This document shows, in pieces, positions 1 to 64,000 of a DNA stretch of 64,000 bases; position 1 is the first letter of the stretch, and every line of letters begins with the position of its first letter. Below the pieces are notes generated by a model. That model worked only from the letters and a program-made list of their open reading frames with translations, had not been told where the DNA came from and ran no database searches. The position numbers and the translations under genes are program-made. The stretch comes from Chryseobacterium soldanellicola. Its GTDB lineage: Bacteria > Bacteroidota > Bacteroidia > Flavobacteriales > Weeksellaceae. The stretch lies in NCBI RefSeq assembly GCF_900100115.1, contig NZ_FNKL01000004.1, positions 124,001 to 188,000 on the forward strand, given 5' to 3'.

Positions 1-1331
1 CCATAATAATATGGAATGTTTGTTTCTTTCGAAAGAAATAGTCGTGCCGTAGAAATAATTTCCGAACTTAGCTTGTCTTCAAGTTCCTCTGATGTCATGG
101 GGAAATCAAAACTCAGCTGTTGTTTACCTAACGATCTGTAAATTAGAATTTCAGCAGCAGCAATCTTTATAGCTCTTTGATATTCACTGTCTGAATAAGC
201 TGTAAGATATTGTATCCACTGAGAGAATTTCGTGTTAAATTTTGATATTTCTTCAAGGCTTTCCAACTTATTGTGGATGTATAAAGATAAGGTTTCTTTG
301 TGCTCTTCTTCATTCAAGTCTGCAAGAAGATAGTTCTGGAAAGAAGAAACATCATCAGTAGATATACTTGCCCGTTTATCAGATATATTTCCTAAAATCT
401 TTTCAAATTTACCCGCGTGTTTTCTCCAAAAATTTTCGAGATTAATTTCATTATAATCCCTTCCTTCAAATGACCCAAGATTTTCTACAGGTTCAAGTGC
501 TTCGAGTCTTTCAGAAATCCAGATTGTAAAATTGCTCCTTTTTTCTGCAAGATATTTTTTTAGAATAAGTCTTTGATTGGTAGTAAATTTATGAGCATCA
601 TCAAGTACGAAAAGAATCTTCTCAAAAAATTCTTTTCCATCAACTTTAAGATTATTTGGATTTAAAATTTCAAGAGCAAAAAGTTCGTCGTTACCTTCTA
701 CTTCATTTTCCTTGATAGGTAGGAAACTGTCTATTGTTTTATATATTGCTCTTTCAATACCTGATGCCCAGTCGTAAAGCTGCTTTCCGGTACATGGTAC
801 GACAAGGCTGCGGAAATAATTATGTGCATTGTCATATGTAAAATCAATACAGTTTAAATCATCTGGAAACTTTTTGTCTTTTAAGATGCAGATGTTTCGA
901 AGAGTTGCAAGTATAATCCTAGAATTTAACAGGGAAAAAAATAATCTATTTTTCAGAGCATCAGAAATATTAAGCTCCTCTAGCACTTCATAATTTCTTG
1001 TACACTGAAGAACTACCCCAAGCGCTTTAATGCCTTGGTCATCGATTGCATCTATTTTTTTGAGTGAGTTAAACAACTCTCTGTAATCAGGAGCTGATTT
1101 CGCATTTAAAAGTATTTTCAATGAAGAAGGTTCAAAAACTCTTATTAGAGAGGATTTTCCTGCGCCCGGTGAGCTATGTACATATACAACATGTTCCCAT
1201 AATTTAGATTGCTGGTTAGCTTCTTCCAACGATTCTAGAACTAACGGACTGAACAATTTCAAGAATCCTGCATCTGAATCAATTTTTTCAGTTGCCCTTA
1301 TCTTAAATGGATTTCTTAATTTAGTACTCAT
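1..1331 (-). CDS. ORC/CDC6-type AAA+ ATPase, partial at the window edge
   Basis: The frame is open from an ATG at 1331 to the first base of the window, giving about 443 residues without the C-terminus. A P-loop is visible at residues 55-61 (PGAGKSS), preceded by a hydrophobic strand, and a Walker B-like VLDDAH at residues 242-247. This layout fits the ORC/CDC6-like AAA ATPases annotated in bacterial conflict operons. The start lies one base after the stop of the phosphoribosyltransferase-like gene, so the two are almost certainly translated from one message. I infer that it is the NTP-driven sensor or regulator of the operon. The exact ATPase family is a judgement from motifs and operon company, not from a search. 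Confidence 0.72.
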   Translation of the reverse strand, partial: MSTKLRNPFKIRATEKIDSDAGFLKLFSPLVLESLEEANQQSKLWEHVVYVHSSPGAGKSSLIRVFEPSSLKILLNAKSAPDYRELFNSLKKIDAIDDQGIKALGVVLQCTRNYEVLEELNISDALKNRLFFSLLNSRIILATLRNICILKDKKFPDDLNCIDFTYDNAHNYFRSLVVPCTGKQLYDWASGIERAIYKTIDSFLPIKENEVEGNDELFALEILNPNNLKVDGKEFFEKILFVLDDAHKFTTNQRLILKKYLAEKRSNFTIWISERLEALEPVENLGSFEGRDYNEINLENFWRKHAGKFEKILGNISDKRASISTDDVSSFQNYLLADLNEEEHKETLSLYIHNKLESLEEISKFNTKFSQWIQYLTAYSDSEYQRAIKIAAAEILIYRSLGKQQLSFDFPMTSEELEDKLSSEIISTARLFLSKETNIPYYY

Positions 1332-1332
1332 T

Positions 1333-2421
1333 TTATTTATGTCTTGTTACACGTGGAAATAAACCAATCCTATTCTTTTTGGTCCACCATAATAGGGGTA
1401 GTGAGTTATTTGGTGTATTATGAACTAAGATTAAAGGAAGTGCGCACTCATTGTAACCTAAAAAGTGCTTTTCGTGTTTAGCTTTTACAAAATGTTCATC
1501 AATTATATCGGATGTAACATATTTTTCAGAAAGTTCGTAAAATTCTTTGTCTTTAATCTGATCAATTTTGACATCATTCTCAATTGTCTGAATAACTTCG
1601 ATTTTATAATTAAAGTTAAAATTATTTTCATCTCTCCATTTTAAAATTTCAGCATTCAATTTGTCAATGGCCTCCTCGGTAGCAATGTAGAATATTATTC
1701 TAACGTCAATTCGAGTAGTCATATCTATTAATTTGTGCAGATGGCTATCGTGCTTAGGTTGAAAAATATCACGTAAGGTTTTAAATATTTTTCCCTTATA
1801 TGAGTTGTCAGCTTCAATCCTAAAGTAACTTGTTCCACTTGCGGTAAAGTCATCAACTAAAAATATTGTATTGTATGCGGAATTGGGATATTTCTTATGA
1901 AGTTCTTTTAGCATGTCGGTAACTTTATCCTCATTTATTTGATATGTGGGAATAACTTGTTCGTTATCTAGACCGCAATATCTGCGTAGTTGATCTATCC
2001 TTGACCCATCGCTAAGTCCGATGAATAAACTTGTTCTCATAAGTTCATTATACTCGTCGCTGTCAACAATTCTTTTTTTAAGATACGGGCTTATATTAAG
2101 TTTAGTCGCAGTTTTGGAGATAAGAAACGGATTGATTTTATCGCTAAATGTAGTATTAACCAAATGCAACATTTGATCATTAGAAATAAAAATAAGTTTA
2201 TCTTTTAAAAAGGTATATGCAATTTCTCGCTCGCTTAATGTTTCAAATTGTTTTAGCCATTTTACTAAACTTTCGATGAACCTTGTTCCAATTGAAAATT
2301 GTTGATATTCGTTATATTTGAAGGTCGATAAAGATTGAAGTAAGGGACGTTCTACACGAATCTGTGTATTGTCCCATTGCATTATTTCTATCAATAACCG
2401 CTCAGCTAAAGCTGTTCTCAT
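1333..2421 (-). CDS. Phosphoribosyltransferase-like protein (PRTase-CE type)
   Basis: A 362-residue protein with no signal peptide or membrane segment. Residues 186-198 read FLVDDFTASGTSY, which matches the PRPP-binding signature of type I phosphoribosyltransferases: two acidic residues followed by a TxxGT turn. The rest is unlike housekeeping phosphoribosyltransferases and has long helical flanks. Stand-alone PRTase-like proteins paired with ORC/CDC6 ATPases are known as predicted conflict-system components, so I use that name. Four bases separate it from the upstream SIS-HAD gene and one from the ATPase gene. The substrate is unknown. A role in making or sensing a nucleotide-like signal is inference. 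Confidence 0.68.
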   Translation of the reverse strand: MRTALAERLLIEIMQWDNTQIRVERPLLQSLSTFKYNEYQQFSIGTRFIESLVKWLKQFETLSEREIAYTFLKDKLIFISNDQMLHLVNTTFSDKINPFLISKTATKLNISPYLKKRIVDSDEYNELMRTSLFIGLSDGSRIDQLRRYCGLDNEQVIPTYQINEDKVTDMLKELHKKYPNSAYNTIFLVDDFTASGTSYFRIEADNSYKGKIFKTLRDIFQPKHDSHLHKLIDMTTRIDVRIIFYIATEEAIDKLNAEILKWRDENNFNFNYKIEVIQTIENDVKIDQIKDKEFYELSEKYVTSDIIDEHFVKAKHEKHFLGYNECALPLILVHNTPNNSLPLLWWTKKNRIGLFPRVTRHK

Positions 2422-2425
2422 AGTG

Positions 2426-4318
2426 CTAAAATTTGATTTTAAATAATGATTTTTCTACTGGTGTGATAGCGTTAAAATATTCCAATGTTGCTTCAACACA
2501 TTTTATTCCTTTTGAAGCAAGATTCCAGCAAGAATGCGGATCATTAGATACCTTATCAACACTTAAAGAGAATTCGTTTGACAGCAACTGGTAATCGTTC
2601 CCTGGATATTTTCCACGATCTCCGATGCATAAATAAGAGAACCCTAAACCAAAATGTTCGTCGCAATAATCAAAAATTAAGTTTTTAGAAGTATTCGCAG
2701 AAATGATATCTATCGAATGACTAGATTCCAATATTTGGATTCTAAATTTGAACTTATTATACAATAAGTCCAAAAGGACTGACTTCACTATTTTGGACTC
2801 CTTTTTATCTTTTACAATTACTGTAACCTGCCCCTGTCTAATATCAATATTAATATATTCTGATACTAAAGGTTCTGCAAGTAATGTCTTCTCTATTTCA
2901 TGAAATAGAGGCTCTGAATTATCTTTAATAGGCATCGAATTGTTTTCCAATGATGAGATTTGAGCACCATTGTAGTATCCAATAATCAAATTCTGCCAAT
3001 ATTTTTTTTCCACAAATTTTTGGAGTTCTACTCTAACAGACTTACCTCTCCCTGTCACGATTCCAATTACAATGCCTTGCGACAGAAAGAAATTTAACTT
3101 TTCTATTATTTCTACGCGAGGAGCTACAAATCGTTCTTCTGCAGAACATAGAGTACCATCATAATCTAAAAAGATTCCTCTAAATTTCGTGGAGTTGATT
3201 TTTTTTCTAAATCTTTCATATGCATCCTTCCAGAGTAAAAATGACTTTTCATCATCAAGAAAACCAAGATTTCCATATTTTCTCATGACTGCATTCTTTA
3301 ATTTTGCAGAAGTCCCGGCGTTTTCACGGAAGAGCTTTGAATATTTTAAATTATATAAACTACTTCCATATGGTGGTACTCCTGGTCTTCCCGGATCAAT
3401 CCCTTTCGTTTTGCCTACTTCCTTTACTAGATAAAACGACTTTACTAAAAGCTCAAGACTTGCATTCCCCATTTTTTCCTCTGATTTAATGAGCAGTTTT
3501 GGAATTTCGGAAGGTAATAGATCCAATGTTTTTTGAGCTATCTCTTCTTCATCTTTTGAAATAATTGCCACAATTGCAGATTGAATTTTCTTTTTGTCAA
3601 ACCAGTTATGCCTTCCATGACCAAAGTTTCGATAGTCGGACAGAAGTACATTTCCAATCCCACTCTCTGAAAATTTTGATTCTAAATCAATAGCAACTGG
3701 CTTACCCCAACCGCCGTATAAAACAACTATAGTAAATTCTTCATACAATTGGTCTGTAAATGATATAACGCTGCGAATAAAATCATTATCAGGTATTAGG
3801 TTGCTAAGTGATGGTTTATCATTGTAAATCCTCGATACTAATGTAAAGTATGCAACCAATGAATTTGTTGCAAGAAATCCATCTTGACCAGCTGGATTAT
3901 CAAAATCAAGAATTTTGCTAATACTATATTTTTTACTTTTATTAGCTAAAGGAGAATTTTTCTTCAGGATTAAACTAAAAATAAAATTTGGCTCTAACGA
4001 AACTGCAGTGTCAAAGGCTAATAAAATGTCAGAATTTTTACCACTTGCGCTAATAAACGCTACGTTTGAATTTTTATTAACTGCTTTTTTTGAATATTGC
4101 AACTCCAAAGGAGTGATATCCGACGCAATTAATCCTTGTTCCTGGTGATATAGTGTAAAAAGGGCGCACGCACTCGATGATCCACCAGAGCCTATTATAA
4201 ATAGAGGTTTTTCGCACAATACATTAGTATAATCTTCTAAATTTTCTATTTCAACATCTAACGCCCAATGATATGTGTTGTTAATTCTTAATAGTTCTTC
4301 GCTGTACGGTTTTCCCAT
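2426..4318 (-). CDS. SIS-domain / HAD-hydrolase fusion protein
   Basis: This 630-residue protein joins two enzyme-like domains. The N-terminal ~340 residues look like a GlmS-type sugar isomerase (SIS) fold: a glycine/serine phosphosugar loop (IIGSGGSSSACAL near residue 43), a second loop SASGKNSD, and a late LESKFSESG segment like the GlmS E-x-K region. The C-terminal part is a HAD phosphatase with motif I DYDGT (Asp385 and Asp387), motif II VTGRG and motif IV GDRGKYPGND. The order suggests binding or isomerising a phosphosugar and then dephosphorylating it. It sits four bases upstream of the PRTase-like gene, and about 200 bases separate it from the HIT gene, where a second promoter could lie. 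Substrate and partners are unknown. Confidence 0.7.
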   Translation of the reverse strand: MGKPYSEELLRINNTYHWALDVEIENLEDYTNVLCEKPLFIIGSGGSSSACALFTLYHQEQGLIASDITPLELQYSKKAVNKNSNVAFISASGKNSDILLAFDTAVSLEPNFIFSLILKKNSPLANKSKKYSISKILDFDNPAGQDGFLATNSLVAYFTLVSRIYNDKPSLSNLIPDNDFIRSVISFTDQLYEEFTIVVLYGGWGKPVAIDLESKFSESGIGNVLLSDYRNFGHGRHNWFDKKKIQSAIVAIISKDEEEIAQKTLDLLPSEIPKLLIKSEEKMGNASLELLVKSFYLVKEVGKTKGIDPGRPGVPPYGSSLYNLKYSKLFRENAGTSAKLKNAVMRKYGNLGFLDDEKSFLLWKDAYERFRKKINSTKFRGIFLDYDGTLCSAEERFVAPRVEIIEKLNFFLSQGIVIGIVTGRGKSVRVELQKFVEKKYWQNLIIGYYNGAQISSLENNSMPIKDNSEPLFHEIEKTLLAEPLVSEYINIDIRQGQVTVIVKDKKESKIVKSVLLDLLYNKFKFRIQILESSHSIDIISANTSKNLIFDYCDEHFGLGFSYLCIGDRGKYPGNDYQLLSNEFSLSVDKVSNDPHSCWNLASKGIKCVEATLEYFNAITPVEKSLFKIKF

Positions 4319-4523
4319 TGTTAAAAATATGAAATAAGTTTAATTACTTTATTAAGCGTAATAAGCAGTTCTCAAATTTACAGAATTAATTGGAAATCCG
4401 TTTGCTTTCGGTATCATAGCTGACCAAATAAATTGATTGTTAATAAAAGTAAAGGTAAACAGGTTTTAAATCATGAAATTATGCTTTTCCGTAATAACAA
4501 AAAAAAATCTAAGTAACTAAATT

Positions 4524-4889
4524 CTAATAACTTCCCTTACTCGGAATAACGTGGCGAACACCACCTCTTGGATTTTCCATATCTCCTTTGTATCTTGGAA
4601 TTAGATGGCAATGGAAATGAAAAACTGTTTGTCCTGCGTCAACTCCGCAATTCATTCCTATATTGTATGCGTCGGCCTGATGTTTAGCTAAGATAAGTTC
4701 TTTAGCTTTTTCAATCATTTTTGGGAGGTCATTTTTCTCTTCATCTGTAAGTTCAAAAAAATCCTTTCTAATTTCGTTTGAAATTATTAATAAATGACCT
4801 GGGGACACAGGAAAACCATCTTCTATTATGAAGAAATATTTTCCTTTGTATAAAATTCTATCGTTAGATATTGTGGTGAAATCTTTCAT
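4524..4889 (-). CDS. HIT-family nucleotide hydrolase/transferase
   Basis: A 121-residue cytosolic protein of normal HIT size. The catalytic histidine triad is intact as HFHCH at residues 91-95, followed by LIPRYKGD, as in diadenosine-tetraphosphate hydrolase-like HIT proteins. The upstream segment GFPVSPGHLLIISN also matches the family. The start codon overlaps the stop of the HNH gene by one base (TAATG), so the two are translationally coupled. HIT proteins hydrolyse AMP-linked compounds. In this operon it may process a nucleotide made by its neighbours, which is inference. Confidence 0.85.
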   Translation of the reverse strand: MKDFTTISNDRILYKGKYFFIIEDGFPVSPGHLLIISNEIRKDFFELTDEEKNDLPKMIEKAKELILAKHQADAYNIGMNCGVDAGQTVFHFHCHLIPRYKGDMENPRGGVRHVIPSKGSY

Positions 4890-5917
4890 TAGAAAAGAGG
4901 TTGGAGTTCAATTATAGGTTTCCATTTTTGAAGCGATAAATTTACTGATAAATCGTACTGCTTTTGTAAGAAACGTTTTCTGTCTGATGAAGTTCTTCCA
5001 GTCTGATTTACTATTGTTTCTCCCAAGGGATGTTTGCTTGCAATGTAGAATTCATTTCTAGTGTGTAGCCTTTCCAAGTATTTTATTTCGGGAATTTTTG
5101 CACTCTTCGAAAGATTTACAAATTTATCCGATAAAACCAAATTCCAGATTCCATTTACATTTGCACCCGATTCATTTATCTTGGTTTTATGAACATGAGG
5201 GAAAAAATGGTCGATCGCGCACAAATTCTCATCTCCCGAGTTTATTGAAATATCCTGAAAAGAATAGAAGCATTTACCTTTCTGATATCCATTTAACGAA
5301 GCTTTTGCAGAGGAGATATCTTTTCTTCTCATAAAATCACTTTCAATAAATAGCGTCTGCAAATCTTCATCAATTTTTACCTCAAGTAGATTTGGGTTTA
5401 CTTTTAGGTTCCAAGCAGTTTCTACAAGATTCCATCTTGCTTCTACCTCTTCATTGAAATTGGTAAATTGAATACTTTCCTTGAGGTTCAACAATTCATC
5501 TCTTAATACAATCTTTTTGTTGGCTCCGTTGTAATCTTTTTCGTAAAATTTGTTTGCGATAATCCCTCCATTTACATTTTGAAACGCATCAACAACATTT
5601 ACAAATCCATATTTTTCCGTAACATTTAGCAGATTATCATAATCAATATCGCCATTGTTGTATTTTCGACAAGCATTTAAAAATGTACTAGAATGAGAGT
5701 TTCCTTGTTTATCGTTTTTTTTGAGATGTTCTAAAATGCTATTTACAAAAAGCGGCGAGATTTCTTTAAGTGAAAAAGTGTTTGTTTCTTTCGAAGCTAA
5801 TTCTAAAAGTATTTTCCCAAAGGCAAATTTATATGTCGCAGAATTCTTCCCAAACAATATAATTGCCCTCCATTGTGATTCTAAACTTGGGTCATTTTCT
5901 TGGAAATTTAGGCACAT
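4889..5917 (-). CDS. HNH-endonuclease-domain protein
   Basis: A 342-residue protein. The nuclease core is in the C-terminal third: residues 233-240 read CAIDHFFP, followed by an IWNLVLSD strand and a VNLSKSAKIP segment. This is the arrangement of HNH nucleases whose metal site starts with an Asp-His pair (Asp236-His237). The first ~220 residues are charged and helical with no recognised domain and could bind a substrate or partner. It follows the HTH gene after 40 bases and overlaps the HIT gene. I infer that it is the nucleic-acid-cutting effector of this putative defence operon. No methyltransferase gene is nearby, so this is not an ordinary restriction-modification pair. Confidence 0.75.
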   Translation of the reverse strand: MCLNFQENDPSLESQWRAIILFGKNSATYKFAFGKILLELASKETNTFSLKEISPLFVNSILEHLKKNDKQGNSHSSTFLNACRKYNNGDIDYDNLLNVTEKYGFVNVVDAFQNVNGGIIANKFYEKDYNGANKKIVLRDELLNLKESIQFTNFNEEVEARWNLVETAWNLKVNPNLLEVKIDEDLQTLFIESDFMRRKDISSAKASLNGYQKGKCFYSFQDISINSGDENLCAIDHFFPHVHKTKINESGANVNGIWNLVLSDKFVNLSKSAKIPEIKYLERLHTRNEFYIASKHPLGETIVNQTGRTSSDRKRFLQKQYDLSVNLSLQKWKPIIELQPLF

Positions 5918-5957
5918 TTGTGGAATGAATTTGCACTTTGAGTTGACTCAACTCTCA

Positions 5958-6245
5958 TCAGGATTTTTTCTCTATTTCAATTTCTTTTACAAAATCATAT
6001 TTATCTTCACGTATAGGACTATCCGGAAGAAAATCCTTGATTGAACATCCAAGAGCAATAGCTATCAAATTTAAACTTTTGACATTGTATTTTGCAGTTT
6101 TTGATTGCGCTTCTATATCTGAAATATAACTTGTGCTTTTTCCAATAGCTAACGATAGAGAAGTTTGGCTTATACCTTTTTCTTCTCTGATGTCTCTAAT
6201 TTTTGTAATAATATAACGTTCTATCTCGTCTAAGGTATCGTGCAT
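5958..6245 (-). CDS. Small XRE-family HTH regulator (controller-protein-like)
   Basis: A 95-residue protein whose middle (residues ~16-70) is a lambda-repressor-type helix-turn-helix: IREEKGISQTSLSLAIGKSTSYISDIE, here cut only by position for reference to residues 19-45, then a dimerisation-like tail with LNLIAIALGCSIKDFL. It resembles controller (C) proteins of restriction-modification loci in size and fold. It is the first gene of the leftward operon. A perfect palindrome with a GACT...AGTC core lies 36-49 bases upstream of its start, which suits autoregulation. It may also control the rightward transcript that begins near 6327. Both regulatory roles are inferred from position. Confidence 0.8.
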   Translation of the reverse strand: MHDTLDEIERYIITKIRDIREEKGISQTSLSLAIGKSTSYISDIEAQSKTAKYNVKSLNLIAIALGCSIKDFLPDSPIREDKYDFVKEIEIEKKS

Positions 6246-6280
6246 ATAACAAATTGATGCAAAATCACAATAAAAAACTA

Positions 6281-6294
6281 AGGACTATAGTCCT
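6281..6294. promoter_or_regulatory. Perfect 14-bp palindrome, probable operator of the HTH regulator
   Basis: The sequence AGGACTATAGTCCT is its own reverse complement. The core GACTATAGTC resembles the GACT-spacer-AGTC C-boxes bound by controller proteins of restriction-modification systems. It lies upstream of the divergent HTH gene and just ahead of a rightward TAnnTTTG element (6313-6320), so one bound dimer could act on both directions. The binding partner is inferred. Confidence 0.6.
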
Positions 6295-6312
6295 GTATTT
6301 AGAAAATTGTTT

Positions 6313-6320
6313 TATATTTG
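6313..6320 (+). promoter_or_regulatory. Candidate -7 element (TATATTTG) of a rightward promoter
   Basis: TATATTTG fits the Bacteroidota -7 consensus TAnnTTTG exactly. There is no good TTG at the expected -33 distance. That place is occupied by the 14-bp palindrome at 6281-6294, as would be expected for an activated or regulated promoter. Transcription would start near 6327 and read into the hairpin-rich region ahead of susC. Confidence 0.4.
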
Positions 6321-6389
6321 GAAAAGATTATTTATTAAAGTAATTTTGCGATACTTCAAAGAAATTAAGAAGCTATTGCTTAGAATCTT

Positions 6390-6498
6390 GCTTTTGAAAA
6401 CTGGTAATTTTTAATTGAGACAAGAGGATAAGTATTAAGCTCACGACCTAGGCGTGAGCTCTCTTATCTGTCTCATGGTATACCAGTGCCTCAAAAGC
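6390..6498 (+). ncRNA. Long extended hairpin, candidate structured RNA
   Basis: Five consecutive segments pair in nested order: 6390-6397 with 6491-6498 (GCTTTTGA/TCAAAAGC), 6400-6406 with 6481-6487 (ACTGGTA/TACCAGT), 6417-6422 with 6469-6474 (GAGACA/TGTCTC), 6427-6432 with 6463-6468 (GATAAG/CTTATC) and 6438-6445 with 6453-6460 (AGCTCACG/CGTGAGCT). That is 35 Watson-Crick pairs in 109 nt, closed by a 7-nt loop (ACCTAGG). Such nesting is very unlikely by chance. I recognise no known RNA family. It could be a stand-alone small RNA, part of the susC leader, or a DNA-level hairpin. The strand is chosen from the upstream promoter candidate. Confidence 0.5.
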
Positions 6499-6876
6499 TG
6501 ATTTGTAGAGTTTCACGCCGTTTTTATTCTCAATGCTGTCCGCTTTTCTCTACAATTAAAACTAAGCCGCTTCCTCAAGATATAGTATCAGACTGCACGA
6601 TACAATGGGGTGTACAACTCATTGCGGCTTTAAAGCTTACACGGGACACAAATTTCATTCATATTAATTTTTTAAGATGTGCTGGGGCAGGAGGTTTTGC
6701 TATGTCTTTAATGAGACTTCCTCCTGAGCATCATCGCAGTAAACTATGTCTATGCTAAAAATAAAACTGAATTTTTAAGGAACAGAAAGTGTAAAGAAGA
6801 ACTAACCATAGAAACAAGAAAGCCCTCTTCTTAGCACTATAAGTATTGTGGAATTTACGCAGTGCAGAAGAGAGCC
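6499..6876 (+). other. Hairpin-rich leader region upstream of susC
   Basis: No convincing gene lies here; a 90-codon frame at 6486-6758 looks accidental. Several further inverted repeats follow the long hairpin. TTGTAGAG (6503-6510) pairs with CTCTACAA (6548-6555). AAGCCGC (6564-6570) pairs with GCGGCTT (6624-6630), enclosing GTATC/GATAC. CAGGAGG (6688-6694) pairs with CCTCCTG (6720-6726), enclosing GTCT/AGAC. CTCTTCT...GCACT (from 6825) pairs with AGTGC-AGAAGAG (6861-6872). The last stem ends just before the susC start and could work as an attenuator. This would be a long structured 5' leader or several small RNAs. Confidence 0.4.
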
Positions 6877-6908
6877 TAAAATTTAACGAATTAAATCTAT
6901 TCAAAAGT

Positions 6909-9900
6909 ATGAAAAAAAACTTTTGCAGCCTGAGTCATATCCAATTGGCTTTTGGCTTCACCTTGCTCGCCTCCGGCGTAGCAATAGGGCAGATGCGTGT
7001 GATCACAGGCACTGTTACAGATAATACTAATAATAAACCAATTTCAGGGGTAAGTATATTTCAGGAGGGTAGTGATACGGTTGCTACTACTAATAGTTCA
7101 GGTATTTATAGGGTTCAGGTGTCAGGTGAGAATTCTATTCTTGTATTTAAGCATCCTGATTATCCTGAACGAAAAGTTTCTTTAGGAGATAGAGTAGCTG
7201 TTGATGTCTCATTGGGTAAGGAGAATCCTAATGCTAAAGAGAAAGCAATAGAGGAGGTGGTTCTTAATGCAGGATATTATAAGGTTCGGGATAAGGAGAG
7301 AACGGGGAGTATTGCTAAGATTGGGGTAAAGGATATTGAGAACCAGCCAGTCACCAATGTCCTTGCTTCAGCGCAGGGGAGAATGAGCGGGGTTTCGATT
7401 ACGCAGAACTCGGGAGTACCGGGAGGTGGATTTGATATTCAGATAAGGGGCAAGAACAGTATCCGTCGTGAGGGGAATGAGCCTTTGTATATCATTGACG
7501 GTGTGCCTCAGACTTCTGAAACGCCTTCGCTGTATAGTTCGTCTATTCTGCCGTGGTCTTCCATCAATCCTTTGAATGCGATCAATCCGAATGATATTGA
7601 GAGTTTTGAGGTGTTGAAAGATGCTGATGCCACTGCGATCTATGGGAGTCGTGGTGCAAATGGAGTGGTGATTGTCACCACGAAGAAAGGTAAGAAGGGG
7701 AGGTCTGAACTGAAGCTGAATACTTCCTACTCGCTCAGCAATATTGCAAGGCGGATGGAGATGATGAATACGGAGCAGTATCTGGGGATGAGGAGGCAGG
7801 GTTTTCAGAATGACAATGTTGCGATTCCTGCGACGATGTATGATGTCAATGGTAAATGGGATCAGAACAGATACACGGACTGGCAGCAGGAACTCATCGG
7901 CAAAACGGCTGATGCCTATGCGGTGCAGCTGTCTTTGGGTGGTGGTTCTGAAACGACATCCTATCAGATCAGCTATGGTCATACGGAACAGACAACCGTT
8001 TTTCCTGCGGATTTCAGATACAGGACGAATAACATCAACAGTAATTTCAGCTATTTTACGCCGGATCGAAGATTGGAGTTTACTTTGGTCAATAGCCTAT
8101 CATTCAACAGCAACAATGTTCAGAATGAAGACCTGACCCGACGTAGCATCATGCTGAGTCCGAATGCACCTGCACTGTATACATCAGATGGAAATGTCAA
8201 CTGGGAAAATGGAACGTTCACCAATCCTGTTGGTTCTTTGCGTAGTGAATACCTGAATAAGACGGCGTATTTTAACAATGGGCTTAATATGACCTATAAA
8301 TTGTTTCCGTTCTTGTCTCTGAAAATGAATGGCGGGATCACCTATCAGAATTTTGAGGAGCGTTCGTTGAAACCTCATACGATGTACACACCGGTTTCTG
8401 GATTGACAAGCCTGAATTCTGTATCCTCCAAAAACAATCAGACCAACTTCTCATATATTCTGGAACCGCAGATTGTAGCGAATTATACCTTCAGAGATCA
8501 TCGTTTTGAAATGCTGATCGGGAGCACTTTGCAGAAGACCAACACCGATCAGGGTGCGATACAGGGGACAGGATTTGAAAGCAATCAGCTGATCTCCAAT
8601 ATAGGGACGGCAAAGACAAAGACCATTTCGGATCAGCTTCAGACGGAGTATAACTATACCGCTGTATTTGCACGGTTCAATTATCAGTTGAAAAGGAGGT
8701 ATATCATTAACCTAACAGGAAGACGTGACGGATCGAGCAGGTTCGGACCTGCGAACCGCTTCGGGAACTTCGGAGCAGTGGGAGCGGCGTGGCTGTTCTC
8801 AGAGGAAAAGTTGCTGAAGGATCTGAAATGGCTGAGTTTAGGTAAGCTTCGTGGAAGTCTCGGCACTTCAGGGAATGACAAGATAGGGGATTACCAGTAC
8901 TTGGACACCTATACCGTCTCATCAAATATCTACAATGGCGTGACGGCATTAAATCCCTCAAGACTGTACAATCCCAATTTCAGCTGGGAGAAAACTGTGA
9001 AGAAGGAAGTGGCCTTGGAACTGGGATTCTGGAATAGTAGGGTTAATTTTTCAGGGGCTTATTATGATAATACCTCATCCAATCAGCTGGTGGGAATCCC
9101 GCTTCCTGCAACTACGGGATTTGCTTCCATACAGTCCAATCTTCCTGCAAAGGTCAGAAATACAGGCTGGGAGTTCGATACCTCCTTTCGGGTGGTCAGG
9201 TCTTCACGATTCAGCTATGATACTTCTTTAAACCTCAGCATCCCTAGAAATGTCCTGGTGGACTTTCCGAATCTTGAGGGTTCTACTTATGCCAGTCAGT
9301 ATATGGTAGGATATCCGACCACCATCGCAAAGGTGTATCAGTATGATGGTATCGATCCTACTACGGGACTGTATCGTTTTAAGGATTTCAACGGGGATGG
9401 CAAGGTCACAAGTCCTGATGATAACAGGGTGGTTGAGAAACTGGGCGTGAGAATGTTCGGAGGATGGTCGAATAACTTCAGGTTCGGACCTTGGTCGGCT
9501 TCTTTTCTCGTTCAGTTCGTGAAGCAGAGAAACTGGAATTATAACCGTCAGATGCTGATCCCAGGAGCATTGAGCAATCAGCCTGTTGAAGTGCTGGATG
9601 TCTGGTCAGCCTCTAATCCTGGAGGGACGTATATGGCTTATTCTGCGGGATACGATCCTCAGAAAAGTTCGCTGCACGCGTTGTTTCAGAACTCAACGGC
9701 CGCAGTGAGTGATGCGTCTTATATCCGACTGAAAAATTTGCAGTTGAACTACCGAATCCCTGTCGAAAGAATGGGGATCAAGGAAGCCATGGTGTATGTG
9801 CAGGGACAGAACCTTTTGACCATCACCAATTATTTCGGGCTGGATCCGGAGTTTATACTGACAGGATATCTTCCGCCGCTTAAGACCTATTCTGTAGGTT

Positions 9901-9917
9901 TTCAGCTGACCTTCTGA
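6909..9917 (+). CDS. SusC/RagA-family TonB-linked outer-membrane transporter
   Basis: A ~1002-residue protein. I chose the ATG at 6909 because it gives a signal peptide (MKKNFCSLSHIQLAF... ending near AIGQ); the frame itself opens upstream at a TTG inside a hairpin. A carboxypeptidase-D-like regulatory domain comes first (RVITGTVTDNTNNKPISGVS), then the TonB plug with SGVSITQNSG...FDIQIRG and PLYIIDGVP, then a large beta barrel ending in an aromatic VGFQLTF. It forms the barrel under the SusD lipoprotein encoded 40 bases downstream and imports a substrate with TonB energy. The first ~440 bases are about 33-40% GC and the rest nearer 47-52%, suggesting a mosaic gene. The neighbouring peptidase hints at peptide substrates, which is inference. 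Confidence 0.93.
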   Translation: MKKNFCSLSHIQLAFGFTLLASGVAIGQMRVITGTVTDNTNNKPISGVSIFQEGSDTVATTNSSGIYRVQVSGENSILVFKHPDYPERKVSLGDRVAVDVSLGKENPNAKEKAIEEVVLNAGYYKVRDKERTGSIAKIGVKDIENQPVTNVLASAQGRMSGVSITQNSGVPGGGFDIQIRGKNSIRREGNEPLYIIDGVPQTSETPSLYSSSILPWSSINPLNAINPNDIESFEVLKDADATAIYGSRGANGVVIVTTKKGKKGRSELKLNTSYSLSNIARRMEMMNTEQYLGMRRQGFQNDNVAIPATMYDVNGKWDQNRYTDWQQELIGKTADAYAVQLSLGGGSETTSYQISYGHTEQTTVFPADFRYRTNNINSNFSYFTPDRRLEFTLVNSLSFNSNNVQNEDLTRRSIMLSPNAPALYTSDGNVNWENGTFTNPVGSLRSEYLNKTAYFNNGLNMTYKLFPFLSLKMNGGITYQNFEERSLKPHTMYTPVSGLTSLNSVSSKNNQTNFSYILEPQIVANYTFRDHRFEMLIGSTLQKTNTDQGAIQGTGFESNQLISNIGTAKTKTISDQLQTEYNYTAVFARFNYQLKRRYIINLTGRRDGSSRFGPANRFGNFGAVGAAWLFSEEKLLKDLKWLSLGKLRGSLGTSGNDKIGDYQYLDTYTVSSNIYNGVTALNPSRLYNPNFSWEKTVKKEVALELGFWNSRVNFSGAYYDNTSSNQLVGIPLPATTGFASIQSNLPAKVRNTGWEFDTSFRVVRSSRFSYDTSLNLSIPRNVLVDFPNLEGSTYASQYMVGYPTTIAKVYQYDGIDPTTGLYRFKDFNGDGKVTSPDDNRVVEKLGVRMFGGWSNNFRFGPWSASFLVQFVKQRNWNYNRQMLIPGALSNQPVEVLDVWSASNPGGTYMAYSAGYDPQKSSLHALFQNSTAAVSDASYIRLKNLQLNYRIPVERMGIKEAMVYVQGQNLLTITNYFGLDPEFILTGYLPPLKTYSVGFQLTF

Positions 9918-9957
9918 TCTCCTGGGATTATTTAATCAATAAAATATCAATACTATA

Positions 9958-11343
9958 ATGAGAAATTTACTTACCATAAAAATAACGGTTTCAATGGTCC
10001 TGGCTGTTCTGCTGAGCACAGTATCCTGTGAAAAATTAATAGAAACTGATTTTCCAAATAACCAGCTTGCAACAGAGCTTGTATTTGAAGATGAACAGAC
10101 TGCCGAAGCAGCACTGGCAGGGCTGTATTCGGGACTCTGGAATAACTCCGTCATTTCGGGTACCGCTGACGGTGCAGGTCTTGCTTTGGGGACCTACACT
10201 GATGACATCACCTGTGTTTCCACCACAGGCAGTAACGGGATAGTGGATGTTTACAATAATCAGCTGCTGGCGACCAATACCTCGGCGAGTTCCATCTGGA
10301 ACAATGCCTATCAGCAGATCTATATGGCCAACAGCATCATTGAAGGTGTTGAAAAGTCGAAAAGCCTTTCATTGCAGGTGAAAGACCGGATAACAGGCGA
10401 GGCATTGTTCATCAGGTGTCTGCAGTATTTTTATCTGTACCAGATCTACGGTGAGGTTCCTTATACCGACACGACGGATTATGTATATAATACGACATTG
10501 GCCAGAATGCCGATGAATGAGTTTCTAACAAAGCTGGAAACGGATCTATCGGAGGCGGTGAACCTGATGCCGTCGACTTACCGCAATGCGGAAAGGATCT
10601 ATGCTAACCGATCGGTGGGTTATGTGCTTTTGGCGAAACTAAAGATGAACCTTGGAAAGTGGCAGGAATCTGAAGTATTGTGTCAGACCATCCTGCAGAC
10701 TTCCGGATTCACTTTCCAGAGCGATCTATCAAAGGTATTCCTGAAAAGCAGTCCCCATATCATCTGGCAGCTGAAGCCAAAGAACAACAATGACCCCACC
10801 AAAGAAGCCGGTGTCTATAATTTTGTCTCAGCGCCGGGAGCTTTTATCTTGAATCCTGATCTGATCAATTCTTTTGCGGCGAATGATCTTCGAAGACAGC
10901 ATTATTTTACAGCTGTGTCCTTCGGGTCGCAGGTCAACTACAAGCAGACCAAATACAAGATCACCACTGCTACAAATACGACAGAGTATTCGGTCGTCTA
11001 TCGTCTTGAAGATGTGTGCCTGATGCTGGCTGAATCCCTGGTGAAGCAAAATAAAATAAGCGAGGCTGTTCCTTTTATCAATCGTACCAGACAACGGGCA
11101 GGACTTGCAGCATTAACTACTTCGCTTTCTCAGGTACAGGCTATGAATGAAATAAAAGATGAAAGAAGGAAAGAGTTTTTTATTGAACATGGCAGTCGAT
11201 TTCTGGATCTGAAAAGATGGGGCCAGCTTGGCCTGCTGAAACCTGTAAAACCGAACTGGCAGATCTTCCATCAGTATTGGCCGCTTCCGCAAAAGGAAAT
11301 GCTGCTGAATGCGAATCTGAAACCTCAGAATGATGGGTACTAA
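9958..11343 (+). CDS. RagB/SusD-family nutrient-binding outer-membrane lipoprotein
   Basis: A 461-residue lipoprotein. The N-terminus has a hydrophobic stretch ending in a lipobox-like STVSC with the lipidated Cys near residue 22. TPR-like helices follow (for example SIWNNAYQQIYMANSIIEGVE), with the typical late SusD segment NEIKDERRKEFFIEHGSRFLDLKRWG and the ending YWPLPQKEMLLNANL. SusD proteins form the lid on the SusC barrel and capture substrate at the cell surface. The gene follows susC directly. Its last 14 bases overlap the longest frame of the peptidase gene, so the three genes form one operon. Confidence 0.92.
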   Translation: MRNLLTIKITVSMVLAVLLSTVSCEKLIETDFPNNQLATELVFEDEQTAEAALAGLYSGLWNNSVISGTADGAGLALGTYTDDITCVSTTGSNGIVDVYNNQLLATNTSASSIWNNAYQQIYMANSIIEGVEKSKSLSLQVKDRITGEALFIRCLQYFYLYQIYGEVPYTDTTDYVYNTTLARMPMNEFLTKLETDLSEAVNLMPSTYRNAERIYANRSVGYVLLAKLKMNLGKWQESEVLCQTILQTSGFTFQSDLSKVFLKSSPHIIWQLKPKNNNDPTKEAGVYNFVSAPGAFILNPDLINSFAANDLRRQHYFTAVSFGSQVNYKQTKYKITTATNTTEYSVVYRLEDVCLMLAESLVKQNKISEAVPFINRTRQRAGLAALTTSLSQVQAMNEIKDERRKEFFIEHGSRFLDLKRWGQLGLLKPVKPNWQIFHQYWPLPQKEMLLNANLKPQNDGY

Positions 11344-11416
11344 GCGGGATAATGAGGAGAATGGTGCAGTATGGTGTTTGAGTATATTGAAAAGAGTTCG
11401 TTTTTTTAAGGATCTT

Positions 11417-13933
11417 ATGAACTGTCTGACGGAAGTCTATGATCGATATCTTATCAGATTATCAATTGTTGTTGTTTTTTTATTCTTCATTTCAGCATTG
11501 ATTTCGGTAAGGGTCAAAGGGCAGGACTATCAAAAACTGGAGAGGCTCGTGGATGAAACGGAAGAGGTTAAAATGGTAAGTTCATCGGATAACGGAAGAT
11601 GGCTGGGATATTACTCTGATACCGGTGACGGAAAAAAAAGAAAGATGATCATCCAGAATACAGCCAACCCAAAGCAGGTCATTGAAAGGTCTGATATCAA
11701 CCGATGGATGTTTGTCAAAGACCATGTAGGGGTCATCAGTAGCAACAGAATGGAATATATTGACCTTCGCTCTGGTAGATCAACGGTTTATCTGAATGTG
11801 AAGACCATTGATTATGATGAGAAACATAATGTTTTGCTGGTTCATTACAATAAGGAAGAGCAGAACAAGTTAGAACTTTACACACCTGACGGAAATCTAT
11901 TGCAGACCTTGGATCGTGTATCATTCTTCTCGTTTAATGGATCTAGGCTCATTGTTAGGAGAAAATTAGAACAGTTGAATGAAGTTTGGGTGATGAAGGG
12001 CAGAGGTCTGATAAAGCTCTATTCAACTGCAGATGAATTGAAAAATGTCTTTCCTTCCGGAATGAAAGAAGGGGGATTTGTGATCAACACCCGAAAAGAG
12101 GGAAAGTTTTCACGAATTTATATTACTGAAGATCTTAGAGAATATGCTTTTAAGGATGATCGGTATGTTGATTACGAAGATATGTCAGTCATTACTTCAC
12201 GAGCGGACGACAGATTGATCCTTAAATTAACACGTTTGGTTCCAAAAGAAAAAGGATTGGTTGATGTCTGGTACGGTACCGATTTTAATTTGTCGAAGAA
12301 TGTGCGTGCAACCCGGAAGGCTGTACAGATCGACTGGAATCCTTTGAAGGGTGAGCAGACTCTGCTTACCCATCCTGATTACTTTGGAGAAACGGCACTT
12401 GGAAATGCTTTGTATCTGAAATACGCTGTGGACAAATATCAGGTGGATGTGATGGACAAAGCGGCTGGTAATGGATCTGATAGACTTTATTTATGGAATT
12501 CCGTAACTGATGTTTATACTTTCGTTGCTGATGTTCAGAAGAAGGTAGTAATATCTCCCAGTGGACAATATTTGTTGATTGAGCATTCTGATGGGTGGAA
12601 ACTATTTGATACGCAAAGTCTTAGATTGGAAGAATTAGATATTTCTGCAATTGCGACACCTTACTTTACCTCATCACACGAGGCTTTGTGGACCGATGGC
12701 GGAAAAGTCTACCGTATGGATCTCAGAAGTAATTTGAAAACAGATCTTTATCAGTTTAAAGATTCTTTTGTTGAATTGCTGAATTTTGAAAGGATTTCAA
12801 CCGAGTTGCAATATCCCAGAGAGTTTAGGTATATAGACATCAAGCAGGGACTTCTGTTGAAAATAAGCAATCCGATGACCAATACGCAATCTTATGGCTG
12901 GTTTAAAGATAACAAAATGACCGTGATCATTCCTCCTACGAAAGATCATATCACTGAATTTGCAAAGATCAAGTATACAGATGATTTTTACTGGATTCAG
13001 GAAAACTACAATCAACTTCCTGCTGTAAAGATCAAAAGAAGTAATGAGAAGAGCAAAACATTGTATGTCTCAAATCTTGCAATAAAACAGAGCGAAAGGG
13101 CAGAGGTAAAAAAAATCTGTTATAAAGGTGCTGACGGTGAACAGATCACTGGAACTTTGTATATGCCTTTAAATTATGACCGATCAAAGAAATATCCAGT
13201 CGTTGTTCATATTTATGAAAAGCAGGAATATCTGACCAATAGGTTTCTGAGACCATCTTTTGCCAATGGTACAGGATTGAACATCGCATTGTTGATAGAA
13301 CAGGATTTTGTAGTACTGCTTCCGGATATTTCTTATTCTGACAAAGGACCGGGAATTTCCGCACTTGAAAGTGTCAATAATGCCTTGGATGAATTGCAGA
13401 AAATTGAGAATGTAGATATGGATAGGATAGGATTGATGGGCCAGTCTTTCGGAGGTTATGAAACCAATTTTATCGCTACGCAGTCCAAGCGATTTGCGGC
13501 GTATATATCGGGTGCGTCAGTTTCTGATATAATCCGCACCTATTATGCTTTCAATGAAAACTTCAATGCACCGGATTATTATAGATATGAGGGCGGTCAG
13601 AATAATTTTAAATATACGGTGGCTGAAAACCCTGAAAAGTACATTAGAAATAATCCTATCATGTATGCTCAGAATATAAATGCTCCGATGCTTCTCTGGG
13701 CTGGAAAAGAAGATGGTAATGTTAGCCCTGAAGGGATCAGATCATTATACATCGCCCTGAGAAAATACCGAAAGCCGGTTGTTGCACTCTTTTATGAGAA
13801 AGAAAGACATTCTCTTTCAACATCGGAGGCTCAGAAAGATCTTACGCTGAGAGTGCTGGATTGGTTCAGTTATTTTTTGAAAGATCAAAGAGATATTTTG
13901 TGGGTCAAGAAACAAATGAAGGGTGCTGAATAG
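11417..13933 (+). CDS. S9-family (prolyl-oligopeptidase-like) serine peptidase, membrane-anchored or exported
   Basis: The frame opens at 11330, but the ATG at 11417 is preceded by AAGGA and puts the hydrophobic segment (LIRLSIVVVFLFFISALI) near the N-terminus as an export signal, so I prefer it. About 500 residues of beta-propeller-like sequence precede an alpha/beta-hydrolase domain. Counting from 11330, the nucleophile is Ser706 in GQSFGG, the acid is Asp795 in KEDGN and the base His827 in KERHS, the full catalytic triad of S9 peptidases. It probably trims peptides taken up by the SusCD pair in the periplasm. The gene ends within a terminator stem. Confidence 0.85.
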   Translation: MNCLTEVYDRYLIRLSIVVVFLFFISALISVRVKGQDYQKLERLVDETEEVKMVSSSDNGRWLGYYSDTGDGKKRKMIIQNTANPKQVIERSDINRWMFVKDHVGVISSNRMEYIDLRSGRSTVYLNVKTIDYDEKHNVLLVHYNKEEQNKLELYTPDGNLLQTLDRVSFFSFNGSRLIVRRKLEQLNEVWVMKGRGLIKLYSTADELKNVFPSGMKEGGFVINTRKEGKFSRIYITEDLREYAFKDDRYVDYEDMSVITSRADDRLILKLTRLVPKEKGLVDVWYGTDFNLSKNVRATRKAVQIDWNPLKGEQTLLTHPDYFGETALGNALYLKYAVDKYQVDVMDKAAGNGSDRLYLWNSVTDVYTFVADVQKKVVISPSGQYLLIEHSDGWKLFDTQSLRLEELDISAIATPYFTSSHEALWTDGGKVYRMDLRSNLKTDLYQFKDSFVELLNFERISTELQYPREFRYIDIKQGLLLKISNPMTNTQSYGWFKDNKMTVIIPPTKDHITEFAKIKYTDDFYWIQENYNQLPAVKIKRSNEKSKTLYVSNLAIKQSERAEVKKICYKGADGEQITGTLYMPLNYDRSKKYPVVVHIYEKQEYLTNRFLRPSFANGTGLNIALLIEQDFVVLLPDISYSDKGPGISALESVNNALDELQKIENVDMDRIGLMGQSFGGYETNFIATQSKRFAAYISGASVSDIIRTYYAFNENFNAPDYYRYEGGQNNFKYTVAENPEKYIRNNPIMYAQNINAPMLLWAGKEDGNVSPEGIRSLYIALRKYRKPVVALFYEKERHSLSTSEAQKDLTLRVLDWFSYFLKDQRDILWVKKQMKGAE

Positions 13934-13951
13934 CACCTTTCTTTTTATGAT
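13918..13951 (+). terminator. Intrinsic terminator, first copy of a duplicated 34-bp sequence
   Basis: GAAGGGTGCT-GAAT-AGCACCTTTC followed by TTTTT forms a 10-bp stem (one G-T pair) with a 4-nt loop and a T-run. It overlaps the stop codon of the peptidase gene. The same 34 bases recur at 16414-16447 with one difference. Confidence 0.75.
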
Positions 13952-14052
13952 CCCTATCAATAAGTGTAATCAAAATTGTCTACATAACATTTCATAAAAT
14001 AAAAATCCGAAGTGCCATGAAGGACTATAATGAAGCCTAAAAATATGAAAGC

Positions 14053-14958
14053 TTGATAAGTTGTTGTAATAAATTTAATGTGGTGCTATTGATTTTTATT
14101 TTTTACATTTTCGTATATTCGGTGAAAACTAATACATTGAAAAAGAACTCAAAAGAAATTATTTCTGGGATTATAGTTGCTTTATTAATTACCTTGATGA
14201 CAGCAGTGTTTTATCTCACTTACTATCTTTCAAATAAGGTGGAGATTAAACTTACTTGGATATGGCTGCCGATAATTTACATAACAACCAGCTGTACTCT
14301 TCTTTTAATATCCCTAAATTATAAAAATAAAAAATTACAACTTTGCGTTGATATTTATCTCACACCTTTGTTTCTAGTGATTGCGATCGCTGGAATACTC
14401 CTTCCAATGATCACGTTACTGTTTCAGTACAGCCTATACCTGATGATTAGTTTTGTTATACCGGGATTGATTCTAAAGATACTTTCCTATTTCCAAATAC
14501 TAATTTTACCTAATGAGTTAAAAATATATATCATTTTTACATCTGCTGTTTTTATCGCAGTTCTGTTTAATGGTAAGTTGAGAAAATTTGTTCAATGGCT
14601 TTCTTCATTATACACAAAAAATTATTCGTTTGCTAAAAACGCTAAATTGAATGCTTTAACAGACTATGTAGCATCACAGAATATCATAAAATTTCTCATT
14701 TACTCAATTTATGTAATTCTACTGATAGTCATGAATATCCATAAACTGCAAGGTCGATCACTCTATAATAATACAAATTATGATGTAGCGATTCTACAAT
14801 CTTTCGTAACATTTTTGGCTTTTGATAAAGTTCATGCATTATCGGCACAATTAGATTTTAAATTTTCGAATCTTCTGTCCCTGCTTATTTATTCAATAAA
14901 GTCACTCATGAATTTTAATATTGAAGAAAAAAATAAACAAGAGGAATCAAAAAAGTAA
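14053..14958 (+). CDS. Uncharacterised multi-pass membrane protein
   Basis: A frame of 301 codons beginning at a TTG; in-frame GTG codons about ten codons later are alternative starts. I do not recognise the family. At least five hydrophobic segments are visible, including VVLLIFIFYIFVYSV, GIIVALLITLMTAVFYLTYYL, PLFLVIAIAGILLPMITLLF and FLIYSIYVILLIVMNI, and the C-terminus is highly charged. It precedes another membrane protein by 50 bases. Both lie between two copies of a terminator sequence and are more AT-rich than the operon to the left, which suggests a two-gene cassette gained together. Confidence 0.6.
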   Translation: MISCCNKFNVVLLIFIFYIFVYSVKTNTLKKNSKEIISGIIVALLITLMTAVFYLTYYLSNKVEIKLTWIWLPIIYITTSCTLLLISLNYKNKKLQLCVDIYLTPLFLVIAIAGILLPMITLLFQYSLYLMISFVIPGLILKILSYFQILILPNELKIYIIFTSAVFIAVLFNGKLRKFVQWLSSLYTKNYSFAKNAKLNALTDYVASQNIIKFLIYSIYVILLIVMNIHKLQGRSLYNNTNYDVAILQSFVTFLAFDKVHALSAQLDFKFSNLLSLLIYSIKSLMNFNIEEKNKQEESKK

Positions 14959-15008
14959 ACAATTGTCGAACATCTTTCTAGATTAGTCGCTAAATAAAAT
15001 AATGAAAT

Positions 15009-16256
15009 ATGGATAAAATGTTTGAAAAGCTTTTTGGGGATTTTACAGTAGAAAACTTCATTAGGTGGTTAAAAGATCTGCTTTATTTTTATAGATATCC
15101 TTATCGTACAATTGAAAGAATATCAACTCAAAATCCCAGCTATATTTTTTCACAGTTTTTGTTCTACTTTATTTTTAGTAATTCTTTTTACTTTCTGGCA
15201 AATAAAAGTGATAATGAACTGCAGTCTAATTTGAATCTTGCTCTTGATGGAATTTTAGGACAATTTTCTATCTTATTGCTATTTATTATTTCCTCTAAAA
15301 TTGTAACCAAAAAGTTTAATCTGAAGAAAAGTATAATTTTTCTGGCATTGGTTCTCTTTTCGTTTACTCCTGTAGAAATTATAGTTTACAGTAATTATAT
15401 ACGTTATGAAAATTATGTTCTTCTATATTTAGCAAGCATAATACTATTTGCTGTGACTCTTTTTGTCATATTCTTCTGGTCATTTTCAATAGAGCGAAAT
15501 AAAAAGAAGGCAGTTTTTATGCTTTTGGTCAATTTATTTCTCCTTAATTCAGCGCAGTTTCTATTGTATAATGTGAAAATAGACCCTTATTCTCAACCTA
15601 CCACCTTTATTAATAGTGATCCCATTTACGAAGATTATAAAAATGTTATAAAATATATCTACTCTAAAGAAAATATTCCTACCACCTATTTATACCAAGT
15701 TGGTAAGCCTCTCGACTCGTTGACTCCCATGGACCAACGTAAATTGCAAGTTTCGGTCGGCACTATTGATGGGATTGACAGTATGACATCAGCAGATTAT
15801 GAGAGCTCGGAGAAATATAAGCAGGATATATCTTTGAATATAAGAAATTTAGAAGCGATAGATAGTGCTATAGTTTTCCGAAGAAACAGAAAAATCTTAA
15901 CACAATGGCGTATGCACTTTCAAGCCATTGACAATATAATCAAAGAGCATTCTACCAATGACTACTTTAAAAAAAATAAACATACTTTCGAGCATATTTT
16001 GCCAGGCGCCTATGTTAGCAAGCAAGTTTATTCACATTTAATTGTCGAAGTAATTAATTTTGAAGATTATCACAGTAAGATTATAAAGCACCATAGTAAT
16101 TGCAAGGATATCGCTGATCTAGCCACAAACATAATAAATATTCCAGCAACTTTAGTTGACAACTTTTTTATAGACTATGATAAAAAGGAAAGTCCTTTAC
16201 ACTATAAATTTGATGAATTGACAGATGATGATTACAAAAAATATAATACCAGATGA
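15009..16256 (+). CDS. Uncharacterised membrane protein with soluble C-terminal half
   Basis: A 415-residue protein from an ATG. The first ~190 residues contain about five membrane segments (for example YIFSQFLFYFIFSNSFYFL, SILLLFIISSKIV, SIIFLALVLFSFTPVEIIV and LYLASIILFAVTLFVIFF), an arrangement a little like YIP1-type proteins. The remaining ~220 residues are hydrophilic and probably form a separate domain. I do not recognise a function. It is the second gene of the cassette bracketed by duplicated terminators and probably works with the upstream membrane protein. Confidence 0.65.
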   Translation: MDKMFEKLFGDFTVENFIRWLKDLLYFYRYPYRTIERISTQNPSYIFSQFLFYFIFSNSFYFLANKSDNELQSNLNLALDGILGQFSILLLFIISSKIVTKKFNLKKSIIFLALVLFSFTPVEIIVYSNYIRYENYVLLYLASIILFAVTLFVIFFWSFSIERNKKKAVFMLLVNLFLLNSAQFLLYNVKIDPYSQPTTFINSDPIYEDYKNVIKYIYSKENIPTTYLYQVGKPLDSLTPMDQRKLQVSVGTIDGIDSMTSADYESSEKYKQDISLNIRNLEAIDSAIVFRRNRKILTQWRMHFQAIDNIIKEHSTNDYFKKNKHTFEHILPGAYVSKQVYSHLIVEVINFEDYHSKIIKHHSNCKDIADLATNIINIPATLVDNFFIDYDKKESPLHYKFDELTDDDYKKYNTR

Positions 16257-16413
16257 TAGTTTATTTTTTTGATGAAAAGTGATGATGAGACAGATAGTCT
16301 ATAACTTTTTTGTAAAATTCACCTATGTTTAAAAATTCTAGTTTTGAAGTACTACCAAATCAATAATTAGGCATTTAAAAACTTTTGAAATTTACTCTTA
16401 TGATATAAACTTA

Positions 16414-16447
16414 GAAGGGTGCTGAATAGCACCCTTCTTTTTATGAT
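16414..16447. terminator. Intrinsic terminator, second copy of the duplicated 34-bp sequence
   Basis: GAAGGGTGCT-GAAT-AGCACCCTTC is a perfect 10-bp stem with a 4-nt loop followed by TTTTT. It lies between the rightward membrane genes and the leftward DUF6520 gene. Thirty-three of 34 bases match 13918-13951, so a 2.5-kb segment is flanked by direct repeats of a terminator. Confidence 0.75.
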
Positions 16448-16462
16448 TTTAAAATGTGTAGA

Positions 16463-16732
16463 TTAAGGTATTCTGAAGAGCTCAGATTCACATCCTTCGT
16501 TGAATAAGTTATGAACTCCTGATGGATCACTTACAGTGCAGCTCAAACCCGTATTGATGGTTTCACAGCGTTGAGAGGTCATTTCACAGGGTTGTTCCGG
16601 GTTTGCAGGATCATACTTATAGCCAAAAACTTCGATAGCTTTTGATTCAGATGCTACATTGGTAGCATACGCACTGCCTGCCCCAATTAAGAGGATAGCC
16701 AAAGGCAATGCGATTTTTCTCACTTTTTTCAT
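16463..16732 (-). CDS. DUF6520-type small secreted protein with four cysteines
   Basis: An 89-residue pre-protein with a clear signal peptide (MKKVRKIALPLAILLIGAGS, cleavage after AYA). The mature ~65 residues contain four cysteines (PCEM, RCET, SCTV, GCES), enough for two disulphides. The length, signal and Cys-rich tail match DUF6520 proteins of flavobacteria, whose function is unknown. It is 24 bases downstream of the MauE/DoxX-type gene on the same strand, so the membrane protein may help oxidise it. That link is inference. Confidence 0.75.
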   Translation of the reverse strand: MKKVRKIALPLAILLIGAGSAYATNVASESKAIEVFGYKYDPANPEQPCEMTSQRCETINTGLSCTVSDPSGVHNLFNEGCESELFRIP

Positions 16733-16756
16733 GATGATAAAATTTGTTATTGGTGC

Positions 16757-18262
16757 CTACTCTTTGTTCAGGTTTTCGGCTTCCCCTGAAATGAAATGTT
16801 TAGTGATGTTTTGCGCAAAACGATATCTGATCAGTTCATTTTCAATAATTACATACAGCTGGTCTTTATTTATTGCAAACTGTATCCGTTGCTTTTCATA
16901 TCTGTTCGGAACACTGATGCTTCCAAGATATTTTTGTTCCTGAGTGGAGTACAGGTCAATAATGACTGCTTTTCTCCCCCTGTTCTTCTCAAGTTTTCCT
17001 TTCCGGTCAGATTCTATGAAAAGCACGCCCTTGTAGGCGAAAGATCTTTTATTGACCACCAGCGGATTGTTCAGCTTTCTGCTCCCGTCAGGTAAAACAA
17101 ATAATCCCAATACTGGTGTTCTAACGGTATCAATCGTCTTGAATACGTTTTTTGATGTAAGGTTACGGTCGGTGACTACAAAATTATTTTTGTAATGATA
17201 AACATACACGACCTTTCCGGTAAATGCATCATAATTCAACTGCCCGTCCGGTTCAAAAAAACCTTCATTTCTTTTTTCCAGAAGATCTGTCCTTAGTTTC
17301 AGCGATTCTTTGCGGTCTTTGGAAATGACTCCTAAAACCTGTACCTGTTCAAATCTGTTAAAAGCTCCTATGAGAAAATGATTGGAATCAATATTTTGTA
17401 TTTTCCTGAAGTACGTTTTTCCAACATTTTGATCTTTTAGGTAACTCGAACCTGTATGTCCTTCAAAAATAACGGGTACAGTTCCATCATACAGATATAT
17501 TCTGTTATCTTTGACTTCCAATATGGGTGTTCTGAATTTGATATCTGTTCGATCTAATTGTAAATTAAATTTTTCCAGAGAAGATAGATGGGTGAGTTTT
17601 GTAATGGAAAAAGGTGCGGTATAATTGCCCAAAAATAAAGTGTCATTGTAGAAGCCTGCAATATAATAAGAATTGATTTTCAAATCATAAGTGCCATTTT
17701 TCAATATAGGATGCTGTAAAAATCTTCTTTGAAAACCATTGTCCCTCTGTACAATATTTTCTGACTGCTTGTAAAGAAGAAACATTCCTGCCGAGCATAG
17801 ACAAGCTATTAGTGCAAGGATTAAGCTGATCTTTGTTCTGCTGACTATGTAATGGTCTGCAGAAAAAATTATAGCAATGACAGTAGCCAGTATACAGACC
17901 AGATTGAAAATCAAATGGGTGTTCCAATCCATATTTTCAAGAATGCCACCACACGAACACGGAATAAATTCACTATAGTTCAGAATCAAATATATGTAGA
18001 TAGAAAATAAAACCATTAGAATGTAGGATCCATATAGACCGATATACCTAGTTCTTTCAGAGATCAAAAGGAAACAAACTAAAAGCTCAAGGATCAAAAT
18101 TCCATATGTGATAAAAACTGCATAGGCACTCAGGAGAGGTGATTGTGCAATTTGTATCTGGAAATTCTCAAAATCCATTATTTTACTGATGCTGGCATAA
18201 CAGAACAGCAGTATAAAGAAATAGCTTGTGAATTCTACAAATCTTGTTCTGATGGTTTTCAT
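16757..18262 (-). CDS. MauE/DoxX-type membrane protein with large extracytoplasmic domain
   Basis: I start this 501-residue protein at the ATG at 18262, 11 bases after the stop of the 54-codon gene upstream; the frame itself opens at 18316. The first ~170 residues carry four to five membrane segments and the motif PCSCGG after the third, as in MauE/DoxX-like redox membrane proteins. MauE is required for maturation of disulphide-rich methylamine dehydrogenase. The C-terminal ~320 residues look like a beta-propeller-type periplasmic domain with repeated short strands. It lies between two small genes and the secreted four-Cys peptide. A role in thiol oxidation is suggested by family and neighbours but not proven. 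Confidence 0.7.
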   Translation of the reverse strand: MKTIRTRFVEFTSYFFILLFCYASISKIMDFENFQIQIAQSPLLSAYAVFITYGILILELLVCFLLISERTRYIGLYGSYILMVLFSIYIYLILNYSEFIPCSCGGILENMDWNTHLIFNLVCILATVIAIIFSADHYIVSRTKISLILALIACLCSAGMFLLYKQSENIVQRDNGFQRRFLQHPILKNGTYDLKINSYYIAGFYNDTLFLGNYTAPFSITKLTHLSSLEKFNLQLDRTDIKFRTPILEVKDNRIYLYDGTVPVIFEGHTGSSYLKDQNVGKTYFRKIQNIDSNHFLIGAFNRFEQVQVLGVISKDRKESLKLRTDLLEKRNEGFFEPDGQLNYDAFTGKVVYVYHYKNNFVVTDRNLTSKNVFKTIDTVRTPVLGLFVLPDGSRKLNNPLVVNKRSFAYKGVLFIESDRKGKLEKNRGRKAVIIDLYSTQEQKYLGSISVPNRYEKQRIQFAINKDQLYVIIENELIRYRFAQNITKHFISGEAENLNKE

Positions 18263-18273
18263 AACTTTGGTAT

Positions 18274-18438
18274 TTATCCTTTTCTGACTAAAATCCATTT
18301 GACGCTCTTCCCACAATATCCGGGCATTGCTTCGCCTTTTGAGACATATACAACTGTACTGATCCGACCTTCAATTTCCCATTCTCCGCTTACAGTACAT
18401 TTCTTTCCTGTGTTTAATAGTACTTTTTGGTTTTCCAT
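18274..18438 (-). CDS. 54-residue hypothetical protein
   Basis: A small gene read from the minus strand: it starts MENQKVLLNTGKKCTVSGEW and ends with VKWILVRKG. The short beta-rich sequence has glycines and two cysteines (KKCTV, GYCGK). It lies between the lipoprotein gene (34 bases) and the MauE-type gene (11 bases) with the same orientation, and its stop sets the likely start of the latter. No family recognised. The coding-like spacing and start context make it credible despite its size. Confidence 0.55.
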   Translation of the reverse strand: MENQKVLLNTGKKCTVSGEWEIEGRISTVVYVSKGEAMPGYCGKSVKWILVRKG

Positions 18439-18472
18439 TTTGGAAAGTTTATCAGTGGTACAGAAATCCTAA

Positions 18473-18724
18473 TTACCAGATCGTATCCCTGACAATCCTC
18501 CAATGCTGCTTATCCCTTTTAGGTTCATCATCGTCGCCCGTTTCCCTATTTTCATAACCCTCTTCTTCAGTCAGGACGTTCTGGGCCCTTGCAGATTCTT
18601 TGTTGCTCTGAACTTCATTTCTTTCCTGGATCTGTTGCGAAACATTAGAGACAGATTCGTTTCTTTCGCAGGACTGTAAGCCGAATACAGCCGTAATACA
18701 TATAAGTGAGATATACTTTTTCAT
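18473..18724 (-). CDS. Small lipoprotein of unknown function
   Basis: An 83-residue pre-protein. Its N-terminus MKKYISLICITAVFGLQSC is a lipoprotein signal with lipobox LQSC and Cys19 as the lipidated residue. The mature part is short, polar and probably disordered (many Glu, Asn, Gln), ending in a basic-aromatic KRDKQHWRIVRDTIW. It is the first gene of a leftward set with the 54-aa protein, the MauE/DoxX protein and the DUF6520 peptide. No homologue recognised. Confidence 0.65.
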   Translation of the reverse strand: MKKYISLICITAVFGLQSCERNESVSNVSQQIQERNEVQSNKESARAQNVLTEEEGYENRETGDDDEPKRDKQHWRIVRDTIW

Positions 18725-18970
18725 AATGATTTGTAATAATTTGTAATGGTTTAAAAAAGTGATCCCGGCCGGTTTTGATTAGAATTCTGATGTCGAAATT
18801 AGAAGAGTTCGAGGTTTGAAAAAAGGAATAGATGGAAGAATGGATCCTTTTCTATGTAAAAATGTATCCATTTTACTTCTAAATTCAAATCTAAAACATT
18901 GTTAATCAGCCGTTAATTTAGGATTGCTGATGCTGGAGTTAAAACACGTGTTTAACTATCAGTTTTTCAC

Positions 18971-18978
18971 TAAATTTG
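18971..18978 (+). promoter_or_regulatory. Candidate -7 element (TAAATTTG) of the TPR/AraC regulator gene
   Basis: TAAATTTG matches TAnnTTTG and lies 16 bases before the ATG at 18995, implying a very short leader. No clear TTG sits at the -33 distance. Confidence 0.4.
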
Positions 18979-18994
18979 GGTATATCTTATCATA

Positions 18995-20695
18995 ATGCAT
19001 TATCATAATAGGATTTTACTGCTCATCTTTAATTTGTTTTTCTCCGTCTTGTATGGGCGGGAACAGCAAAGATCTTATAAAGAAATCTCGGCGCTGTTTG
19101 AGGGATATACTGAAAATGATGAAAGGGCAATGGTATTTGTCAATCTTTACATCGAGAAAGCAAAAAAAGACCGTAATTATAAAAAACTGATACGTGGTTA
19201 TGAAGAAGCCATCTATTACACCAAGAAATCCGCAAGGAAATTATTATACGCAGACAGTACAATTGTTACAGCTCTGAAATCCAATGATCCCGATCAGATT
19301 TCAAGAGCATATCTGGGAAAGGGGATCGTTTATTATTACAACCGCAGACAGTATAAGCCCGCCTTGGATGAATATCTGAAAGCATTCAAATATTCAAAAA
19401 ATTCAGAGGATGATTACCTGAAGAATAAAGTTATCTATCATCTGGGAATGGTTAAAAGTTACCTGGGTTACTATAAAGAAGCAGCCGGCCATTTTGAGCA
19501 GGCAGCTGATTTTTTTGAAATAAATGCAAAAGAGAGCGATGACAGAAACATAAGGCTGAACAATGAATCCGGCTACTTCAATAGTATTTACCGCTTGAGT
19601 ACCTGTTATAAAAATCTGAAATTCTATAATAAAGAAGACTCTCTCATTACTATTGGCCTGAACAGGCTTCACAATGTCAGCGAACTTTCTGCGGAACTTG
19701 GTTATTTTCAGAAAGGAAAAGGAATCCAGCTGCTTCGAAAAGGAAATCCGGACGGCGCATTAGAGCACTTAAAACTGTCACGCAATATCTTGATCCGTAA
19801 TCAGGATTATGCATCATTGACGACCGTGTATTTTTATCTGGGAAAACTTTACTGGGCAAAAGGCAATAAAACTGAATCATTAAACTATTTTAAAAAAGTC
19901 GATTCCCTTGTCAATAAATTTTGGTTTGTCACGCCTGAGATCAGATCAAATTATGAATACCTCATCAACGATTCGAAACAAAGAAAAAATTCAAAAGACC
20001 AGCTTTATTATACCAATCAGCTTTTAAAGGCGGACTCTATCATTAATGTGGACTTTGCAATGCTCTCCTCAAAGATTTACCAGGAGTATGATACTGAAAC
20101 GTTATTGGATGAGAGAAGAAAGCTGGTGAGAGACCATCAGATCATTTGGTACATTTCCATTAGTGCCGGAGTTTCGATTGTGAGTTTTTTAATCTGGAGA
20201 TTTAGGAAAAGAGAACAGAAACTGACCGCCAGGTATCAGGAACTGTTAGAAAAGTTCAATGCCCAAAAAGACATATCCAGCTTTGACGTGTTGTCATCTG
20301 TTGCCACAGGTGAAACCAGCTTATATAGCCTAGAACTTATTGATCAGATCAAGGCAGACCTTAAGATCTTCGAGGACAGAAAAGATTTCTTAAAGCCTAA
20401 TTTAACGCTTCCGATTGTAGCCAAGATGATAGGTAGCAACCGTACTCATTTATCGTACGTACTCAATGTACACTTTGATGTAACATTTCCAACCTATCTT
20501 AAAGCTTTAAGGATAAGATATATTACCAATTTACTGTTGGAGGATCACAAATATCTCAGTTACAAGATCGAGGCACTTGCAAAGAAATGCGGGATGGCAA
20601 ACAGGCAGCTCTTTACAGCACATTTTTTGGAAATCAACGGGATCAAGCCGAACGATTTTATAAGGAAGCGACAGGAGGAACTAAAGAAGATCTAA
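18995..20695 (+). CDS. Membrane-anchored TPR protein with AraC-type HTH domain
   Basis: A 566-residue protein. A signal-like N-terminus (ILLLIFNLFFSVLYG) is followed by about 350 residues of TPR-type helices (for example ARAYLGKGIVYYYNRRQYKP and LTTVYFYLGKLYWAKGNKTE). A transmembrane helix follows at about residues 383-403 (IIWYISISAGVSIVSFLIW), then a coiled stretch and an AraC-family DNA-binding region in the last ~100 residues. This one-piece sensor/regulator design is common in flavobacteria. The TPR part probably senses a periplasmic signal and passes it to the DNA-binding domain. It precedes rteC by 27 bases and may control the divergent lipoprotein-MauE set or the element. Confidence 0.8.
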   Translation: MHYHNRILLLIFNLFFSVLYGREQQRSYKEISALFEGYTENDERAMVFVNLYIEKAKKDRNYKKLIRGYEEAIYYTKKSARKLLYADSTIVTALKSNDPDQISRAYLGKGIVYYYNRRQYKPALDEYLKAFKYSKNSEDDYLKNKVIYHLGMVKSYLGYYKEAAGHFEQAADFFEINAKESDDRNIRLNNESGYFNSIYRLSTCYKNLKFYNKEDSLITIGLNRLHNVSELSAELGYFQKGKGIQLLRKGNPDGALEHLKLSRNILIRNQDYASLTTVYFYLGKLYWAKGNKTESLNYFKKVDSLVNKFWFVTPEIRSNYEYLINDSKQRKNSKDQLYYTNQLLKADSIINVDFAMLSSKIYQEYDTETLLDERRKLVRDHQIIWYISISAGVSIVSFLIWRFRKREQKLTARYQELLEKFNAQKDISSFDVLSSVATGETSLYSLELIDQIKADLKIFEDRKDFLKPNLTLPIVAKMIGSNRTHLSYVLNVHFDVTFPTYLKALRIRYITNLLLEDHKYLSYKIEALAKKCGMANRQLFTAHFLEINGIKPNDFIRKRQEELKKI

Positions 20696-20722
20696 TTTTT
20701 TATTTTTTAACCCGATTTTTAC

Positions 20723-21589
20723 GTGAATAAAAAAATGAAACGTATGAACGGACAAAATTTTCGAAAAAAAATTGATCTGCTTTGGAAAGATCTTACAACA
20801 GCAATAGATCAGATCAACAGAAGTAATAATGAAATCGTGATGCGGGCTGAAGAGATACTGATGGAAACTGACTCGTCGATAAGGCAATTGAAAGATATAT
20901 TGCGTCAGTATAAGTTTCCGGACTGGAGTGAAGAGATCTATTTCTTCAAAAATACAAAACCAAAATTTGTATCGATTTACATCTATTACTCAAAAGTGTT
21001 ATCCATAGAGGCTTCAAAACCCTATGCAGATCCGGAAGCTTTAAGATCATACTATGAAAATGAGAGAGCTCATCTTTTATATTTCTATAATGAGCAAAGG
21101 GACTTTATCAGCTACTACCGTCGTAAATCATCATATCTCGACAAAAAATATTTCGTGCGTTTTAAATTTGACTTTAAGTTAAAACTGAGTCCGGAACTGT
21201 ACAGCTATGATGAGGAATTTTCCACCTCCCACGACCATATTGTCTCTCAAATTATGGCGAATGATCTTCTGGATCAGTATCTGACAGATAAAATAGATTC
21301 TAAAGACAGTAGAGAAAATTCTTTCGAAAATAGTAATAATCTCGAATGGACTGCGCCAAAAGTTGCGCTTGTTGAATTGCTATATGCTCTCCATCAAACA
21401 AAATGCTTTAATGGAGGTCATTCAGATTTAGCCGAAATTTTCCGATGGGCCGAGAATTCACTCAACATTAATCTGGGCAATTACCATAAGACTCTTAGCG
21501 AAATACGCTTAAGAAAAACAGAGAGGACTAAATTTTTATCGTTGCTTCAGCATAATCTTGATCAATATCTGAATGATCTTGATATTTGA
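20723..21589 (+). CDS. RteC-family regulatory protein
   Basis: A 288-residue soluble protein with a coiled N-terminal third and a C-terminal portion that matches RteC-type proteins (KVALVELLYALHQTKCFNGG, then ADLAEIFRWAENSLNINLGN-like text ending in IRLRKTERTKFL). RteC activates excision genes of the Bacteroides element CTnDOT, and relatives are common on ICEs of this phylum. Here it follows the AraC-type regulator, which fits a small regulatory cascade of the element. Two hairpin repeats lie just downstream and could be its targets (inference). Confidence 0.8.
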   Translation: MNKKMKRMNGQNFRKKIDLLWKDLTTAIDQINRSNNEIVMRAEEILMETDSSIRQLKDILRQYKFPDWSEEIYFFKNTKPKFVSIYIYYSKVLSIEASKPYADPEALRSYYENERAHLLYFYNEQRDFISYYRRKSSYLDKKYFVRFKFDFKLKLSPELYSYDEEFSTSHDHIVSQIMANDLLDQYLTDKIDSKDSRENSFENSNNLEWTAPKVALVELLYALHQTKCFNGGHSDLAEIFRWAENSLNINLGNYHKTLSEIRLRKTERTKFLSLLQHNLDQYLNDLDI

Positions 21590-21635
21590 AAATTGCTGTA
21601 AGCTATTTACTGGTTTATTGCAGGTTGTACATTTC

Positions 21636-21661
21636 TTCGGTAGTACCGTTAAACTACCGAA
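21636..21661. repeat. Inverted repeat TTCGGTAGT/ACTACCGAA, copy 1
   Basis: Nine-base arms around an 8-base spacer (ACCGTTAA). The inner part CGGTAGTACCG is itself palindromic. It lies 47 bases after the rteC stop. A near-identical copy is at 21943-21970. Confidence 0.6.
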
Positions 21662-22065
21662 ATGTTTCCTGATAATTTGTTATTCACGCAGTAACTATGT
21701 CCAATAGATGATTTAGCCTGCAGTTGGATTATTTTAGATTCAATTGATATTTCAAAAAAGTAAGTTAAGCGGAATAGTACAATGATAAAGAAGAAATTCC
21801 TTTAATTATGAGACAATAATTGATATTGACGGTCGATTATAGCAGGTTTACATTGTTTTTTATCAGTATTAACAGGATAGAATGAAATTACGGTCTGACT
21901 TTGATTTAAAATCTCTTCATTCATAATGCTTACAGCAAATTCTTTCGGTAGTACCGAAAAACTACCGAAAGATATTTTGGTCATTTTTGAAATTTTGTGG
22001 ATCGAATTATAATTGGATGAGTTAATAATAAACATTTTTTATTCAATTCAGAAAAATAATGGCTA
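21662..22065. other. Gene-poor stretch between rteC and the DUF3853 gene
   Basis: I see no convincing gene. A 77-codon frame on the minus strand (21802-22035) is AT-rich and unlike any protein I know. Apart from the second hairpin repeat at 21943-21970, nothing recognisable is present. Confidence 0.4.
21943..21970. repeat. Inverted repeat TTTCGGTAGT/ACTACCGAAA, copy 2
   Basis: Ten-base perfect arms around an 8-base spacer (ACCGAAAA). It has the same arms and same spacer start as copy 1 at 21636, in the same orientation, about 307 bases away. It lies about 95 bases upstream of the DUF3853 gene. Likely a binding site for an element regulator. Confidence 0.6.
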
Positions 22066-22317
22066 ATGAAAAATATAGATCCTCAAACCCCGATATCTCA
22101 GTTGACCGTTGCGGAATTTTTAGAGATTTCAAAGAGAGTCAATTCAGAGAAAAAATATGAATATGGCTTAAAAGGTCTGGCAAAGATCCTGGGATGCTCT
22201 GTTTCCAAAGCTTCAGAAGTGAAGTCGTCCGGAATTTTGAATAAGGCCATCATCCAAAACGGAAATATCATCATCATTGACAAAGAAAAGGCGTTGCAGC
22301 TTTTCGGTAAAAAATAA
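22066..22317 (+). CDS. DUF3853-type small HTH protein
   Basis: An 83-residue protein. The opening TPISQLTVAEFLEI, the middle YGLKGLAKILGCSVSKASEVKSSG and the end IIIIDKEKALQLF match DUF3853, a MerR/excisionase-like helix-turn-helix family found on Bacteroidota mobile elements. It starts the replication block and is followed after three bases by the winged-helix gene. Probably a DNA-binding accessory or regulatory protein. Confidence 0.8.
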   Translation: MKNIDPQTPISQLTVAEFLEISKRVNSEKKYEYGLKGLAKILGCSVSKASEVKSSGILNKAIIQNGNIIIIDKEKALQLFGKK

Positions 22318-22320
22318 TGA

Positions 22321-23034
22321 ATGTATTACCTTGAACTCATTGAAAGGTTTTGGATATTTAACGAAAAGGCAAAGCCAGGTTCGACCGCTATTGCAATGTA
22401 TCTGTACTTACTAAAAACAGCAAAGGCTTGTGATGCCTATGATTTTAAAGTCTCTGATGTTGTTTTGGGCAAAGAGCTTGGATTGACGAGACCAACTGTA
22501 AAGACAGCAAAAGAAAAGCTCCGTGATTTAGGATTGATCAGGTTTCAGACTAAAAATGGCGTTTCGGGATCCTACAGGTTGATCTTGAGTTATCCTTTAG
22601 AAGCCATAGCACCCGAAAAAGTGAAGAGTTCTGAAATTCAGATGACACCACCTTTTCAAGAACTTAAAGATGATCTGAATCTGAATGTACCAAACCTTGG
22701 AGTTAAAATCACTTCCAGCAATATAGATCAAAAAATCAACGCTCAATCAATTAAACCTGCAAATGAAAATAGTAATATTCCTGTGTTAGAAGAGTTCTTG
22801 GCGTATGCTCGGACATTAGCAGCTTATCAATCTGAATTAGATGAACTGATCAAAGATAAATATCACAGCTGGAAAGATAGCGGGTGGAAAAACAATTCTG
22901 ACAGGCTCATCACCAATTGGAAATCTTCGTTGAAAAGTACCCTCCCTTTCTTAAAAAATGCTGCTCACGATGATCAGCTATCAATACAAACCATTCCGGA
23001 TATTAAAAGGCCAAAGTCCAACTTTGGTAAATAG
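22321..23034 (+). CDS. Winged-helix replication-associated protein
   Basis: A 237-residue protein. The N-terminal ~95 residues form a winged-helix-like domain (AIAMYLYLLKTAKA, VLGKELGLTRPTVKTAKEKL, LGLIRFQTKNG). The C-terminal part is polar and ends with a DnaD-like helical segment containing KYHSWKDSGWKNNSDRLITNWKSSL. Similar proteins sit directly upstream of rep genes on Bacteroidota plasmids and ICEs. It lies between the DUF3853 and initiator genes, so helper-loading or origin-binding is a fair guess. Confidence 0.6.
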   Translation: MYYLELIERFWIFNEKAKPGSTAIAMYLYLLKTAKACDAYDFKVSDVVLGKELGLTRPTVKTAKEKLRDLGLIRFQTKNGVSGSYRLILSYPLEAIAPEKVKSSEIQMTPPFQELKDDLNLNVPNLGVKITSSNIDQKINAQSIKPANENSNIPVLEEFLAYARTLAAYQSELDELIKDKYHSWKDSGWKNNSDRLITNWKSSLKSTLPFLKNAAHDDQLSIQTIPDIKRPKSNFGK

Positions 23035-23081
23035 CAATACGCTCAAATACTAAGAAAGAAGCAGTTCAAAATTAAAATTTT

Positions 23082-24179
23082 ATGGCGTTTCAGGAAAAGG
23101 ATCTGCGGCTGATCCGCAAAGAGTTTGAAGATAAGACCGAAAAGAATCCGGCAAGGATCAGGTTGGGGAATCATTTTGTAGACGATTTCATTTTTGAGGA
23201 TCACGAAGCCGCTGATATCCCGATCAACGCTTTAAGGGTGATCTTCAATATCATCTCCATCATAAGCAGCGAACAATTCCGTCCTGAAGATCGACCGAAA
23301 CAGCTTTCATTATTTGATAAAGAATTTGAGACTGAGAACAACATCTTTGCTTCGATGAAGATCAGAAATAACAAGATCTCTCCAAGCGGTTCAACCAAAC
23401 AGGTTGTCGATGCCTATGAATTTCTTGCAAAGTTTAAGATGAGCTGGTACAAGTCCGTAAATTCCAATGGAAAAGAAATTAAGACTTTTGGCGGACTTAT
23501 CTCAACGCCTAGTTATGATCACAGGGGTTATACCAGCTTTTTGATAAGCAGTTATTGGCTGAAGAAACTGATGGTCATTCCGGAGTACAATTATGTGCTG
23601 TACAATCTGGTATATAATATCCGAAACAACAAACACATCATTTTCGCCATCTGGCTCTCAAAGCTGCCCGCTAATGGAACTGCCGTAAAGCTATCTACGC
23701 TGAATAAAAAATTTGGACTGAATTATAAGACCGCCAATGATTTCTGTTTCAAATTTCTGAAGCCAGCAAGGCTGAGCTTGCACCAATACAATAATCTGTC
23801 ATTTAGTTACAGGTACAAAGGAGATTCCATCTTTATCTTTCCTTATCATACCAAAATCAGCACAGACATTGATCTTTCTGTTAAAAATACAGGTCAACCT
23901 GAGATCACCAGGAGATTAAGATATTTCAGGAAAAGATATGGTCTGCAGGAAAATGAGATGGTTCAGTTTAATTATCAGTACAGAAATATTGCGCAGACCC
24001 GTGAGCTGATTGAAAAAGCTTTCAGGGAATTTATCAGATCTAACAGATCAATGGGCATAAAGTCAACTTCATTCCAGGGGAAAGCATTCTTGATTGAGAT
24101 CCAGGAGATCATCATCAGATTATACAGGAATACAAGAACGGGAAACTTGCTGCCAAACGGATATCCTGTTATTATATGA
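23082..24179 (+). CDS. Rep-type replication initiation protein
   Basis: A 365-residue basic protein. Two winged-helix-like halves can be traced (INALRVIFNIISIISSEQF, then LVYNIRNNKHIIFAIWLSKLP with LSTLNKKFGLNYKTANDFCF), the layout of Rep_3-type plasmid initiators. Its stop codon is directly followed by eight iterons and a DnaA box, the expected arrangement for an initiator and its origin. This genetic context is the strongest evidence for function. Confidence 0.72.
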   Translation: MAFQEKDLRLIRKEFEDKTEKNPARIRLGNHFVDDFIFEDHEAADIPINALRVIFNIISIISSEQFRPEDRPKQLSLFDKEFETENNIFASMKIRNNKISPSGSTKQVVDAYEFLAKFKMSWYKSVNSNGKEIKTFGGLISTPSYDHRGYTSFLISSYWLKKLMVIPEYNYVLYNLVYNIRNNKHIIFAIWLSKLPANGTAVKLSTLNKKFGLNYKTANDFCFKFLKPARLSLHQYNNLSFSYRYKGDSIFIFPYHTKISTDIDLSVKNTGQPEITRRLRYFRKRYGLQENEMVQFNYQYRNIAQTRELIEKAFREFIRSNRSMGIKSTSFQGKAFLIEIQEIIIRLYRNTRTGNLLPNGYPVII

Positions 24180-24180
24180 A

Positions 24181-24481
24181 TTCGGAATTGCGCTCATTCG
24201 TATTTCGGAATTGCACTCATTCGAAAGTCGGAATTGCACTCGCTGAAGTTAAGATCGTCTTAAAATTTGGATTTTTTGAGTCTTGTTTTCGGAATTGCGC
24301 TCATTCCAAATTGTTTAGAGCGTGAATAAGTAGAGGAAAATGTGGATAAACCGGATAAACAATTGAAAAGCAAAAATTCAATTAGGAATTGCGCTCATTC
24401 TTATAAAGGTTGTTTCTCGTATTGGCACTCATTGATGTTTCGGAATTCCGCTGATCTGTGATTCGGAATTCCACTCGTTCC
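24181..24481. repeat. Iteron array, probable vegetative origin (oriV)
   Basis: Eight copies of a ~20-base iteron with consensus TTCGGAATTGCRCTCATTCG lie in the same orientation: 24181-24200, 24204-24223, 24228-24246, 24288-24307, 24382-24401, 24419-24435 (degenerate), 24439-24458 and 24462-24481 (the last two with CCGCT/CCACT). The array begins two bases after the rep stop and contains a perfect DnaA box. No gene is present from 24180 to 24610. Confidence 0.8.
24341..24349 (-). promoter_or_regulatory. Perfect DnaA box
   Basis: TGTGGATAA is the exact reverse complement of the consensus TTATCCACA. It sits in the AT-rich gap between iterons 4 and 5 and is followed by a second partial match (CCGGATAAAC). 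Confidence 0.7.
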
Positions 24482-24610
24482 AAAATGACGTCAAACCTTT
24501 TATGAGAAGCTGATAAGGCGGCTGGTTAAAAGTACTCTGAAAAGAAATAAAAAGTCTTTTTTTATTAAAAAGGAACTGGGCTTAGAAATTTTGCTTTAAA
24601 AAGAAAAAAA

Positions 24611-25462
24611 ATGAATTGCGAAAAAATAAAAGAGAGCGTTAGCATCAGAACGATTCTGGAATCATTTAATCTTTTGCCTGCAAAAGAAAATCGGAAAACG
24701 GCTTTCTATTTTGCTTTGGACAGAGAAGAGAAAATTCCCAGCTTATCGGTTGATTTTGTAAAAAATAAAGCGTTTGACTTTGGGACAGGGAAGAGTTATG
24801 ATGTGATCTCGATCGTTCAGCAGATCAACAAATGTTCTGTTTCTGATGCATTGAAGTATCTTCAAAAATTTGATTTTTCCGCTTCTGAGAAAGAACGTGT
24901 TACAGAGATTGATCACAGTAAAAACTTTGATATTATCCAAGTTGGAAATGTCCGACATCCGGCGTTGATCCAATACTTAAAATGCCGAAAGGTCTTTGAC
25001 CAAAGACATTTGGTGAAAGAGATCGTTTATCGATTAGACGGTAGAAAGTTCTTCGGAATAGGATTCCTGAATGATTCCGGAGGATATGAAATCAGAAATA
25101 AATATACCAAGATCTGTTTGGGTCATAAGGATGTGACCTGGATAAAAAACGGGTGTAATACAAATAATGAAGTTATAATCTTTGAAGGTTTTTTTGATTA
25201 TCTCACCTACAGAATGATAGAAAAAGAGGAAAATTCAATTCCTGATCATTTGATCCTGAATTCCACGGCAATGCTTTTTAAAGTGAAGGACAAATTAAAA
25301 GCTTATCATAAAATTTCTCTTTTCCTTGATAATGATCGTAATGGGAAAGCTAGCAAAAAAATGATTCAAAATGATCACGATAATGTAGAAGACTGTTCTT
25401 TATTTTATATCGATTTCAAAGATCTGAACGAATGGTTCTGTAATTTCAATGAAAAATTATGA
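24611..25462 (+). CDS. Toprim-domain, primase-like protein
   Basis: A 283-residue protein. The N-terminus (IKESVSIRTILESFNLLPA, then DFGTGKSYDVISIVQ) resembles the DnaG/CHC2 zinc-finger region but lacks the zinc-binding Cys/His set. The C-terminal half has Toprim motifs: a Glu-containing strand VIIFEGFFDYLTY and the metal-binding LFLDNDRNGK. It belongs to a frequent small primase-like family on Bacteroidota mobile elements. Placed just after the origin, it probably primes or assists element replication. Confidence 0.75.
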   Translation: MNCEKIKESVSIRTILESFNLLPAKENRKTAFYFALDREEKIPSLSVDFVKNKAFDFGTGKSYDVISIVQQINKCSVSDALKYLQKFDFSASEKERVTEIDHSKNFDIIQVGNVRHPALIQYLKCRKVFDQRHLVKEIVYRLDGRKFFGIGFLNDSGGYEIRNKYTKICLGHKDVTWIKNGCNTNNEVIIFEGFFDYLTYRMIEKEENSIPDHLILNSTAMLFKVKDKLKAYHKISLFLDNDRNGKASKKMIQNDHDNVEDCSLFYIDFKDLNEWFCNFNEKL

Positions 25463-26113
25463 CTTCTGGTACTTGTTGACTGCCTCTTCAATATCTTCTT
25501 TGATAAACTCCCAATACTTTCCCTGAAGACATATAGGGTCGAAATCGTCATCAGCAGATGTGAAGTCAATAAAATTCTTTAAGATCAAATCCCTGTCGTG
25601 ACCGTACGGATATCGCTCTTCGTGAAGCTCCAGCATCTTGCCGATACCATAATTCGGGAGGCACTCGTGCAGATCCCAAAAATCTTTTTTACGACCGCCT
25701 CTTTGAACAACATCTATTTTCATTGCAATGATCTCCTCAGTCGTCGCCATTCTTATTTCATCAACTGTCAGTAAAGGCCGTATGAAAGTATCTGTGTAAT
25801 AGATATCGAGTTTTACGGTATTGTCTTTATCAGTTCCTATGAGATAGGATTTTCCCATTGCCGGCTCAAGATCATTGGAAGAATCTACATATTTAAAAGC
25901 AGATCTGAGAAAACGGTCCAGATCATTAAAATCAATACTTCCATACATGGTATCACTGAACAGGTCTATGTCTATAGACATCCGATGACCCAACTGAAGG
26001 CTTAAAGAGGTTCCTCCCACAAGCCTGAAATCTTTAAAGACTTCTGAAGCCATCAGGATCTGCAGGCTTTCTTTCAGCAATTCATTGACGGTATTGTAAT
26101 ACATATTGCTCAT
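25457..26113 (-). CDS. AbiEii/AbiGii-family nucleotidyltransferase toxin
   Basis: A 218-residue protein with the nucleotidyltransferase signature LVGGTSLSLQLGHRMSIDID at residues 31-50 (Asp48 and Asp50 as metal ligands) and the downstream GGRKKDFWDLHE segment, typical of AbiEii-like toxins. AbiEii proteins modify nucleic acid or tRNA substrates and are neutralised by a cognate antitoxin. The gene overlaps the upstream HTH gene by one base, the usual antitoxin-toxin order. It converges with the Toprim gene, overlapping it by six bases. Confidence 0.85.
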   Translation of the reverse strand: MSNMYYNTVNELLKESLQILMASEVFKDFRLVGGTSLSLQLGHRMSIDIDLFSDTMYGSIDFNDLDRFLRSAFKYVDSSNDLEPAMGKSYLIGTDKDNTVKLDIYYTDTFIRPLLTVDEIRMATTEEIIAMKIDVVQRGGRKKDFWDLHECLPNYGIGKMLELHEERYPYGHDRDLILKNFIDFTSADDDFDPICLQGKYWEFIKEDIEEAVNKYQKS

Positions 26114-26595
26114 TATAATTTTTTATGCAGCTTCATTGGTTGCGTAGTGGTTGACTTTAATGCTGCTTCAACTTTTCTTTTTCCGTAGAAACGGATGGTT
26201 TCATTTCTTTCATCATCGTTACCGCGTTCAAAAACCCTTTTTATAACTGCCTTATGCTGTCTGTTCCAGTCAATCCGGTCGATATCGGTGTCCCAGAACA
26301 AAGACCTTCGAAGAACTGAAAGTTTTGGAGTTTCTTTCATTTTATCCTTTTCAAGCTTGATGTCATAATAACTTTGAAGGATAACGATGCTCCCTTCTTC
26401 CAATTGGAGTTCTTTCTCGATCTTCAGTGCAAGGGCAACGGGAATCTTTCTTTTTCCATTGGTTATGTTATTAATGGACTGAGCAGATTCACCGATAGAT
26501 AAAGCAAAAGGACGCTTTTTAAGCGAACGCTTCTCCAGCTCCCGTTCAAGAACGATTCCCGGGTGTATCCCTTTATATTTTAACAGTGATTTCAT
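26113..26595 (-). CDS. HTH-domain antitoxin of the AbiEii-type pair
   Basis: A 160-residue protein. Residues 10-55 form a HigA-like helix-turn-helix (GIHPGIVLERELEKRSLKKR, then ALSIGESAQSINNITNGKRK), and the C-terminal half is a charged toxin-binding-like region. It is first in the operon with the toxin and is preceded by a perfect 16-bp palindrome overlapping the promoter, as expected for autorepression. The promoter position leaves almost no leader before the ATG. Confidence 0.82.
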   Translation of the reverse strand: MKSLLKYKGIHPGIVLERELEKRSLKKRPFALSIGESAQSINNITNGKRKIPVALALKIEKELQLEEGSIVILQSYYDIKLEKDKMKETPKLSVLRRSLFWDTDIDRIDWNRQHKAVIKRVFERGNDDERNETIRFYGKRKVEAALKSTTTQPMKLHKKL

Positions 26596-26599
26596 AATA

Positions 26600-26621
26600 C
26601 AAATATAAACAAATTTGTTTA
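26600..26621 (-). promoter_or_regulatory. Promoter -7 element and overlapping 16-bp operator palindrome
   Basis: TAAACAAATTTGTTTA (26606-26621) is a perfect palindrome. On the minus strand TATATTTG (26600-26607) fits the TAnnTTTG element and touches it. A dimer bound here would block transcription of the antitoxin-toxin pair. The start codon follows within five bases of the element, so the message may be leaderless. Confidence 0.6.
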
Positions 26622-27145
26622 CATATTTTGAAGGCTTATATTTTTGAAATTGAAATAAGCCAGTTTCTGATATTGAATTTTACATTCCGAAATATCATCG
26701 ACCATCTATGTAATTAAGTACAACTGATGTCTTGCTTTTTACTAATGCAAATGTAGGACAGCATCAGTCACACCAAAAAATATTTTTGGGTTTCTATAAA
26801 AATTCTTTCCACACGTTCCAATAATTTTTCCAGACACTCCTGAATCCTGCGGACAAAAACATTTCGGGCCTTATCCTCCAATGCCTTGGAGGCTCGCGGT
26901 TTTATGTGCCTGATACTTTCCTATGATCATCGGCAAAGAAAAAGCCGGAACCTCAGTTATACGAATCAATCACATCACAGACGGTCTTTGACATCAGCGG
27001 AAAAATAATAAATCAAAAAACGGAAAAAATGCTTTTCCAATTCAGTAAAAGAAAAGAAAAGCCGAGTGTCCTCGGAACCAAATCAATCAGATCTGAAAAT
27101 TTAAAATCAACAAAAATCAATTATTAACATTTAAAACCGAAAATT
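26622..27145. other. Gene-free stretch upstream of ssb with small hairpins
   Basis: No gene is visible. Three short perfect stems occur: CCTCCAA-TGCC-TTGGAGG at 26875-26892, CGGC...GCCG near 26932-26948, and CCGAG...CTCGG near 27062-27075. These could belong to an untranslated RNA, a single-strand origin or simply ssb regulation. The last ~60 bases are very AT-rich and probably hold the ssb promoter. Confidence 0.35.
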
Positions 27146-27541
27146 ATGAACATCGTAGGCAGAATTACTAAAAACGCAGAAATCAACACTTTGAAAAATG
27201 ACAAAAAAGTAGTGAATTTCTCAGTAGCCACCAATGATAGCTACAAGACTAAACAGGGGGAACGCAGAGAAGAGACAACGTATTACAATTGCTCGTACTG
27301 GATCAGTGAGAATGTGGCAAAGATCCTTACCAAAGGGACTTTGGTCGAGTTAACAGGCAGAGTGAGTTCCAATGCGTGGATCGGTAAAGACGGAGAAATC
27401 AGATCAGGTCTTAATTTCCATACATCAAACATCAAGTTGCACGGCGGTGGTCAAAAAACGGAAACTGTTCAAACAGTCAAATCAAAACCACAGAACGCCA
27501 AAATAACAGAAGGAGAAAATGATGATGATCTGCCATTCTAA
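27146..27541 (+). CDS. ssb: Single-stranded DNA-binding protein
   Basis: A 131-residue protein with the OB-fold pattern of bacterial SSB: MNIVGRITKNAEI at the start, VVNFSVATNDSYKTKQGERR, then YNCSYWISENVAKILTKGTL and VELTGRVSSNAW. The last residues DDDLPF form the acidic tip that recruits repair and replication proteins. It is an element-encoded SSB that would protect single strands during transfer or rolling replication. It opens the block that continues with the PRTRC genes. Confidence 0.93.
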   Translation: MNIVGRITKNAEINTLKNDKKVVNFSVATNDSYKTKQGERREETTYYNCSYWISENVAKILTKGTLVELTGRVSSNAWIGKDGEIRSGLNFHTSNIKLHGGGQKTETVQTVKSKPQNAKITEGENDDDLPF

Positions 27542-27567
27542 TTATTAACAATCAAAATATCAACAAA

Positions 27568-27999
27568 ATGAAAATATCCAATATTCCAACCGATTACCTT
27601 TTGATAAAGGCTTTTAACGAATCCGAACTTTGTGACTTTGCAATTATCAATACAACAATAGAGTGGAAAGAAATACAAAAGGAAAGGCTCAACAGTGTAA
27701 AGGCATTTGAAAATGACGATTCATTTAAATGGCTCAATTATAATGACGAGGCAGTAGATTTTTACCGCTATTCCAACGATAGTTATCCCGAGATTCAAAA
27801 ATGGCTTTGTGGCGATTCTGTTCTTTTTATCGAAACCAATGAAGAGGAACTAAAAAATCTGAAAGGAATAGATTTTAAATTGTCGAGTTATCAAATTCAG
27901 GTATTCAGTAACGGCAACGCTGTTTACAGCTGTTTCGAAAAGAATTTAGGCGATGAATTTTGGACATCCGAATTTTCATTGAAAGAGCTAACCAACTAA
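27568..27999 (+). CDS. Hypothetical protein at the start of the PRTRC cassette
   Basis: A 143-residue acidic soluble protein, rich in aromatic residues, with no signal or membrane segment. I do not recognise a family. It lies 26 bases after ssb and 9 bases before the PRTRC protein E gene, so it is very probably co-transcribed with them. Unlike three of the PRTRC genes it is intact. Confidence 0.65.
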   Translation: MKISNIPTDYLLIKAFNESELCDFAIINTTIEWKEIQKERLNSVKAFENDDSFKWLNYNDEAVDFYRYSNDSYPEIQKWLCGDSVLFIETNEEELKNLKGIDFKLSSYQIQVFSNGNAVYSCFEKNLGDEFWTSEFSLKELTN

Positions 28000-28008
28000 A
28001 ACAAGAAT

Positions 28009-28567
28009 ATGCAGACCAATTTTTTCAGACAGATCGCAAAGCTTGATCTGACAGGAGATTTACAGATCATACTTCGAAATACTACAGATAATAGTTTCGT
28101 TCTTTCCGTATTGCTCAATAATGAGCAATGCGGTGACGAAGCAAAGAAAATGATTCCGCCCCTTAATTTAAGAGGTACAGCGGAAGAATTGGATAATGGA
28201 TTTTTTGAAAGTATTTCTATGCCATTACAAACTGCTTCCGGATTGATGGTCGATATGGAATCTTTTATGAAGCAACTCGAAGAAACCAAGCAGAAATCAG
28301 CGATGGAAAAGGAGAAAACTGATAAAGAGAACAAGGAAAGGGAAGCGAAGGTCAAAAAAGTACAAAGAATGCTTGCAGAAAGCCGAAGAACTTGAAAAAG
28401 AAGGGAAATATAAGGATGGCTGGACTGTACTTCCGAAAATTACAGATTATCCTGAATATACTGATACCATCCGCAAAAAGCAGGATGAGTACGAAAGACA
28501 TTTTGCACCAAGTCTTTTTTCTGAAACCACGACTAACGATTTTACGGAAAATCAAGTCATTTCTTAA
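28009..28567 (+). pseudogene. PRTRC system protein E, frameshifted
   Basis: The first frame (28009-28395) gives MQTNFFRQIAKLDLTGDLQI and continues to AKVKKVQ before running into RMLAESRRT and a stop. The C-terminal part continues in another frame as KECLQKAEELEKEGKYKDGW and ends at 28567 after FAPSLFSE. The two parts together match PRTRC protein E in length (about 185 residues) and order. The break is at the A6 run 28354-28359; five As would restore the frame. It is either a real indel or a homopolymer sequencing error. Confidence 0.7.
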
Positions 28568-28584
28568 CCCCAAAATTCTAAACT

Positions 28585-28801
28585 ATGTTATTAGCAACGC
28601 AATTAGAACGAGTTTTTATACTTAAAGACAACGAACAGGAAATCAGACTGAACGACCCCGAACCAAAATGGAGCGTAGAATCGGTAATGAATTTACGCCA
28701 ATATGTACCCGATTTTGACAACTGCAAAAGTATCTTCACCACTAATAAAAGATGATGCAATAGAGTACAAATTTGAGAGTGTAATTGGGACGAAAGGTTA
28801 A
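28585..28801 (+). pseudogene. PRTRC system protein C, frameshifted
   Basis: The start MLLATQLERVFILKDNEQEI and end PILTTAKVSSPLIKDDAIEY...VIGTKG are those of PRTRC protein C (about 72 residues), but they lie in different frames. Reading through from the ATG gives a stop after 57 codons. The break lies near 28692-28694, where AATTTACGCC would read N-F-Y-A if two Ts were added. The total of 217 bases is two short of 73 codons. Small size and conserved ends make the assignment firm. Confidence 0.68.
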
Positions 28802-28818
28802 AACAAAATTTTAAAACG

Positions 28819-29982
28819 ATGAATTATGCAACGCAACATCATATCGGGAATTATCAAAATATCCGAACAGAAACGAAAACGGCAATTGCACCGACAGTTG
28901 GGCTAGTTCGCCAATTGGATGCAAAGACCAAAAGATGCAAACCAAGTGCAGAAAGACAAGCAGAAATCCGTACCGATAGCAATGTTACCAATGGTATTCT
29001 AAAGTGTACGTTTCTGCCAAAACTGAAAACAGCACAATCCGTACAGGCTTGTCAGAAAACGGAGAGGGATTTTTACAAGTCCCTTTCCACACTTGCCGCG
29101 CATTACAGCATTGAGTCAATGCAGACGAAAGATTTTGATTTTCCCTACAATATAACCTTGGCTATGTGGGATATGGAAACCAAAGTAAAACGCAAGAATA
29201 GCAATTGGAATGGTTTTACGTTGATACAGGATAGCAAGAAAACCTACTTCACAAGCGAGGAACGATACAACACAGGTACAACCTTGTACTATATTCCTAT
29301 TGTGCCACTCTTTAAAATGCTTAAAGACCTAAAGCGTAAAAAGACCGCACAGCTCCTACTATCGGTGTGTAGTTATCTCTACCACATTGCCCAAATTCCT
29401 TATTACAGACAGGAAAAAAGTTATTTGTATTGGTTATATGAAATGTACAAAGATTGGGTGGAGCAGGACGAGCAAACAAACGATATTGAAAAGTATAAAT
29501 GTGAGTTAAGAAATGCCGAATATACAGGCGATAAGATAGAACAAAAGCTATCCAACCGTATCAATCTACAGGTATTTGAACAGCGTTTGAACCTATTTAA
29601 AATTGCTGACGCGTTCGATAGCGAATGCTGGCAAGTTGCTCACAATGCGTTTGCACTTCTTACAGAATATCCGAGCGCAACCATTTTCAGAAATGCACCT
29701 TTGCCCGAACAAGACCCTTATGATAATGACGAGAATGAAATAATCGGAATGGAAAAGTACATTTCATTTATCGCAGACACAAAAGGTTGGTTATACGAAA
29801 GTCTCTCAGATACCATCAACAATGAATTTAACGAATACGGAGCAATGGAAGAACCGACAATTTCCAAGCGATTTGACGGAAGTGAGATACTAACAGCCAA
29901 CCTCGATTTTGAGAACCGTTTATTTGATTTATTGAGTGATTTAAGTGGATTATTATACGAATACAAAACAATAGAAAAATGA
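28819..29982 (+). CDS. PRTRC-cassette protein of unknown function
   Basis: A 387-residue soluble, mostly helical protein that is intact. It lies 17 bases after the PRTRC C gene and overlaps the PRTRC B gene by four bases. Long helical stretches with many Tyr and Glu are visible (KKTAQLLLSVCSYLYHIAQI, then AFDSECWQVAHNAFALLTEY). Its position corresponds to the protein F slot of PRTRC cassettes, but I cannot confirm family membership by motif. Confidence 0.6.
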   Translation: MNYATQHHIGNYQNIRTETKTAIAPTVGLVRQLDAKTKRCKPSAERQAEIRTDSNVTNGILKCTFLPKLKTAQSVQACQKTERDFYKSLSTLAAHYSIESMQTKDFDFPYNITLAMWDMETKVKRKNSNWNGFTLIQDSKKTYFTSEERYNTGTTLYYIPIVPLFKMLKDLKRKKTAQLLLSVCSYLYHIAQIPYYRQEKSYLYWLYEMYKDWVEQDEQTNDIEKYKCELRNAEYTGDKIEQKLSNRINLQVFEQRLNLFKIADAFDSECWQVAHNAFALLTEYPSATIFRNAPLPEQDPYDNDENEIIGMEKYISFIADTKGWLYESLSDTINNEFNEYGAMEEPTISKRFDGSEILTANLDFENRLFDLLSDLSGLLYEYKTIEK

Positions 29983-30701
29983 ATAATACAACCGACATAA
30001 AAGACTATTTTGGCACCTTATACTATCCAAAATCTGCATTGGTTTTCTATGTAACCAAAGGAGCTGAAACCGATATGTATGTGGAGCATTTTGATATGGA
30101 CAGCAATGGAATACCTATCAATGCCCATCCATTAACCGTAAAGGAAGCTAACGTTTTAGTCAAGTCCTTACAGACCGATGAAGAAAAGAACCAAGCCTTT
30201 TTAAAACCAAAGGGAATCTTGTCGACCAATATCCTGCATATCAATCCGAATGCTGAAAAAGGTATGGCGCTATGGTACACCAAAACAGAACAACGAAAAC
30301 TATATTTTGTGGATAGTTTGGGCATACCTAATGGAATGGCACAAGTACCGCCAATGCTGTGGTTAGCGAGCAAAAGCAGTCTTTGTGTATTTGCTTTGAC
30401 AAGCGACAGAAGACCAACGGAAAAAACGCCATTGCATTATGCGCCTTTTTTCAATATCTACGAAAAAGGCAATGTATGTATGGGTACGGTGAGCATTGAT
30501 ATTACAAATTCGGCTTCGGTTGAGGAATTTATACAAGCTTGGGAACATTATTTTTTCAATTCCTATTTCAGCCATTCATTATGCGAAAACTTGACGAAAA
30601 AAAACATTGTGAACCTTTGGAAAGACCTTATCAATACTTATAAACCCTTTCCTAAAGAAGTATTGAAAAAGAATAATAAAACCCTTAAAAATCTATTGTG
30701 A
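29979..30701 (+). CDS. PRTRC system protein B
   Basis: A 240-residue protein, intact, with the PRTRC B pattern: an early beta-rich domain (ALVFYVTKGAETDMYVEHFD), KGILSTNILHINPNAEKGMA, WYTKTEQRKLYFVDSLGIPN, and a late NVCMGTVSIDI strand followed by WEHYFFNSYFSH. PRTRC cassettes (ParB-related, ThiF-related cassette) occur on plasmids and ICEs, and their function is unknown. Overlaps of four bases upstream and one base downstream show a tight operon. Confidence 0.78.
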   Translation: MNNTTDIKDYFGTLYYPKSALVFYVTKGAETDMYVEHFDMDSNGIPINAHPLTVKEANVLVKSLQTDEEKNQAFLKPKGILSTNILHINPNAEKGMALWYTKTEQRKLYFVDSLGIPNGMAQVPPMLWLASKSSLCVFALTSDRRPTEKTPLHYAPFFNIYEKGNVCMGTVSIDITNSASVEEFIQAWEHYFFNSYFSHSLCENLTKKNIVNLWKDLINTYKPFPKEVLKKNNKTLKNLL

Positions 30702-31506
30702 TGAATACGACAAAAACAGCAGTTCATTTTACGGACAACTATTTACTCAATCCTACCAACCGATTTCGGTAAACATTATCGGAGCAGGTGGCACAGGCTC
30801 AAAAGTATTGACCGCCTTAATGGAGATAAACGAGAGTTTGATAGCATTGGGACACGCAGGGTTGCAAGTCCGTCTTTGGGATGATGATGTTATATCGAGT
30901 GCTAATTTTGGCAGACAGCGTTTTGCAGAAAGTGAAACAGGATTATACAAATCCGTTGCTTTAATCAATCGGTGTAATCGCTGGGCAGGTACAAATTGGA
31001 AAGCCGAAACGATAAAATTTGAAAAAGACAATTTTGGCAGACTGCCCGAAAAATCAAGGGCAATAATTACCATTACTTGTGTGGACAATGTACAGGCGAG
31101 GTTTGGCGTAGCTGAAATTCTTAAAGAAATTACCTACCGCAGACATTACCAAGACGAGCCAAAATATTGGTTGGATTTTGGCAACAGCCAACATACAGGG
31201 CAAGTGCTACTATCCACTATTGGAGAGATAAAGCAACCCAATTCAGAGAAATACCAAACAGTGGCAAGCCTGCCATCTATTACCGATGAATTTGGCGAAT
31301 TACTGAAGCAATCCGAACAAGAAGACAGCACACCAAGTTGCTCACTTGCAGAAGCATTGGAATATCAAGATTTGTTCATCAATTCATCATTGGCACAGAT
31401 GGGTTGCTCCTTATTGTGGAACTTGTTTCGTAGGGGAATGACCGAATACAAAGGATTTTTTCACAATCTGAAAGATTTCTGCACCCACCCGATAAAAGTC
31501 GCCTAA
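30701..31506 (+). pseudogene. PRTRC ThiF-family protein, frameshifted near the start
   Basis: The ATG at 30701 opens with MNTTKTAVHFTDNYLLNPTN and then hits a stop after RFR. The conserved nucleotide-binding part P-I-S-V-N-I-I-G-A-G-G-T-G-S lies in the next frame and runs intact to 31506. Restoring one C in AACCG (30759-30762) would join both. The remainder has E1/ThiF features: VRLWDDDVISSANFGRQRF, TCVDNVQARF and a SCSLAEALEYQDLF segment. This is the third broken gene in one cassette. A start inside the second frame (30808) would lack the GxGGTGS loop. Confidence 0.75.
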
Positions 31507-31973
31507 AAGCCGGAATCGGCGAGCAAAAATGCGATTCCTCCCTACGGTCGGAAAAGCATTTTTGCGATTTAAAGCGGATGCAACACTTTGTCAAAATGAA
31601 CAGCTACACAATACCCCTCTCGTACATTTTACCAAACAGATTGCGAGTTTTTTGCGTGGGATATTCGTTATCCCATTTGTTATATTTAGCACTTACTTCT
31701 TCTTCTTCTTCTTTTTAATTCACAAAGCAGTCCAATTAAAGTAAGTGCAGTGAGTACCATACTAAATTGTTAACGATAAGGTTTTATTATAGGCGACTCT
31801 CTAGGTTGCTTTTTAAAAGAAACTTCGCCTGAATCGACTTGGAGGGTATTCCGAGCGTCTGTAGGTCTGGTTTTGAAAAAAGGTTGCGGATTCACATTTA
31901 AGTACTAAGCATAAAAATAAACTTTTAAAGATAGATTTTCTTGATTAAATTTGTTCAGAACAAAACCTCAGAA
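31507..31973. other. Intergenic stretch with a 10-bp inverted repeat
   Basis: GCAAAAATGC (31523-31532) and GCATTTTTGC (31556-31565) are perfect inverted repeats with a 23-nt spacer, and each is linked to a TGCGATT. GCCG-GAAT-CGGC type pairing just after the ThiF stop (near 31508-31520) may be a terminator. A 71-codon frame at 31529-31744 looks accidental. The rest is AT-rich, with a TTC-rich tract near 31690-31715. Confidence 0.4.
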
Positions 31974-32648
31974 ATGATTTATGCTGTACCGACAAAAAAA
32001 GGATTAGGAATTGAGATATGGGGAACCCGTGATGATTTGGAATACCTTTATGAAATTATTTCCAAATTCTGGAATAACGAATCTTTCTACCATATCAAAG
32101 GTTACGAAGACAAAAACAAATTGATCAGCAGTTTTTCGTATGAGATACGAAAAGCATCCTACGGAAGCAGGTTAACAAAAGATCATAGTCATTATTCCAT
32201 TGAAGAAATTCCTTATGTCGGGTTGAAAATTTCCTGGCCGCATATTGTGTTTTCCATTGTTGCACTAAAATACAATATGAGAATGGTCGATACTAATAAA
32301 GGTGATATTGCAATGTTTCTACATCTCGAATACTGGATAGAATTGGCGATGGAAAATTATGATTCTGCCGGAACCAAAAAACTCTTACCTTATCTCAATG
32401 GTGCTGTAAATGCGGGGAACGAATATTTGTATCTGTTTATGAGACATATTAATGCGTCATTTTTTGAAATGAACGGCGGTAAGAATTCTTATAGAAAATT
32501 AGCAGATCTAATGAGAGTTTCTATATATTCTTCAGAAGAGTATTATGACCTATTAATTTTTCTTCAATCGGAGGCGAAAAAGTATAATTGTAACATAGAA
32601 GATCTGGAATTAATTAATGATGATAAAATATATGAAATAGAATGGTAG
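31974..32648 (+). CDS. DUF6904-like protein of unknown function
   Basis: I start at the ATG at 31974 (224 residues, beginning MIYAVPTKKGLGIEIWGTRD), although the frame extends to a TTG at 31941. The opening 'PTKKGLGIEIWGT' resembles DUF6904 proteins, an assignment from memory and not certain. The middle has helical segments (WPHIVFSIVALKYNMRMV and MFLHLEYWIELAMENYD). Cytosolic, no membrane segment. It is likely accessory cargo rather than part of transfer. Confidence 0.55.
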   Translation: MIYAVPTKKGLGIEIWGTRDDLEYLYEIISKFWNNESFYHIKGYEDKNKLISSFSYEIRKASYGSRLTKDHSHYSIEEIPYVGLKISWPHIVFSIVALKYNMRMVDTNKGDIAMFLHLEYWIELAMENYDSAGTKKLLPYLNGAVNAGNEYLYLFMRHINASFFEMNGGKNSYRKLADLMRVSIYSSEEYYDLLIFLQSEAKKYNCNIEDLELINDDKIYEIEW

Positions 32649-32727
32649 GTCATTCAGCTAAAATGACATAAAAATGAAAAATGAATCACTACAATCTTTG
32701 CTTTAAGGATTAAATGAAAATGGCAAA

Positions 32728-33378
32728 ATGTCTAGTCTAATATATCTTAGACCTATAAGTTCAAATGTGGATTTTGCCAAAATATGGGTTGATATACCCA
32801 AATTGACAGATAGTGTGACTTCATCTGATGGACCTGGGAATTTTTATCTGATAAAAAATGTAGAGAACATCTTTGTAGCTATTGTATACGATATGGTAAG
32901 AGATTTACATTGGTTTGTACTACCGGGATGCCGAGGGATGGGATATTTGACAAGTGCCTTGGAGCAAAGTATTATTCCTCATTTGTTTTTAAAGAGAGAT
33001 GAACAAAGAATAACAATCAACGAAGCTGAAATAGGTAAGGATAATTTTACAGCTTCCGAAAAAGTGGCGCTCAGGTTGGGCTTTATAAAGAGCGATAATA
33101 ATGATGGTGAATATTTTTTGTCGAATAATTGTTCTAATTCGGAGGATTCTAATTTCGGAAATGATTCAGTGATTTCCTATGATAGAATGAATGAACTAAA
33201 AAAGCATATCAATTATGTGAGCAGGTCTCTTTGGACAATACAGACTGAAATTGAAATGAAGCTTGGACAAACCGATTACTCTGACGAATTAAAGGATTTA
33301 GTCCACGAAATTAGAAATCACACCTGGAAATTAGAGGATTTTTGGTGGACAAGAAATACTGATAATAATATTAGGTAA
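32728..33378 (+). CDS. GNAT-like N-acetyltransferase-type protein with helical tail
   Basis: A 216-residue protein. Residues ~1-130 look like a GNAT fold: IFVAIVYDMVRDLHWFVLPG followed by CRGMGYLTSALEQSIIPHLF, where RGMGYL is in the place of the acetyl-CoA-binding RxxGxG/A loop, and later ASEKVALRLGFIKSD. The last ~60 residues are an amphipathic helix (MNELKKHINYVSRSLWTIQT), likely for dimerisation. The substrate is unknown. The family is inferred from the loop and the ending of the domain. Confidence 0.5.
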   Translation: MSSLIYLRPISSNVDFAKIWVDIPKLTDSVTSSDGPGNFYLIKNVENIFVAIVYDMVRDLHWFVLPGCRGMGYLTSALEQSIIPHLFLKRDEQRITINEAEIGKDNFTASEKVALRLGFIKSDNNDGEYFLSNNCSNSEDSNFGNDSVISYDRMNELKKHINYVSRSLWTIQTEIEMKLGQTDYSDELKDLVHEIRNHTWKLEDFWWTRNTDNNIR

Positions 33379-33399
33379 GAAATCTCATCAGTTCTATAA

Positions 33400-33831
33400 T
33401 TACTTGAATGACAGAAGATAATTAAAATCGATTTCAAATTTTCTCTTTTCATCCAATTTATCATACCTTTCCTTGACCAAGGGAAATTTATTTGCAATAT
33501 TTTTTATCATTATACTGGTCATCAGATAGGAATAAAAAAGCATAAGATAAAGGGTTTCCTTCATATGTTCGTGTTCCATCAGATGTTTGGTCTCCTTTAA
33601 CTGAAGAGCGAGAATGCCTTCTGAATGGGCATAAACAGAAGCCATATAATAGAGTTTTGAGAATACGCCCGTTTCACTGAATTTCGATTCTAAAAATAGA
33701 GTGTCCCAACTTTTAAACAATTTTTCCGGAACCATTTTCCAGCAAGCTTTTTTTTTGTTTCTCGGAAAGTTTTTGAAAAATTTCATTATTTGAAATGCTT
33801 TTTTGTAATCTTGCAATTGCTTATTGTTCAT
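33400..33831 (-). CDS. Hypothetical helical protein, possible downstream half of a split gene
   Basis: Starting at the ATG at 33831 (MNNKQLQDYKKAF) the product has about 143 residues, all helical, with one hydrophobic segment (ETLYLMLFYSYLMTSIMIKN). The frame itself reaches to 33852. It overlaps the end of the upstream gene by 11 bases in another frame, so the two are either coupled genes or one ~300-residue gene broken by an indel near 33825. I do not recognise it. Confidence 0.5.
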   Translation of the reverse strand: MNNKQLQDYKKAFQIMKFFKNFPRNKKKACWKMVPEKLFKSWDTLFLESKFSETGVFSKLYYMASVYAHSEGILALQLKETKHLMEHEHMKETLYLMLFYSYLMTSIMIKNIANKFPLVKERYDKLDEKRKFEIDFNYLLSFK

Positions 33832-34306
33832 TCTCAAACCTCTCCCTGTCAATTGCTGTCGACCGAGAGAATACTTTAGACCTTAGCATCATAGAAGACA
33901 TAATCCACGACTCAAATCTTAATTTTTGTTCGTTTTCACAATCGGAATTTATGTATAAATGCTGATACATTAATAGAGACTCATACTGTGACCTCACAAT
34001 TGTAATAATCGAAGACAGATCTAAAAACTTAATATGTGGAGCTTTGTTCTCGTAAAAATTAGATTTGATTGAATGTCCTCTTGATAGCTCTAACAAGCTT
34101 AAATTCTGAAGGTGCAATTTAATGACCAATTGTTCAGAGTACATATCTTTCTCCTGTAGCTTTATGTTTTTTTCCGCTAAGATTTCGTGTAGATATATCA
34201 TAGTATCAGAAATGTCGAACATCCTCTTCTTTATTTCGTCAATATTTCTGCTTTCGTACAACTTGTAAAATTCTAATACCCAAGTAGTCTCTTTTCCTAA
34301 ATCCAT
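33821..34306 (-). CDS. Hypothetical helical protein, possible upstream half of a split gene
   Basis: A 161-residue mostly helical protein without signal or membrane segment (YLHEILAEKNIKLQEKDMYS and SIITIVRSQYESLLMYQHLY). It ends RERFENEQ just as the next frame begins with a similar charged helix (KQLQDYKK), which would read smoothly if the frame were joined. No family recognised. Confidence 0.5.
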   Translation of the reverse strand: MDLGKETTWVLEFYKLYESRNIDEIKKRMFDISDTMIYLHEILAEKNIKLQEKDMYSEQLVIKLHLQNLSLLELSRGHSIKSNFYENKAPHIKFLDLSSIITIVRSQYESLLMYQHLYINSDCENEQKLRFESWIMSSMMLRSKVFSRSTAIDRERFENEQ

Positions 34307-34428
34307 TTCTTATCTGCTTATTTAGTCAAATTTATTGAATTATCATTTTATATCTTATTGATTTCATTGTTATACTTAGATATTTGTTCAACTCAGGGTA
34401 TTATAAATGGAACTTAAGTCCTTCTTGT

Positions 34429-34710
34429 ATCTGCGTAAAGAAACGATAGATTTAATATCCTACCTGTATAAAATAATATAAGTTCATTCTGGAACCTGTG
34501 TAAAACAAGCACAAGTGTAATCTTATACCTAGGTAAAATAGTAAGGTTGATTTGTTAGCCTGCGTAAAATGACTAAAGCTTAAGCCTTCGTTAACACAAT
34601 AAAAGATTTGTTTTTATCAGCCTGTGTAATTTAAATACAGGTCATTACTTAACCTGCGTGAACAAGATAAAGGTTCAATCTATACCTGCAAAATTATAAT
34701 ACAGGATAAT
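34429..34710. repeat. Array of nine degenerate ~32-bp direct repeats
   Basis: Units begin near 34429, 34462, 34494, 34527, 34558, 34591 (very degenerate), 34620, 34652 and 34684, a spacing of 29-33 bases. The conserved left part is ACCTGYGTAAAA, with a weaker AAGGTT-like box about 18 bases later. The regular spacing (three helical turns) suggests a cooperative binding site such as a centromere or relaxosome site. Confidence 0.65.
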
Positions 34711-34841
34711 ATTTTCTTAAAATATTGTGATTTTTTTTCTCTCTATGACAATACTGATTTAATATAAATGAATAATTATCAGCGTTATAAATTGTACAAA
34801 AATTCTTTTTCAGAGCTCTGAAAAAAACGGCACACTTGTAT

Positions 34842-34905
34842 GGCAAGATGTGTCTTTGTACCCACAAATTTTGGCAAATTTTCGAGTACAAAGACACATC
34901 TTGCC
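34842..34905. repeat. 20-bp perfect inverted repeat, candidate oriT or terminator
   Basis: GGCAAGATGTGTCTTTGTAC (34842-34861) and its exact complement (34886-34905) flank a 24-base spacer containing AAATTTTGGCAAATTTT. It is the strongest inverted repeat in the intergenic region. A transfer origin is the leading idea because the relaxosome genes follow. A nic site cannot be read from sequence. Confidence 0.5.
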
Positions 34906-35121
34906 TTTTCTGCAAAAAGGAGAAAAAAACGGCGGAACTTGTTTTTTTATTTTGAATAAAAGTAAATTTAAGATTCCAAACTAATCCAATTAATTCTTTT
35001 TTATTTTTTTTTAAATCCAGATTGATCCAAACTGATCTCATTTCGCCCAAGCCTCTGTAAATCTATTGTTTTCGCCGTTTTTATTCTCCAGATTTGCAAA
35101 AGCAATATTAATCAGAACACA

Positions 35122-35934
35122 ATGAAAAAATTATTTAGCGTCTTAATATTTGTTTTAGCAATCCATATTAAAGCTCAGGTTGGAGTTAACACTCAAACAC
35201 CTTCAGCAACTTTAGATATTGTCGGTAAACCAGATTTGCTCAATCATTTTGATGGAATAATTCCCCCAAGAATAACTGGTGACCAACTTGCAAATAAAAA
35301 TTATTCAATATTGCAAAAAGGTGCCATTGTTTACGTGACTCAACCTGCATCAAATCTTTTAGGGCAAGTCATTCATATTGTAGAAGAAGGTTACTACTAT
35401 TTCAATGGTCAGTATTGGAATCAGATGTTTAAAGAGCCTAATTATTACGATGCTCTCATCATATTGGACGAAACGCTTTCTGCAAATACTATTTCTGCGC
35501 AAACCTCGTGGAACACATACCTTCCTTTTCCTACAAATCCTCGGCAGCATACATTATCAACTAAAATATATAGATTAGGAACATCAGGTATGGGAATAAC
35601 TGGGCAAATTGATGCGAGGCGAATAGGAACAATTGGCTATTTGGATGTAAGTATAATTTGTTCAACACCCATCACGTCAAACTACGTAATACTGAATCTT
35701 TCAAAACCATTACGGGATTTAGGTTTTATGTCGGATGGGAGTGTGGGTTCACTGAACAATATTTTAGTAAGTGGGAACTCAAATGGAATTAGTTCAGGAG
35801 TAGAGCAGGGCATTATTTCATTAACGAACGTTGATTTCAATCTACTTCTTTGGAAAAATCAAATCGAAAAATTTACCGGTACCATAAAAGGCATGACCAT
35901 TTTTCCGATTAATTATCTGAATGTAATTGAATGA
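35122..35934 (+). CDS. Secreted surface-type protein, coupled to the mobilisation operon
   Basis: A 270-residue pre-protein with signal peptide MKKLFSVLIFVLAIHIKAQ. The mature start VGVNTQTPSATLDIVG is a motif widespread at the N-termini of Chryseobacterium-type secreted or surface proteins. A short domain with YYYFNGQYWNQ follows, then a beta-rich domain. The stop overlaps the start of the mobilisation protein by four bases (ATGA), so it is translated from the same message as the relaxosome genes. The function is unknown. A surface role in mating-pair contact is only a guess. Confidence 0.65.
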   Translation: MKKLFSVLIFVLAIHIKAQVGVNTQTPSATLDIVGKPDLLNHFDGIIPPRITGDQLANKNYSILQKGAIVYVTQPASNLLGQVIHIVEEGYYYFNGQYWNQMFKEPNYYDALIILDETLSANTISAQTSWNTYLPFPTNPRQHTLSTKIYRLGTSGMGITGQIDARRIGTIGYLDVSIICSTPITSNYVILNLSKPLRDLGFMSDGSVGSLNNILVSGNSNGISSGVEQGIISLTNVDFNLLLWKNQIEKFTGTIKGMTIFPINYLNVIE

Positions 35935-36299
35935 TAAATAAGAAGGATATTAAGAAGAAATATTACATTAAAATAAGGATTTCCATCATCCAGAAAGAAA
36001 AGTGGAAAAAAGCCTGTTCAGAAAAAAAAATCTCTTTAACAAGTCTGATTATTAATTCTGTTGAAAATAGATTTATGGACAACGAGAGAAGAAAAGTATT
36101 AGCGTTCATAGAAAAGCAGGATAACATCTTTGGAAAGATTGAAAACAATATTAATCAGGTAGCAAAAATAGCAAATAGTCAAAAATTTATCAGCGAAAAT
36201 GAAATCAGAAAATTCTCGAATAAGTTATCAGAGATCATAATTCTGAAGAAAGAACAGAACGAAATGTTTACAAAAATCTACGCAATGCTATCAAGATGA
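35931..36299 (+). CDS. MobC-like relaxosome accessory protein (RHH type)
   Basis: A 122-residue basic protein. The first ~50 residues (YIKIRISIIQKEKWKKACSE, then KISLTSLIINSVENRF) read as a ribbon-helix-helix DNA-binding domain, followed by NNINQVAKIANS, a motif typical of MobC/MobA-type relaxosome proteins. It probably binds oriT and recruits the relaxase. It overlaps both neighbours by four bases. Confidence 0.8.
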   Translation: MINKKDIKKKYYIKIRISIIQKEKWKKACSEKKISLTSLIINSVENRFMDNERRKVLAFIEKQDNIFGKIENNINQVAKIANSQKFISENEIRKFSNKLSEIIILKKEQNEMFTKIYAMLSR

Positions 36300-37786
36300 T
36301 TGTTAAGATTATGGATCCGGCAGGTTCCAGTTTTCCAGGAGTTCATTATAACGATAAGAAAATTGACAAAGGAACCGGAGAATTAATGCTGATGAAAAAT
36401 TTTCCTTCCTTTATCAACGAATCAAGCAGGAAGGAAGAAGTAAAAAACTATTTAAGAGCTATTTCGATAGGAAATAAAAAAGTAGTTAAACCTCAATTTC
36501 ACGCTGTGATCTCTACGAAATTTCAAGGACATTCGAAAGAAGAGATTACTAAGATAGCGGAGAATTTTATGGATGAAATGAAATATGGCGGACAGCCTTT
36601 CATTGTGGTTTTTCATAGTGATACCGATAATAATCACGCTCATATAGTTACTACAAGAGTCGATAGACAGACAGGAAAAAAGATCAATGACAGTTATGAA
36701 AGGCTTAAAGCCCAAAAAGCATTAAGCGTCACAATGGAAAAATTGTATGGTCAGAAACCGGAAGAAGAACTGGAAAAACTGCTGAACTACAAAATAAGTT
36801 CGCTTAATCAGTTGGCAACTCTACTCAATAGAAATGGATATAAGATAGGCAAAAACACAAATGATGAAAATTCTTTTAACATTTTAAAAAACGGGGTAAT
36901 ACAGCAAACACTTTCAGGAAATCAGATTGTTTTTGATAACAGTAAAAATGATAAAAGGGCAAAACAGATCAAAGCCATACTAAGCAAATACAAAGAATTG
37001 TATTCTAATAAGGTTTTTAAAGTGGAAGATAAAAGACATCAAGAATCTATGCTCCCAAAAGAAAAATTACGGGAAAATGATTTAAAAATAAAAATCGGTT
37101 TTGAAAGTGAGCTTCAAAAGAAGTTGAAAGATGTTTTCGGAATCGATATGGTTTTTCATCATAAAGAAGATAAAAATCCTTTTGGCTACACCGTGATCGA
37201 CCATAAAACAGGAAAATTATACAAAGGAAGTGATATTATGAAAATGAATGACGTGTTTGAATTTACTTCTGACAAACTTGATAAGAAGATTTTTGAAATA
37301 CTGAAGGATTATAATATCCGTAACCAGGAAACAAAAAATATCCTGATTGAATTTTTTAAGAAGAATAATCAGGAAGCGGAAATCAAGGACTTTATGCTTT
37401 TTGAGAACCGAGGAAAGAAAGATTTGGAAACCTACCGAAGAGTCCAATTTGAATTAAAGGACTTTATTAGAAATAGCAAAAACACAAATGATGAAAAAAA
37501 AGATATTTCTATAACAACTGGGGTAGACGGAAACCTTTATGCGGTTCATACCAGATTCCATTACGTCGGTGAACTTCAACAATTAATAGGAGAAAAGGAA
37601 TATCAAAAATTTCTGAATCCAAAAGGCGTAAATGAAATGCAGACAGAAAACCGGACCGAAAACAATGAGAAATCAGAATTAAACAAAGCCATTAACGAGA
37701 TGCTGTTTGAGTTAATGAAAAGTTCGGGAACTGCAAAAGACCCTGCTGAAAATGAATTCAAAAAAAGACGAAAAAAGAGACGATAA
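36296..37786 (+). CDS. Relaxase / mobilisation nuclease
   Basis: A 496-residue protein. The metal site is HSDTDNNHAH: His107, Asp109, Asn113, His114 and His116, the HxDxxxNHxH pattern of MobP-like relaxases. A putative catalytic Tyr lies near the N-terminus (VHYNDKKI, Tyr18). The C-terminal ~300 residues are charged and helical, as in CTnDOT-type relaxases. It would nick oriT and pilot the strand to the VirD4 coupling protein encoded downstream. Confidence 0.88.
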   Translation: MIVKIMDPAGSSFPGVHYNDKKIDKGTGELMLMKNFPSFINESSRKEEVKNYLRAISIGNKKVVKPQFHAVISTKFQGHSKEEITKIAENFMDEMKYGGQPFIVVFHSDTDNNHAHIVTTRVDRQTGKKINDSYERLKAQKALSVTMEKLYGQKPEEELEKLLNYKISSLNQLATLLNRNGYKIGKNTNDENSFNILKNGVIQQTLSGNQIVFDNSKNDKRAKQIKAILSKYKELYSNKVFKVEDKRHQESMLPKEKLRENDLKIKIGFESELQKKLKDVFGIDMVFHHKEDKNPFGYTVIDHKTGKLYKGSDIMKMNDVFEFTSDKLDKKIFEILKDYNIRNQETKNILIEFFKKNNQEAEIKDFMLFENRGKKDLETYRRVQFELKDFIRNSKNTNDEKKDISITTGVDGNLYAVHTRFHYVGELQQLIGEKEYQKFLNPKGVNEMQTENRTENNEKSELNKAINEMLFELMKSSGTAKDPAENEFKKRRKKRR

Positions 37787-37834
37787 AGTTGATAGAAAAA
37801 TCATCTTCAGTCCAATAAAAATCAACTAAAACTT

Positions 37835-38530
37835 ATGATCATCACATTTGCTACCCAAAAAGGAGGATCCGGAAAAACGACATTAGCCATCGCTTTTGCC
37901 AATTATATTTCCGCACTTTCAGAAAGTAAACTCAATGTTTTCGATTTTGATTATCAGAAATCATTCTATCACAAATGGAAAGAAGATGAGCTGTTGGAAA
38001 TTCCAAAATTGTACGATGTAGAAATTATTGGCGAGGAAGAAGAACAGCCTTTTTCAGACTTTGAAACTCTCATCAATTTAAAAGAAAGCGATGAGATTAA
38101 CCTCTTTGATTTGGCCGGAACGCTCGATGCAAAATACAGTGATTTGCTCATTTACAGTGATTTTATCGTAACACCTTTTGAGTATTCCGATGTTTCTGTA
38201 AAATCGACTTTGGTCTTCATCAATATGCTAGGACTACTGGAAAGTGAGGCCGAAAGAATATTTATTCGTTCCAAATATGATAAGGGTTACAAGTATCTGA
38301 ATCAGGAGGAAATGGACAGTGAGCTCGCAAAATATGGAATGCTGCTGCCAAGTCCGGTATTCAAAAGAAATTGCCTACAAACTATTAATACCAGAAGCCT
38401 GATAAGTAAACAAAAATATGCAGTAGAACATACATTCGATGAACTTATAAAATACATCAATGAAACCTCAAAAATCAAAATACAAGTAATTAAAAAGAAG
38501 GAAAAAATCAAAGATTCAATACCAACATAA
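37835..38530 (+). CDS. traA: ParA/MinD-family ATPase (TraA-type)
   Basis: A 231-residue protein with the deviant Walker A of ParA proteins at residues 9-16 (KGGSGKTT) and the DFDYQKS and FDLAGTLD segments that follow. CTnDOT-type tra operons begin with a ParA-like TraA. It may position or regulate the element's DNA, possibly with the repeat array at 34429. The C-terminal IQVIKKKEKIKD tail is basic. Confidence 0.8.
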   Translation: MIITFATQKGGSGKTTLAIAFANYISALSESKLNVFDFDYQKSFYHKWKEDELLEIPKLYDVEIIGEEEEQPFSDFETLINLKESDEINLFDLAGTLDAKYSDLLIYSDFIVTPFEYSDVSVKSTLVFINMLGLLESEAERIFIRSKYDKGYKYLNQEEMDSELAKYGMLLPSPVFKRNCLQTINTRSLISKQKYAVEHTFDELIKYINETSKIKIQVIKKKEKIKDSIPT

Positions 38531-38564
38531 AACAACGATTGACTGACAACTAAATCAATAAAAA

Positions 38565-39158
38565 ATGATAAAAATCTCACTTACCATTCTGGCTGTTTAT
38601 CTGATGTATTATGCAGGTAACATTGTATACGATCTGTTTCTGAAGAAAGAAAAAGAAAGTTATAAACAAGAGACTGAGGAATTTTCCTTGTGCGAAATTT
38701 CTGACCAGTACGAAGATCTTACTGCAACTATAGGGATTGAAGATGTAGAAAATCTCAACACTCCCAAATCCTTTAATAAAAATCCAATCCATTCCGATTA
38801 CACTGAAGGAAGTGAAGAAAGACAAGATCTGGAGTATTTGAGGGAACTATTTGAATCTGAACAAGATCTGGATGAATTCGATAATCCATCAAAAAAGGAT
38901 TTTACCGAAATGGAAAGCCAATCACATCCTAAAAAAGCTGAATCAAGCGAAGAGTCCCTTGAACAGAATGAAAAGACATCAACCGAAAAGGAAAATCAAA
39001 AACCTGACGAAGTGATTAGCGAAAACCCAATCACAGTTAGTGTAGACCAGGAAACTTCCAGAATAAAAGAATGGAAGGCGATGCTTAATCTTTCTGAAAC
39101 CCTGGTTCAAATGGTTGCGAACTACGACGGATACAAAGTTTATCAATCCATCATGTAG
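38565..39158 (+). CDS. Membrane-anchored acidic protein of the tra operon
   Basis: A 197-residue protein with one N-terminal membrane helix (IKISLTILAVYLMYYAGNIV), a long acidic, probably disordered middle, and a conserved-looking end (EWKAMLNLSETLVQMVANYDGY). It sits between traA and traE, where CTnDOT-type elements encode small uncharacterised TraB-D proteins. A gap of about 130 bases to traE may hold a second promoter. Confidence 0.6.
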   Translation: MIKISLTILAVYLMYYAGNIVYDLFLKKEKESYKQETEEFSLCEISDQYEDLTATIGIEDVENLNTPKSFNKNPIHSDYTEGSEERQDLEYLRELFESEQDLDEFDNPSKKDFTEMESQSHPKKAESSEESLEQNEKTSTEKENQKPDEVISENPITVSVDQETSRIKEWKAMLNLSETLVQMVANYDGYKVYQSIM

Positions 39159-39290
39159 GTAGTCAACTTAAACAAAATCTAACGTACTGATTATTAGACT
39201 TAACAGTGGATTTCCATCCGTTGTGCGGGACTTCTATGCCCAAAATTTAACACTCAATTGATTATTAACCCTTTATAAAATTTTTGAATT

Positions 39291-39614
39291 ATGATGAAAA
39301 ATTTTTTCGCAAAAAACGTGACAACAAAAAAAGTTCTAACCCTAGCCTTAGCAATTATGGCGATAACCCCAGCATTTGCCCAAGGTGGTGCAACAGCAAT
39401 TTCGAATGCTGCAAGTGATATTACAGATTATTGGGACCCCGTAAAGCTGATCTTGAAAGCAGTGGGAGGATTGGTTGGTTTCATCGGAGGTCTTCGGGTT
39501 TATAACAAATGGACGAATGGCGACCAAGATGTCAACAAAGAGATCCTTGGTTATGGAGGAGCGATGATCTTCTTGATTGTAGTTCCGGAATTCGTAACAG
39601 CATTCTTCGCTTAG
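39291..39614 (+). CDS. traE: TraE-type conjugation protein (DUF4134)
   Basis: A 107-residue membrane protein. Signal-like start (LTLALAIMAITPAFAQ), then GGATAISNAASDITDYWDPV and two hydrophobic segments with GGLVGFIGGLRVYNKW and GGAMIFLIVVPEFVTAFF. These are hallmarks of DUF4134/TraE, which corresponds to a VirB2-like component of the Bacteroidota T4SS. One base separates it from traF. Confidence 0.9.
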   Translation: MMKNFFAKNVTTKKVLTLALAIMAITPAFAQGGATAISNAASDITDYWDPVKLILKAVGGLVGFIGGLRVYNKWTNGDQDVNKEILGYGGAMIFLIVVPEFVTAFFA

Positions 39615-39615
39615 G

Positions 39616-39933
39616 ATGGGATTTTACCTTTATAAGGGGCTGAAAAAGCCCCTTGTATTCTTCGGACTCAAAGGGAAGTACATCTTTTACGCAGTTGGTA
39701 TTATCGGAGGCGGGGTCATTTCAGCATTGGTACTCTCGAAGTTCGGTCTCTTAGGATCTTTACTGGGTCTCACAATCACCGCCGGAGGTGTTTATCTCAT
39801 TTTCAGAAGACAGGACAAATATGGTTTGTATGACAAAACCAAAAACTTCAATCAGATATTAATTTTTCCAAAAAGGTTAGACAGTAAAAAACTTTTAAAG
39901 AATGGCAACAACAACAAAAAAACAAGCATTTAG
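39616..39933 (+). CDS. traF: TraF-type conjugation protein (DUF4133)
   Basis: A 105-residue protein with two adjacent membrane helices (FGLKGKYIFYAVGIIGGGVI and GSLLGLTITAGGVYLIF) and the YKGLKKP start typical of DUF4133/TraF, a VirB3-like component. The C-terminal 11 codons overlap the start of the traG frame, a common coupling in this operon type. Confidence 0.9.
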   Translation: MGFYLYKGLKKPLVFFGLKGKYIFYAVGIIGGGVISALVLSKFGLLGSLLGLTITAGGVYLIFRRQDKYGLYDKTKNFNQILIFPKRLDSKKLLKNGNNNKKTSI

Positions 39934-42900
39934 CATTCCCTTTATCGGCTATGATTATGCAAAAGATTTCAATTGGGATTTTGACGTACTTTTCGGACAC
40001 TACGGGAATCCGATTATTGGCATAAGGATAAAAAACATTGTAGAACAGTACTCGGCGGATCCGGATAGCTATCTCAATTTCCACACAGTGTTAAATCATG
40101 TGGTATCGATCATTGGAGAAGGAAGAATTGTTCAGAAGCTCGATATTTTTTCTAAAAAAAGATACACCGCTGAACAATCAAACCAATTTTTACAACAAAA
40201 ATATTCGGAACATTTTGACGGCAGGCTTTTCAAAACCATTGAAACGGTGCTTTTGTTTACAGATATCATCGATGATCAGCTGAAAAAGAAAATGAAGCAT
40301 TATCATTTTTCAGATAAAAGCTACAAAGAATTAAGGGATAAGTGCCAAAAAGTATTGATGCTTTTGAAGCAGAACAATTGTGAACCTGAGTTTCTATTTA
40401 AGAAAGATTTCGAATACTATATTTCCGGAGTTTTGTCGATGCAGTTTACCGAATCTCCGGTATTCGATAATATAAAAAGCACCAACGAATTTTTACAAAT
40501 AGGAAAAAGGTTTGTAAAAAACATCTCTTACGTGGATGTCGAAAACATCGATTTACCATCGGAAATTGAACCTTATTCTATTCTCGGCGGCAATGGTGCC
40601 GCAGCAGAAACGGCTGTAGATAATTTCAGTTTTATCAATGAACTGGAAGACTACGAAACGATTGTCTATAACCAGATCATTAATATTCCGCTTCAGGCAC
40701 AACAACAAAGGGAGCTTGATAAAAAAAAGAAAAAGCACGAAGGAGCAGCTAACAATTCTCCGTCCAACGCGATTATAGCAGATGAAATTCAGACCCTGCT
40801 TCATAATATAGCGATTGACGGACAGCTCGTTGTCAATGCTCATTTTTCAATCTTATTTTCCGCAGATACTTTGGAAAAAATGGAGAACATTCAGTCGATG
40901 ATTGAAAATAAGCTTTTTACGAAAGGAATCATTGTTTCTAAAAATGCCTATAACCAATTGGAACTCTTTCGGTCAGCGATTCCGGGTAACGGAACAGAAC
41001 TCAGGGAGTACGATCTATTTATGACGACAAGCGAAGCGGCCTTGTGTTTTTTTTTTAAGGAAAGTTACCCTGTCAATGAAGAATCGAATTTCTACCTGAG
41101 ATTTACAGACAGACAAGGCGTTCCGCTGAAAGTAGACCCATCAGATTTGGCGATGAAAACGGGAAGAATAAACAACAGGAACAAGTTTGTTTTAGGACCC
41201 AGCGGGTCAGGCAAGAGTTTTTTAATGAATAATATCATCGAACAATATCTTACTTATAATTATGATGTGGTCATTGTTGATACAGGAGATTCTTATTCGG
41301 GGACATGTAAATACAAAGGAGGCAGATATATCCAATACACCGAAGAAAAACCGATCACGATGAATCCTTTTCTGATGGATAAAAAAGAATTTAATATCGA
41401 AAAAATCGAATTTTTAACCAACCTGATCTTCCTGATTTGGCAAGGTCCTGATTCTTCGATGTCATCAGCACAAAAGTCCATATTAGATAATGTATTGATG
41501 TCCTATTACCATCAATATTTCAACTCAGGAACGCCGTGGTATGAAAATAAAACTTCTGAAGAACTCATTCTATATTTGGGTAAATACAACATTCACGAAG
41601 AGGATCTTTTTTCTGAATATGAGAATGAAGCCAAAGGACAGCATACATATTATGATATACTAGGAATTGCTTTCGACGCCAGTTCCGATGAAATAAAAGA
41701 AGCAGGAAGAAAATTGTTGAAATTTTATCATCCTGATAAGAACATCAATAATCCTGAATATGAAAGTGAAAATTTCTATAAAGTCTATGAAGCGTATGAC
41801 ACGCTGAATGATGAAGAAAGAAGGAAGATATACAATGAAACTCAGCTGATTTTACTCAAGTCGAATGACATCATCAGACAACCCAGATCAGATGAAGAAT
41901 GGAATGAATCTTTTAGAAAAGCGATCATCAGGAAAATTAAGGAACTGGAAGAAAAGCTAGTGGTGACGGAGCTTTCGTTCAATGGCTTTTATGATTATTG
42001 CGATCAATTTCTTCCTATTTACTTAAATAACAAGAAACATAATATCATAGAAAAGGAATTCAATCTTCGCACATTTTTGTTTGTGCTGAAAGATTTTTAC
42101 AAAGGCGGAAGGTATGGAACAACACTAAACGAAAGTGCAGATAATACGCTTTTTGACGAATCTTTCATCGTTTTTGAAATTGATAATGTAAAGGATAATC
42201 CCAAACTCTTTCCGATTGTAACACTCATTATTATGGACACTTTCATTCAGAAAATGCGCCTTAGAAAAGATCGCAGAAAAGCCTTGATAATTGAAGAAGC
42301 GTGGAAGGCCATTGCGAGTAAATTAATGGGAGGCTACATCCTTTATTTATATAAAACGGTGAGGAAATTTTGGGGAGAAGCTGTGGTGGTAACGCAGGAG
42401 CTGGATGATATTATTGGGAATGCGGTTGTAAAAGATTCTATCATCAATAATTCAGACACTTTTATATTGCTTGACCAGACCAAATTCAAGGACAATTTCG
42501 ACAAGATTGCATCACTGCTTTCACTCAATAAAGTAGAGCAAAACAAGATTTTTACTATCAATAATCTGAATAATAAATTTGGTAGAAGTCGTTTTAAAGA
42601 ATTTTACTTGAAACGAGGTTCCAAAGGCGAAGTCTATGGAAATGAGGTTTCATTGGAGCAGTATTTAACCTATACCACAGAAAAACCTGAAAAATCAGCA
42701 GTTGAATATTATGTACATCAATATGGCGACTATGATGAAGCATTGCGCAGAATAGTTGGTGATCTCAAAACCTTCGGAGACAGTCTGGAAAACTTGGTGT
42801 CACTCGTGAACTTATATCAAAATCCATTGGATGATAAAATCAATTCCTTTTACAGAATGATGAAAAAAGAACACAGAGGGATGAATGTTTTTAAAGTCAT

Positions 42901-42973
42901 CTCGCAGGAATTGGAAGAACGTAATATCAGTTTTTCAGAATTCGTAAATAAACAACAATATGAAAAAATATAG
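39902..42973 (+). CDS. traG: TraG conjugation ATPase (VirB4-type) with an inserted DnaJ J domain
   Basis: A 1023-residue T4SS ATPase. Walker A is GPSGSGKS (residues 432-439) and Walker B lies in ALIIEEAW (794-801); the C-terminal VVVTQELDDI and FILLDQTKFK segments are typical of TraG. Between the Walker motifs, residues ~581-650 form a complete J domain: YYDILGIAFDASSDEIKEAG, then KFYHPDKN with the HPD at 610-612, then FYKVYEAYDTLNDEERRKIY. Related TraG proteins have about 800-850 residues and carry only a variable charged stretch at this place. J domains stimulate Hsp70 (DnaK), so the ATPase may recruit a chaperone. That consequence is inference, while the domain is clear. Confidence 0.92.
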   Translation: MATTTKKQAFSIPFIGYDYAKDFNWDFDVLFGHYGNPIIGIRIKNIVEQYSADPDSYLNFHTVLNHVVSIIGEGRIVQKLDIFSKKRYTAEQSNQFLQQKYSEHFDGRLFKTIETVLLFTDIIDDQLKKKMKHYHFSDKSYKELRDKCQKVLMLLKQNNCEPEFLFKKDFEYYISGVLSMQFTESPVFDNIKSTNEFLQIGKRFVKNISYVDVENIDLPSEIEPYSILGGNGAAAETAVDNFSFINELEDYETIVYNQIINIPLQAQQQRELDKKKKKHEGAANNSPSNAIIADEIQTLLHNIAIDGQLVVNAHFSILFSADTLEKMENIQSMIENKLFTKGIIVSKNAYNQLELFRSAIPGNGTELREYDLFMTTSEAALCFFFKESYPVNEESNFYLRFTDRQGVPLKVDPSDLAMKTGRINNRNKFVLGPSGSGKSFLMNNIIEQYLTYNYDVVIVDTGDSYSGTCKYKGGRYIQYTEEKPITMNPFLMDKKEFNIEKIEFLTNLIFLIWQGPDSSMSSAQKSILDNVLMSYYHQYFNSGTPWYENKTSEELILYLGKYNIHEEDLFSEYENEAKGQHTYYDILGIAFDASSDEIKEAGRKLLKFYHPDKNINNPEYESENFYKVYEAYDTLNDEERRKIYNETQLILLKSNDIIRQPRSDEEWNESFRKAIIRKIKELEEKLVVTELSFNGFYDYCDQFLPIYLNNKKHNIIEKEFNLRTFLFVLKDFYKGGRYGTTLNESADNTLFDESFIVFEIDNVKDNPKLFPIVTLIIMDTFIQKMRLRKDRRKALIIEEAWKAIASKLMGGYILYLYKTVRKFWGEAVVVTQELDDIIGNAVVKDSIINNSDTFILLDQTKFKDNFDKIASLLSLNKVEQNKIFTINNLNNKFGRSRFKEFYLKRGSKGEVYGNEVSLEQYLTYTTEKPEKSAVEYYVHQYGDYDEALRRIVGDLKTFGDSLENLVSLVNLYQNPLDDKINSFYRMMKKEHRGMNVFKVISQELEERNISFSEFVNKQQYEKI

Positions 42974-43613
42974 CATTTTATTTTTAGGTTTTGGAAGTTT
43001 TCTTTATTCGCAAAACACCTACATAGACCCAACGTTAACGGCGGCAATGATTCTCTATTCTGAAAATCTGAAAGCCAAACAGAATGAAGTCATTGAAGAA
43101 ACTTCAAAGTTAAAAGATGCACAAACCTGGGTCGGAACACAGATGGTTGCAGCCAATGACATTCAGAATAAAATTCTGAAAGGCTTGAAAGAAGTTTCAG
43201 GAACATTACAGAACGGAATTCAGGCACAGGAAATCTACTCTGAACTCAATAAATGCTACAATTATTCATCTCAGGTTGTTCAATTGGCTTCACAACATCC
43301 TGAATATGCTATTTTTGGAGTTAAAGCTTCACAAAAGACGTATGAGCAAAGTCTAAAGATTGTGACCGATGTATCTGACATTCTCGCATCCGGAGAACTG
43401 AATTTGGCTACTGCAGGAGATCGATATAAAATCCTTCATAATATTTCCGGTAATGTGAAAAATCTAAAGCTTTGGCTTTTGGCGATAAAGTTACGATTGG
43501 AAAAAGCCAATCGATTAGGATTCTGGAATTCAATTAATCCATTTGCCGGCTACATCAATACCGACAAAGGTATTGTTGAAAGTATAATGAACAGGTACAA
43601 ACGGAATTTTTAA
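42960..43613 (+). CDS. TraI-like (DUF4141-type) secreted T4SS protein
   Basis: A 217-residue protein with a signal peptide (MKKYSILFLGFGSFLYS) and long helices. The core YSSQVVQLASQHPEYAIFGV recurs in the third gene downstream, and the C-terminus (NTDKGIVESIMNRYKRNF) shares a motif with the next three products. It overlaps traG by 14 bases. The position directly after traG is that of TraI in CTnDOT-type operons, so I assign it as TraI-like. Likely periplasmic. Confidence 0.65.
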   Translation: MKKYSILFLGFGSFLYSQNTYIDPTLTAAMILYSENLKAKQNEVIEETSKLKDAQTWVGTQMVAANDIQNKILKGLKEVSGTLQNGIQAQEIYSELNKCYNYSSQVVQLASQHPEYAIFGVKASQKTYEQSLKIVTDVSDILASGELNLATAGDRYKILHNISGNVKNLKLWLLAIKLRLEKANRLGFWNSINPFAGYINTDKGIVESIMNRYKRNF

Positions 43614-43624
43614 ATTTTTCTATT

Positions 43625-44311
43625 ATGAAAAAAAGAATTCTTTTAAGCCTATTTATTCCCGCTGTTTATTTTGTATTGACATCCTCCGGTGGTGGCTCTA
43701 CACCTGCTTGGCAACAGGAAAATGTATCATTTCCGATGATGGATCTGGAAATCAATGCCACGATGAAAGAACACGACAGGCAAAAAGAAATGCGTCAAAA
43801 ACAAACAGCAAATGCCACCGTAGAAACTGCCAACAGAGCCCAATGGAACCAATTCAAGGAAAAGATTACCAAAGTTCAGGACAGACTGCGAATTGTTTCA
43901 TTTGCCATTCAAGCGATACCCACCGGAATAGCAATGAGCAGGGAAATAACCAAAATAACAAACAATCAGACCGCTATTATCAATGAAATAAACGATGCTC
44001 CTTATTCCATTATCGCTGTTTTACCTTCCCAGGTTCAGTTTATTGATGATCTTCAAATGGTAACAAGACTCGTAATGGGAATCGTGATTTCTTACGGTGC
44101 CATCAATCAAATGGAAAAATCAGAACGTAAAGTATTATTAGACTATGCATTAGGCGAAGTAAAAACATTGAGCAGGAATTCCACACATATGCTTTTGAAG
44201 ATAAGGGATATTAAAGCCAAAGTAAAACGTAACAAAAGAGCCTTTCAATATTATGTCAATAGGGATAAGCAAGTAGTGGAAAACATCATGAATCACATCA
44301 AATCCTTTTAG
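43625..44311 (+). CDS. T4SS operon protein, helical, exported
   Basis: A 228-residue protein with a hydrophobic N-terminus (LLSLFIPAVYFVLTSSGGGS) and helical rest. The C-terminus RDKQVVENIMNHIKSF follows the shared pattern of this gene group. Eleven bases after the TraI-like gene and two bases before the next. It probably forms part of the periplasmic T4SS assembly. Family not recognised. Confidence 0.6.
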   Translation: MKKRILLSLFIPAVYFVLTSSGGGSTPAWQQENVSFPMMDLEINATMKEHDRQKEMRQKQTANATVETANRAQWNQFKEKITKVQDRLRIVSFAIQAIPTGIAMSREITKITNNQTAIINEINDAPYSIIAVLPSQVQFIDDLQMVTRLVMGIVISYGAINQMEKSERKVLLDYALGEVKTLSRNSTHMLLKIRDIKAKVKRNKRAFQYYVNRDKQVVENIMNHIKSF

Positions 44312-44313
44312 AA

Positions 44314-44979
44314 ATGAAGAAAATAGTAACCATTGGAATGTTGGTGTTTTCAGGAATCACTTTTAGCAGCCAGCAAATAGTTATTAACGACAAACTTCTG
44401 TCACAAATCACCGTAAACCATGGTGTTCGATTAGGAAGTGAGCAAACTTTTTTGGATTCCTATGAAAAGCAAAAAGAACTCTACGATGATATCAATAACA
44501 AAATAACACAGATCATTACGATTCAAGAGTATATCTATCAACAACTGAAAAATGTGAATTCGGCGCTTACCCAGAGTAAAAAACTTATTTATCTCTATCA
44601 ATATTTAGGTAAAATAGTGACGAACTCCAATAAAATGCTTGATCTATCAGCGCAGCATCCTGAATACGCCGTCTTGGTTTCAAAATATTATGTTGAGATA
44701 GGTAAGCAAACAATGAAGCTTCAACAAGAAGTTACCCAGGATATTCTCAATGAAGACAAAGATTTTCTGATGGATGCGATGGATAGAGAAATGCTGATTG
44801 AAAAGATATTTACAAGAGTCAGAAATATCAACGGAAATATTCTGTACATCAATTTACGGTTAGAGAATGCGAAGAAGATTCCTTATCTGTATCAGGTTCC
44901 GGTCCTCCGCAATTACATCAATATAGACAAAGCCATTGTTGGCGACATCATCACTAAATACCATCACCTTTTTAATTAA
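44314..44979 (+). CDS. Paralogue of the TraI-like protein
   Basis: A 221-residue exported helical protein. The middle segment SNKMLDLSAQHPEYAVLVSK aligns with the QHPEYA segment of the protein at 42960, and the tail NIDKAIVGDIITKYHHLF aligns with the other tails. This indicates a duplicated family inside the operon. The signal is MKKIVTIGMLVFSGITFSS. Confidence 0.62.
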   Translation: MKKIVTIGMLVFSGITFSSQQIVINDKLLSQITVNHGVRLGSEQTFLDSYEKQKELYDDINNKITQIITIQEYIYQQLKNVNSALTQSKKLIYLYQYLGKIVTNSNKMLDLSAQHPEYAVLVSKYYVEIGKQTMKLQQEVTQDILNEDKDFLMDAMDREMLIEKIFTRVRNINGNILYINLRLENAKKIPYLYQVPVLRNYINIDKAIVGDIITKYHHLFN

Positions 44980-44985
44980 GAAATT

Positions 44986-45816
44986 ATGGAAAATCTACTA
45001 AAAAAAATCAGTCTATTTCAATTTCTTTTGATTGCAATTTCCCTGTTTGGACAAGTCAGTGTGAAGAGATTAAATGACCCTTCCATTGTTGCTCAACATA
45101 AAAGAATGGTCTTTCAAGATTGGGGAGATTGGAGGCCTTATCCAAAATATTTTTTAGGCATTCAAACCAATTTTGCTTATGCCACGGTATGGGGAATGTG
45201 GGCTCCAAAAATCAACAGGGATTATAAAGATGGGGAAGACATTCGACCATTAAAACCGACAGGGGTTCAAAATCAAAGATTTGCTCAATTGAAGTTTCAG
45301 GAGGAAGAAGCAAAAAAAATAAAGGCAGCTTCAGATACCATTCATAAAAGAAGTGTTCAGGATTTTGCCCATTGGACTTCGACAACGGTCGATGCCGATC
45401 CTCTTTGGCTTTTGTATTACAAACGAATGCTAAAACCTATTACTGAATTTCCTGATACGCCTCAAAACTTTATCGAATGGCGGCTGAAAGACCAGCAAAC
45501 TTTTGAAACACTCAGTAATACAGGTACTATAACACGGCTTCAGGAAGAATTGGATCTCATCAAAGAAAAATATTCAATGTCGAGAAGTATGGATATGCCA
45601 AGGGGCAAACGGTTCATTATGTACCACGAAACCCTTATCAAGTGGAGAAAATTTGTACGAGAGTTAAGGAAGCACAATAACAAGACAACACTGCTTACAG
45701 ATTACAAAAACATTTTAAAGAACCATTCAAATTATGCTTTACCACAAGCTTGGGCTCCGGCATCAGACCAGCAAATTGTTCAAAATGTAATGAACCACTA
45801 TAAACACCGATTTTAA
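44986..45816 (+). CDS. T4SS operon protein with shared C-terminal motif
   Basis: A 276-residue protein with N-terminal signal (ISLFQFLLIAISLFGQV), an aromatic-rich middle (QDWGDWRPYPKYFLGIQTNF) and the tail ASDQQIVQNVMNHYKHRF, again the shared pattern. It lies six bases after its neighbour and two bases before traJ. Likely a periplasmic component; function not known. Confidence 0.6.
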   Translation: MENLLKKISLFQFLLIAISLFGQVSVKRLNDPSIVAQHKRMVFQDWGDWRPYPKYFLGIQTNFAYATVWGMWAPKINRDYKDGEDIRPLKPTGVQNQRFAQLKFQEEEAKKIKAASDTIHKRSVQDFAHWTSTTVDADPLWLLYYKRMLKPITEFPDTPQNFIEWRLKDQQTFETLSNTGTITRLQEELDLIKEKYSMSRSMDMPRGKRFIMYHETLIKWRKFVRELRKHNNKTTLLTDYKNILKNHSNYALPQAWAPASDQQIVQNVMNHYKHRF

Positions 45817-45818
45817 AA

Positions 45819-47051
45819 ATGAATAAAACAACCTTATTATTTTGCCTTTTGACAATATTACTGCCAATTATTGGCTTTGCTCAAACAGATGGCGATTACA
45901 GTAATCTACTCCAATTTTTAAAAGGTGACGGTGCTTTTGAGAAATGGTTTATGGAAGTTTTTACAAAGCTGGATAACAGCGTACAAGATAGTGCTGCCGG
46001 TTCTGCTTTGGTAGGAAAAGCAATCGGAGGTTTAGGTGCTCTGATGTACCTCGGATATATCGGTTGGCAAATGGCAGCCGGAGACAGAGAATGGGAAATC
46101 ACCCCGATGCTGAAACCAATTCTTATAGGATTTACCCTTGTTTACTGGAGTGGATTTGTCAGTATGATTCAGGCACCATTTGAGGCCATTGCCGAACCGG
46201 GGATTTCAATTTTCAGCGAGATAGAATCAGAAGTTAACGACTTAAGGGTCGAGAGATTTAAAAAGCAGCAGCAATTACTCGATGCTGTCATCAAATTAAA
46301 GGCGGAAGAAGATGCCAAACAGGAAGTTATTGAAAATACCACTGAAGATGCAGATGATTCGTGGTATGACATCAGTGAGGGATTGGATAAATTAATCCAA
46401 CCCATCAAGGAATGGTCCATAAGAATGGAGTTCCAAATGCAAAAATTAGTGGCAGAACTTATTGAATTTTGTTGCCTTTCCATTCTTCGGATTTGTGTAT
46501 ATCTCATTTTCTTCATTCAAAAAATATGGTCTTATATTTTAATTATTTTAGGACCGATAGCTGTTGGAATGGCTCTTATTCCCGGATTTGAAAATTCATT
46601 ATACAGTTGGGTCTCAAAATTCATCAACATTAATCTTTACACTTTTGTTGCCTATACGATCATCAATATCGGTCAGCAACTCATCGCTTCCGGTTATACA
46701 ATGGAGATCGAAAGGTATGATACCTTATTATCCAATGGAACCATTACCAACTTAGACGCTTTAATGGTCTATATGAGTAATTCGGGTATGATCTACAACC
46801 AGCTTTTTACCTGTGTTGCCTATGTTGTAACCGGCATCGGGGTTTTGATGACTCCAACTATTGCAGACAGTATTGTTTCAGCAGGAGGAGCCGGAGCAAT
46901 GACGAAAATGAAAAGTGCCGCAGGAAAAATGGCGAGCAGTGCTAAAACAGCAATATTGGCTGCCAAATCAGGAGGTGCTTCAGTAGCAGCAAGTGTAGCA
47001 GCAGGTTCCGCTTCGGGAAGGGTTAAGGAAGCGATGAAAAACGGAAAATAA
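45819..47051 (+). CDS. traJ: TraJ-type inner-membrane channel protein (VirB6-like)
   Basis: A 410-residue polytopic protein. After a signal-like start it has DNSVQDSAAGSALVGKAIGG, several membrane segments (KPILIGFTLVYWSGFVSMI, LILGPIAVGMALIPGF, LFTCVAYVVTGIGVLMTP) and an Ala/Gly/Ser-rich end (GGAGAMTKMKSAAGKMASSA). This matches TraJ of Bacteroidota conjugative elements, equivalent to VirB6. It lies two bases after the upstream gene. Confidence 0.87.
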   Translation: MNKTTLLFCLLTILLPIIGFAQTDGDYSNLLQFLKGDGAFEKWFMEVFTKLDNSVQDSAAGSALVGKAIGGLGALMYLGYIGWQMAAGDREWEITPMLKPILIGFTLVYWSGFVSMIQAPFEAIAEPGISIFSEIESEVNDLRVERFKKQQQLLDAVIKLKAEEDAKQEVIENTTEDADDSWYDISEGLDKLIQPIKEWSIRMEFQMQKLVAELIEFCCLSILRICVYLIFFIQKIWSYILIILGPIAVGMALIPGFENSLYSWVSKFININLYTFVAYTIINIGQQLIASGYTMEIERYDTLLSNGTITNLDALMVYMSNSGMIYNQLFTCVAYVVTGIGVLMTPTIADSIVSAGGAGAMTKMKSAAGKMASSAKTAILAAKSGGASVAASVAAGSASGRVKEAMKNGK

Positions 47052-47069
47052 TCACAAAAAACACCACAA

Positions 47070-47684
47070 ATGCTTATTAAAAACATAGAACAAAGAATCA
47101 AGATCAACAAGATTATTTCAATCTCAACCATTGCTTTTGCTGTTTTCATTGTTATTGCAGGGTTTTTCTTTGCTTACAGAATGATTGAAGATTCCAGAAA
47201 ATCAATTTACATTTTAGACAATGGTGTTCCGGTACTTGCAAAGCAGACAGATGTGTTGCTGAACCGACCAGTTGAATACAAAGCTCAAATAGAATTATTC
47301 CACCGACTGTTTTTCACACTCGCTCCTGATGACACCTATATCAAGGATAATATTCAAAAGTCATTGTATCTCATTGATGACAGCGGAAAAAAGGAATATA
47401 CAAACCTAAAGGAAAAAGGTTTTTACAATCAGATCATCGCCTCCAGTTCGATGGTCAGTATCCATACCGATTCAATCACGCTGAATATGGAACTAAAGAA
47501 ATTTAGCTTTTTCGGGAAACAGATGATCACAAGAAAATCTTCTGTCATTACCAGAAAGCTCATTACGGAAGGCTTCTTCGAAGACATCATTAGAAGTCCC
47601 AATAATCCTCACGGTGTGATTCTTAAAAACTGGCGAATCATCAATAACGAAGAACTATCCAATCAAAATAAAAACTCTTACTAA
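47070..47684 (+). CDS. traK: TraK-type conjugation protein (VirB8-like)
   Basis: A 204-residue bitopic protein: short cytosolic start, one membrane helix (ISTIAFAVFIVIAGFFFAYR), then a periplasmic domain with ELFHRLFFTLAPDDTYIKDN, as in TraK/VirB8 proteins. It links inner-membrane and outer parts of the secretion channel. It follows traJ by 18 bases. Confidence 0.87.
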   Translation: MLIKNIEQRIKINKIISISTIAFAVFIVIAGFFFAYRMIEDSRKSIYILDNGVPVLAKQTDVLLNRPVEYKAQIELFHRLFFTLAPDDTYIKDNIQKSLYLIDDSGKKEYTNLKEKGFYNQIIASSSMVSIHTDSITLNMELKKFSFFGKQMITRKSSVITRKLITEGFFEDIIRSPNNPHGVILKNWRIINNEELSNQNKNSY

Positions 47685-47685
47685 A

Positions 47686-48039
47686 ATGGAAACTACATTA
47701 AAACAAAAGGGTCAGAAATGGCTACAGTGGGCAGTTCAAAATCCAAAGAAATTCTTTATGTATTCAATGATTCTACTGTCTGTTTCATTTATTGGGTCTC
47801 TCATTCAGGGCATATTTTTCCCTTCCGACACTACATTCAAAATTAAAACTCCGGTTATCTATTCTAAGAGTAAGATGAGTCAAAATACACCTGTGAACAA
47901 TGATAAAGAGATGGAGAAAATTGTGAACGAACTGAAAACTTTAAAAGTAAAAAGAGACCAAAATGCTTTGAAAAAAGAAGATAGCTTACGAATTGATTAC
48001 CTGTTTAACCAATACCAAAAATTAAAAAATGAACATTAA
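47686..48039 (+). CDS. Small membrane protein of the tra operon (TraL position)
   Basis: A 117-residue protein with one membrane helix (FFMYSMILLSVSFIGSLIQGI) and a charged C-terminal coil. One base after traK and overlapping traM by 11 bases, it takes the TraL (DUF3989) position, but sequence resemblance cannot be confirmed by eye. Confidence 0.6.
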   Translation: METTLKQKGQKWLQWAVQNPKKFFMYSMILLSVSFIGSLIQGIFFPSDTTFKIKTPVIYSKSKMSQNTPVNNDKEMEKIVNELKTLKVKRDQNALKKEDSLRIDYLFNQYQKLKNEH

Positions 48040-49243
48040 AAAAATAAATTTTAAAGAAAAAAAATATGTTTTGCCACTTCTGGCTTTACCGTTTCTTTTT
48101 CTTTTCGGATATGTAGGAGCGCAGTTTGTCAAAGAAGACACATCTGAAAAAGATAAACCAAAAGAATTGTCTCTTTCATTAGGTGATACGCAGGATTCCA
48201 TTATGACCAAAAATGATGCGTATGATGCGTTTTTCAAAAAAGAGGATAACAGAACGATGCTTGGTGGTTTGGATAAAGAAGAAGATAGTTTATTGAACTA
48301 TGATGACCAATTGTCACTTGAGCAAAAAAGAAAAATTGATTCACTAAAAGCAGAAAACGGAAGACAAAACAGATATCAGGCGAAAGGAAATCAATCCTCG
48401 TATTACAAACCAAATCAATCACAAAGGGATGATAAGGATTACAAAAGATCTTCTGAGATCATCAAAATGCTGAATGAAAAATCCTACGGAAATGAGGGTG
48501 ACAAATTCACTGGTATACAAAAGGAAAAAACTCAAATCACCCAGCTGGATCCTGTAAAATACCTGAAAGAACAAATGCTCGTGATGGATTCTTTAGAAAA
48601 ATCCCGTGATCCTGAGTACCAAACTAAACTCGCAGCAGAACAGAGACTGAAATCAAATAAAGAAAAAATGGAAGATTTTCTCAACTCAACTTTCAATGTG
48701 AGCAAATCGGGTATTAACAGTGGTTTTAATGCTTTCTATAAGGAAAAAGTAAACAGTTTTATCAAAGCGGTCATTGACGAAAACAACAAAGGGTTTTTAG
48801 GAAGTAGGATCAGATTCCGCTTGTTGGAAGACATCTTTGTTGGAAACAAAAAAATAATAAAAGGTTCGATTTTATACGGACAAATCTCAGGATTTTCAAT
48901 GCAAAGAGTCAATCTCAATATTGTATCTGTATTCACAAAAGGAGAAATCTATCCGGTCAATCTTTCGATTTATGATGTTGACGGGATGAAAGGATTGTAC
49001 GTTCCGCAAAGTGTTTTCAGAGATATGGTGCGGGAAATGGGAACCAACTCGGTTCAGGGCACACAGATGGATATGGACGGAAAAGGATTCTTCTCAAGCA
49101 TCGGAACCAGCCTGTTTACATCAACATCCAAATCTATTGCCAATCTCATCAAAGAGAACAAAGCAAAATTAAAGTACAATTCTTATGTCTTTCTCATCGA
49201 CGAAAAGCAACTGAAAGATTTACAAAACCAACAAAAAAAATAA
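48029..49243 (+). CDS. traM: TraM-type conjugation protein (VirB10-like)
   Basis: A 404-residue protein: short cytosolic start, membrane helix (PLLALPFLFLFGYVGAQF), a long disordered, charged periplasmic linker, and a C-terminal globular domain with IKGSILYGQISGFSMQRVNL and DVDGMKGLYVPQSVFRD. This is the layout of TraM/VirB10 proteins that span the periplasm. The start overlaps the previous gene. Confidence 0.88.
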   Translation: MNIKKINFKEKKYVLPLLALPFLFLFGYVGAQFVKEDTSEKDKPKELSLSLGDTQDSIMTKNDAYDAFFKKEDNRTMLGGLDKEEDSLLNYDDQLSLEQKRKIDSLKAENGRQNRYQAKGNQSSYYKPNQSQRDDKDYKRSSEIIKMLNEKSYGNEGDKFTGIQKEKTQITQLDPVKYLKEQMLVMDSLEKSRDPEYQTKLAAEQRLKSNKEKMEDFLNSTFNVSKSGINSGFNAFYKEKVNSFIKAVIDENNKGFLGSRIRFRLLEDIFVGNKKIIKGSILYGQISGFSMQRVNLNIVSVFTKGEIYPVNLSIYDVDGMKGLYVPQSVFRDMVREMGTNSVQGTQMDMDGKGFFSSIGTSLFTSTSKSIANLIKENKAKLKYNSYVFLIDEKQLKDLQNQQKK

Positions 49244-49247
49244 AACA

Positions 49248-50117
49248 ATGAGAACTTTATTATACACCCTTTTAATATTCACAGCTCAATTTTTGACGGC
49301 TCAAACTGCAACCAAAGAACAGATTATTTCCGATTTACCGGAGATTGAAATTACTGAAGGGATCAACCTTCATATTATTTCACCGGAACCAATTCAATAC
49401 GTCGATTTGTCAACAGAAAAACTAACTGGAGATTTGCCTGCTACAAATATTGCCAGAATAAAAATCACAGATCATCCTGATTCAGATGAGAAAGGAAAAA
49501 TCAAAACACCAACTGTTTTTTTTACTGGTAATAAAATCGGAGTGATAACCGTGGTTGCGCAGTCTTTCATCGCACAGTACAAAGTTGTTTACAGAAACCA
49601 GGACAACCTCAATACTATTACCAATATCCATATTCAACCCGAAGCAATGCAGCCTGTAGAGTTTGATAAAATGGTTTTTTCAGATCTTGAATTAAGAAAA
49701 TTCGCAATGGACATTATTCAGAAAAAATCTGAGAAAAATCCGATAAGGGAAGAAAAAAATCTCAAACTAAGCTTTCAGCTCAATAATGTCTATGTAATTA
49801 GTGATTACATCTTTTTAGATATGACCATCAAAAATAATTCAAACCTAAGCTATGACATTGAGGATTTGAAATTTTCCTTAGAAGATAAAAAAATCCATAA
49901 AGCAACTAATAATCAAAGTGTAGATCTTATCCCAATTTTACAACTGAATCCCCAAAAACACTTCAGAAAAAATTTCAGGAACATCTATGTTTTCAAAAAA
50001 TTTACTTATCCAAACAGTAAGGTAATGATGATTCGTCTGATTGAAGAACAACTTTCTGGGCGCACAATCGAAATGAAGGTCAACTATTCTGAAATTCTTA
50101 AAGCTGATACTTTTTAA
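49248..50117 (+). CDS. traN: TraN-type conjugation protein (VirB9-like, DUF4138)
   Basis: A 289-residue pre-protein with signal MRTLLYTLLIFTAQFLTAQ. Beta-rich mature part with GINLHIISPEPIQYVDLST, FTGNKIGVITVVAQSFIAQY and a C-terminal domain with LDMTIKNNSNLSYDIEDLKF, typical of TraN/DUF4138. It forms the outer-membrane core with TraM. Four bases after traM. Confidence 0.87.
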   Translation: MRTLLYTLLIFTAQFLTAQTATKEQIISDLPEIEITEGINLHIISPEPIQYVDLSTEKLTGDLPATNIARIKITDHPDSDEKGKIKTPTVFFTGNKIGVITVVAQSFIAQYKVVYRNQDNLNTITNIHIQPEAMQPVEFDKMVFSDLELRKFAMDIIQKKSEKNPIREEKNLKLSFQLNNVYVISDYIFLDMTIKNNSNLSYDIEDLKFSLEDKKIHKATNNQSVDLIPILQLNPQKHFRKNFRNIYVFKKFTYPNSKVMMIRLIEEQLSGRTIEMKVNYSEILKADTF

Positions 50118-50121
50118 AATA

Positions 50122-50421
50122 ATGGCTACAAGTGTATTGATTATTACAATCCTACTTTGCTTATCTATATTCTTCTTTTTGATTTGTATGCGTGAGATAT
50201 ATCAATCTAAAAAAAGATCAATAAAGTATATGCAGACCCTGCAAGAAAAAAAAATGGAATTAGCTGAAAAGCTCGAAGAATTACAAAACTACCATGTTGA
50301 ATTGACAAAAAAGGAGGAAGATTTTAAAAATATGGGTAAACAAATAATGCACAATGCTAAATGTTGGGAAAATTTAAAAAAATCATCAAAAGAACATATA
50401 GTCCGTCATTCACAAAATTAA
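50122..50421 (+). CDS. Small membrane-anchored coiled-coil protein
   Basis: A 99-residue protein with one N-terminal membrane helix (VLIITILLCLSIFFFLICM) followed by a coiled coil (MQTLQEKKMELAEKLEELQN). Four bases after traN and four before the coupling-protein gene. No family recognised. It may help hold the coupling protein at the channel. Confidence 0.55.
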   Translation: MATSVLIITILLCLSIFFFLICMREIYQSKKRSIKYMQTLQEKKMELAEKLEELQNYHVELTKKEEDFKNMGKQIMHNAKCWENLKKSSKEHIVRHSQN

Positions 50422-50425
50422 AATA

Positions 50426-52417
50426 ATGCAAGAACAACAACATCAAATAAAAATTTATGGCTTTCTGCAAAAGGCAGTTTATGCGGTCGTTGCATTAGAT
50501 TGTGCTTCGCTTTTTTACCTTAATGCTGATGTTCGGGTAGTATCGAACTTATTGAAAAATTTTTCAAAGCTGAGTTTTATTTACCCACCCATCAATGCCA
50601 AGTTTGCAACCGTGATTTTGATAGGATTAGTGGCAATTGGTACAAAAGCCAAGAAAAAGAAAGATCTCAATGTTACTAAGGAAATTGTCGTTCCTATGAT
50701 TTTGGGATTACTGATGATTTTCTCTTCGCTGATATGGCAAAATGAGGCAGGAAATGCGAAGCTTCCAAAAGTATTTCCCGGCTTCAATCTTTATCAGGTA
50801 ATCTATGCTGTTCTTTCTTTTCTAGGAGCCGTTATTCTTCAAATGGGTGCAGATTCCATTTCAAAACTTATGCAGCAGAAAATGGGAAAAGACCGATGGA
50901 ATGTAGAGGAAGAATCCTTCGACCAAAATCAAGAATTAGTAATATCAGATACGACAATCAATATTCCATACTTGTTTCGTTACAAAAACAAGAGCAATAA
51001 AGGTTGGATGAACATCAATCCTTTTCGAGGAACGATGGTCATCGGAACACCGGGAAGCGGAAAATCTTTCGGAGTCATCAATCCTGCAATTCGACAGATG
51101 ATCGCCAAAGGTTTTTGTCTTTGCATTTATGATTTTAAGTTCCCCGATTTAGCACAGATTGCATACTATCATTATTTGTTGAAAAAAAGTAAAGAATCTG
51201 ACTACGGTTACAATTTCCACGTCATTAACCTGAATGAAGTTGAAAAATCAAAACGAGTAAATCCGTTTCATAAAAAGTATATCCAAACTTTGGCAGAAGC
51301 CCAGGAAATGGCAGAATCAATGGTGTCCTCTTTACAAAAAGGAGGGTCGAGCTCAGGAGGAGGTTCTGAAGCTTTCTTTACCCAATCTGCCATCAATTTT
51401 CTTTCTTCCTGCATTTATTTTTTTGCAACATTTGAAAATGGAAAATATTCAGATTTACCTCATATTCTGTCCTTTATGAACCGAAGTTACAAAGAGATTT
51501 TCGATACACTTTTTACTAACGAAGAAATTTTCTCTTTGCTTTCGCCTTTCAAAACGGCTTATGACAACAAAGCATTTGATCAATTGGAAGGACAAATCGG
51601 AACACTCAAAATTTTCCTTTCCAGATTGGCAACAAAAGAAAGTTTTTGGGTGTTTTCCGGAGATGAAGTAGAATTGAAGATTACCGATCGTGAAGATCCC
51701 TCAATTATCATATTGGCATCAGACCCGGGAACGCAGGATATTAATTCAGCCCTGTATTCTTCGGTGTTAAACAGGACTTTAAGATTGATCAATTCCAAAC
51801 ATAATTTACCTGGAGGAATTATCGCAGACGAATTTCCGACGATTTATATTCATAAAATTGATAACATCGTAGCTACTGCAAGAAGTAATAAAGTTGCTGT
51901 AATGCTTGGACTTCAGGAAATTCCGCAGCTAAGACAGTTCTACAAAAAAGAAGTTGCTGATACGATTTCTGCCATTGTTGGAAATGTTCTTTCCGGTTCC
52001 GCAAGAGACAAAAATACACTCGATTGGTTGGAAAAACTTTTCGGAAAAATTAAACAAAAATCATACTCACAATCAATTTCACAGCAAGGAACGACCACAA
52101 GCATCAATGAAAAGATGGACAATATGATTCCGGCAAGTAAAATAGCAGCCTTGAAAACCGGAGAAGTGGTTGGAATGATCGCACAGGGAGAAAAAAACGA
52201 TGCTGAGGAATATAAAACTTCTGCTGTTAGTGGTAAAATCAATTTGGATATGAAAGCGATTCAGGAAGAAGAAAAAAACTATGTTAAAATGCCGTCATAT
52301 TACTCTTTTATAGATAAAAAAGGGGTTAACCGAAAAGAAGAAGTGCTAATGACCAACTTTAGAAAGATCAATAAAGAAGTGGAACTCATTGTGAATGAAA
52401 ATATAAAAGCTGCATAA
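50426..52417 (+). CDS. Type IV coupling protein (VirD4/TraG-family ATPase)
   Basis: A 663-residue protein. N-terminal membrane segments (VVALDCASLFYLNADV, VILIGLVAIGT, IVVPMILGLLMIFSSLIW and IYAVLSFLGAVILQM) precede an ATPase with Walker A GTPGSGKS (residues 207-214), LCIYDFKFPDLAQ, and the late GGIIADEFPTIYIHKIDNIV with the Walker B acid. This is the coupling protein that delivers the relaxase-DNA complex to the channel. Two bases separate it from the M23 gene. Confidence 0.92.
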   Translation: MQEQQHQIKIYGFLQKAVYAVVALDCASLFYLNADVRVVSNLLKNFSKLSFIYPPINAKFATVILIGLVAIGTKAKKKKDLNVTKEIVVPMILGLLMIFSSLIWQNEAGNAKLPKVFPGFNLYQVIYAVLSFLGAVILQMGADSISKLMQQKMGKDRWNVEEESFDQNQELVISDTTINIPYLFRYKNKSNKGWMNINPFRGTMVIGTPGSGKSFGVINPAIRQMIAKGFCLCIYDFKFPDLAQIAYYHYLLKKSKESDYGYNFHVINLNEVEKSKRVNPFHKKYIQTLAEAQEMAESMVSSLQKGGSSSGGGSEAFFTQSAINFLSSCIYFFATFENGKYSDLPHILSFMNRSYKEIFDTLFTNEEIFSLLSPFKTAYDNKAFDQLEGQIGTLKIFLSRLATKESFWVFSGDEVELKITDREDPSIIILASDPGTQDINSALYSSVLNRTLRLINSKHNLPGGIIADEFPTIYIHKIDNIVATARSNKVAVMLGLQEIPQLRQFYKKEVADTISAIVGNVLSGSARDKNTLDWLEKLFGKIKQKSYSQSISQQGTTTSINEKMDNMIPASKIAALKTGEVVGMIAQGEKNDAEEYKTSAVSGKINLDMKAIQEEEKNYVKMPSYYSFIDKKGVNRKEEVLMTNFRKINKEVELIVNENIKAA

Positions 52418-52418
52418 A

Positions 52419-53258
52419 ATGAAAAAACTAAAATACACATTTACATTGGTGGTACTGTTTTACAGTTGCTTATGCTTTGCGCAATTTAACACTCTTACAC
52501 CAACAGTCCCGAAGAAATCTAAAAATTCAAAAGTATCAGAAAAATCTAATATCGAAGAGCCATTACAGCAAAAGAAGGTTAAAAAATCTTGGAAACAATT
52601 TTTAAATATCACCACAAAATCAGATTTAAAAAATGAGGTTGATTCTTTGAAAATGTTGATCAAAGAATATAGCAGTGTAAAAGATGTACGGATAAATGAG
52701 TTTGAAAAACTGAAAGATTCTTTAATACTACTTACGAAGAATAAATTAGAAGTAAGAAAAGAAACCTCAAAAAAGAAAAACGTATTTGCAACGTATGATT
52801 TTGTAGATGAACCGGCAGCATCTTTTTCAAAAATTGTAATGCCTCTTAAAAACAAGATCACCATTACATCTTCTTATGGGACAAGGACTCATCCTATTTT
52901 CGGAACAAAAAAAACGCACAATGGTATCGACCTAAAAGCTAGTTATGAGAATGTCTATTCTGTAATGGATGGAATTATTACAGCAACAGGCTGGGATTCT
53001 AAAGGTGGCGGAAATTTTATAAAAGTAAAACATTTTAACCGTTTCGAAACTTCCTATATGCATCTTTCAGAAATGTATTATCGAGCTGGAGAAATAGTAA
53101 AAGCCGGATTTGTCATCGGAAAAAGCGGGAATACCGGGAACTCCACAGGACCACATTTACATTTTTCGGTAAAAGAATTCGGACAAAACATCAATCCTTC
53201 TCATTTTTTAAATGACCTCATAAAAGTAAACAATTTAATAGCAACATACAATGAATAA
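52419..53258 (+). CDS. M23-family (LytM) peptidoglycan hydrolase
   Basis: A 279-residue exported protein (signal ending near LCFA). The C-terminal M23 domain carries the zinc ligands His167 and Asp171 (THNGID) and the HxH pair His246/His248 (PHLHF), with THPIFGTKKTHNGID and GNTGNSTGPH segments typical of the family. A basic N-terminal stretch precedes it. It probably opens the cell wall for the secretion channel. It overlaps the next gene by eight bases. Confidence 0.9.
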   Translation: MKKLKYTFTLVVLFYSCLCFAQFNTLTPTVPKKSKNSKVSEKSNIEEPLQQKKVKKSWKQFLNITTKSDLKNEVDSLKMLIKEYSSVKDVRINEFEKLKDSLILLTKNKLEVRKETSKKKNVFATYDFVDEPAASFSKIVMPLKNKITITSSYGTRTHPIFGTKKTHNGIDLKASYENVYSVMDGIITATGWDSKGGGNFIKVKHFNRFETSYMHLSEMYYRAGEIVKAGFVIGKSGNTGNSTGPHLHFSVKEFGQNINPSHFLNDLIKVNNLIATYNE

Positions 53259-53958
53259 CACAACCTTACCTACCGATGAACTGAAAAAATACGGAATTAT
53301 TAATGAGGATAATTCTTTCTCTAAAAAGCTAAATACAGAGGATGTTCAGAAATTTCTGCAAGGATATACCATCGTTGCAGACCACGACAAAAACAGGGCG
53401 ACTTTTCAGCTGACTGATAATAATACCAAACTGAAGGTCATCTTTTTGGAAAGAGATAAAAGTATTTCTGACATCCTCAAAAACAGTAAAAATAATATTC
53501 AATATACTGATGTAAACAATGTTTCTAAATCTGCAAATAAACTGATTTTCGAAAAAAAAGCCTTCATTTTTGACAAAGAAAGCGAAAAAGTGGTTGAATT
53601 TGATTTCATTAAAAATGCAAGAGAATTGACAGCAATTATTGCAGATAAAAAAAATACAGAAGAACTTAACCGTTACATAGCAGAACTTCTAAAACTTAAA
53701 TCTTTTCTGCAAGATAAAATTGTTCAGTTCCCAGAAATGGCAAAAGAAATTACGAATGATTTGAACATTGTATCCAAAGAATTCAATACAGTTGCTGGAA
53801 TCTCTGAAAATTATAATCATTCTCAAAAGCAGGAAAAATCAGATTTACAACTGAATGTGAACGACCCTGATGTCTATCAGGATGCCAATCGAATTAGAGA
53901 GGACGAAAGCCAAGAGCAGGACGAGGAAATACAAAAGTCAAGAGGATTTAGAAGGTAA
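53251..53958 (+). CDS. Uncharacterised conjugation-region protein
   Basis: A 235-residue soluble, charged protein. It begins MNNTTLPTDELKKYGIINED and has FLQGYTIVADHDKNRATFQL, resembling the start of DUF3945/DUF4099-type proteins found on Bacteroidota ICEs. The C-terminal part is helical and ends in a basic GFRR. Overlap with the M23 gene shows the same operon. Function unknown. Confidence 0.6.
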   Translation: MNNTTLPTDELKKYGIINEDNSFSKKLNTEDVQKFLQGYTIVADHDKNRATFQLTDNNTKLKVIFLERDKSISDILKNSKNNIQYTDVNNVSKSANKLIFEKKAFIFDKESEKVVEFDFIKNARELTAIIADKKNTEELNRYIAELLKLKSFLQDKIVQFPEMAKEITNDLNIVSKEFNTVAGISENYNHSQKQEKSDLQLNVNDPDVYQDANRIREDESQEQDEEIQKSRGFRR

Positions 53959-53975
53959 ATTAAGAACCTGGAAAA

Positions 53976-55958
53976 ATGGAAAATGAACTAACCTGGATAG
54001 ATAGGAATATTACTCCGAGAACCGGGGCCTATAAAAATTTTGTAAAAGAAATGGAAAGTATGTCGCCTGAACATTTTTTTCGGGACGGAGAGCGGACGTT
54101 TACCGATAGAGAGAAAAAGTTTATGGCAATTCATCAATCTAAGGGAAAAGAATTTATTCAAGGTTCAAATTTTACATTGAAAACATTTTTCAATTCAAAT
54201 CAGGATTTCCCTATTGAGGATAAATTTAATACTCCCGCTGAATTAGTCAGATTCATTGAAAAGCAGCAGCTAAACAATAAATTGTTGATTTTGCAAAATA
54301 ACAGGGAGTCTACTGAAATTGCTATAAGTAATGAGTCAATAAAGCAGAAATTTCTTTCTGATCTCTGGGCTCAGGAATTGGAGAAAAAAACTGATTTAAG
54401 TTCCGGATTGACCTATACACAAATTGATGAAAAGCAAGCTCATCATTATCGAAATTATGAAGTTGAAACTGCAAAGTTATCATTAAAAGGGGTTCATCAA
54501 ATTGAAATGACTGATCTGGAAGAAAATGCAGACTTTTTTTCAGATGAAGGCTTTGAAGAAAATTTAATCCCTGCATCTAATCTTCCGGACGGCTGGACCT
54601 GGAACGATTACGATGATGGAAGTGGCTCGCTGAAGAGTCCAAGCGGTCATAAGTATTACAGCTATGATATGCAAACTCAGGAATATACATTACCGTACGG
54701 TCGGCGAGAATGGACAGGTATGAGAGATTTTTATGATGCTCCAAAAAGTTTGAACGAATTCAAAAGCTATGTCGAAAACGACTTAAAAGCAAAAGCGGTG
54801 CAAAATAATCTTAATCCGAAACTTTCCGAAGAGGAAAAAAATGATATTCTCAATTACAGGATCTTTATGAAAGAAAACGAATTCATACTGGAGAACTTGC
54901 AGATCACAGCGAACCAAAGAAAAGCTTATTCAGAAAAAATGGAATTCGGAACAACAGATGGAGATTATTCTTTTACAAAGGCACAAATGGACACAATCCC
55001 AAATGTTATTGATGGTCATACGTTGTCAAAAAATGACAAATACGAATTGGCTTTCGGTCTATTGGAAAAACAGCTATATGGGGAATCCTACGAATTATTG
55101 GATAACGGTGAAATTCTAAAAAATTATCTGGATGAAAATGTTTTTTCAAGACACAGAATATTAACAATGAATGATATTAAATTTAACAATCAAAACCCAA
55201 ACATTATGGAAACACAAAAAGAATTCGATCAAGTACAATACCTAAAAGACCAAATGAAATACCTCGGTTTCGGAGAGGATAAAAAGCTTCACAAAGATCT
55301 TGGAGAAGGAATTAAATCTGCCAAACAAGAGTTTGAAATTAAAACCACATCCGACAAAACTTTGCCCGGAAATAAGGTTGATTTTTCCTTAAAATTCAAC
55401 AAAACAGAAAGTGGAGGTGTTTTCCTCAATTCTTATAATGCAACTCTTAAAAATGAAAAAAATGAAAGCATCTCGCATCAATTTTATGTAAGCAAGGAAA
55501 ACACATTTACTGCTAAGGAAGCGGTCAATCTTTTGGAAGGTCGCGCTGTGAAAATAGAGTTCACCAATCCAAAAACAGCGCAATTAGAACCTGCCTTTGT
55601 GAAGCTCAATTTTGACGAACCGAAAACCGAAAAAGGAAATTACAATTTCCAGAATTTTTACAAGAATTACGGCGTTGATACTGCTCAGATCATAGAAAAA
55701 TCCAATCTGATCTTCGATAAACCGGAATGGAAGGAAAGTACCATAAAATCTTTGGAAAAAGGAAATGTAGTCAAAGTGAAATTTGAACTTGATGATAAGG
55801 TTTTAGAAGGAAAGGCAGTACTGAATCCGCAATACAAAAATCTGAATCTTTATGATTCAGATATGAACAGAATCAATACCAACAAGCCTTTGGAAGGTTT
55901 GGAACAGGATAACAAGCACGAAAAGAATAACGTGAAAGAGCATAGCATTAAGCGATAG
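53976..55958 (+). CDS. Large DUF3945-like conjugation-region protein
   Basis: A 660-residue soluble protein made of different parts. Residues ~200-255 contain GWTWNDYDDGSGSLKSPSGH and KYYSYDMQTQEYTLPYGRRE, a compact segment rich in Trp and Tyr resembling a WW-type repeat. From residue ~410 (METQKEFDQVQYLKDQMKYL, then GFGEDKKLHKDL) it looks like a separate DUF3945-type protein, which suggests a fusion; an in-frame ATG at that point could also serve as a separate start. The end is basic. No enzymatic motif is seen. Confidence 0.6.
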   Translation: MENELTWIDRNITPRTGAYKNFVKEMESMSPEHFFRDGERTFTDREKKFMAIHQSKGKEFIQGSNFTLKTFFNSNQDFPIEDKFNTPAELVRFIEKQQLNNKLLILQNNRESTEIAISNESIKQKFLSDLWAQELEKKTDLSSGLTYTQIDEKQAHHYRNYEVETAKLSLKGVHQIEMTDLEENADFFSDEGFEENLIPASNLPDGWTWNDYDDGSGSLKSPSGHKYYSYDMQTQEYTLPYGRREWTGMRDFYDAPKSLNEFKSYVENDLKAKAVQNNLNPKLSEEEKNDILNYRIFMKENEFILENLQITANQRKAYSEKMEFGTTDGDYSFTKAQMDTIPNVIDGHTLSKNDKYELAFGLLEKQLYGESYELLDNGEILKNYLDENVFSRHRILTMNDIKFNNQNPNIMETQKEFDQVQYLKDQMKYLGFGEDKKLHKDLGEGIKSAKQEFEIKTTSDKTLPGNKVDFSLKFNKTESGGVFLNSYNATLKNEKNESISHQFYVSKENTFTAKEAVNLLEGRAVKIEFTNPKTAQLEPAFVKLNFDEPKTEKGNYNFQNFYKNYGVDTAQIIEKSNLIFDKPEWKESTIKSLEKGNVVKVKFELDDKVLEGKAVLNPQYKNLNLYDSDMNRINTNKPLEGLEQDNKHEKNNVKEHSIKR

Positions 55959-56031
55959 ACAATACTTATAATCAATAACGAAGTTCCCAGCGGTAAGTCA
56001 CATAGACTGCCGCTTTTTTAAACTCTATTTT

Positions 56032-56712
56032 ATGAAAAAGCTTATTATACTACCCAGCCTGTTTTTTCTTTTCGTCAGTATTTCGTGTCGTAAAGAAATC
56101 AAATCAGACAAAGGCGGAATTGATGTAGTTTCGAATGTCTATTTCGATGCTTCCAAAAACCTGGACAAAATCCAAAGTTTTCATTTGTCAAGCCTTAATT
56201 ATTCAGGAGATTCCATTTTAGAAAGGATTCCGGATGCTTATGCTCCTGAAGTAACCCAACAGATTTATTTCATTATAGATTCATTGTGCTATACCATTGA
56301 AAATGAAAATCCCGGCAAAATTATTCTGTCAGACATCATAAAGAAACAAAAGCCGCTTCCTGTTGAAAAGAAAAAAGGAGGAACATTGTTTTCTCAGGAA
56401 AAAATCCCCAATTACAGAAACAGAAAAAATCTGAGTGATACCGTTTTGTTTAAGAAAAAATACAAACGATTTGAAATTAATTCACCTTGGATGTACACCC
56501 GATTTTATATTTATCCAACGGATACCATCTTGCCATACTCTATTTACAGACATGCAGGAAAAGACTATCACGGAAGGCTTGAAAGGATTGATTCTTACAA
56601 TAAAAAGACGGACATATTCGTGACGCTTCAATTAGTATCAAGAAAAAACTGGGACAGTGAAGCCAAAGAAATTTTTGAATTTAACCACTTCATAAAAAAC
56701 AGAAAAAAGTGA
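56032..56712 (+). CDS. Conjugation-region lipoprotein
   Basis: A 226-residue pre-protein with lipobox SISC and Cys19 as the lipidated residue (MKKLIILPSLFFLFVSISC). The rest is soluble, with paired aromatic residues (WMYTRFYIYPTDTILPYSIY). Its stop overlaps the GTG start of the large methylase-helicase gene (GTGA). Function unknown. Surface exclusion is one of several possible jobs for a lipoprotein here. Confidence 0.6.
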   Translation: MKKLIILPSLFFLFVSISCRKEIKSDKGGIDVVSNVYFDASKNLDKIQSFHLSSLNYSGDSILERIPDAYAPEVTQQIYFIIDSLCYTIENENPGKIILSDIIKKQKPLPVEKKKGGTLFSQEKIPNYRNRKNLSDTVLFKKKYKRFEINSPWMYTRFYIYPTDTILPYSIYRHAGKDYHGRLERIDSYNKKTDIFVTLQLVSRKNWDSEAKEIFEFNHFIKNRKK

Positions 56713-59700
56713 AAGATGAAGAATTTTTTAATGAGATAAATGATGACATTTCTGTAGTTGAAGGAAATAAAAAAGAACTTATTGTTTTCACAAACAGTAA
56801 GGATATGCTTTCATTCTTGGAGCTTCTTCAATTGAACAAGCAAACCAATAATAGAACACTTATAACCCTTAATTCAGGTTCAAATAGCAAAAAATTCCTC
56901 AATAGATACCAGAATTATGATGGTAAAATGTTTCTTTGTCTTACCGGGGACAGAACGGGAAATGCAATAACCAGGAAAATTCTTACAGAATTTAATGGCA
57001 AAAATATCAAAGACGTTCGTCCTTTGTATGAAATTTCTGAAAATGGGAATCAAGACCTGACCGAATATTTAGAGAATAAACTTAAACTTCAAGATAAAAA
57101 TACTAATTTAGTTGAACCAAAAATTTCTGAAAATGAAAGCAATGCAATTGAATCCGGAAGAACATCCGATTCTCAGCAAGTGGGAAACGGAACACCTGAA
57201 CACAACACTGGAGAACTTAGCCCTAAGATCCAATCCGGGCAAAACGGAAGTTACGGAAGCGGACAAGCAGTGGGCAGCAACAATGCTGGAAATGGACTTG
57301 CAGGCACAGAGCGGAGCAATTTGGGAAGCCGAGACCGAGGAAGAGGATCCTATGACGACTCACAACAGAATAATGTTGGAGAGACTCAAGGACGTTCCGT
57401 GGGCGGAATCGTACCCGGGAGAACTGTATCCGATAGAAGAAGACCCGATGGAGGACTTTCCGAGATAAGTGAGGCTTCAACAAATAATGTAGAGGTAGAT
57501 GCTCTTATTTCAAAATATAAAGGGCAAAAACTGAATAATGATCAAGTTGCAGAAGTAGTTTCTGCAGCTTGTTTTGTTTCCGACAATCACAAAATTAATC
57601 TGAAGGAAAACCTACACATTACTGATGATTTAAAAGAGATCTGCAACCAATTCCGAAGTGGCGGAACGGCAAAAGAAGGACGAGGAATTTTAGATGAATA
57701 TTACACGCAGGATAAAATAGTAGATGCAGTCCGAAATTTAATCAAAGACCATTTCAAAGACCAAAAAGAAATTTGGGTTTTAGAACCCAGCGTAGGAACG
57801 GGAAATTTCATCTATGCCACTAACGAACTATCTGTAAATTCTAAAATTACAGGATTTGAAATCAACGACACCACCGCAAAAATTGCAAAAATTCTACATC
57901 CCGAAGCTGAAATCAATCTTCGTTCGTTTGAAGCCGAATTCATTGATGAGAAAGGCAACAAGAAAGACTTTTCTCAGCAGTATGATTTGGTCATCGGGAA
58001 TCCGCCCTATGGCGAACACCGTGGGCTTTACAAAGGTTTGGGAGAAGAACCAAAAATTTCTAAATATGAAGATTATTTTGTAAAAAGGTCTTTAGATTAC
58101 CTAAAAACCGACGGTATTTTGGCGATGGTACTTCCATCAGCTTGGCTGAGCAGGCAAAAAAAATTGCAAAACGCCAATATTTTGGATGGATTTCGTTTGC
58201 CCAACGGAGCTTTTGCAGGAACACAGATCGGAACCGATATTATCATTCTAAGAAAAAACAATCAAAATATTTCAAAGGATATTTCCAATTATTTTGAAAA
58301 TAATCCAACAAGAATTTTGGGAGAAACCCGAGAGAAAACCAACCGTTTTGGTGGATTAGAAAAATATGTTCACGGAAATTTAGATGAAGCTTTATTTAAG
58401 ATTGAACAGTTTAAAAATAAGAAAGAAACCGAGAGAATCGGAAATCTGTTTGAAGATTTATTTTTAGAAAATACCGAACCAAAAATTGAAAAAAAATTCG
58501 ACGCAAAAAGCGAAAATTCTGCAAAGATTGAAAACCAAAATAAAAATGAACTTAATATAGCAGAAACTCAAGAAAAAATTGAATTGGTACTTTCAAAACT
58601 CAGTAACATCAAGTTTAAGTCTCCAACAATTACGACTGAAATAAGCAAGTATGAAAAATTTCGCGAAGATTTAATCACAAAACCAGTGTCGTTTTCAGAG
58701 GAAAGCTTAAAAGAATTGATAGAAAAAAGTGATAGAATAATTTCTATTCACAATACGAGAGCCGAGAAGGAATATAAACTTCAAACAAAACCGGATATAA
58801 AGAAAGGTGTTTTAAAATACCAATTTTCCAAACAGGATGAAATTGTAAATACTTCCTTGCAAAATAGTTCTGATATTACGAAAGAACAGATTGAAGCATT
58901 CAGAGATACTTCTTATGATGGTACATTAAATAATCGTGAAAAGCATTACCAATTTGCGAACTTCATTGATGGAAATTGGGTTCACGATTTTTATTACACT
59001 GAAGGAAATATCTATGCAAAATTAGAACAGTTAGAGAAGGATTTTGTAGATAAAAATGCAGTTGGAGGAACGGAAAACCAGTATGAAAAGCAAAAAGCTT
59101 TGTTGGAAAATGTTCTACCAAAACCGAAATCTTTAGACGAAATTTATATCAGTCCGAATCACGAGTTCGTACACAAATTTGAGTTGGGACAAGTAGAAAA
59201 AGACCAATATAATCATATTACAAAACGTACCGAATCAGTCATTGTAGATTACAACCTTGCCGAAAGATTCAAAGATTTTGTCGGCACTTTGTCAAGTGAA
59301 GCCTTTGCAGGTTCTTCAGCTTGGGAAGTGCGAAGCTTTGTAGATAATGAAACAGTTACAGGAAGCGATAAAGAGAGGAATGCGTTAGTCAGAGAAAGAA
59401 GAAAAGCTGCTGCGAATGATTTGTTTTACAAGTTTGTTCGGGAAGAACTTTCCGACGATATTAGACATCGTTTTGTAAAAGACTTTAACCGCAATTACAA
59501 TAATATCCACGTTCCGGATTATTCAAAATTCCCATTATTTTCCAGAATCTATCTGCATTTCAAAGGTCAGGAATTGCGTTTGACCGAAGTTCAGAAAGCA
59601 GGAATTGGAAGACAGACCACAAAAGGAGTAGGGCTCTTAGCGCACGAAGTGGGTTTTGGTAAAACATTATCAGGAATCCTATCTATGCACGAAGCAATGG

Positions 59701-61892
59701 AGCGGGGAAATGCGAAAAGACCAATCATCGTAGTTCCGAATGACAGTATTTTGAAACAATGGGTGGAAACGATATTTGAAACCATTCCCAATGTTAAAGT
59801 CAATGTTTTAGGGAATCTAAGCAAAGATTATGACCTTTCAAAGTTTGATAATAAAGACGGGGAAATTACCATCGTTACTTATGAGGGCTTTAACAATATC
59901 GGGTTTTCATCAGAAATTACCGAAGAACTTTCTTCAAAATTCAGCTACATCTCTACAAGCGAAATGAAAGGCGTTACCAATACGGAAAGAGACCTCCAAA
60001 TTGAGCTTCAGAAAGAAAAGGAGATCGAGGGAAAAATGAAGCGTGGCAAAATCTATGATTGGGAAGATTTTGGATTTGACCATTTGACTTATGACGAAGT
60101 TCACAACGCCAATCATATTGTAGGAAAAGTAAAAATTGAAGACCGAAGATTTGCTTCCGATTTTAGAAGTCAAAACCAACAGACCTCCAAATTGGGAATC
60201 AATACCTGGATGGCTGCGCAATACATTCAAGTCAAAAATGATGGAAGAAATGTAACCTTGCTTTCCGCAACGCCTTTTACCAACAAGCCTTTAGAATATT
60301 ATTCGATTTTATCGCTGATTGCTAATAAACGGTTGGAGGAATCTGGATATTTCAACGTCAATACTTTCTTCGAGACCTTTATGGAAGCGGATAATGATAT
60401 GGAGATTGATGCAAAAGGTGATGTGAAGTTTAAAGCCAACGTCCGGAGATTTAAAAACAATTCGCTGTTTCAGCAATTACTTTCGGAATTCATTGATATA
60501 AAAGGAGAGGAGGATAACCCTGAATTGATTCGTCCCAACAAAATCAATAAAGAGTATAAAATTGAGCAGAATGATCTGACAAGAGAACAATATGACCTGC
60601 TCAATGAAAATTTCAGCGAAACTGAAAAGGGAGCAATTCTTACGCATATTCTTAACGCCCGACTGATTGCAATTTCGCCGTACCTATCACCATATTATGA
60701 TGGCGAAGACCCTTCTGTAAAAGAATTTATAGAAAATTCTCCGAAGCTGAAACAGACGATGGATTTAATTTATCAGAACAAAAAAGATCTTCCTGAATCC
60801 GGACAAATCATTTATTCTGAATTGGCGGTTGCTCAATTTCCGAAATTAAAAGAATATCTCATTACAGAAATTGGTTACAAAGCCGAAGAAATCGGCATTA
60901 TTACCGGAGCTACCAATAAAAATCAAAGAATTTCTATTCAAAATGATTTTAATGAAGGAAAAATAAAAGTTGTTATCGGTAGTGAAGCCATTCAGGAAGG
61001 AATGAACCTTCAGGAAAACACAACAGATGTTTATATGCTCACGTTGCCATATAATTTCACTTCTTTGCGACAGGTGGAAGGTCGAGCGTGGAGGCAAGGA
61101 AATAAAAACGAAAATGTGCGAATCAATTTTATGCTGACCAATGACAGTATTGATGTTTTTATGCTTCAAAAACTGCAATCCAAACAAGCAAGATATTTAG
61201 AAGCGATGAAAAAAGGAGCCGATGTTTTGGATATTTCGGATATCAGTACACAAGAGCTTAAAACGTCCATCATAACCAATCCCAAAACCCGAGCCAACAT
61301 TGAAATCGAATTAATGAAAAAAAGGATTGAAAGTGAGAAAAATAAGCATCTGGCAGATAGTGCCTTTGTTTTGAGAAAGTATGAAGATTTCTTGAAAGTT
61401 CAGGAGTTAGTTACTAAAGCTGAACATTCACATAATCGAATTGAAGGCTATTCGAAAAATGGCGATACAAATGCTGAATATTGGGCAACCCAATTACCAT
61501 CATATCAAAAAACAATTGACCTTCATAAAGTTCAAGTACAAGACGTAATTGAGAATTTAGCTCAAAAAGGAATCGATGTTTCTCAGATTGAATATCAAAC
61601 CGCAACGACTGAAGAGAAAATCTCGGAGCTGGATAAAAAGTTGGAGGAGCTTCAGGAAACAAGAGAAAATTTAATTATACAATACAAAATAGAAAAAGAA
61701 GAACAACTTAAAAGTAACGAGCATAGAGATTATGTTAAAGAAAGAGCTAGTGAGAATAATGTTCTGTATAATGCTTTTTCAAAAGCAAACTCTATAGGTA
61801 ATATTGAAATTAAAAAACCTTTAGGTATAGCGTTAAGCGAAAGAGAAAATATGGATATGGAAATCGTGCCGGCTTTAATAAGAAAAAGGTAA
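56709..61892 (+). CDS. Giant Toprim-like / N6-adenine methylase / SNF2-type helicase protein (DarB-like)
   Basis: A 1727-residue protein, starting at a GTG that overlaps the previous stop. Residues ~10-100 resemble a degenerate Toprim domain (LIVFTNSKDMLSF, then MFLCLTGDRTGN). A Gly/Ser/Asn-rich linker follows (~140-255). The methylase part has SAM motif EPSVGTGN (from residue 359) and catalytic NPPY (431-434). The helicase part has Walker A GFGKT (982-986), DEVH (1129-1132) and motif VI QVEGRAWRQGN. The layout recalls phage P1 DarB and plasmid antirestriction methylase-helicases, which protect incoming DNA. It would fit a transfer element that must evade restriction. That role is inference. 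Confidence 0.82.
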   Translation: MKDEEFFNEINDDISVVEGNKKELIVFTNSKDMLSFLELLQLNKQTNNRTLITLNSGSNSKKFLNRYQNYDGKMFLCLTGDRTGNAITRKILTEFNGKNIKDVRPLYEISENGNQDLTEYLENKLKLQDKNTNLVEPKISENESNAIESGRTSDSQQVGNGTPEHNTGELSPKIQSGQNGSYGSGQAVGSNNAGNGLAGTERSNLGSRDRGRGSYDDSQQNNVGETQGRSVGGIVPGRTVSDRRRPDGGLSEISEASTNNVEVDALISKYKGQKLNNDQVAEVVSAACFVSDNHKINLKENLHITDDLKEICNQFRSGGTAKEGRGILDEYYTQDKIVDAVRNLIKDHFKDQKEIWVLEPSVGTGNFIYATNELSVNSKITGFEINDTTAKIAKILHPEAEINLRSFEAEFIDEKGNKKDFSQQYDLVIGNPPYGEHRGLYKGLGEEPKISKYEDYFVKRSLDYLKTDGILAMVLPSAWLSRQKKLQNANILDGFRLPNGAFAGTQIGTDIIILRKNNQNISKDISNYFENNPTRILGETREKTNRFGGLEKYVHGNLDEALFKIEQFKNKKETERIGNLFEDLFLENTEPKIEKKFDAKSENSAKIENQNKNELNIAETQEKIELVLSKLSNIKFKSPTITTEISKYEKFREDLITKPVSFSEESLKELIEKSDRIISIHNTRAEKEYKLQTKPDIKKGVLKYQFSKQDEIVNTSLQNSSDITKEQIEAFRDTSYDGTLNNREKHYQFANFIDGNWVHDFYYTEGNIYAKLEQLEKDFVDKNAVGGTENQYEKQKALLENVLPKPKSLDEIYISPNHEFVHKFELGQVEKDQYNHITKRTESVIVDYNLAERFKDFVGTLSSEAFAGSSAWEVRSFVDNETVTGSDKERNALVRERRKAAANDLFYKFVREELSDDIRHRFVKDFNRNYNNIHVPDYSKFPLFSRIYLHFKGQELRLTEVQKAGIGRQTTKGVGLLAHEVGFGKTLSGILSMHEAMERGNAKRPIIVVPNDSILKQWVETIFETIPNVKVNVLGNLSKDYDLSKFDNKDGEITIVTYEGFNNIGFSSEITEELSSKFSYISTSEMKGVTNTERDLQIELQKEKEIEGKMKRGKIYDWEDFGFDHLTYDEVHNANHIVGKVKIEDRRFASDFRSQNQQTSKLGINTWMAAQYIQVKNDGRNVTLLSATPFTNKPLEYYSILSLIANKRLEESGYFNVNTFFETFMEADNDMEIDAKGDVKFKANVRRFKNNSLFQQLLSEFIDIKGEEDNPELIRPNKINKEYKIEQNDLTREQYDLLNENFSETEKGAILTHILNARLIAISPYLSPYYDGEDPSVKEFIENSPKLKQTMDLIYQNKKDLPESGQIIYSELAVAQFPKLKEYLITEIGYKAEEIGIITGATNKNQRISIQNDFNEGKIKVVIGSEAIQEGMNLQENTTDVYMLTLPYNFTSLRQVEGRAWRQGNKNENVRINFMLTNDSIDVFMLQKLQSKQARYLEAMKKGADVLDISDISTQELKTSIITNPKTRANIEIELMKKRIESEKNKHLADSAFVLRKYEDFLKVQELVTKAEHSHNRIEGYSKNGDTNAEYWATQLPSYQKTIDLHKVQVQDVIENLAQKGIDVSQIEYQTATTEEKISELDKKLEELQETRENLIIQYKIEKEEQLKSNEHRDYVKERASENNVLYNAFSKANSIGNIEIKKPLGIALSERENMDMEIVPALIRKR

Positions 61893-62301
61893 AATGAAAT
61901 ATTTAAAGTATCAGTTTGACAATATAAAGGTTTAAGCATTAATGTCTTGATTCTGTAGTGAAGCGAAATTTAAATTGCTTAGAATTCGGTTCCTTTTTGA
62001 AGTGGCTTCCCTAGGTTAATTTGCCTTGATGACGGAAAAAGTTCAACTGTTTCAATAATAGGGTACAGTATACTTTCGGAATTATTATTTCAGAGTATTT
62101 TTAGGAGATATATCTAAATATAGACATTATTATGAATAGTTTTTCAAGTTTAAATAAAATTGTGTCTGGCACAACTGATTTTTTTCTTCTTTTTTCAAAT
62201 AAACTAAATTATAAACTCTTTAGGTCAATCTGAATAGACATGTGGCTTTATGTAACTAATAATAAAACAGTAATGAATCCCTTTTGATTTCAATTTGGAT
62301 A
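61893..62301. other. Gene-free stretch at the end of the transfer region
   Basis: No gene is apparent. A 13-codon frame starting at 61894 (ATGAAATATTTAAAG) may be the remnant of a further gene but is too short to call. The remainder is very AT-rich and without strong repeats. An element boundary could lie here, but no attachment-site repeat can be seen in this window. Confidence 0.35.
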
Positions 62302-62682
62302 TCAAGCACATTTCGGACATATACCACTAACTATAAAATTATATTCCTCAACTATAAATTCTTTTGGAATATCGATACGAGGTATGACATTTTCAATGCA
62401 TATCACCTCATTACATTTTTTACAGTTGAAATGTAAATGGTTATCGTTGTGAAGGTCTTTCTGACACGAATTACATCTGGCATAATTTACCACACCATCA
62501 ATATTGACGATTTTATGAATATGCCCTTCTTCTTCCAGCCTGTCTAATATTCTATAAATCGTTACCCTATTACATAGATCTCCAAGTTTTTCGTGAATAA
62601 TATGGTGTGACAATGCAGTATCTGAATTATTGATGAGATCAAGTACTTCCGATTTTGCTTTTGTATTTCTAACTTGTTTCAT
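62302..62682 (-). CDS. Fur-family metalloregulator
   Basis: A 126-residue protein. A winged-helix N-terminus (LSHHIIHEKLGDLCNRVTIY, then RILDRLEEEGHIHKI) and the C-terminal metal-binding part NDNHLHFNCKKCNEV are intact, with two CxxC pairs (CNSC, CKKC) and a third (CPKC) at the end. It is divergent from the receptor gene, with two palindromes between them. It is probably a Fur/Zur/PerR-type repressor of the receptor. The cognate metal cannot be read from sequence. Confidence 0.9.
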   Translation of the reverse strand: MKQVRNTKAKSEVLDLINNSDTALSHHIIHEKLGDLCNRVTIYRILDRLEEEGHIHKIVNIDGVVNYARCNSCQKDLHNDNHLHFNCKKCNEVICIENVIPRIDIPKEFIVEEYNFIVSGICPKCA

Positions 62683-62689
62683 AATTTAA

Positions 62690-62706
62690 TTGCAACTAAG
62701 TTGCGA
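62690..62706. promoter_or_regulatory. Fur-like operator, palindrome 1 overlapping the -33 element
   Basis: TTGCAAC-TAA-GTTGCGA has GCAAC/GTTGC arms around a 3-base centre and covers the TTG at 62701-62703, the probable -33 element of the receptor promoter. It lies just upstream of the regulator's own start (62682), so it could also serve autoregulation. Confidence 0.6.
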
Positions 62707-62723
62707 TATTTAAAATTTATATA

Positions 62724-62745
62724 TAGTTTTGCAACAAAGTTACAA
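62724..62745 (+). promoter_or_regulatory. Receptor promoter -7 element with Fur-like palindrome 2
   Basis: TAGTTTTG (62724-62731) fits TAnnTTTG and lies 20 bases after the TTG at 62701-62703. The second palindrome TTGCAAC-AAA-GTTACAA (62729-62745) overlaps it and the likely start site. Its centre is 39 bases from that of palindrome 1. A third half site (TTGTAAC) follows near 62759. Confidence 0.6.
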
Positions 62746-62794
62746 TAAGTAAATTATTATTGTAACATTTCCAGCCCACCACATTTTATTATTT

Positions 62795-64000
62795 ATGAAA
62801 TTTATGCTTTTTAAATATGGAAGCAAGGTTGTAAACAAATTTAATCTACAATTTGTAATGGTCTTCTTGATAAGCATTAATATCATCGAAGCCCAGCATG
62901 CAATTTTAGGACGTATTTTTACTGAAAAAGATAGGGCCGTATATGGTGCTCATGTTAGTATTCAGAATCTTGATAATAAGACTTCCGAATCCAAGCTTAC
63001 CGACTTGTTGGGTCGATATCATTTTACCACTATACCCGGGAGCTATCTTATCAATGTTAGTGCGGATGGTTACAGATACCATCGCAGCGACACAATACGA
63101 ATTGATACCCGAAACCCTTACCCCATTAAGGATTTCTATCTTCAGAGCGAAGAAACTTCTATTGAAGCTGTTACTATTAAAGCTAAAAAACAGGCTATTC
63201 AAACTGATAAAGGGAAATTGATATTCAATGTAGCTGATTCCGGGTTAGCTGGCGGACTTAATGGATTAGAGCTGTTAAAAAAAATACCAGGGATAGGTGC
63301 CGGCCAAAATGATGAAATACTATTCAGGGGAGGTGCCGGCGTCAATGTAATGATTGATGGACGGATGACCTATCTGTTCGGCCCTCAAGTTAGTAACTAT
63401 CTCCAAGGTCTAAGTGCCGAAGATATTGATAAGATAGAGATCGATACGACACCGGGTGCCGATCTAGATGCTGCAGGGAATGCGGGGATCATCAATATTA
63501 AATTAAAGAAATCCACGAAAAAAGAGTTTTCCTTAGATTTACGGAGCGCTGTCTCCAAATCCCGATTCTGGAAAGTCAATGAGAATATCAGTGCTGGCTT
63601 CAGGTCTGAAAAATTAATTCTTAATGGTTCTCTCGATTATAATACACCCCACAGTTTTTCCAGGGGCAGCAGCGGTAACAGTATCAATAGTAGTGGCTCA
63701 GTTCAGCAGCTTACAAGGGAAAATGAAAAAACATTTAAAGTCAATTACTATACCTGGAGAGCTGGTGCTGCATGGCAATTTCTGCCAAAACATGATCTGG
63801 GCGTAAATTATCACGGGTATTATGATGACTTTAAAAGCACCAGACTGTCGGAAATTTCGTTTACAGGTCCAAGTGCAGTCAATTCCTCTCTTTATTCTTC
63901 GAATAATGTCAGAGAGCCTTATCATTATGACTCTGTATCTCTGACATACACTTACAATATCGATTCTTTAGGGAAAAAGGTAACAGCCGATGCTAATTAT
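62795..64000 (+). CDS. TonB-dependent receptor / outer-membrane beta-barrel protein, partial
   Basis: The frame opens at the ATG at 62795 and is still open at the window end, giving 402 residues. The N-terminal signal ends near EAQ. A carboxypeptidase-D-like domain follows (AILGRIFTEKDRAVYGAHVS), then a plug-like domain with KKIPGIGAGQNDEILFRGG and the PGADLDAAGNAGIINIKLKK motif, then barrel strands. Members of this 'outer membrane beta-barrel' family import metal complexes or peptides. The Fur-type palindromes in its promoter point to metal (iron or zinc) uptake. Confidence 0.88.
   Translation, partial: MKFMLFKYGSKVVNKFNLQFVMVFLISINIIEAQHAILGRIFTEKDRAVYGAHVSIQNLDNKTSESKLTDLLGRYHFTTIPGSYLINVSADGYRYHRSDTIRIDTRNPYPIKDFYLQSEETSIEAVTIKAKKQAIQTDKGKLIFNVADSGLAGGLNGLELLKKIPGIGAGQNDEILFRGGAGVNVMIDGRMTYLFGPQVSNYLQGLSAEDIDKIEIDTTPGADLDAAGNAGIINIKLKKSTKKEFSLDLRSAVSKSRFWKVNENISAGFRSEKLILNGSLDYNTPHSFSRGSSGNSINSSGSVQQLTRENEKTFKVNYYTWRAGAAWQFLPKHDLGVNYHGYYDDFKSTRLSEISFTGPSAVNSSLYSSNNVREPYHYDSVSLTYTYNIDSLGKKVTADANY

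Follow-up and report, generated by a model that had tools for sequence, protein, structure and literature searches.

The window analysed here is a stretch of 64,000 nucleotides from a contig of Chryseobacterium soldanellicola, and it carries a conjugation operon on its forward strand. The open reading frame at 39902-42973 (+) encodes TraG, a VirB4-type ATPase of 1023 residues of the kind found in conjugative elements of Bacteroidota. The operon is composed as follows.

36296-37786, +, relaxase, MobB-like (PF03432, 2.2e-21; NF041325 below cut-off)
37835-38530, +, ParA-like ATPase (profile matches)
39291-39614, +, TraE, DUF4134, probable VirB2-like pilin (PF13572, 3.2e-26; TrbC/VirB2, 0.031, below cut-off)
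39616-39933, +, TraF, DUF4133, probably VirB3-like, judging by its position (PF13571, 5.2e-5, just below cut-off)
39902-42973, +, TraG, VirB4-type ATPase with an embedded J domain (PF19044, TIGR03783, VirB4 fold)
42960-45816, +, four consecutive hypothetical ORFs of 217, 228, 221 and 276 residues (homologues in both plasmid stretches that carry the J domain)
45819-47051, +, TraJ, VirB6/TrbL-like (TIGR03782, 1.3e-24, and PF04610, 7.6e-5, both below cut-off)
47070-47684, +, TraK (TIGR03781, 5.1e-66)
48029-49243, +, TraM (PF12508, 1e-35; TIGR03779, 2e-43, below cut-off)
49248-50117, +, TraN, DUF4138 (PF13595, 7.2e-45)
50426-52417, +, VirD4-type coupling protein, MobC of Bacteroides nomenclature (PF10412, PF12696, PF02534 and PF14293 above cut-off; NF041326, 2.8e-156, below cut-off)
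52419-53258, +, M23 peptidase (PF01551, 6.3e-27)

Homologues of the relaxase, ParA, TraE, TraF, TraG, TraJ, TraK, TraM, TraN and VirD4 are present in all six plasmid stretches compared, two of which encode a TraG with the J domain and four a TraG without it. Since these genes are shared by both kinds of stretch, the operon around the J-bearing TraG is otherwise ordinary. Four genes (35931-36299, 47686-48039, 53251-53958 and 56032-56712) are matched only by the two J-bearing plasmids among the stretches compared. They were not accepted as companions of the J domain, as the difference may be one of divergence only, the J-less stretches being more distant and, except for pBFY46, partial. The four hypothetical ORFs downstream of traG have C-termini that look alike by eye (VMNHYKHRF, IMNRYKRNF), and they are possibly paralogues.

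Elsewhere in the window there is a PRTRC cassette at 28009-31506, with PRTRC_E at 28009-28395, PRTRC_B, which contains a prokaryotic E2 family D domain and scores just below its NCBIfam cut-off, at 29979-30701, and the PRTRC ThiF protein at 30808-31506. A regulator of the RteC type (20723-21589; PF09357, 2e-67) is encoded, as in the conjugative transposons of Bacteroides. At 56709-61892 a protein of 1727 residues with a GTG start combines an Eco57I-type methylase region with an SNF2/helicase region, and shares 67% identity over 1561 residues with its counterpart on plasmid p1 of Chryseobacterium sp. JJR-5R.

The J domain embedded in TraG

The features of TraG that bear on the argument are given below, with residues numbered along the protein.

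41195-41218, +, Walker A, GPSGSGKS, residues 432-439 (columns invariant in the alignment)
41465-41524, +, helix 522-541 preceding the insert (aligns with the pKM101 TraB helix bearing the VirB11-binding residues E591, E594 and A598)
41525-41641, +, N-terminal linker of the insert, residues 542-580 (missing in J-less TraG; pN/pS 0.268)
41642-41842, +, J domain, residues 581-647, Pfam DnaJ 582-645 (Pfam match, predicted helices, structural matches)
41729-41737, +, HPD motif, residues 610-612 (invariance in the alignment and codon data)
41843-41971, +, C-terminal linker of the insert, residues 648-690, which include a helix predicted at 664-685 (pN/pS 0.220)
42281-42304, +, Walker-B-like motif, ALIIEEAW, residues 794-801 (columns 794 and 798-801 invariant; 795-797 at 90% or more)

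A sequence-only reading of the window had claimed a full J domain inside a TraG/VirB4 ATPase. This is borne out by the Pfam DnaJ profile PF00226, which is matched over its whole length (positions 1-63 of 63) by residues 582-645, with an E-value of 3.9e-18 and a score of 65.7 bits against a cut-off of 27.8; the residue numbers given in that reading for Walker A, Walker B and the HPD motif were likewise correct. The remainder of the protein is recognised as TraG by PF19044 (P-loop_TraG), in two stretches with an E-value of 6.2e-130 and 434 bits against a cut-off of 25.8, and by NCBIfam TIGR03783, with 468.5 bits against a cut-off of 261.55. The J domain lies between Walker A and Walker B, both of which are intact, and is carried by an insert of about 145 residues in one loop of the helical subdomain of the ATPase.

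A six-frame search of the whole host genome yields five matches to PF00226, all above cut-off, among which TraG ranks fourth; its frame is the longest of the five, at 1024 codons with the stop against 374, 307, 258 and 152. Among the 14 Pfam families that match TraG at E-values up to 1, there is neither the zinc finger nor a C-terminal client domain of DnaJ, and the J domain is thus assigned to class C by exclusion. TraG contains no stretch resembling a membrane helix (its best 19-residue hydropathy is 1.3), which is consistent with a cytosolic protein.

Structure prediction, which the sequence-only reading had proposed as a check on the J fold, gave four J helices, at 583-587, 595-608, 622-636 and 638-655/657. 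The full-length model has a mean pLDDT of 62.9, with the Walker A region below 50 and the blocks of the J domain (581-650) at 75-85, while the model of the C-terminal part has a mean of 71.5, with the J blocks at 64-89. In the latter, the RecA-like strands are followed by helix 522-541, the insert, comprising the four J helices and helix 664-685, and then helix 693-708; the insert is fixed between helices 522-541 and 693-708. Structural comparison was carried out with VIA-align on these predicted models, whose confidence is fair (fair to poor at full length). The C-terminal model matches VirB4 in 4ag6 (Z 16.6, rmsd 4.2 over 305 residues) and J domains, best that of 4wb7 (Z 11.6, rmsd 1.6 over 72). 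The full model matches TrwK in 7o41 (Z 29.0 over 352) and the DnaK-bound J domain in 5nro (Z 9.1, rmsd 1.7 over 62), and its structural matches also include chains of the mitoribosome and the radial spoke. When the profile A1 was run against PDB sequences at 1e-15, no match was obtained. A single chain is thus predicted to combine the VirB4 fold with a four-helix J fold.

Conservation, distribution and origin of the insert

The HPD motif, whose loss among close homologues would have refuted the earlier reading, is kept in all 82 distinct proteins of the alignment (the window's own copy, a further distinct row, was left out) and in 80 of 80 loci from a genome collection, these being the best 80 of 121 relatives. 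The loci were found by scanning with peptide patterns at positions 21-983, none of which falls within 581-647. Copies without the J domain could therefore have been found, yet there are none among the best 80 of 121. The presence of the motif in relatives from other genomes rules out an artefact or a peculiarity of one strain.

The codons beneath the motif vary silently. In 53 sequences the histidine is encoded by CAT 43 times and CAC 10 times, the proline by all four of its codons (CCC 17, CCG 15, CCT 14 and CCA 7), and the aspartate by GAT 41 times and GAC 12 times. Because the residues are invariant across relatives while all three codons have undergone silent change, a chance origin of the motif is ruled out. 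Estimated over 557 pairs, pN/pS comes to 0.159 in the J domain, below the 0.268 and 0.220 of the N- and C-terminal linkers; it is 0.051 and 0.048 in the two ATPase parts, 0.089 in the N-terminal part of the protein and 0.241 at its C-terminus, all of these being rough values as silent sites are close to saturation. By these ratios the J domain is evidently under purifying selection.

Ten columns of the J domain are invariant: Y584, L587, H610, P611, D612, A631, Y632, L635, R641 and Y644. Five further positions, which we take to be contacts with DnaK, are nearly or fully uniform in kind among the 82 proteins, namely 599 (K in 76, R in 6), 603 (R in 81, K in 1), 613 (K in 78), 614 (N in 80) and 625 (F in 78, Y in 4). 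The column equivalent to Tyr25 of the E. coli protein, presumably also a DnaK contact, is occupied by Gly in 54 of the 82 proteins and by Phe in 27, and this counts against recruitment of DnaK. Helix II of the J domain (601-609) occurs in two forms, one resembling AGRKLLKFY, with Gly at 602 in 54 of 82 proteins, and one resembling AFRKLAIEY, with Phe at 602 in 27 of 82, the second being nearer to ordinary J domains.

Full-length TraG with the J domain is present in 12 of 59 genomes of relatives, that is, in the window's own genome and in 11 of 35 others of the genus, at 77-96% identity. In the genome collection, the best 80 of the 121 relatives share 68-97% identity with the query and match it over nearly its whole length, one locus (L105) only up to residue 897. 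They come from Chryseobacterium, Epilithonimonas, Kaistella, Cloacibacterium, Elizabethkingia, Empedobacter, Weeksella, Moheibacter, Halpernia, Riemerella and Capnocytophaga, among other genera. With at most six candidates scored per genome, among the matches listed, at least 20 of 395 genomes in a sample of the order match a profile built on the insert together with the adjoining TraG sequence, all of them from the window's own family by the taxonomic codes used, and at least 3 of 395 in a sample of the phylum do so, all from its genus. A second phylum sample contains strong matches in 8 of 394 genomes, three with the J domain and five without it. Among the eight plasmids examined, from 2950 matching records, a J-bearing TraG is encoded by p1 of Chryseobacterium sp. 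JJR-5R and by pWB8 of Sphingobacterium faecium, a species placed in another class by the taxonomy of its record. As the gene is found on plasmids and in few of the sampled genomes, the system is mobile but patchy, and the element occurs mainly in Chryseobacterium-like bacteria.

Several genomes have two or three copies of the J-bearing TraG (L037/L069, L041/L061/L062, L038/L040 and L039/L048), for example those of Chryseobacterium daeguense, Epilithonimonas tenax, E. hispanica and C. balustinum. On the contig of one metagenome-assembled genome (L047) the gene is split over two frames, by an assembly error or a real break.

In a tree of 52 rows, built with the insert excluded, the 30 rows that carry the J domain form one side of a branch, with an SH-aLRT support of 100 and a stem of 1.66 (by a quick method with no bootstrap). 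On this tree the J domain is the product of a single gain. In eight nearby J-less rows, proteins of 814-854 residues, the same loop has 3-8 residues. Inserts with no J domain occupy it in two Mucilaginibacter plasmids (112 residues) and in Bacteroides and Phocaeicola (107-108 residues), and it has 56 residues in five loci on viral contigs (L150-L154); in the viral contigs tblastn found four and six loci, and the five used aligned as J-less. The inserts of 107-112 residues have at least two separate origins on the tree, and as these unrelated inserts are present in four J-less rows, the loop tolerates additions. By this alignment and tree, inserts thus entered the loop more than once, and the J domain once. 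The existence of syntenic J-less sisters indicates that the J domain is an acquired module and not a core need of the system.

Repeated insertion at this site in VirB4 is seen in the Mucilaginibacter, Bacteroides and Phocaeicola plasmids (L139, L144, L141 and L143). A hidden J domain in these four inserts was considered and dismissed, as they have no match to DnaJ at E-values up to 1.

Position on the VirB4 motor and possible work of the J domain

Passages of Mace et al. (PMC9259494) report that E591, E594, A598 and Y619 of the pKM101 VirB4 protein, TraB, each matter for the binding of VirB11, and TraB of R46 has the same letters at 591, 594, 598 and 619. By hhalign, E591, E594 and A598 lie on the helix running up to the insertion point, respectively 15, 12 and 8 columns upstream of it, and Y619 maps 31 columns past it, in a gappy stretch of the alignment. 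The alignment of VirB4 with TraG is weak near the loop (E-value 7e-8, 19% identities), and the map is built on R46 TraB alone, because the VirB4 reading of the R388 record disagrees with the PDB chain in a short segment; HMMER places the equivalent helix of the TrwK chain identically. The loop that received the J domain thus aligns directly after the helix corresponding to the VirB11-binding helix of pKM101 VirB4.

VirB11 itself was sought with PF00437. The host genome has no match above cut-off and three weak matches, and none of seven related plasmids has one above cut-off, with one weak match; both controls, R388 and R46, are positive. In the five J-less plasmids with homologous operons PF00437 is below cut-off as well, so that the J domain is no simple substitute for VirB11, and the idea of a straight replacement was given up.

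Conservation of the chaperone-calling residues across the whole branch suggests that the host Hsp70 takes part in the work of this conjugation machine. We consider it probable, with some reservation, that the insert is a working class C J domain which recruits DnaK to the cytosolic side of the VirB4 motor ring; the host genome encodes one full-length DnaK, at C5:370124-371905. From what J domains do in general, the domain, exposed on the cytosolic helical subdomain, would bind DnaK in its ATP state and trigger hydrolysis of that ATP at the ring. DnaK would have free access to this site, since the surface that carries VirB11 elsewhere adjoins the loop and no VirB11 was found. Less certainly, the bound DnaK may then clamp a protein segment where the motor has its base, and this segment could belong to VirB4 itself or to a pilin pulled from the membrane. 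By acting on VirB4, DnaK might load or release the ring, or switch it between pilus building and DNA transfer, much as auxilin-bound Hsc70 acts on clathrin. The J-less plasmids with homologous operons speak against a general need for the J domain, and the tolerance of the loop for other inserts also counts against the preferred reading.

Recruitment of DnaK could serve other ends. The J domain may serve the ATPase itself, with DnaK folding, assembling or dismantling the VirB4 ring during biogenesis and having no part in transport. For this there is the position of the domain in cis, within a 1023-residue member of a family of hexamer-forming ATPases, and the precedent of auxilin, a J protein that drives disassembly; as other VirB4 proteins of this family and size class, which lack the domain, still assemble, this reading is possible but doubtful. 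DnaK might also be brought to the relaxase or another substrate, unfolding it or holding it unfolded before it passes the channel. The helical subdomain in which the J domain sits would fit such a role, as its counterpart in VirD4, an all-alpha domain, recognises substrates according to passages of two papers (PMC12624023, PMC6536674). That function, however, is assigned to VirD4 and not to VirB4, the domain matches of the element's own VirD4 (50426-52417) include no J domain, and homologues of the relaxase are encoded by J-less plasmids too, all of which makes the reading unlikely.

It is more improbable still that the J fold is a structural spacer or relic, a rigid arm in a loop that accepts inserts, with no Hsp70 involved. 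Other inserts do occupy the same loop in J-less relatives, and structural proteins with a J fold exist, as the mitoribosome and radial-spoke matches illustrate, but retention of HPD in 82 of 82 proteins over silently changing codons, and of the other presumed DnaK-contact positions, is not what one expects of a spacer.

If DnaK is recruited to the motor ring, as preferred here, we favour the ring, or a pilin at the base of the motor, over the relaxase as the client, the relaxase being the cargo of VirD4. In passages of a 2025 review (PMC12624023), VirB4 is described as extracting the VirB2 pilin together with VirB11, and the ring as rearranging at the start of transfer; how VirB4-type motors convert ATP hydrolysis into pilin extraction is stated there to be unknown. 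A bolder scheme of Hsp70-assisted conjugation, which we regard as rather unlikely, would have DnaK docked on the face of VirB4 that VirB11 uses, its cycles providing a second source of energy for pilin extraction or ring switching, and conjugation being tied to the chaperone state of the host.

Relation to known systems

TraG and J domains are both old families; it is their fusion in this loop that is new. The J-less VirB4/TraG proteins of Bacteroidota (TIGR03783, PF19044) have the same Walker motifs, P-loop_TraG domain, VirB4 fold and operon, and differ in the loop after residue 541, where the J-bearing protein has about 145 extra residues and they have 3-8, 56, or 107-112 without a J domain. 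With class C J proteins (PF00226), TraG shares a complete J domain with HPD and the J fold; in TraG, however, the domain lies inside another enzyme, between Walker A and Walker B, and is no stand-alone co-chaperone.

A J domain and a ring ATPase are also combined in one chain in the large T antigen of polyomaviruses, a protein of mobile elements that calls on the host Hsp70. There the J domain is N-terminal and not placed within a secretion ATPase, the ATPase is an SF3 helicase and the element is an animal virus. In Sec63 and auxilin, a J domain brings Hsp70 to a membrane machine or a protein coat. Chains of Sec63 are among the matches. Both are separate proteins that lack an ATPase domain. 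VirB11 of the pKM101/R388 type binds VirB4 at a helix that, in the alignment, immediately precedes the J insert; unlike the J domain it is a separate hexameric ATPase (PF00437), and it is below cut-off in these elements.

A DnaJ-domain gene of pGIAK1 is separate from the plasmid's VirB4 gene, according to passages of PMC3756968, and a DnaJ-domain gene and TraG appear as separate genes in passages of PMC10434189. No description of a J domain in TraG/VirB4 was found in the full-text literature searched, which omits most subscription journals, so that an earlier mention may exist elsewhere. In the plasmid records, the annotation given to the J-bearing protein is TraG family ATPase.

A motor with a built-in recruiter of Hsp70, alongside syntenic sisters that lack it, amounts to a natural experiment on pilin extraction. 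If the proposed role is true, it would be a clear case, in bacteria, of a mobile element that integrates a chaperone of its host into the transfer apparatus. The system is also relevant to the spread of resistance, since plasmid pWB8 carries, at 35154-44589 and by the predictions of its record, the resistance genes blaOXA-347, estT, floR, erm(F), tet(X2) and sul2.
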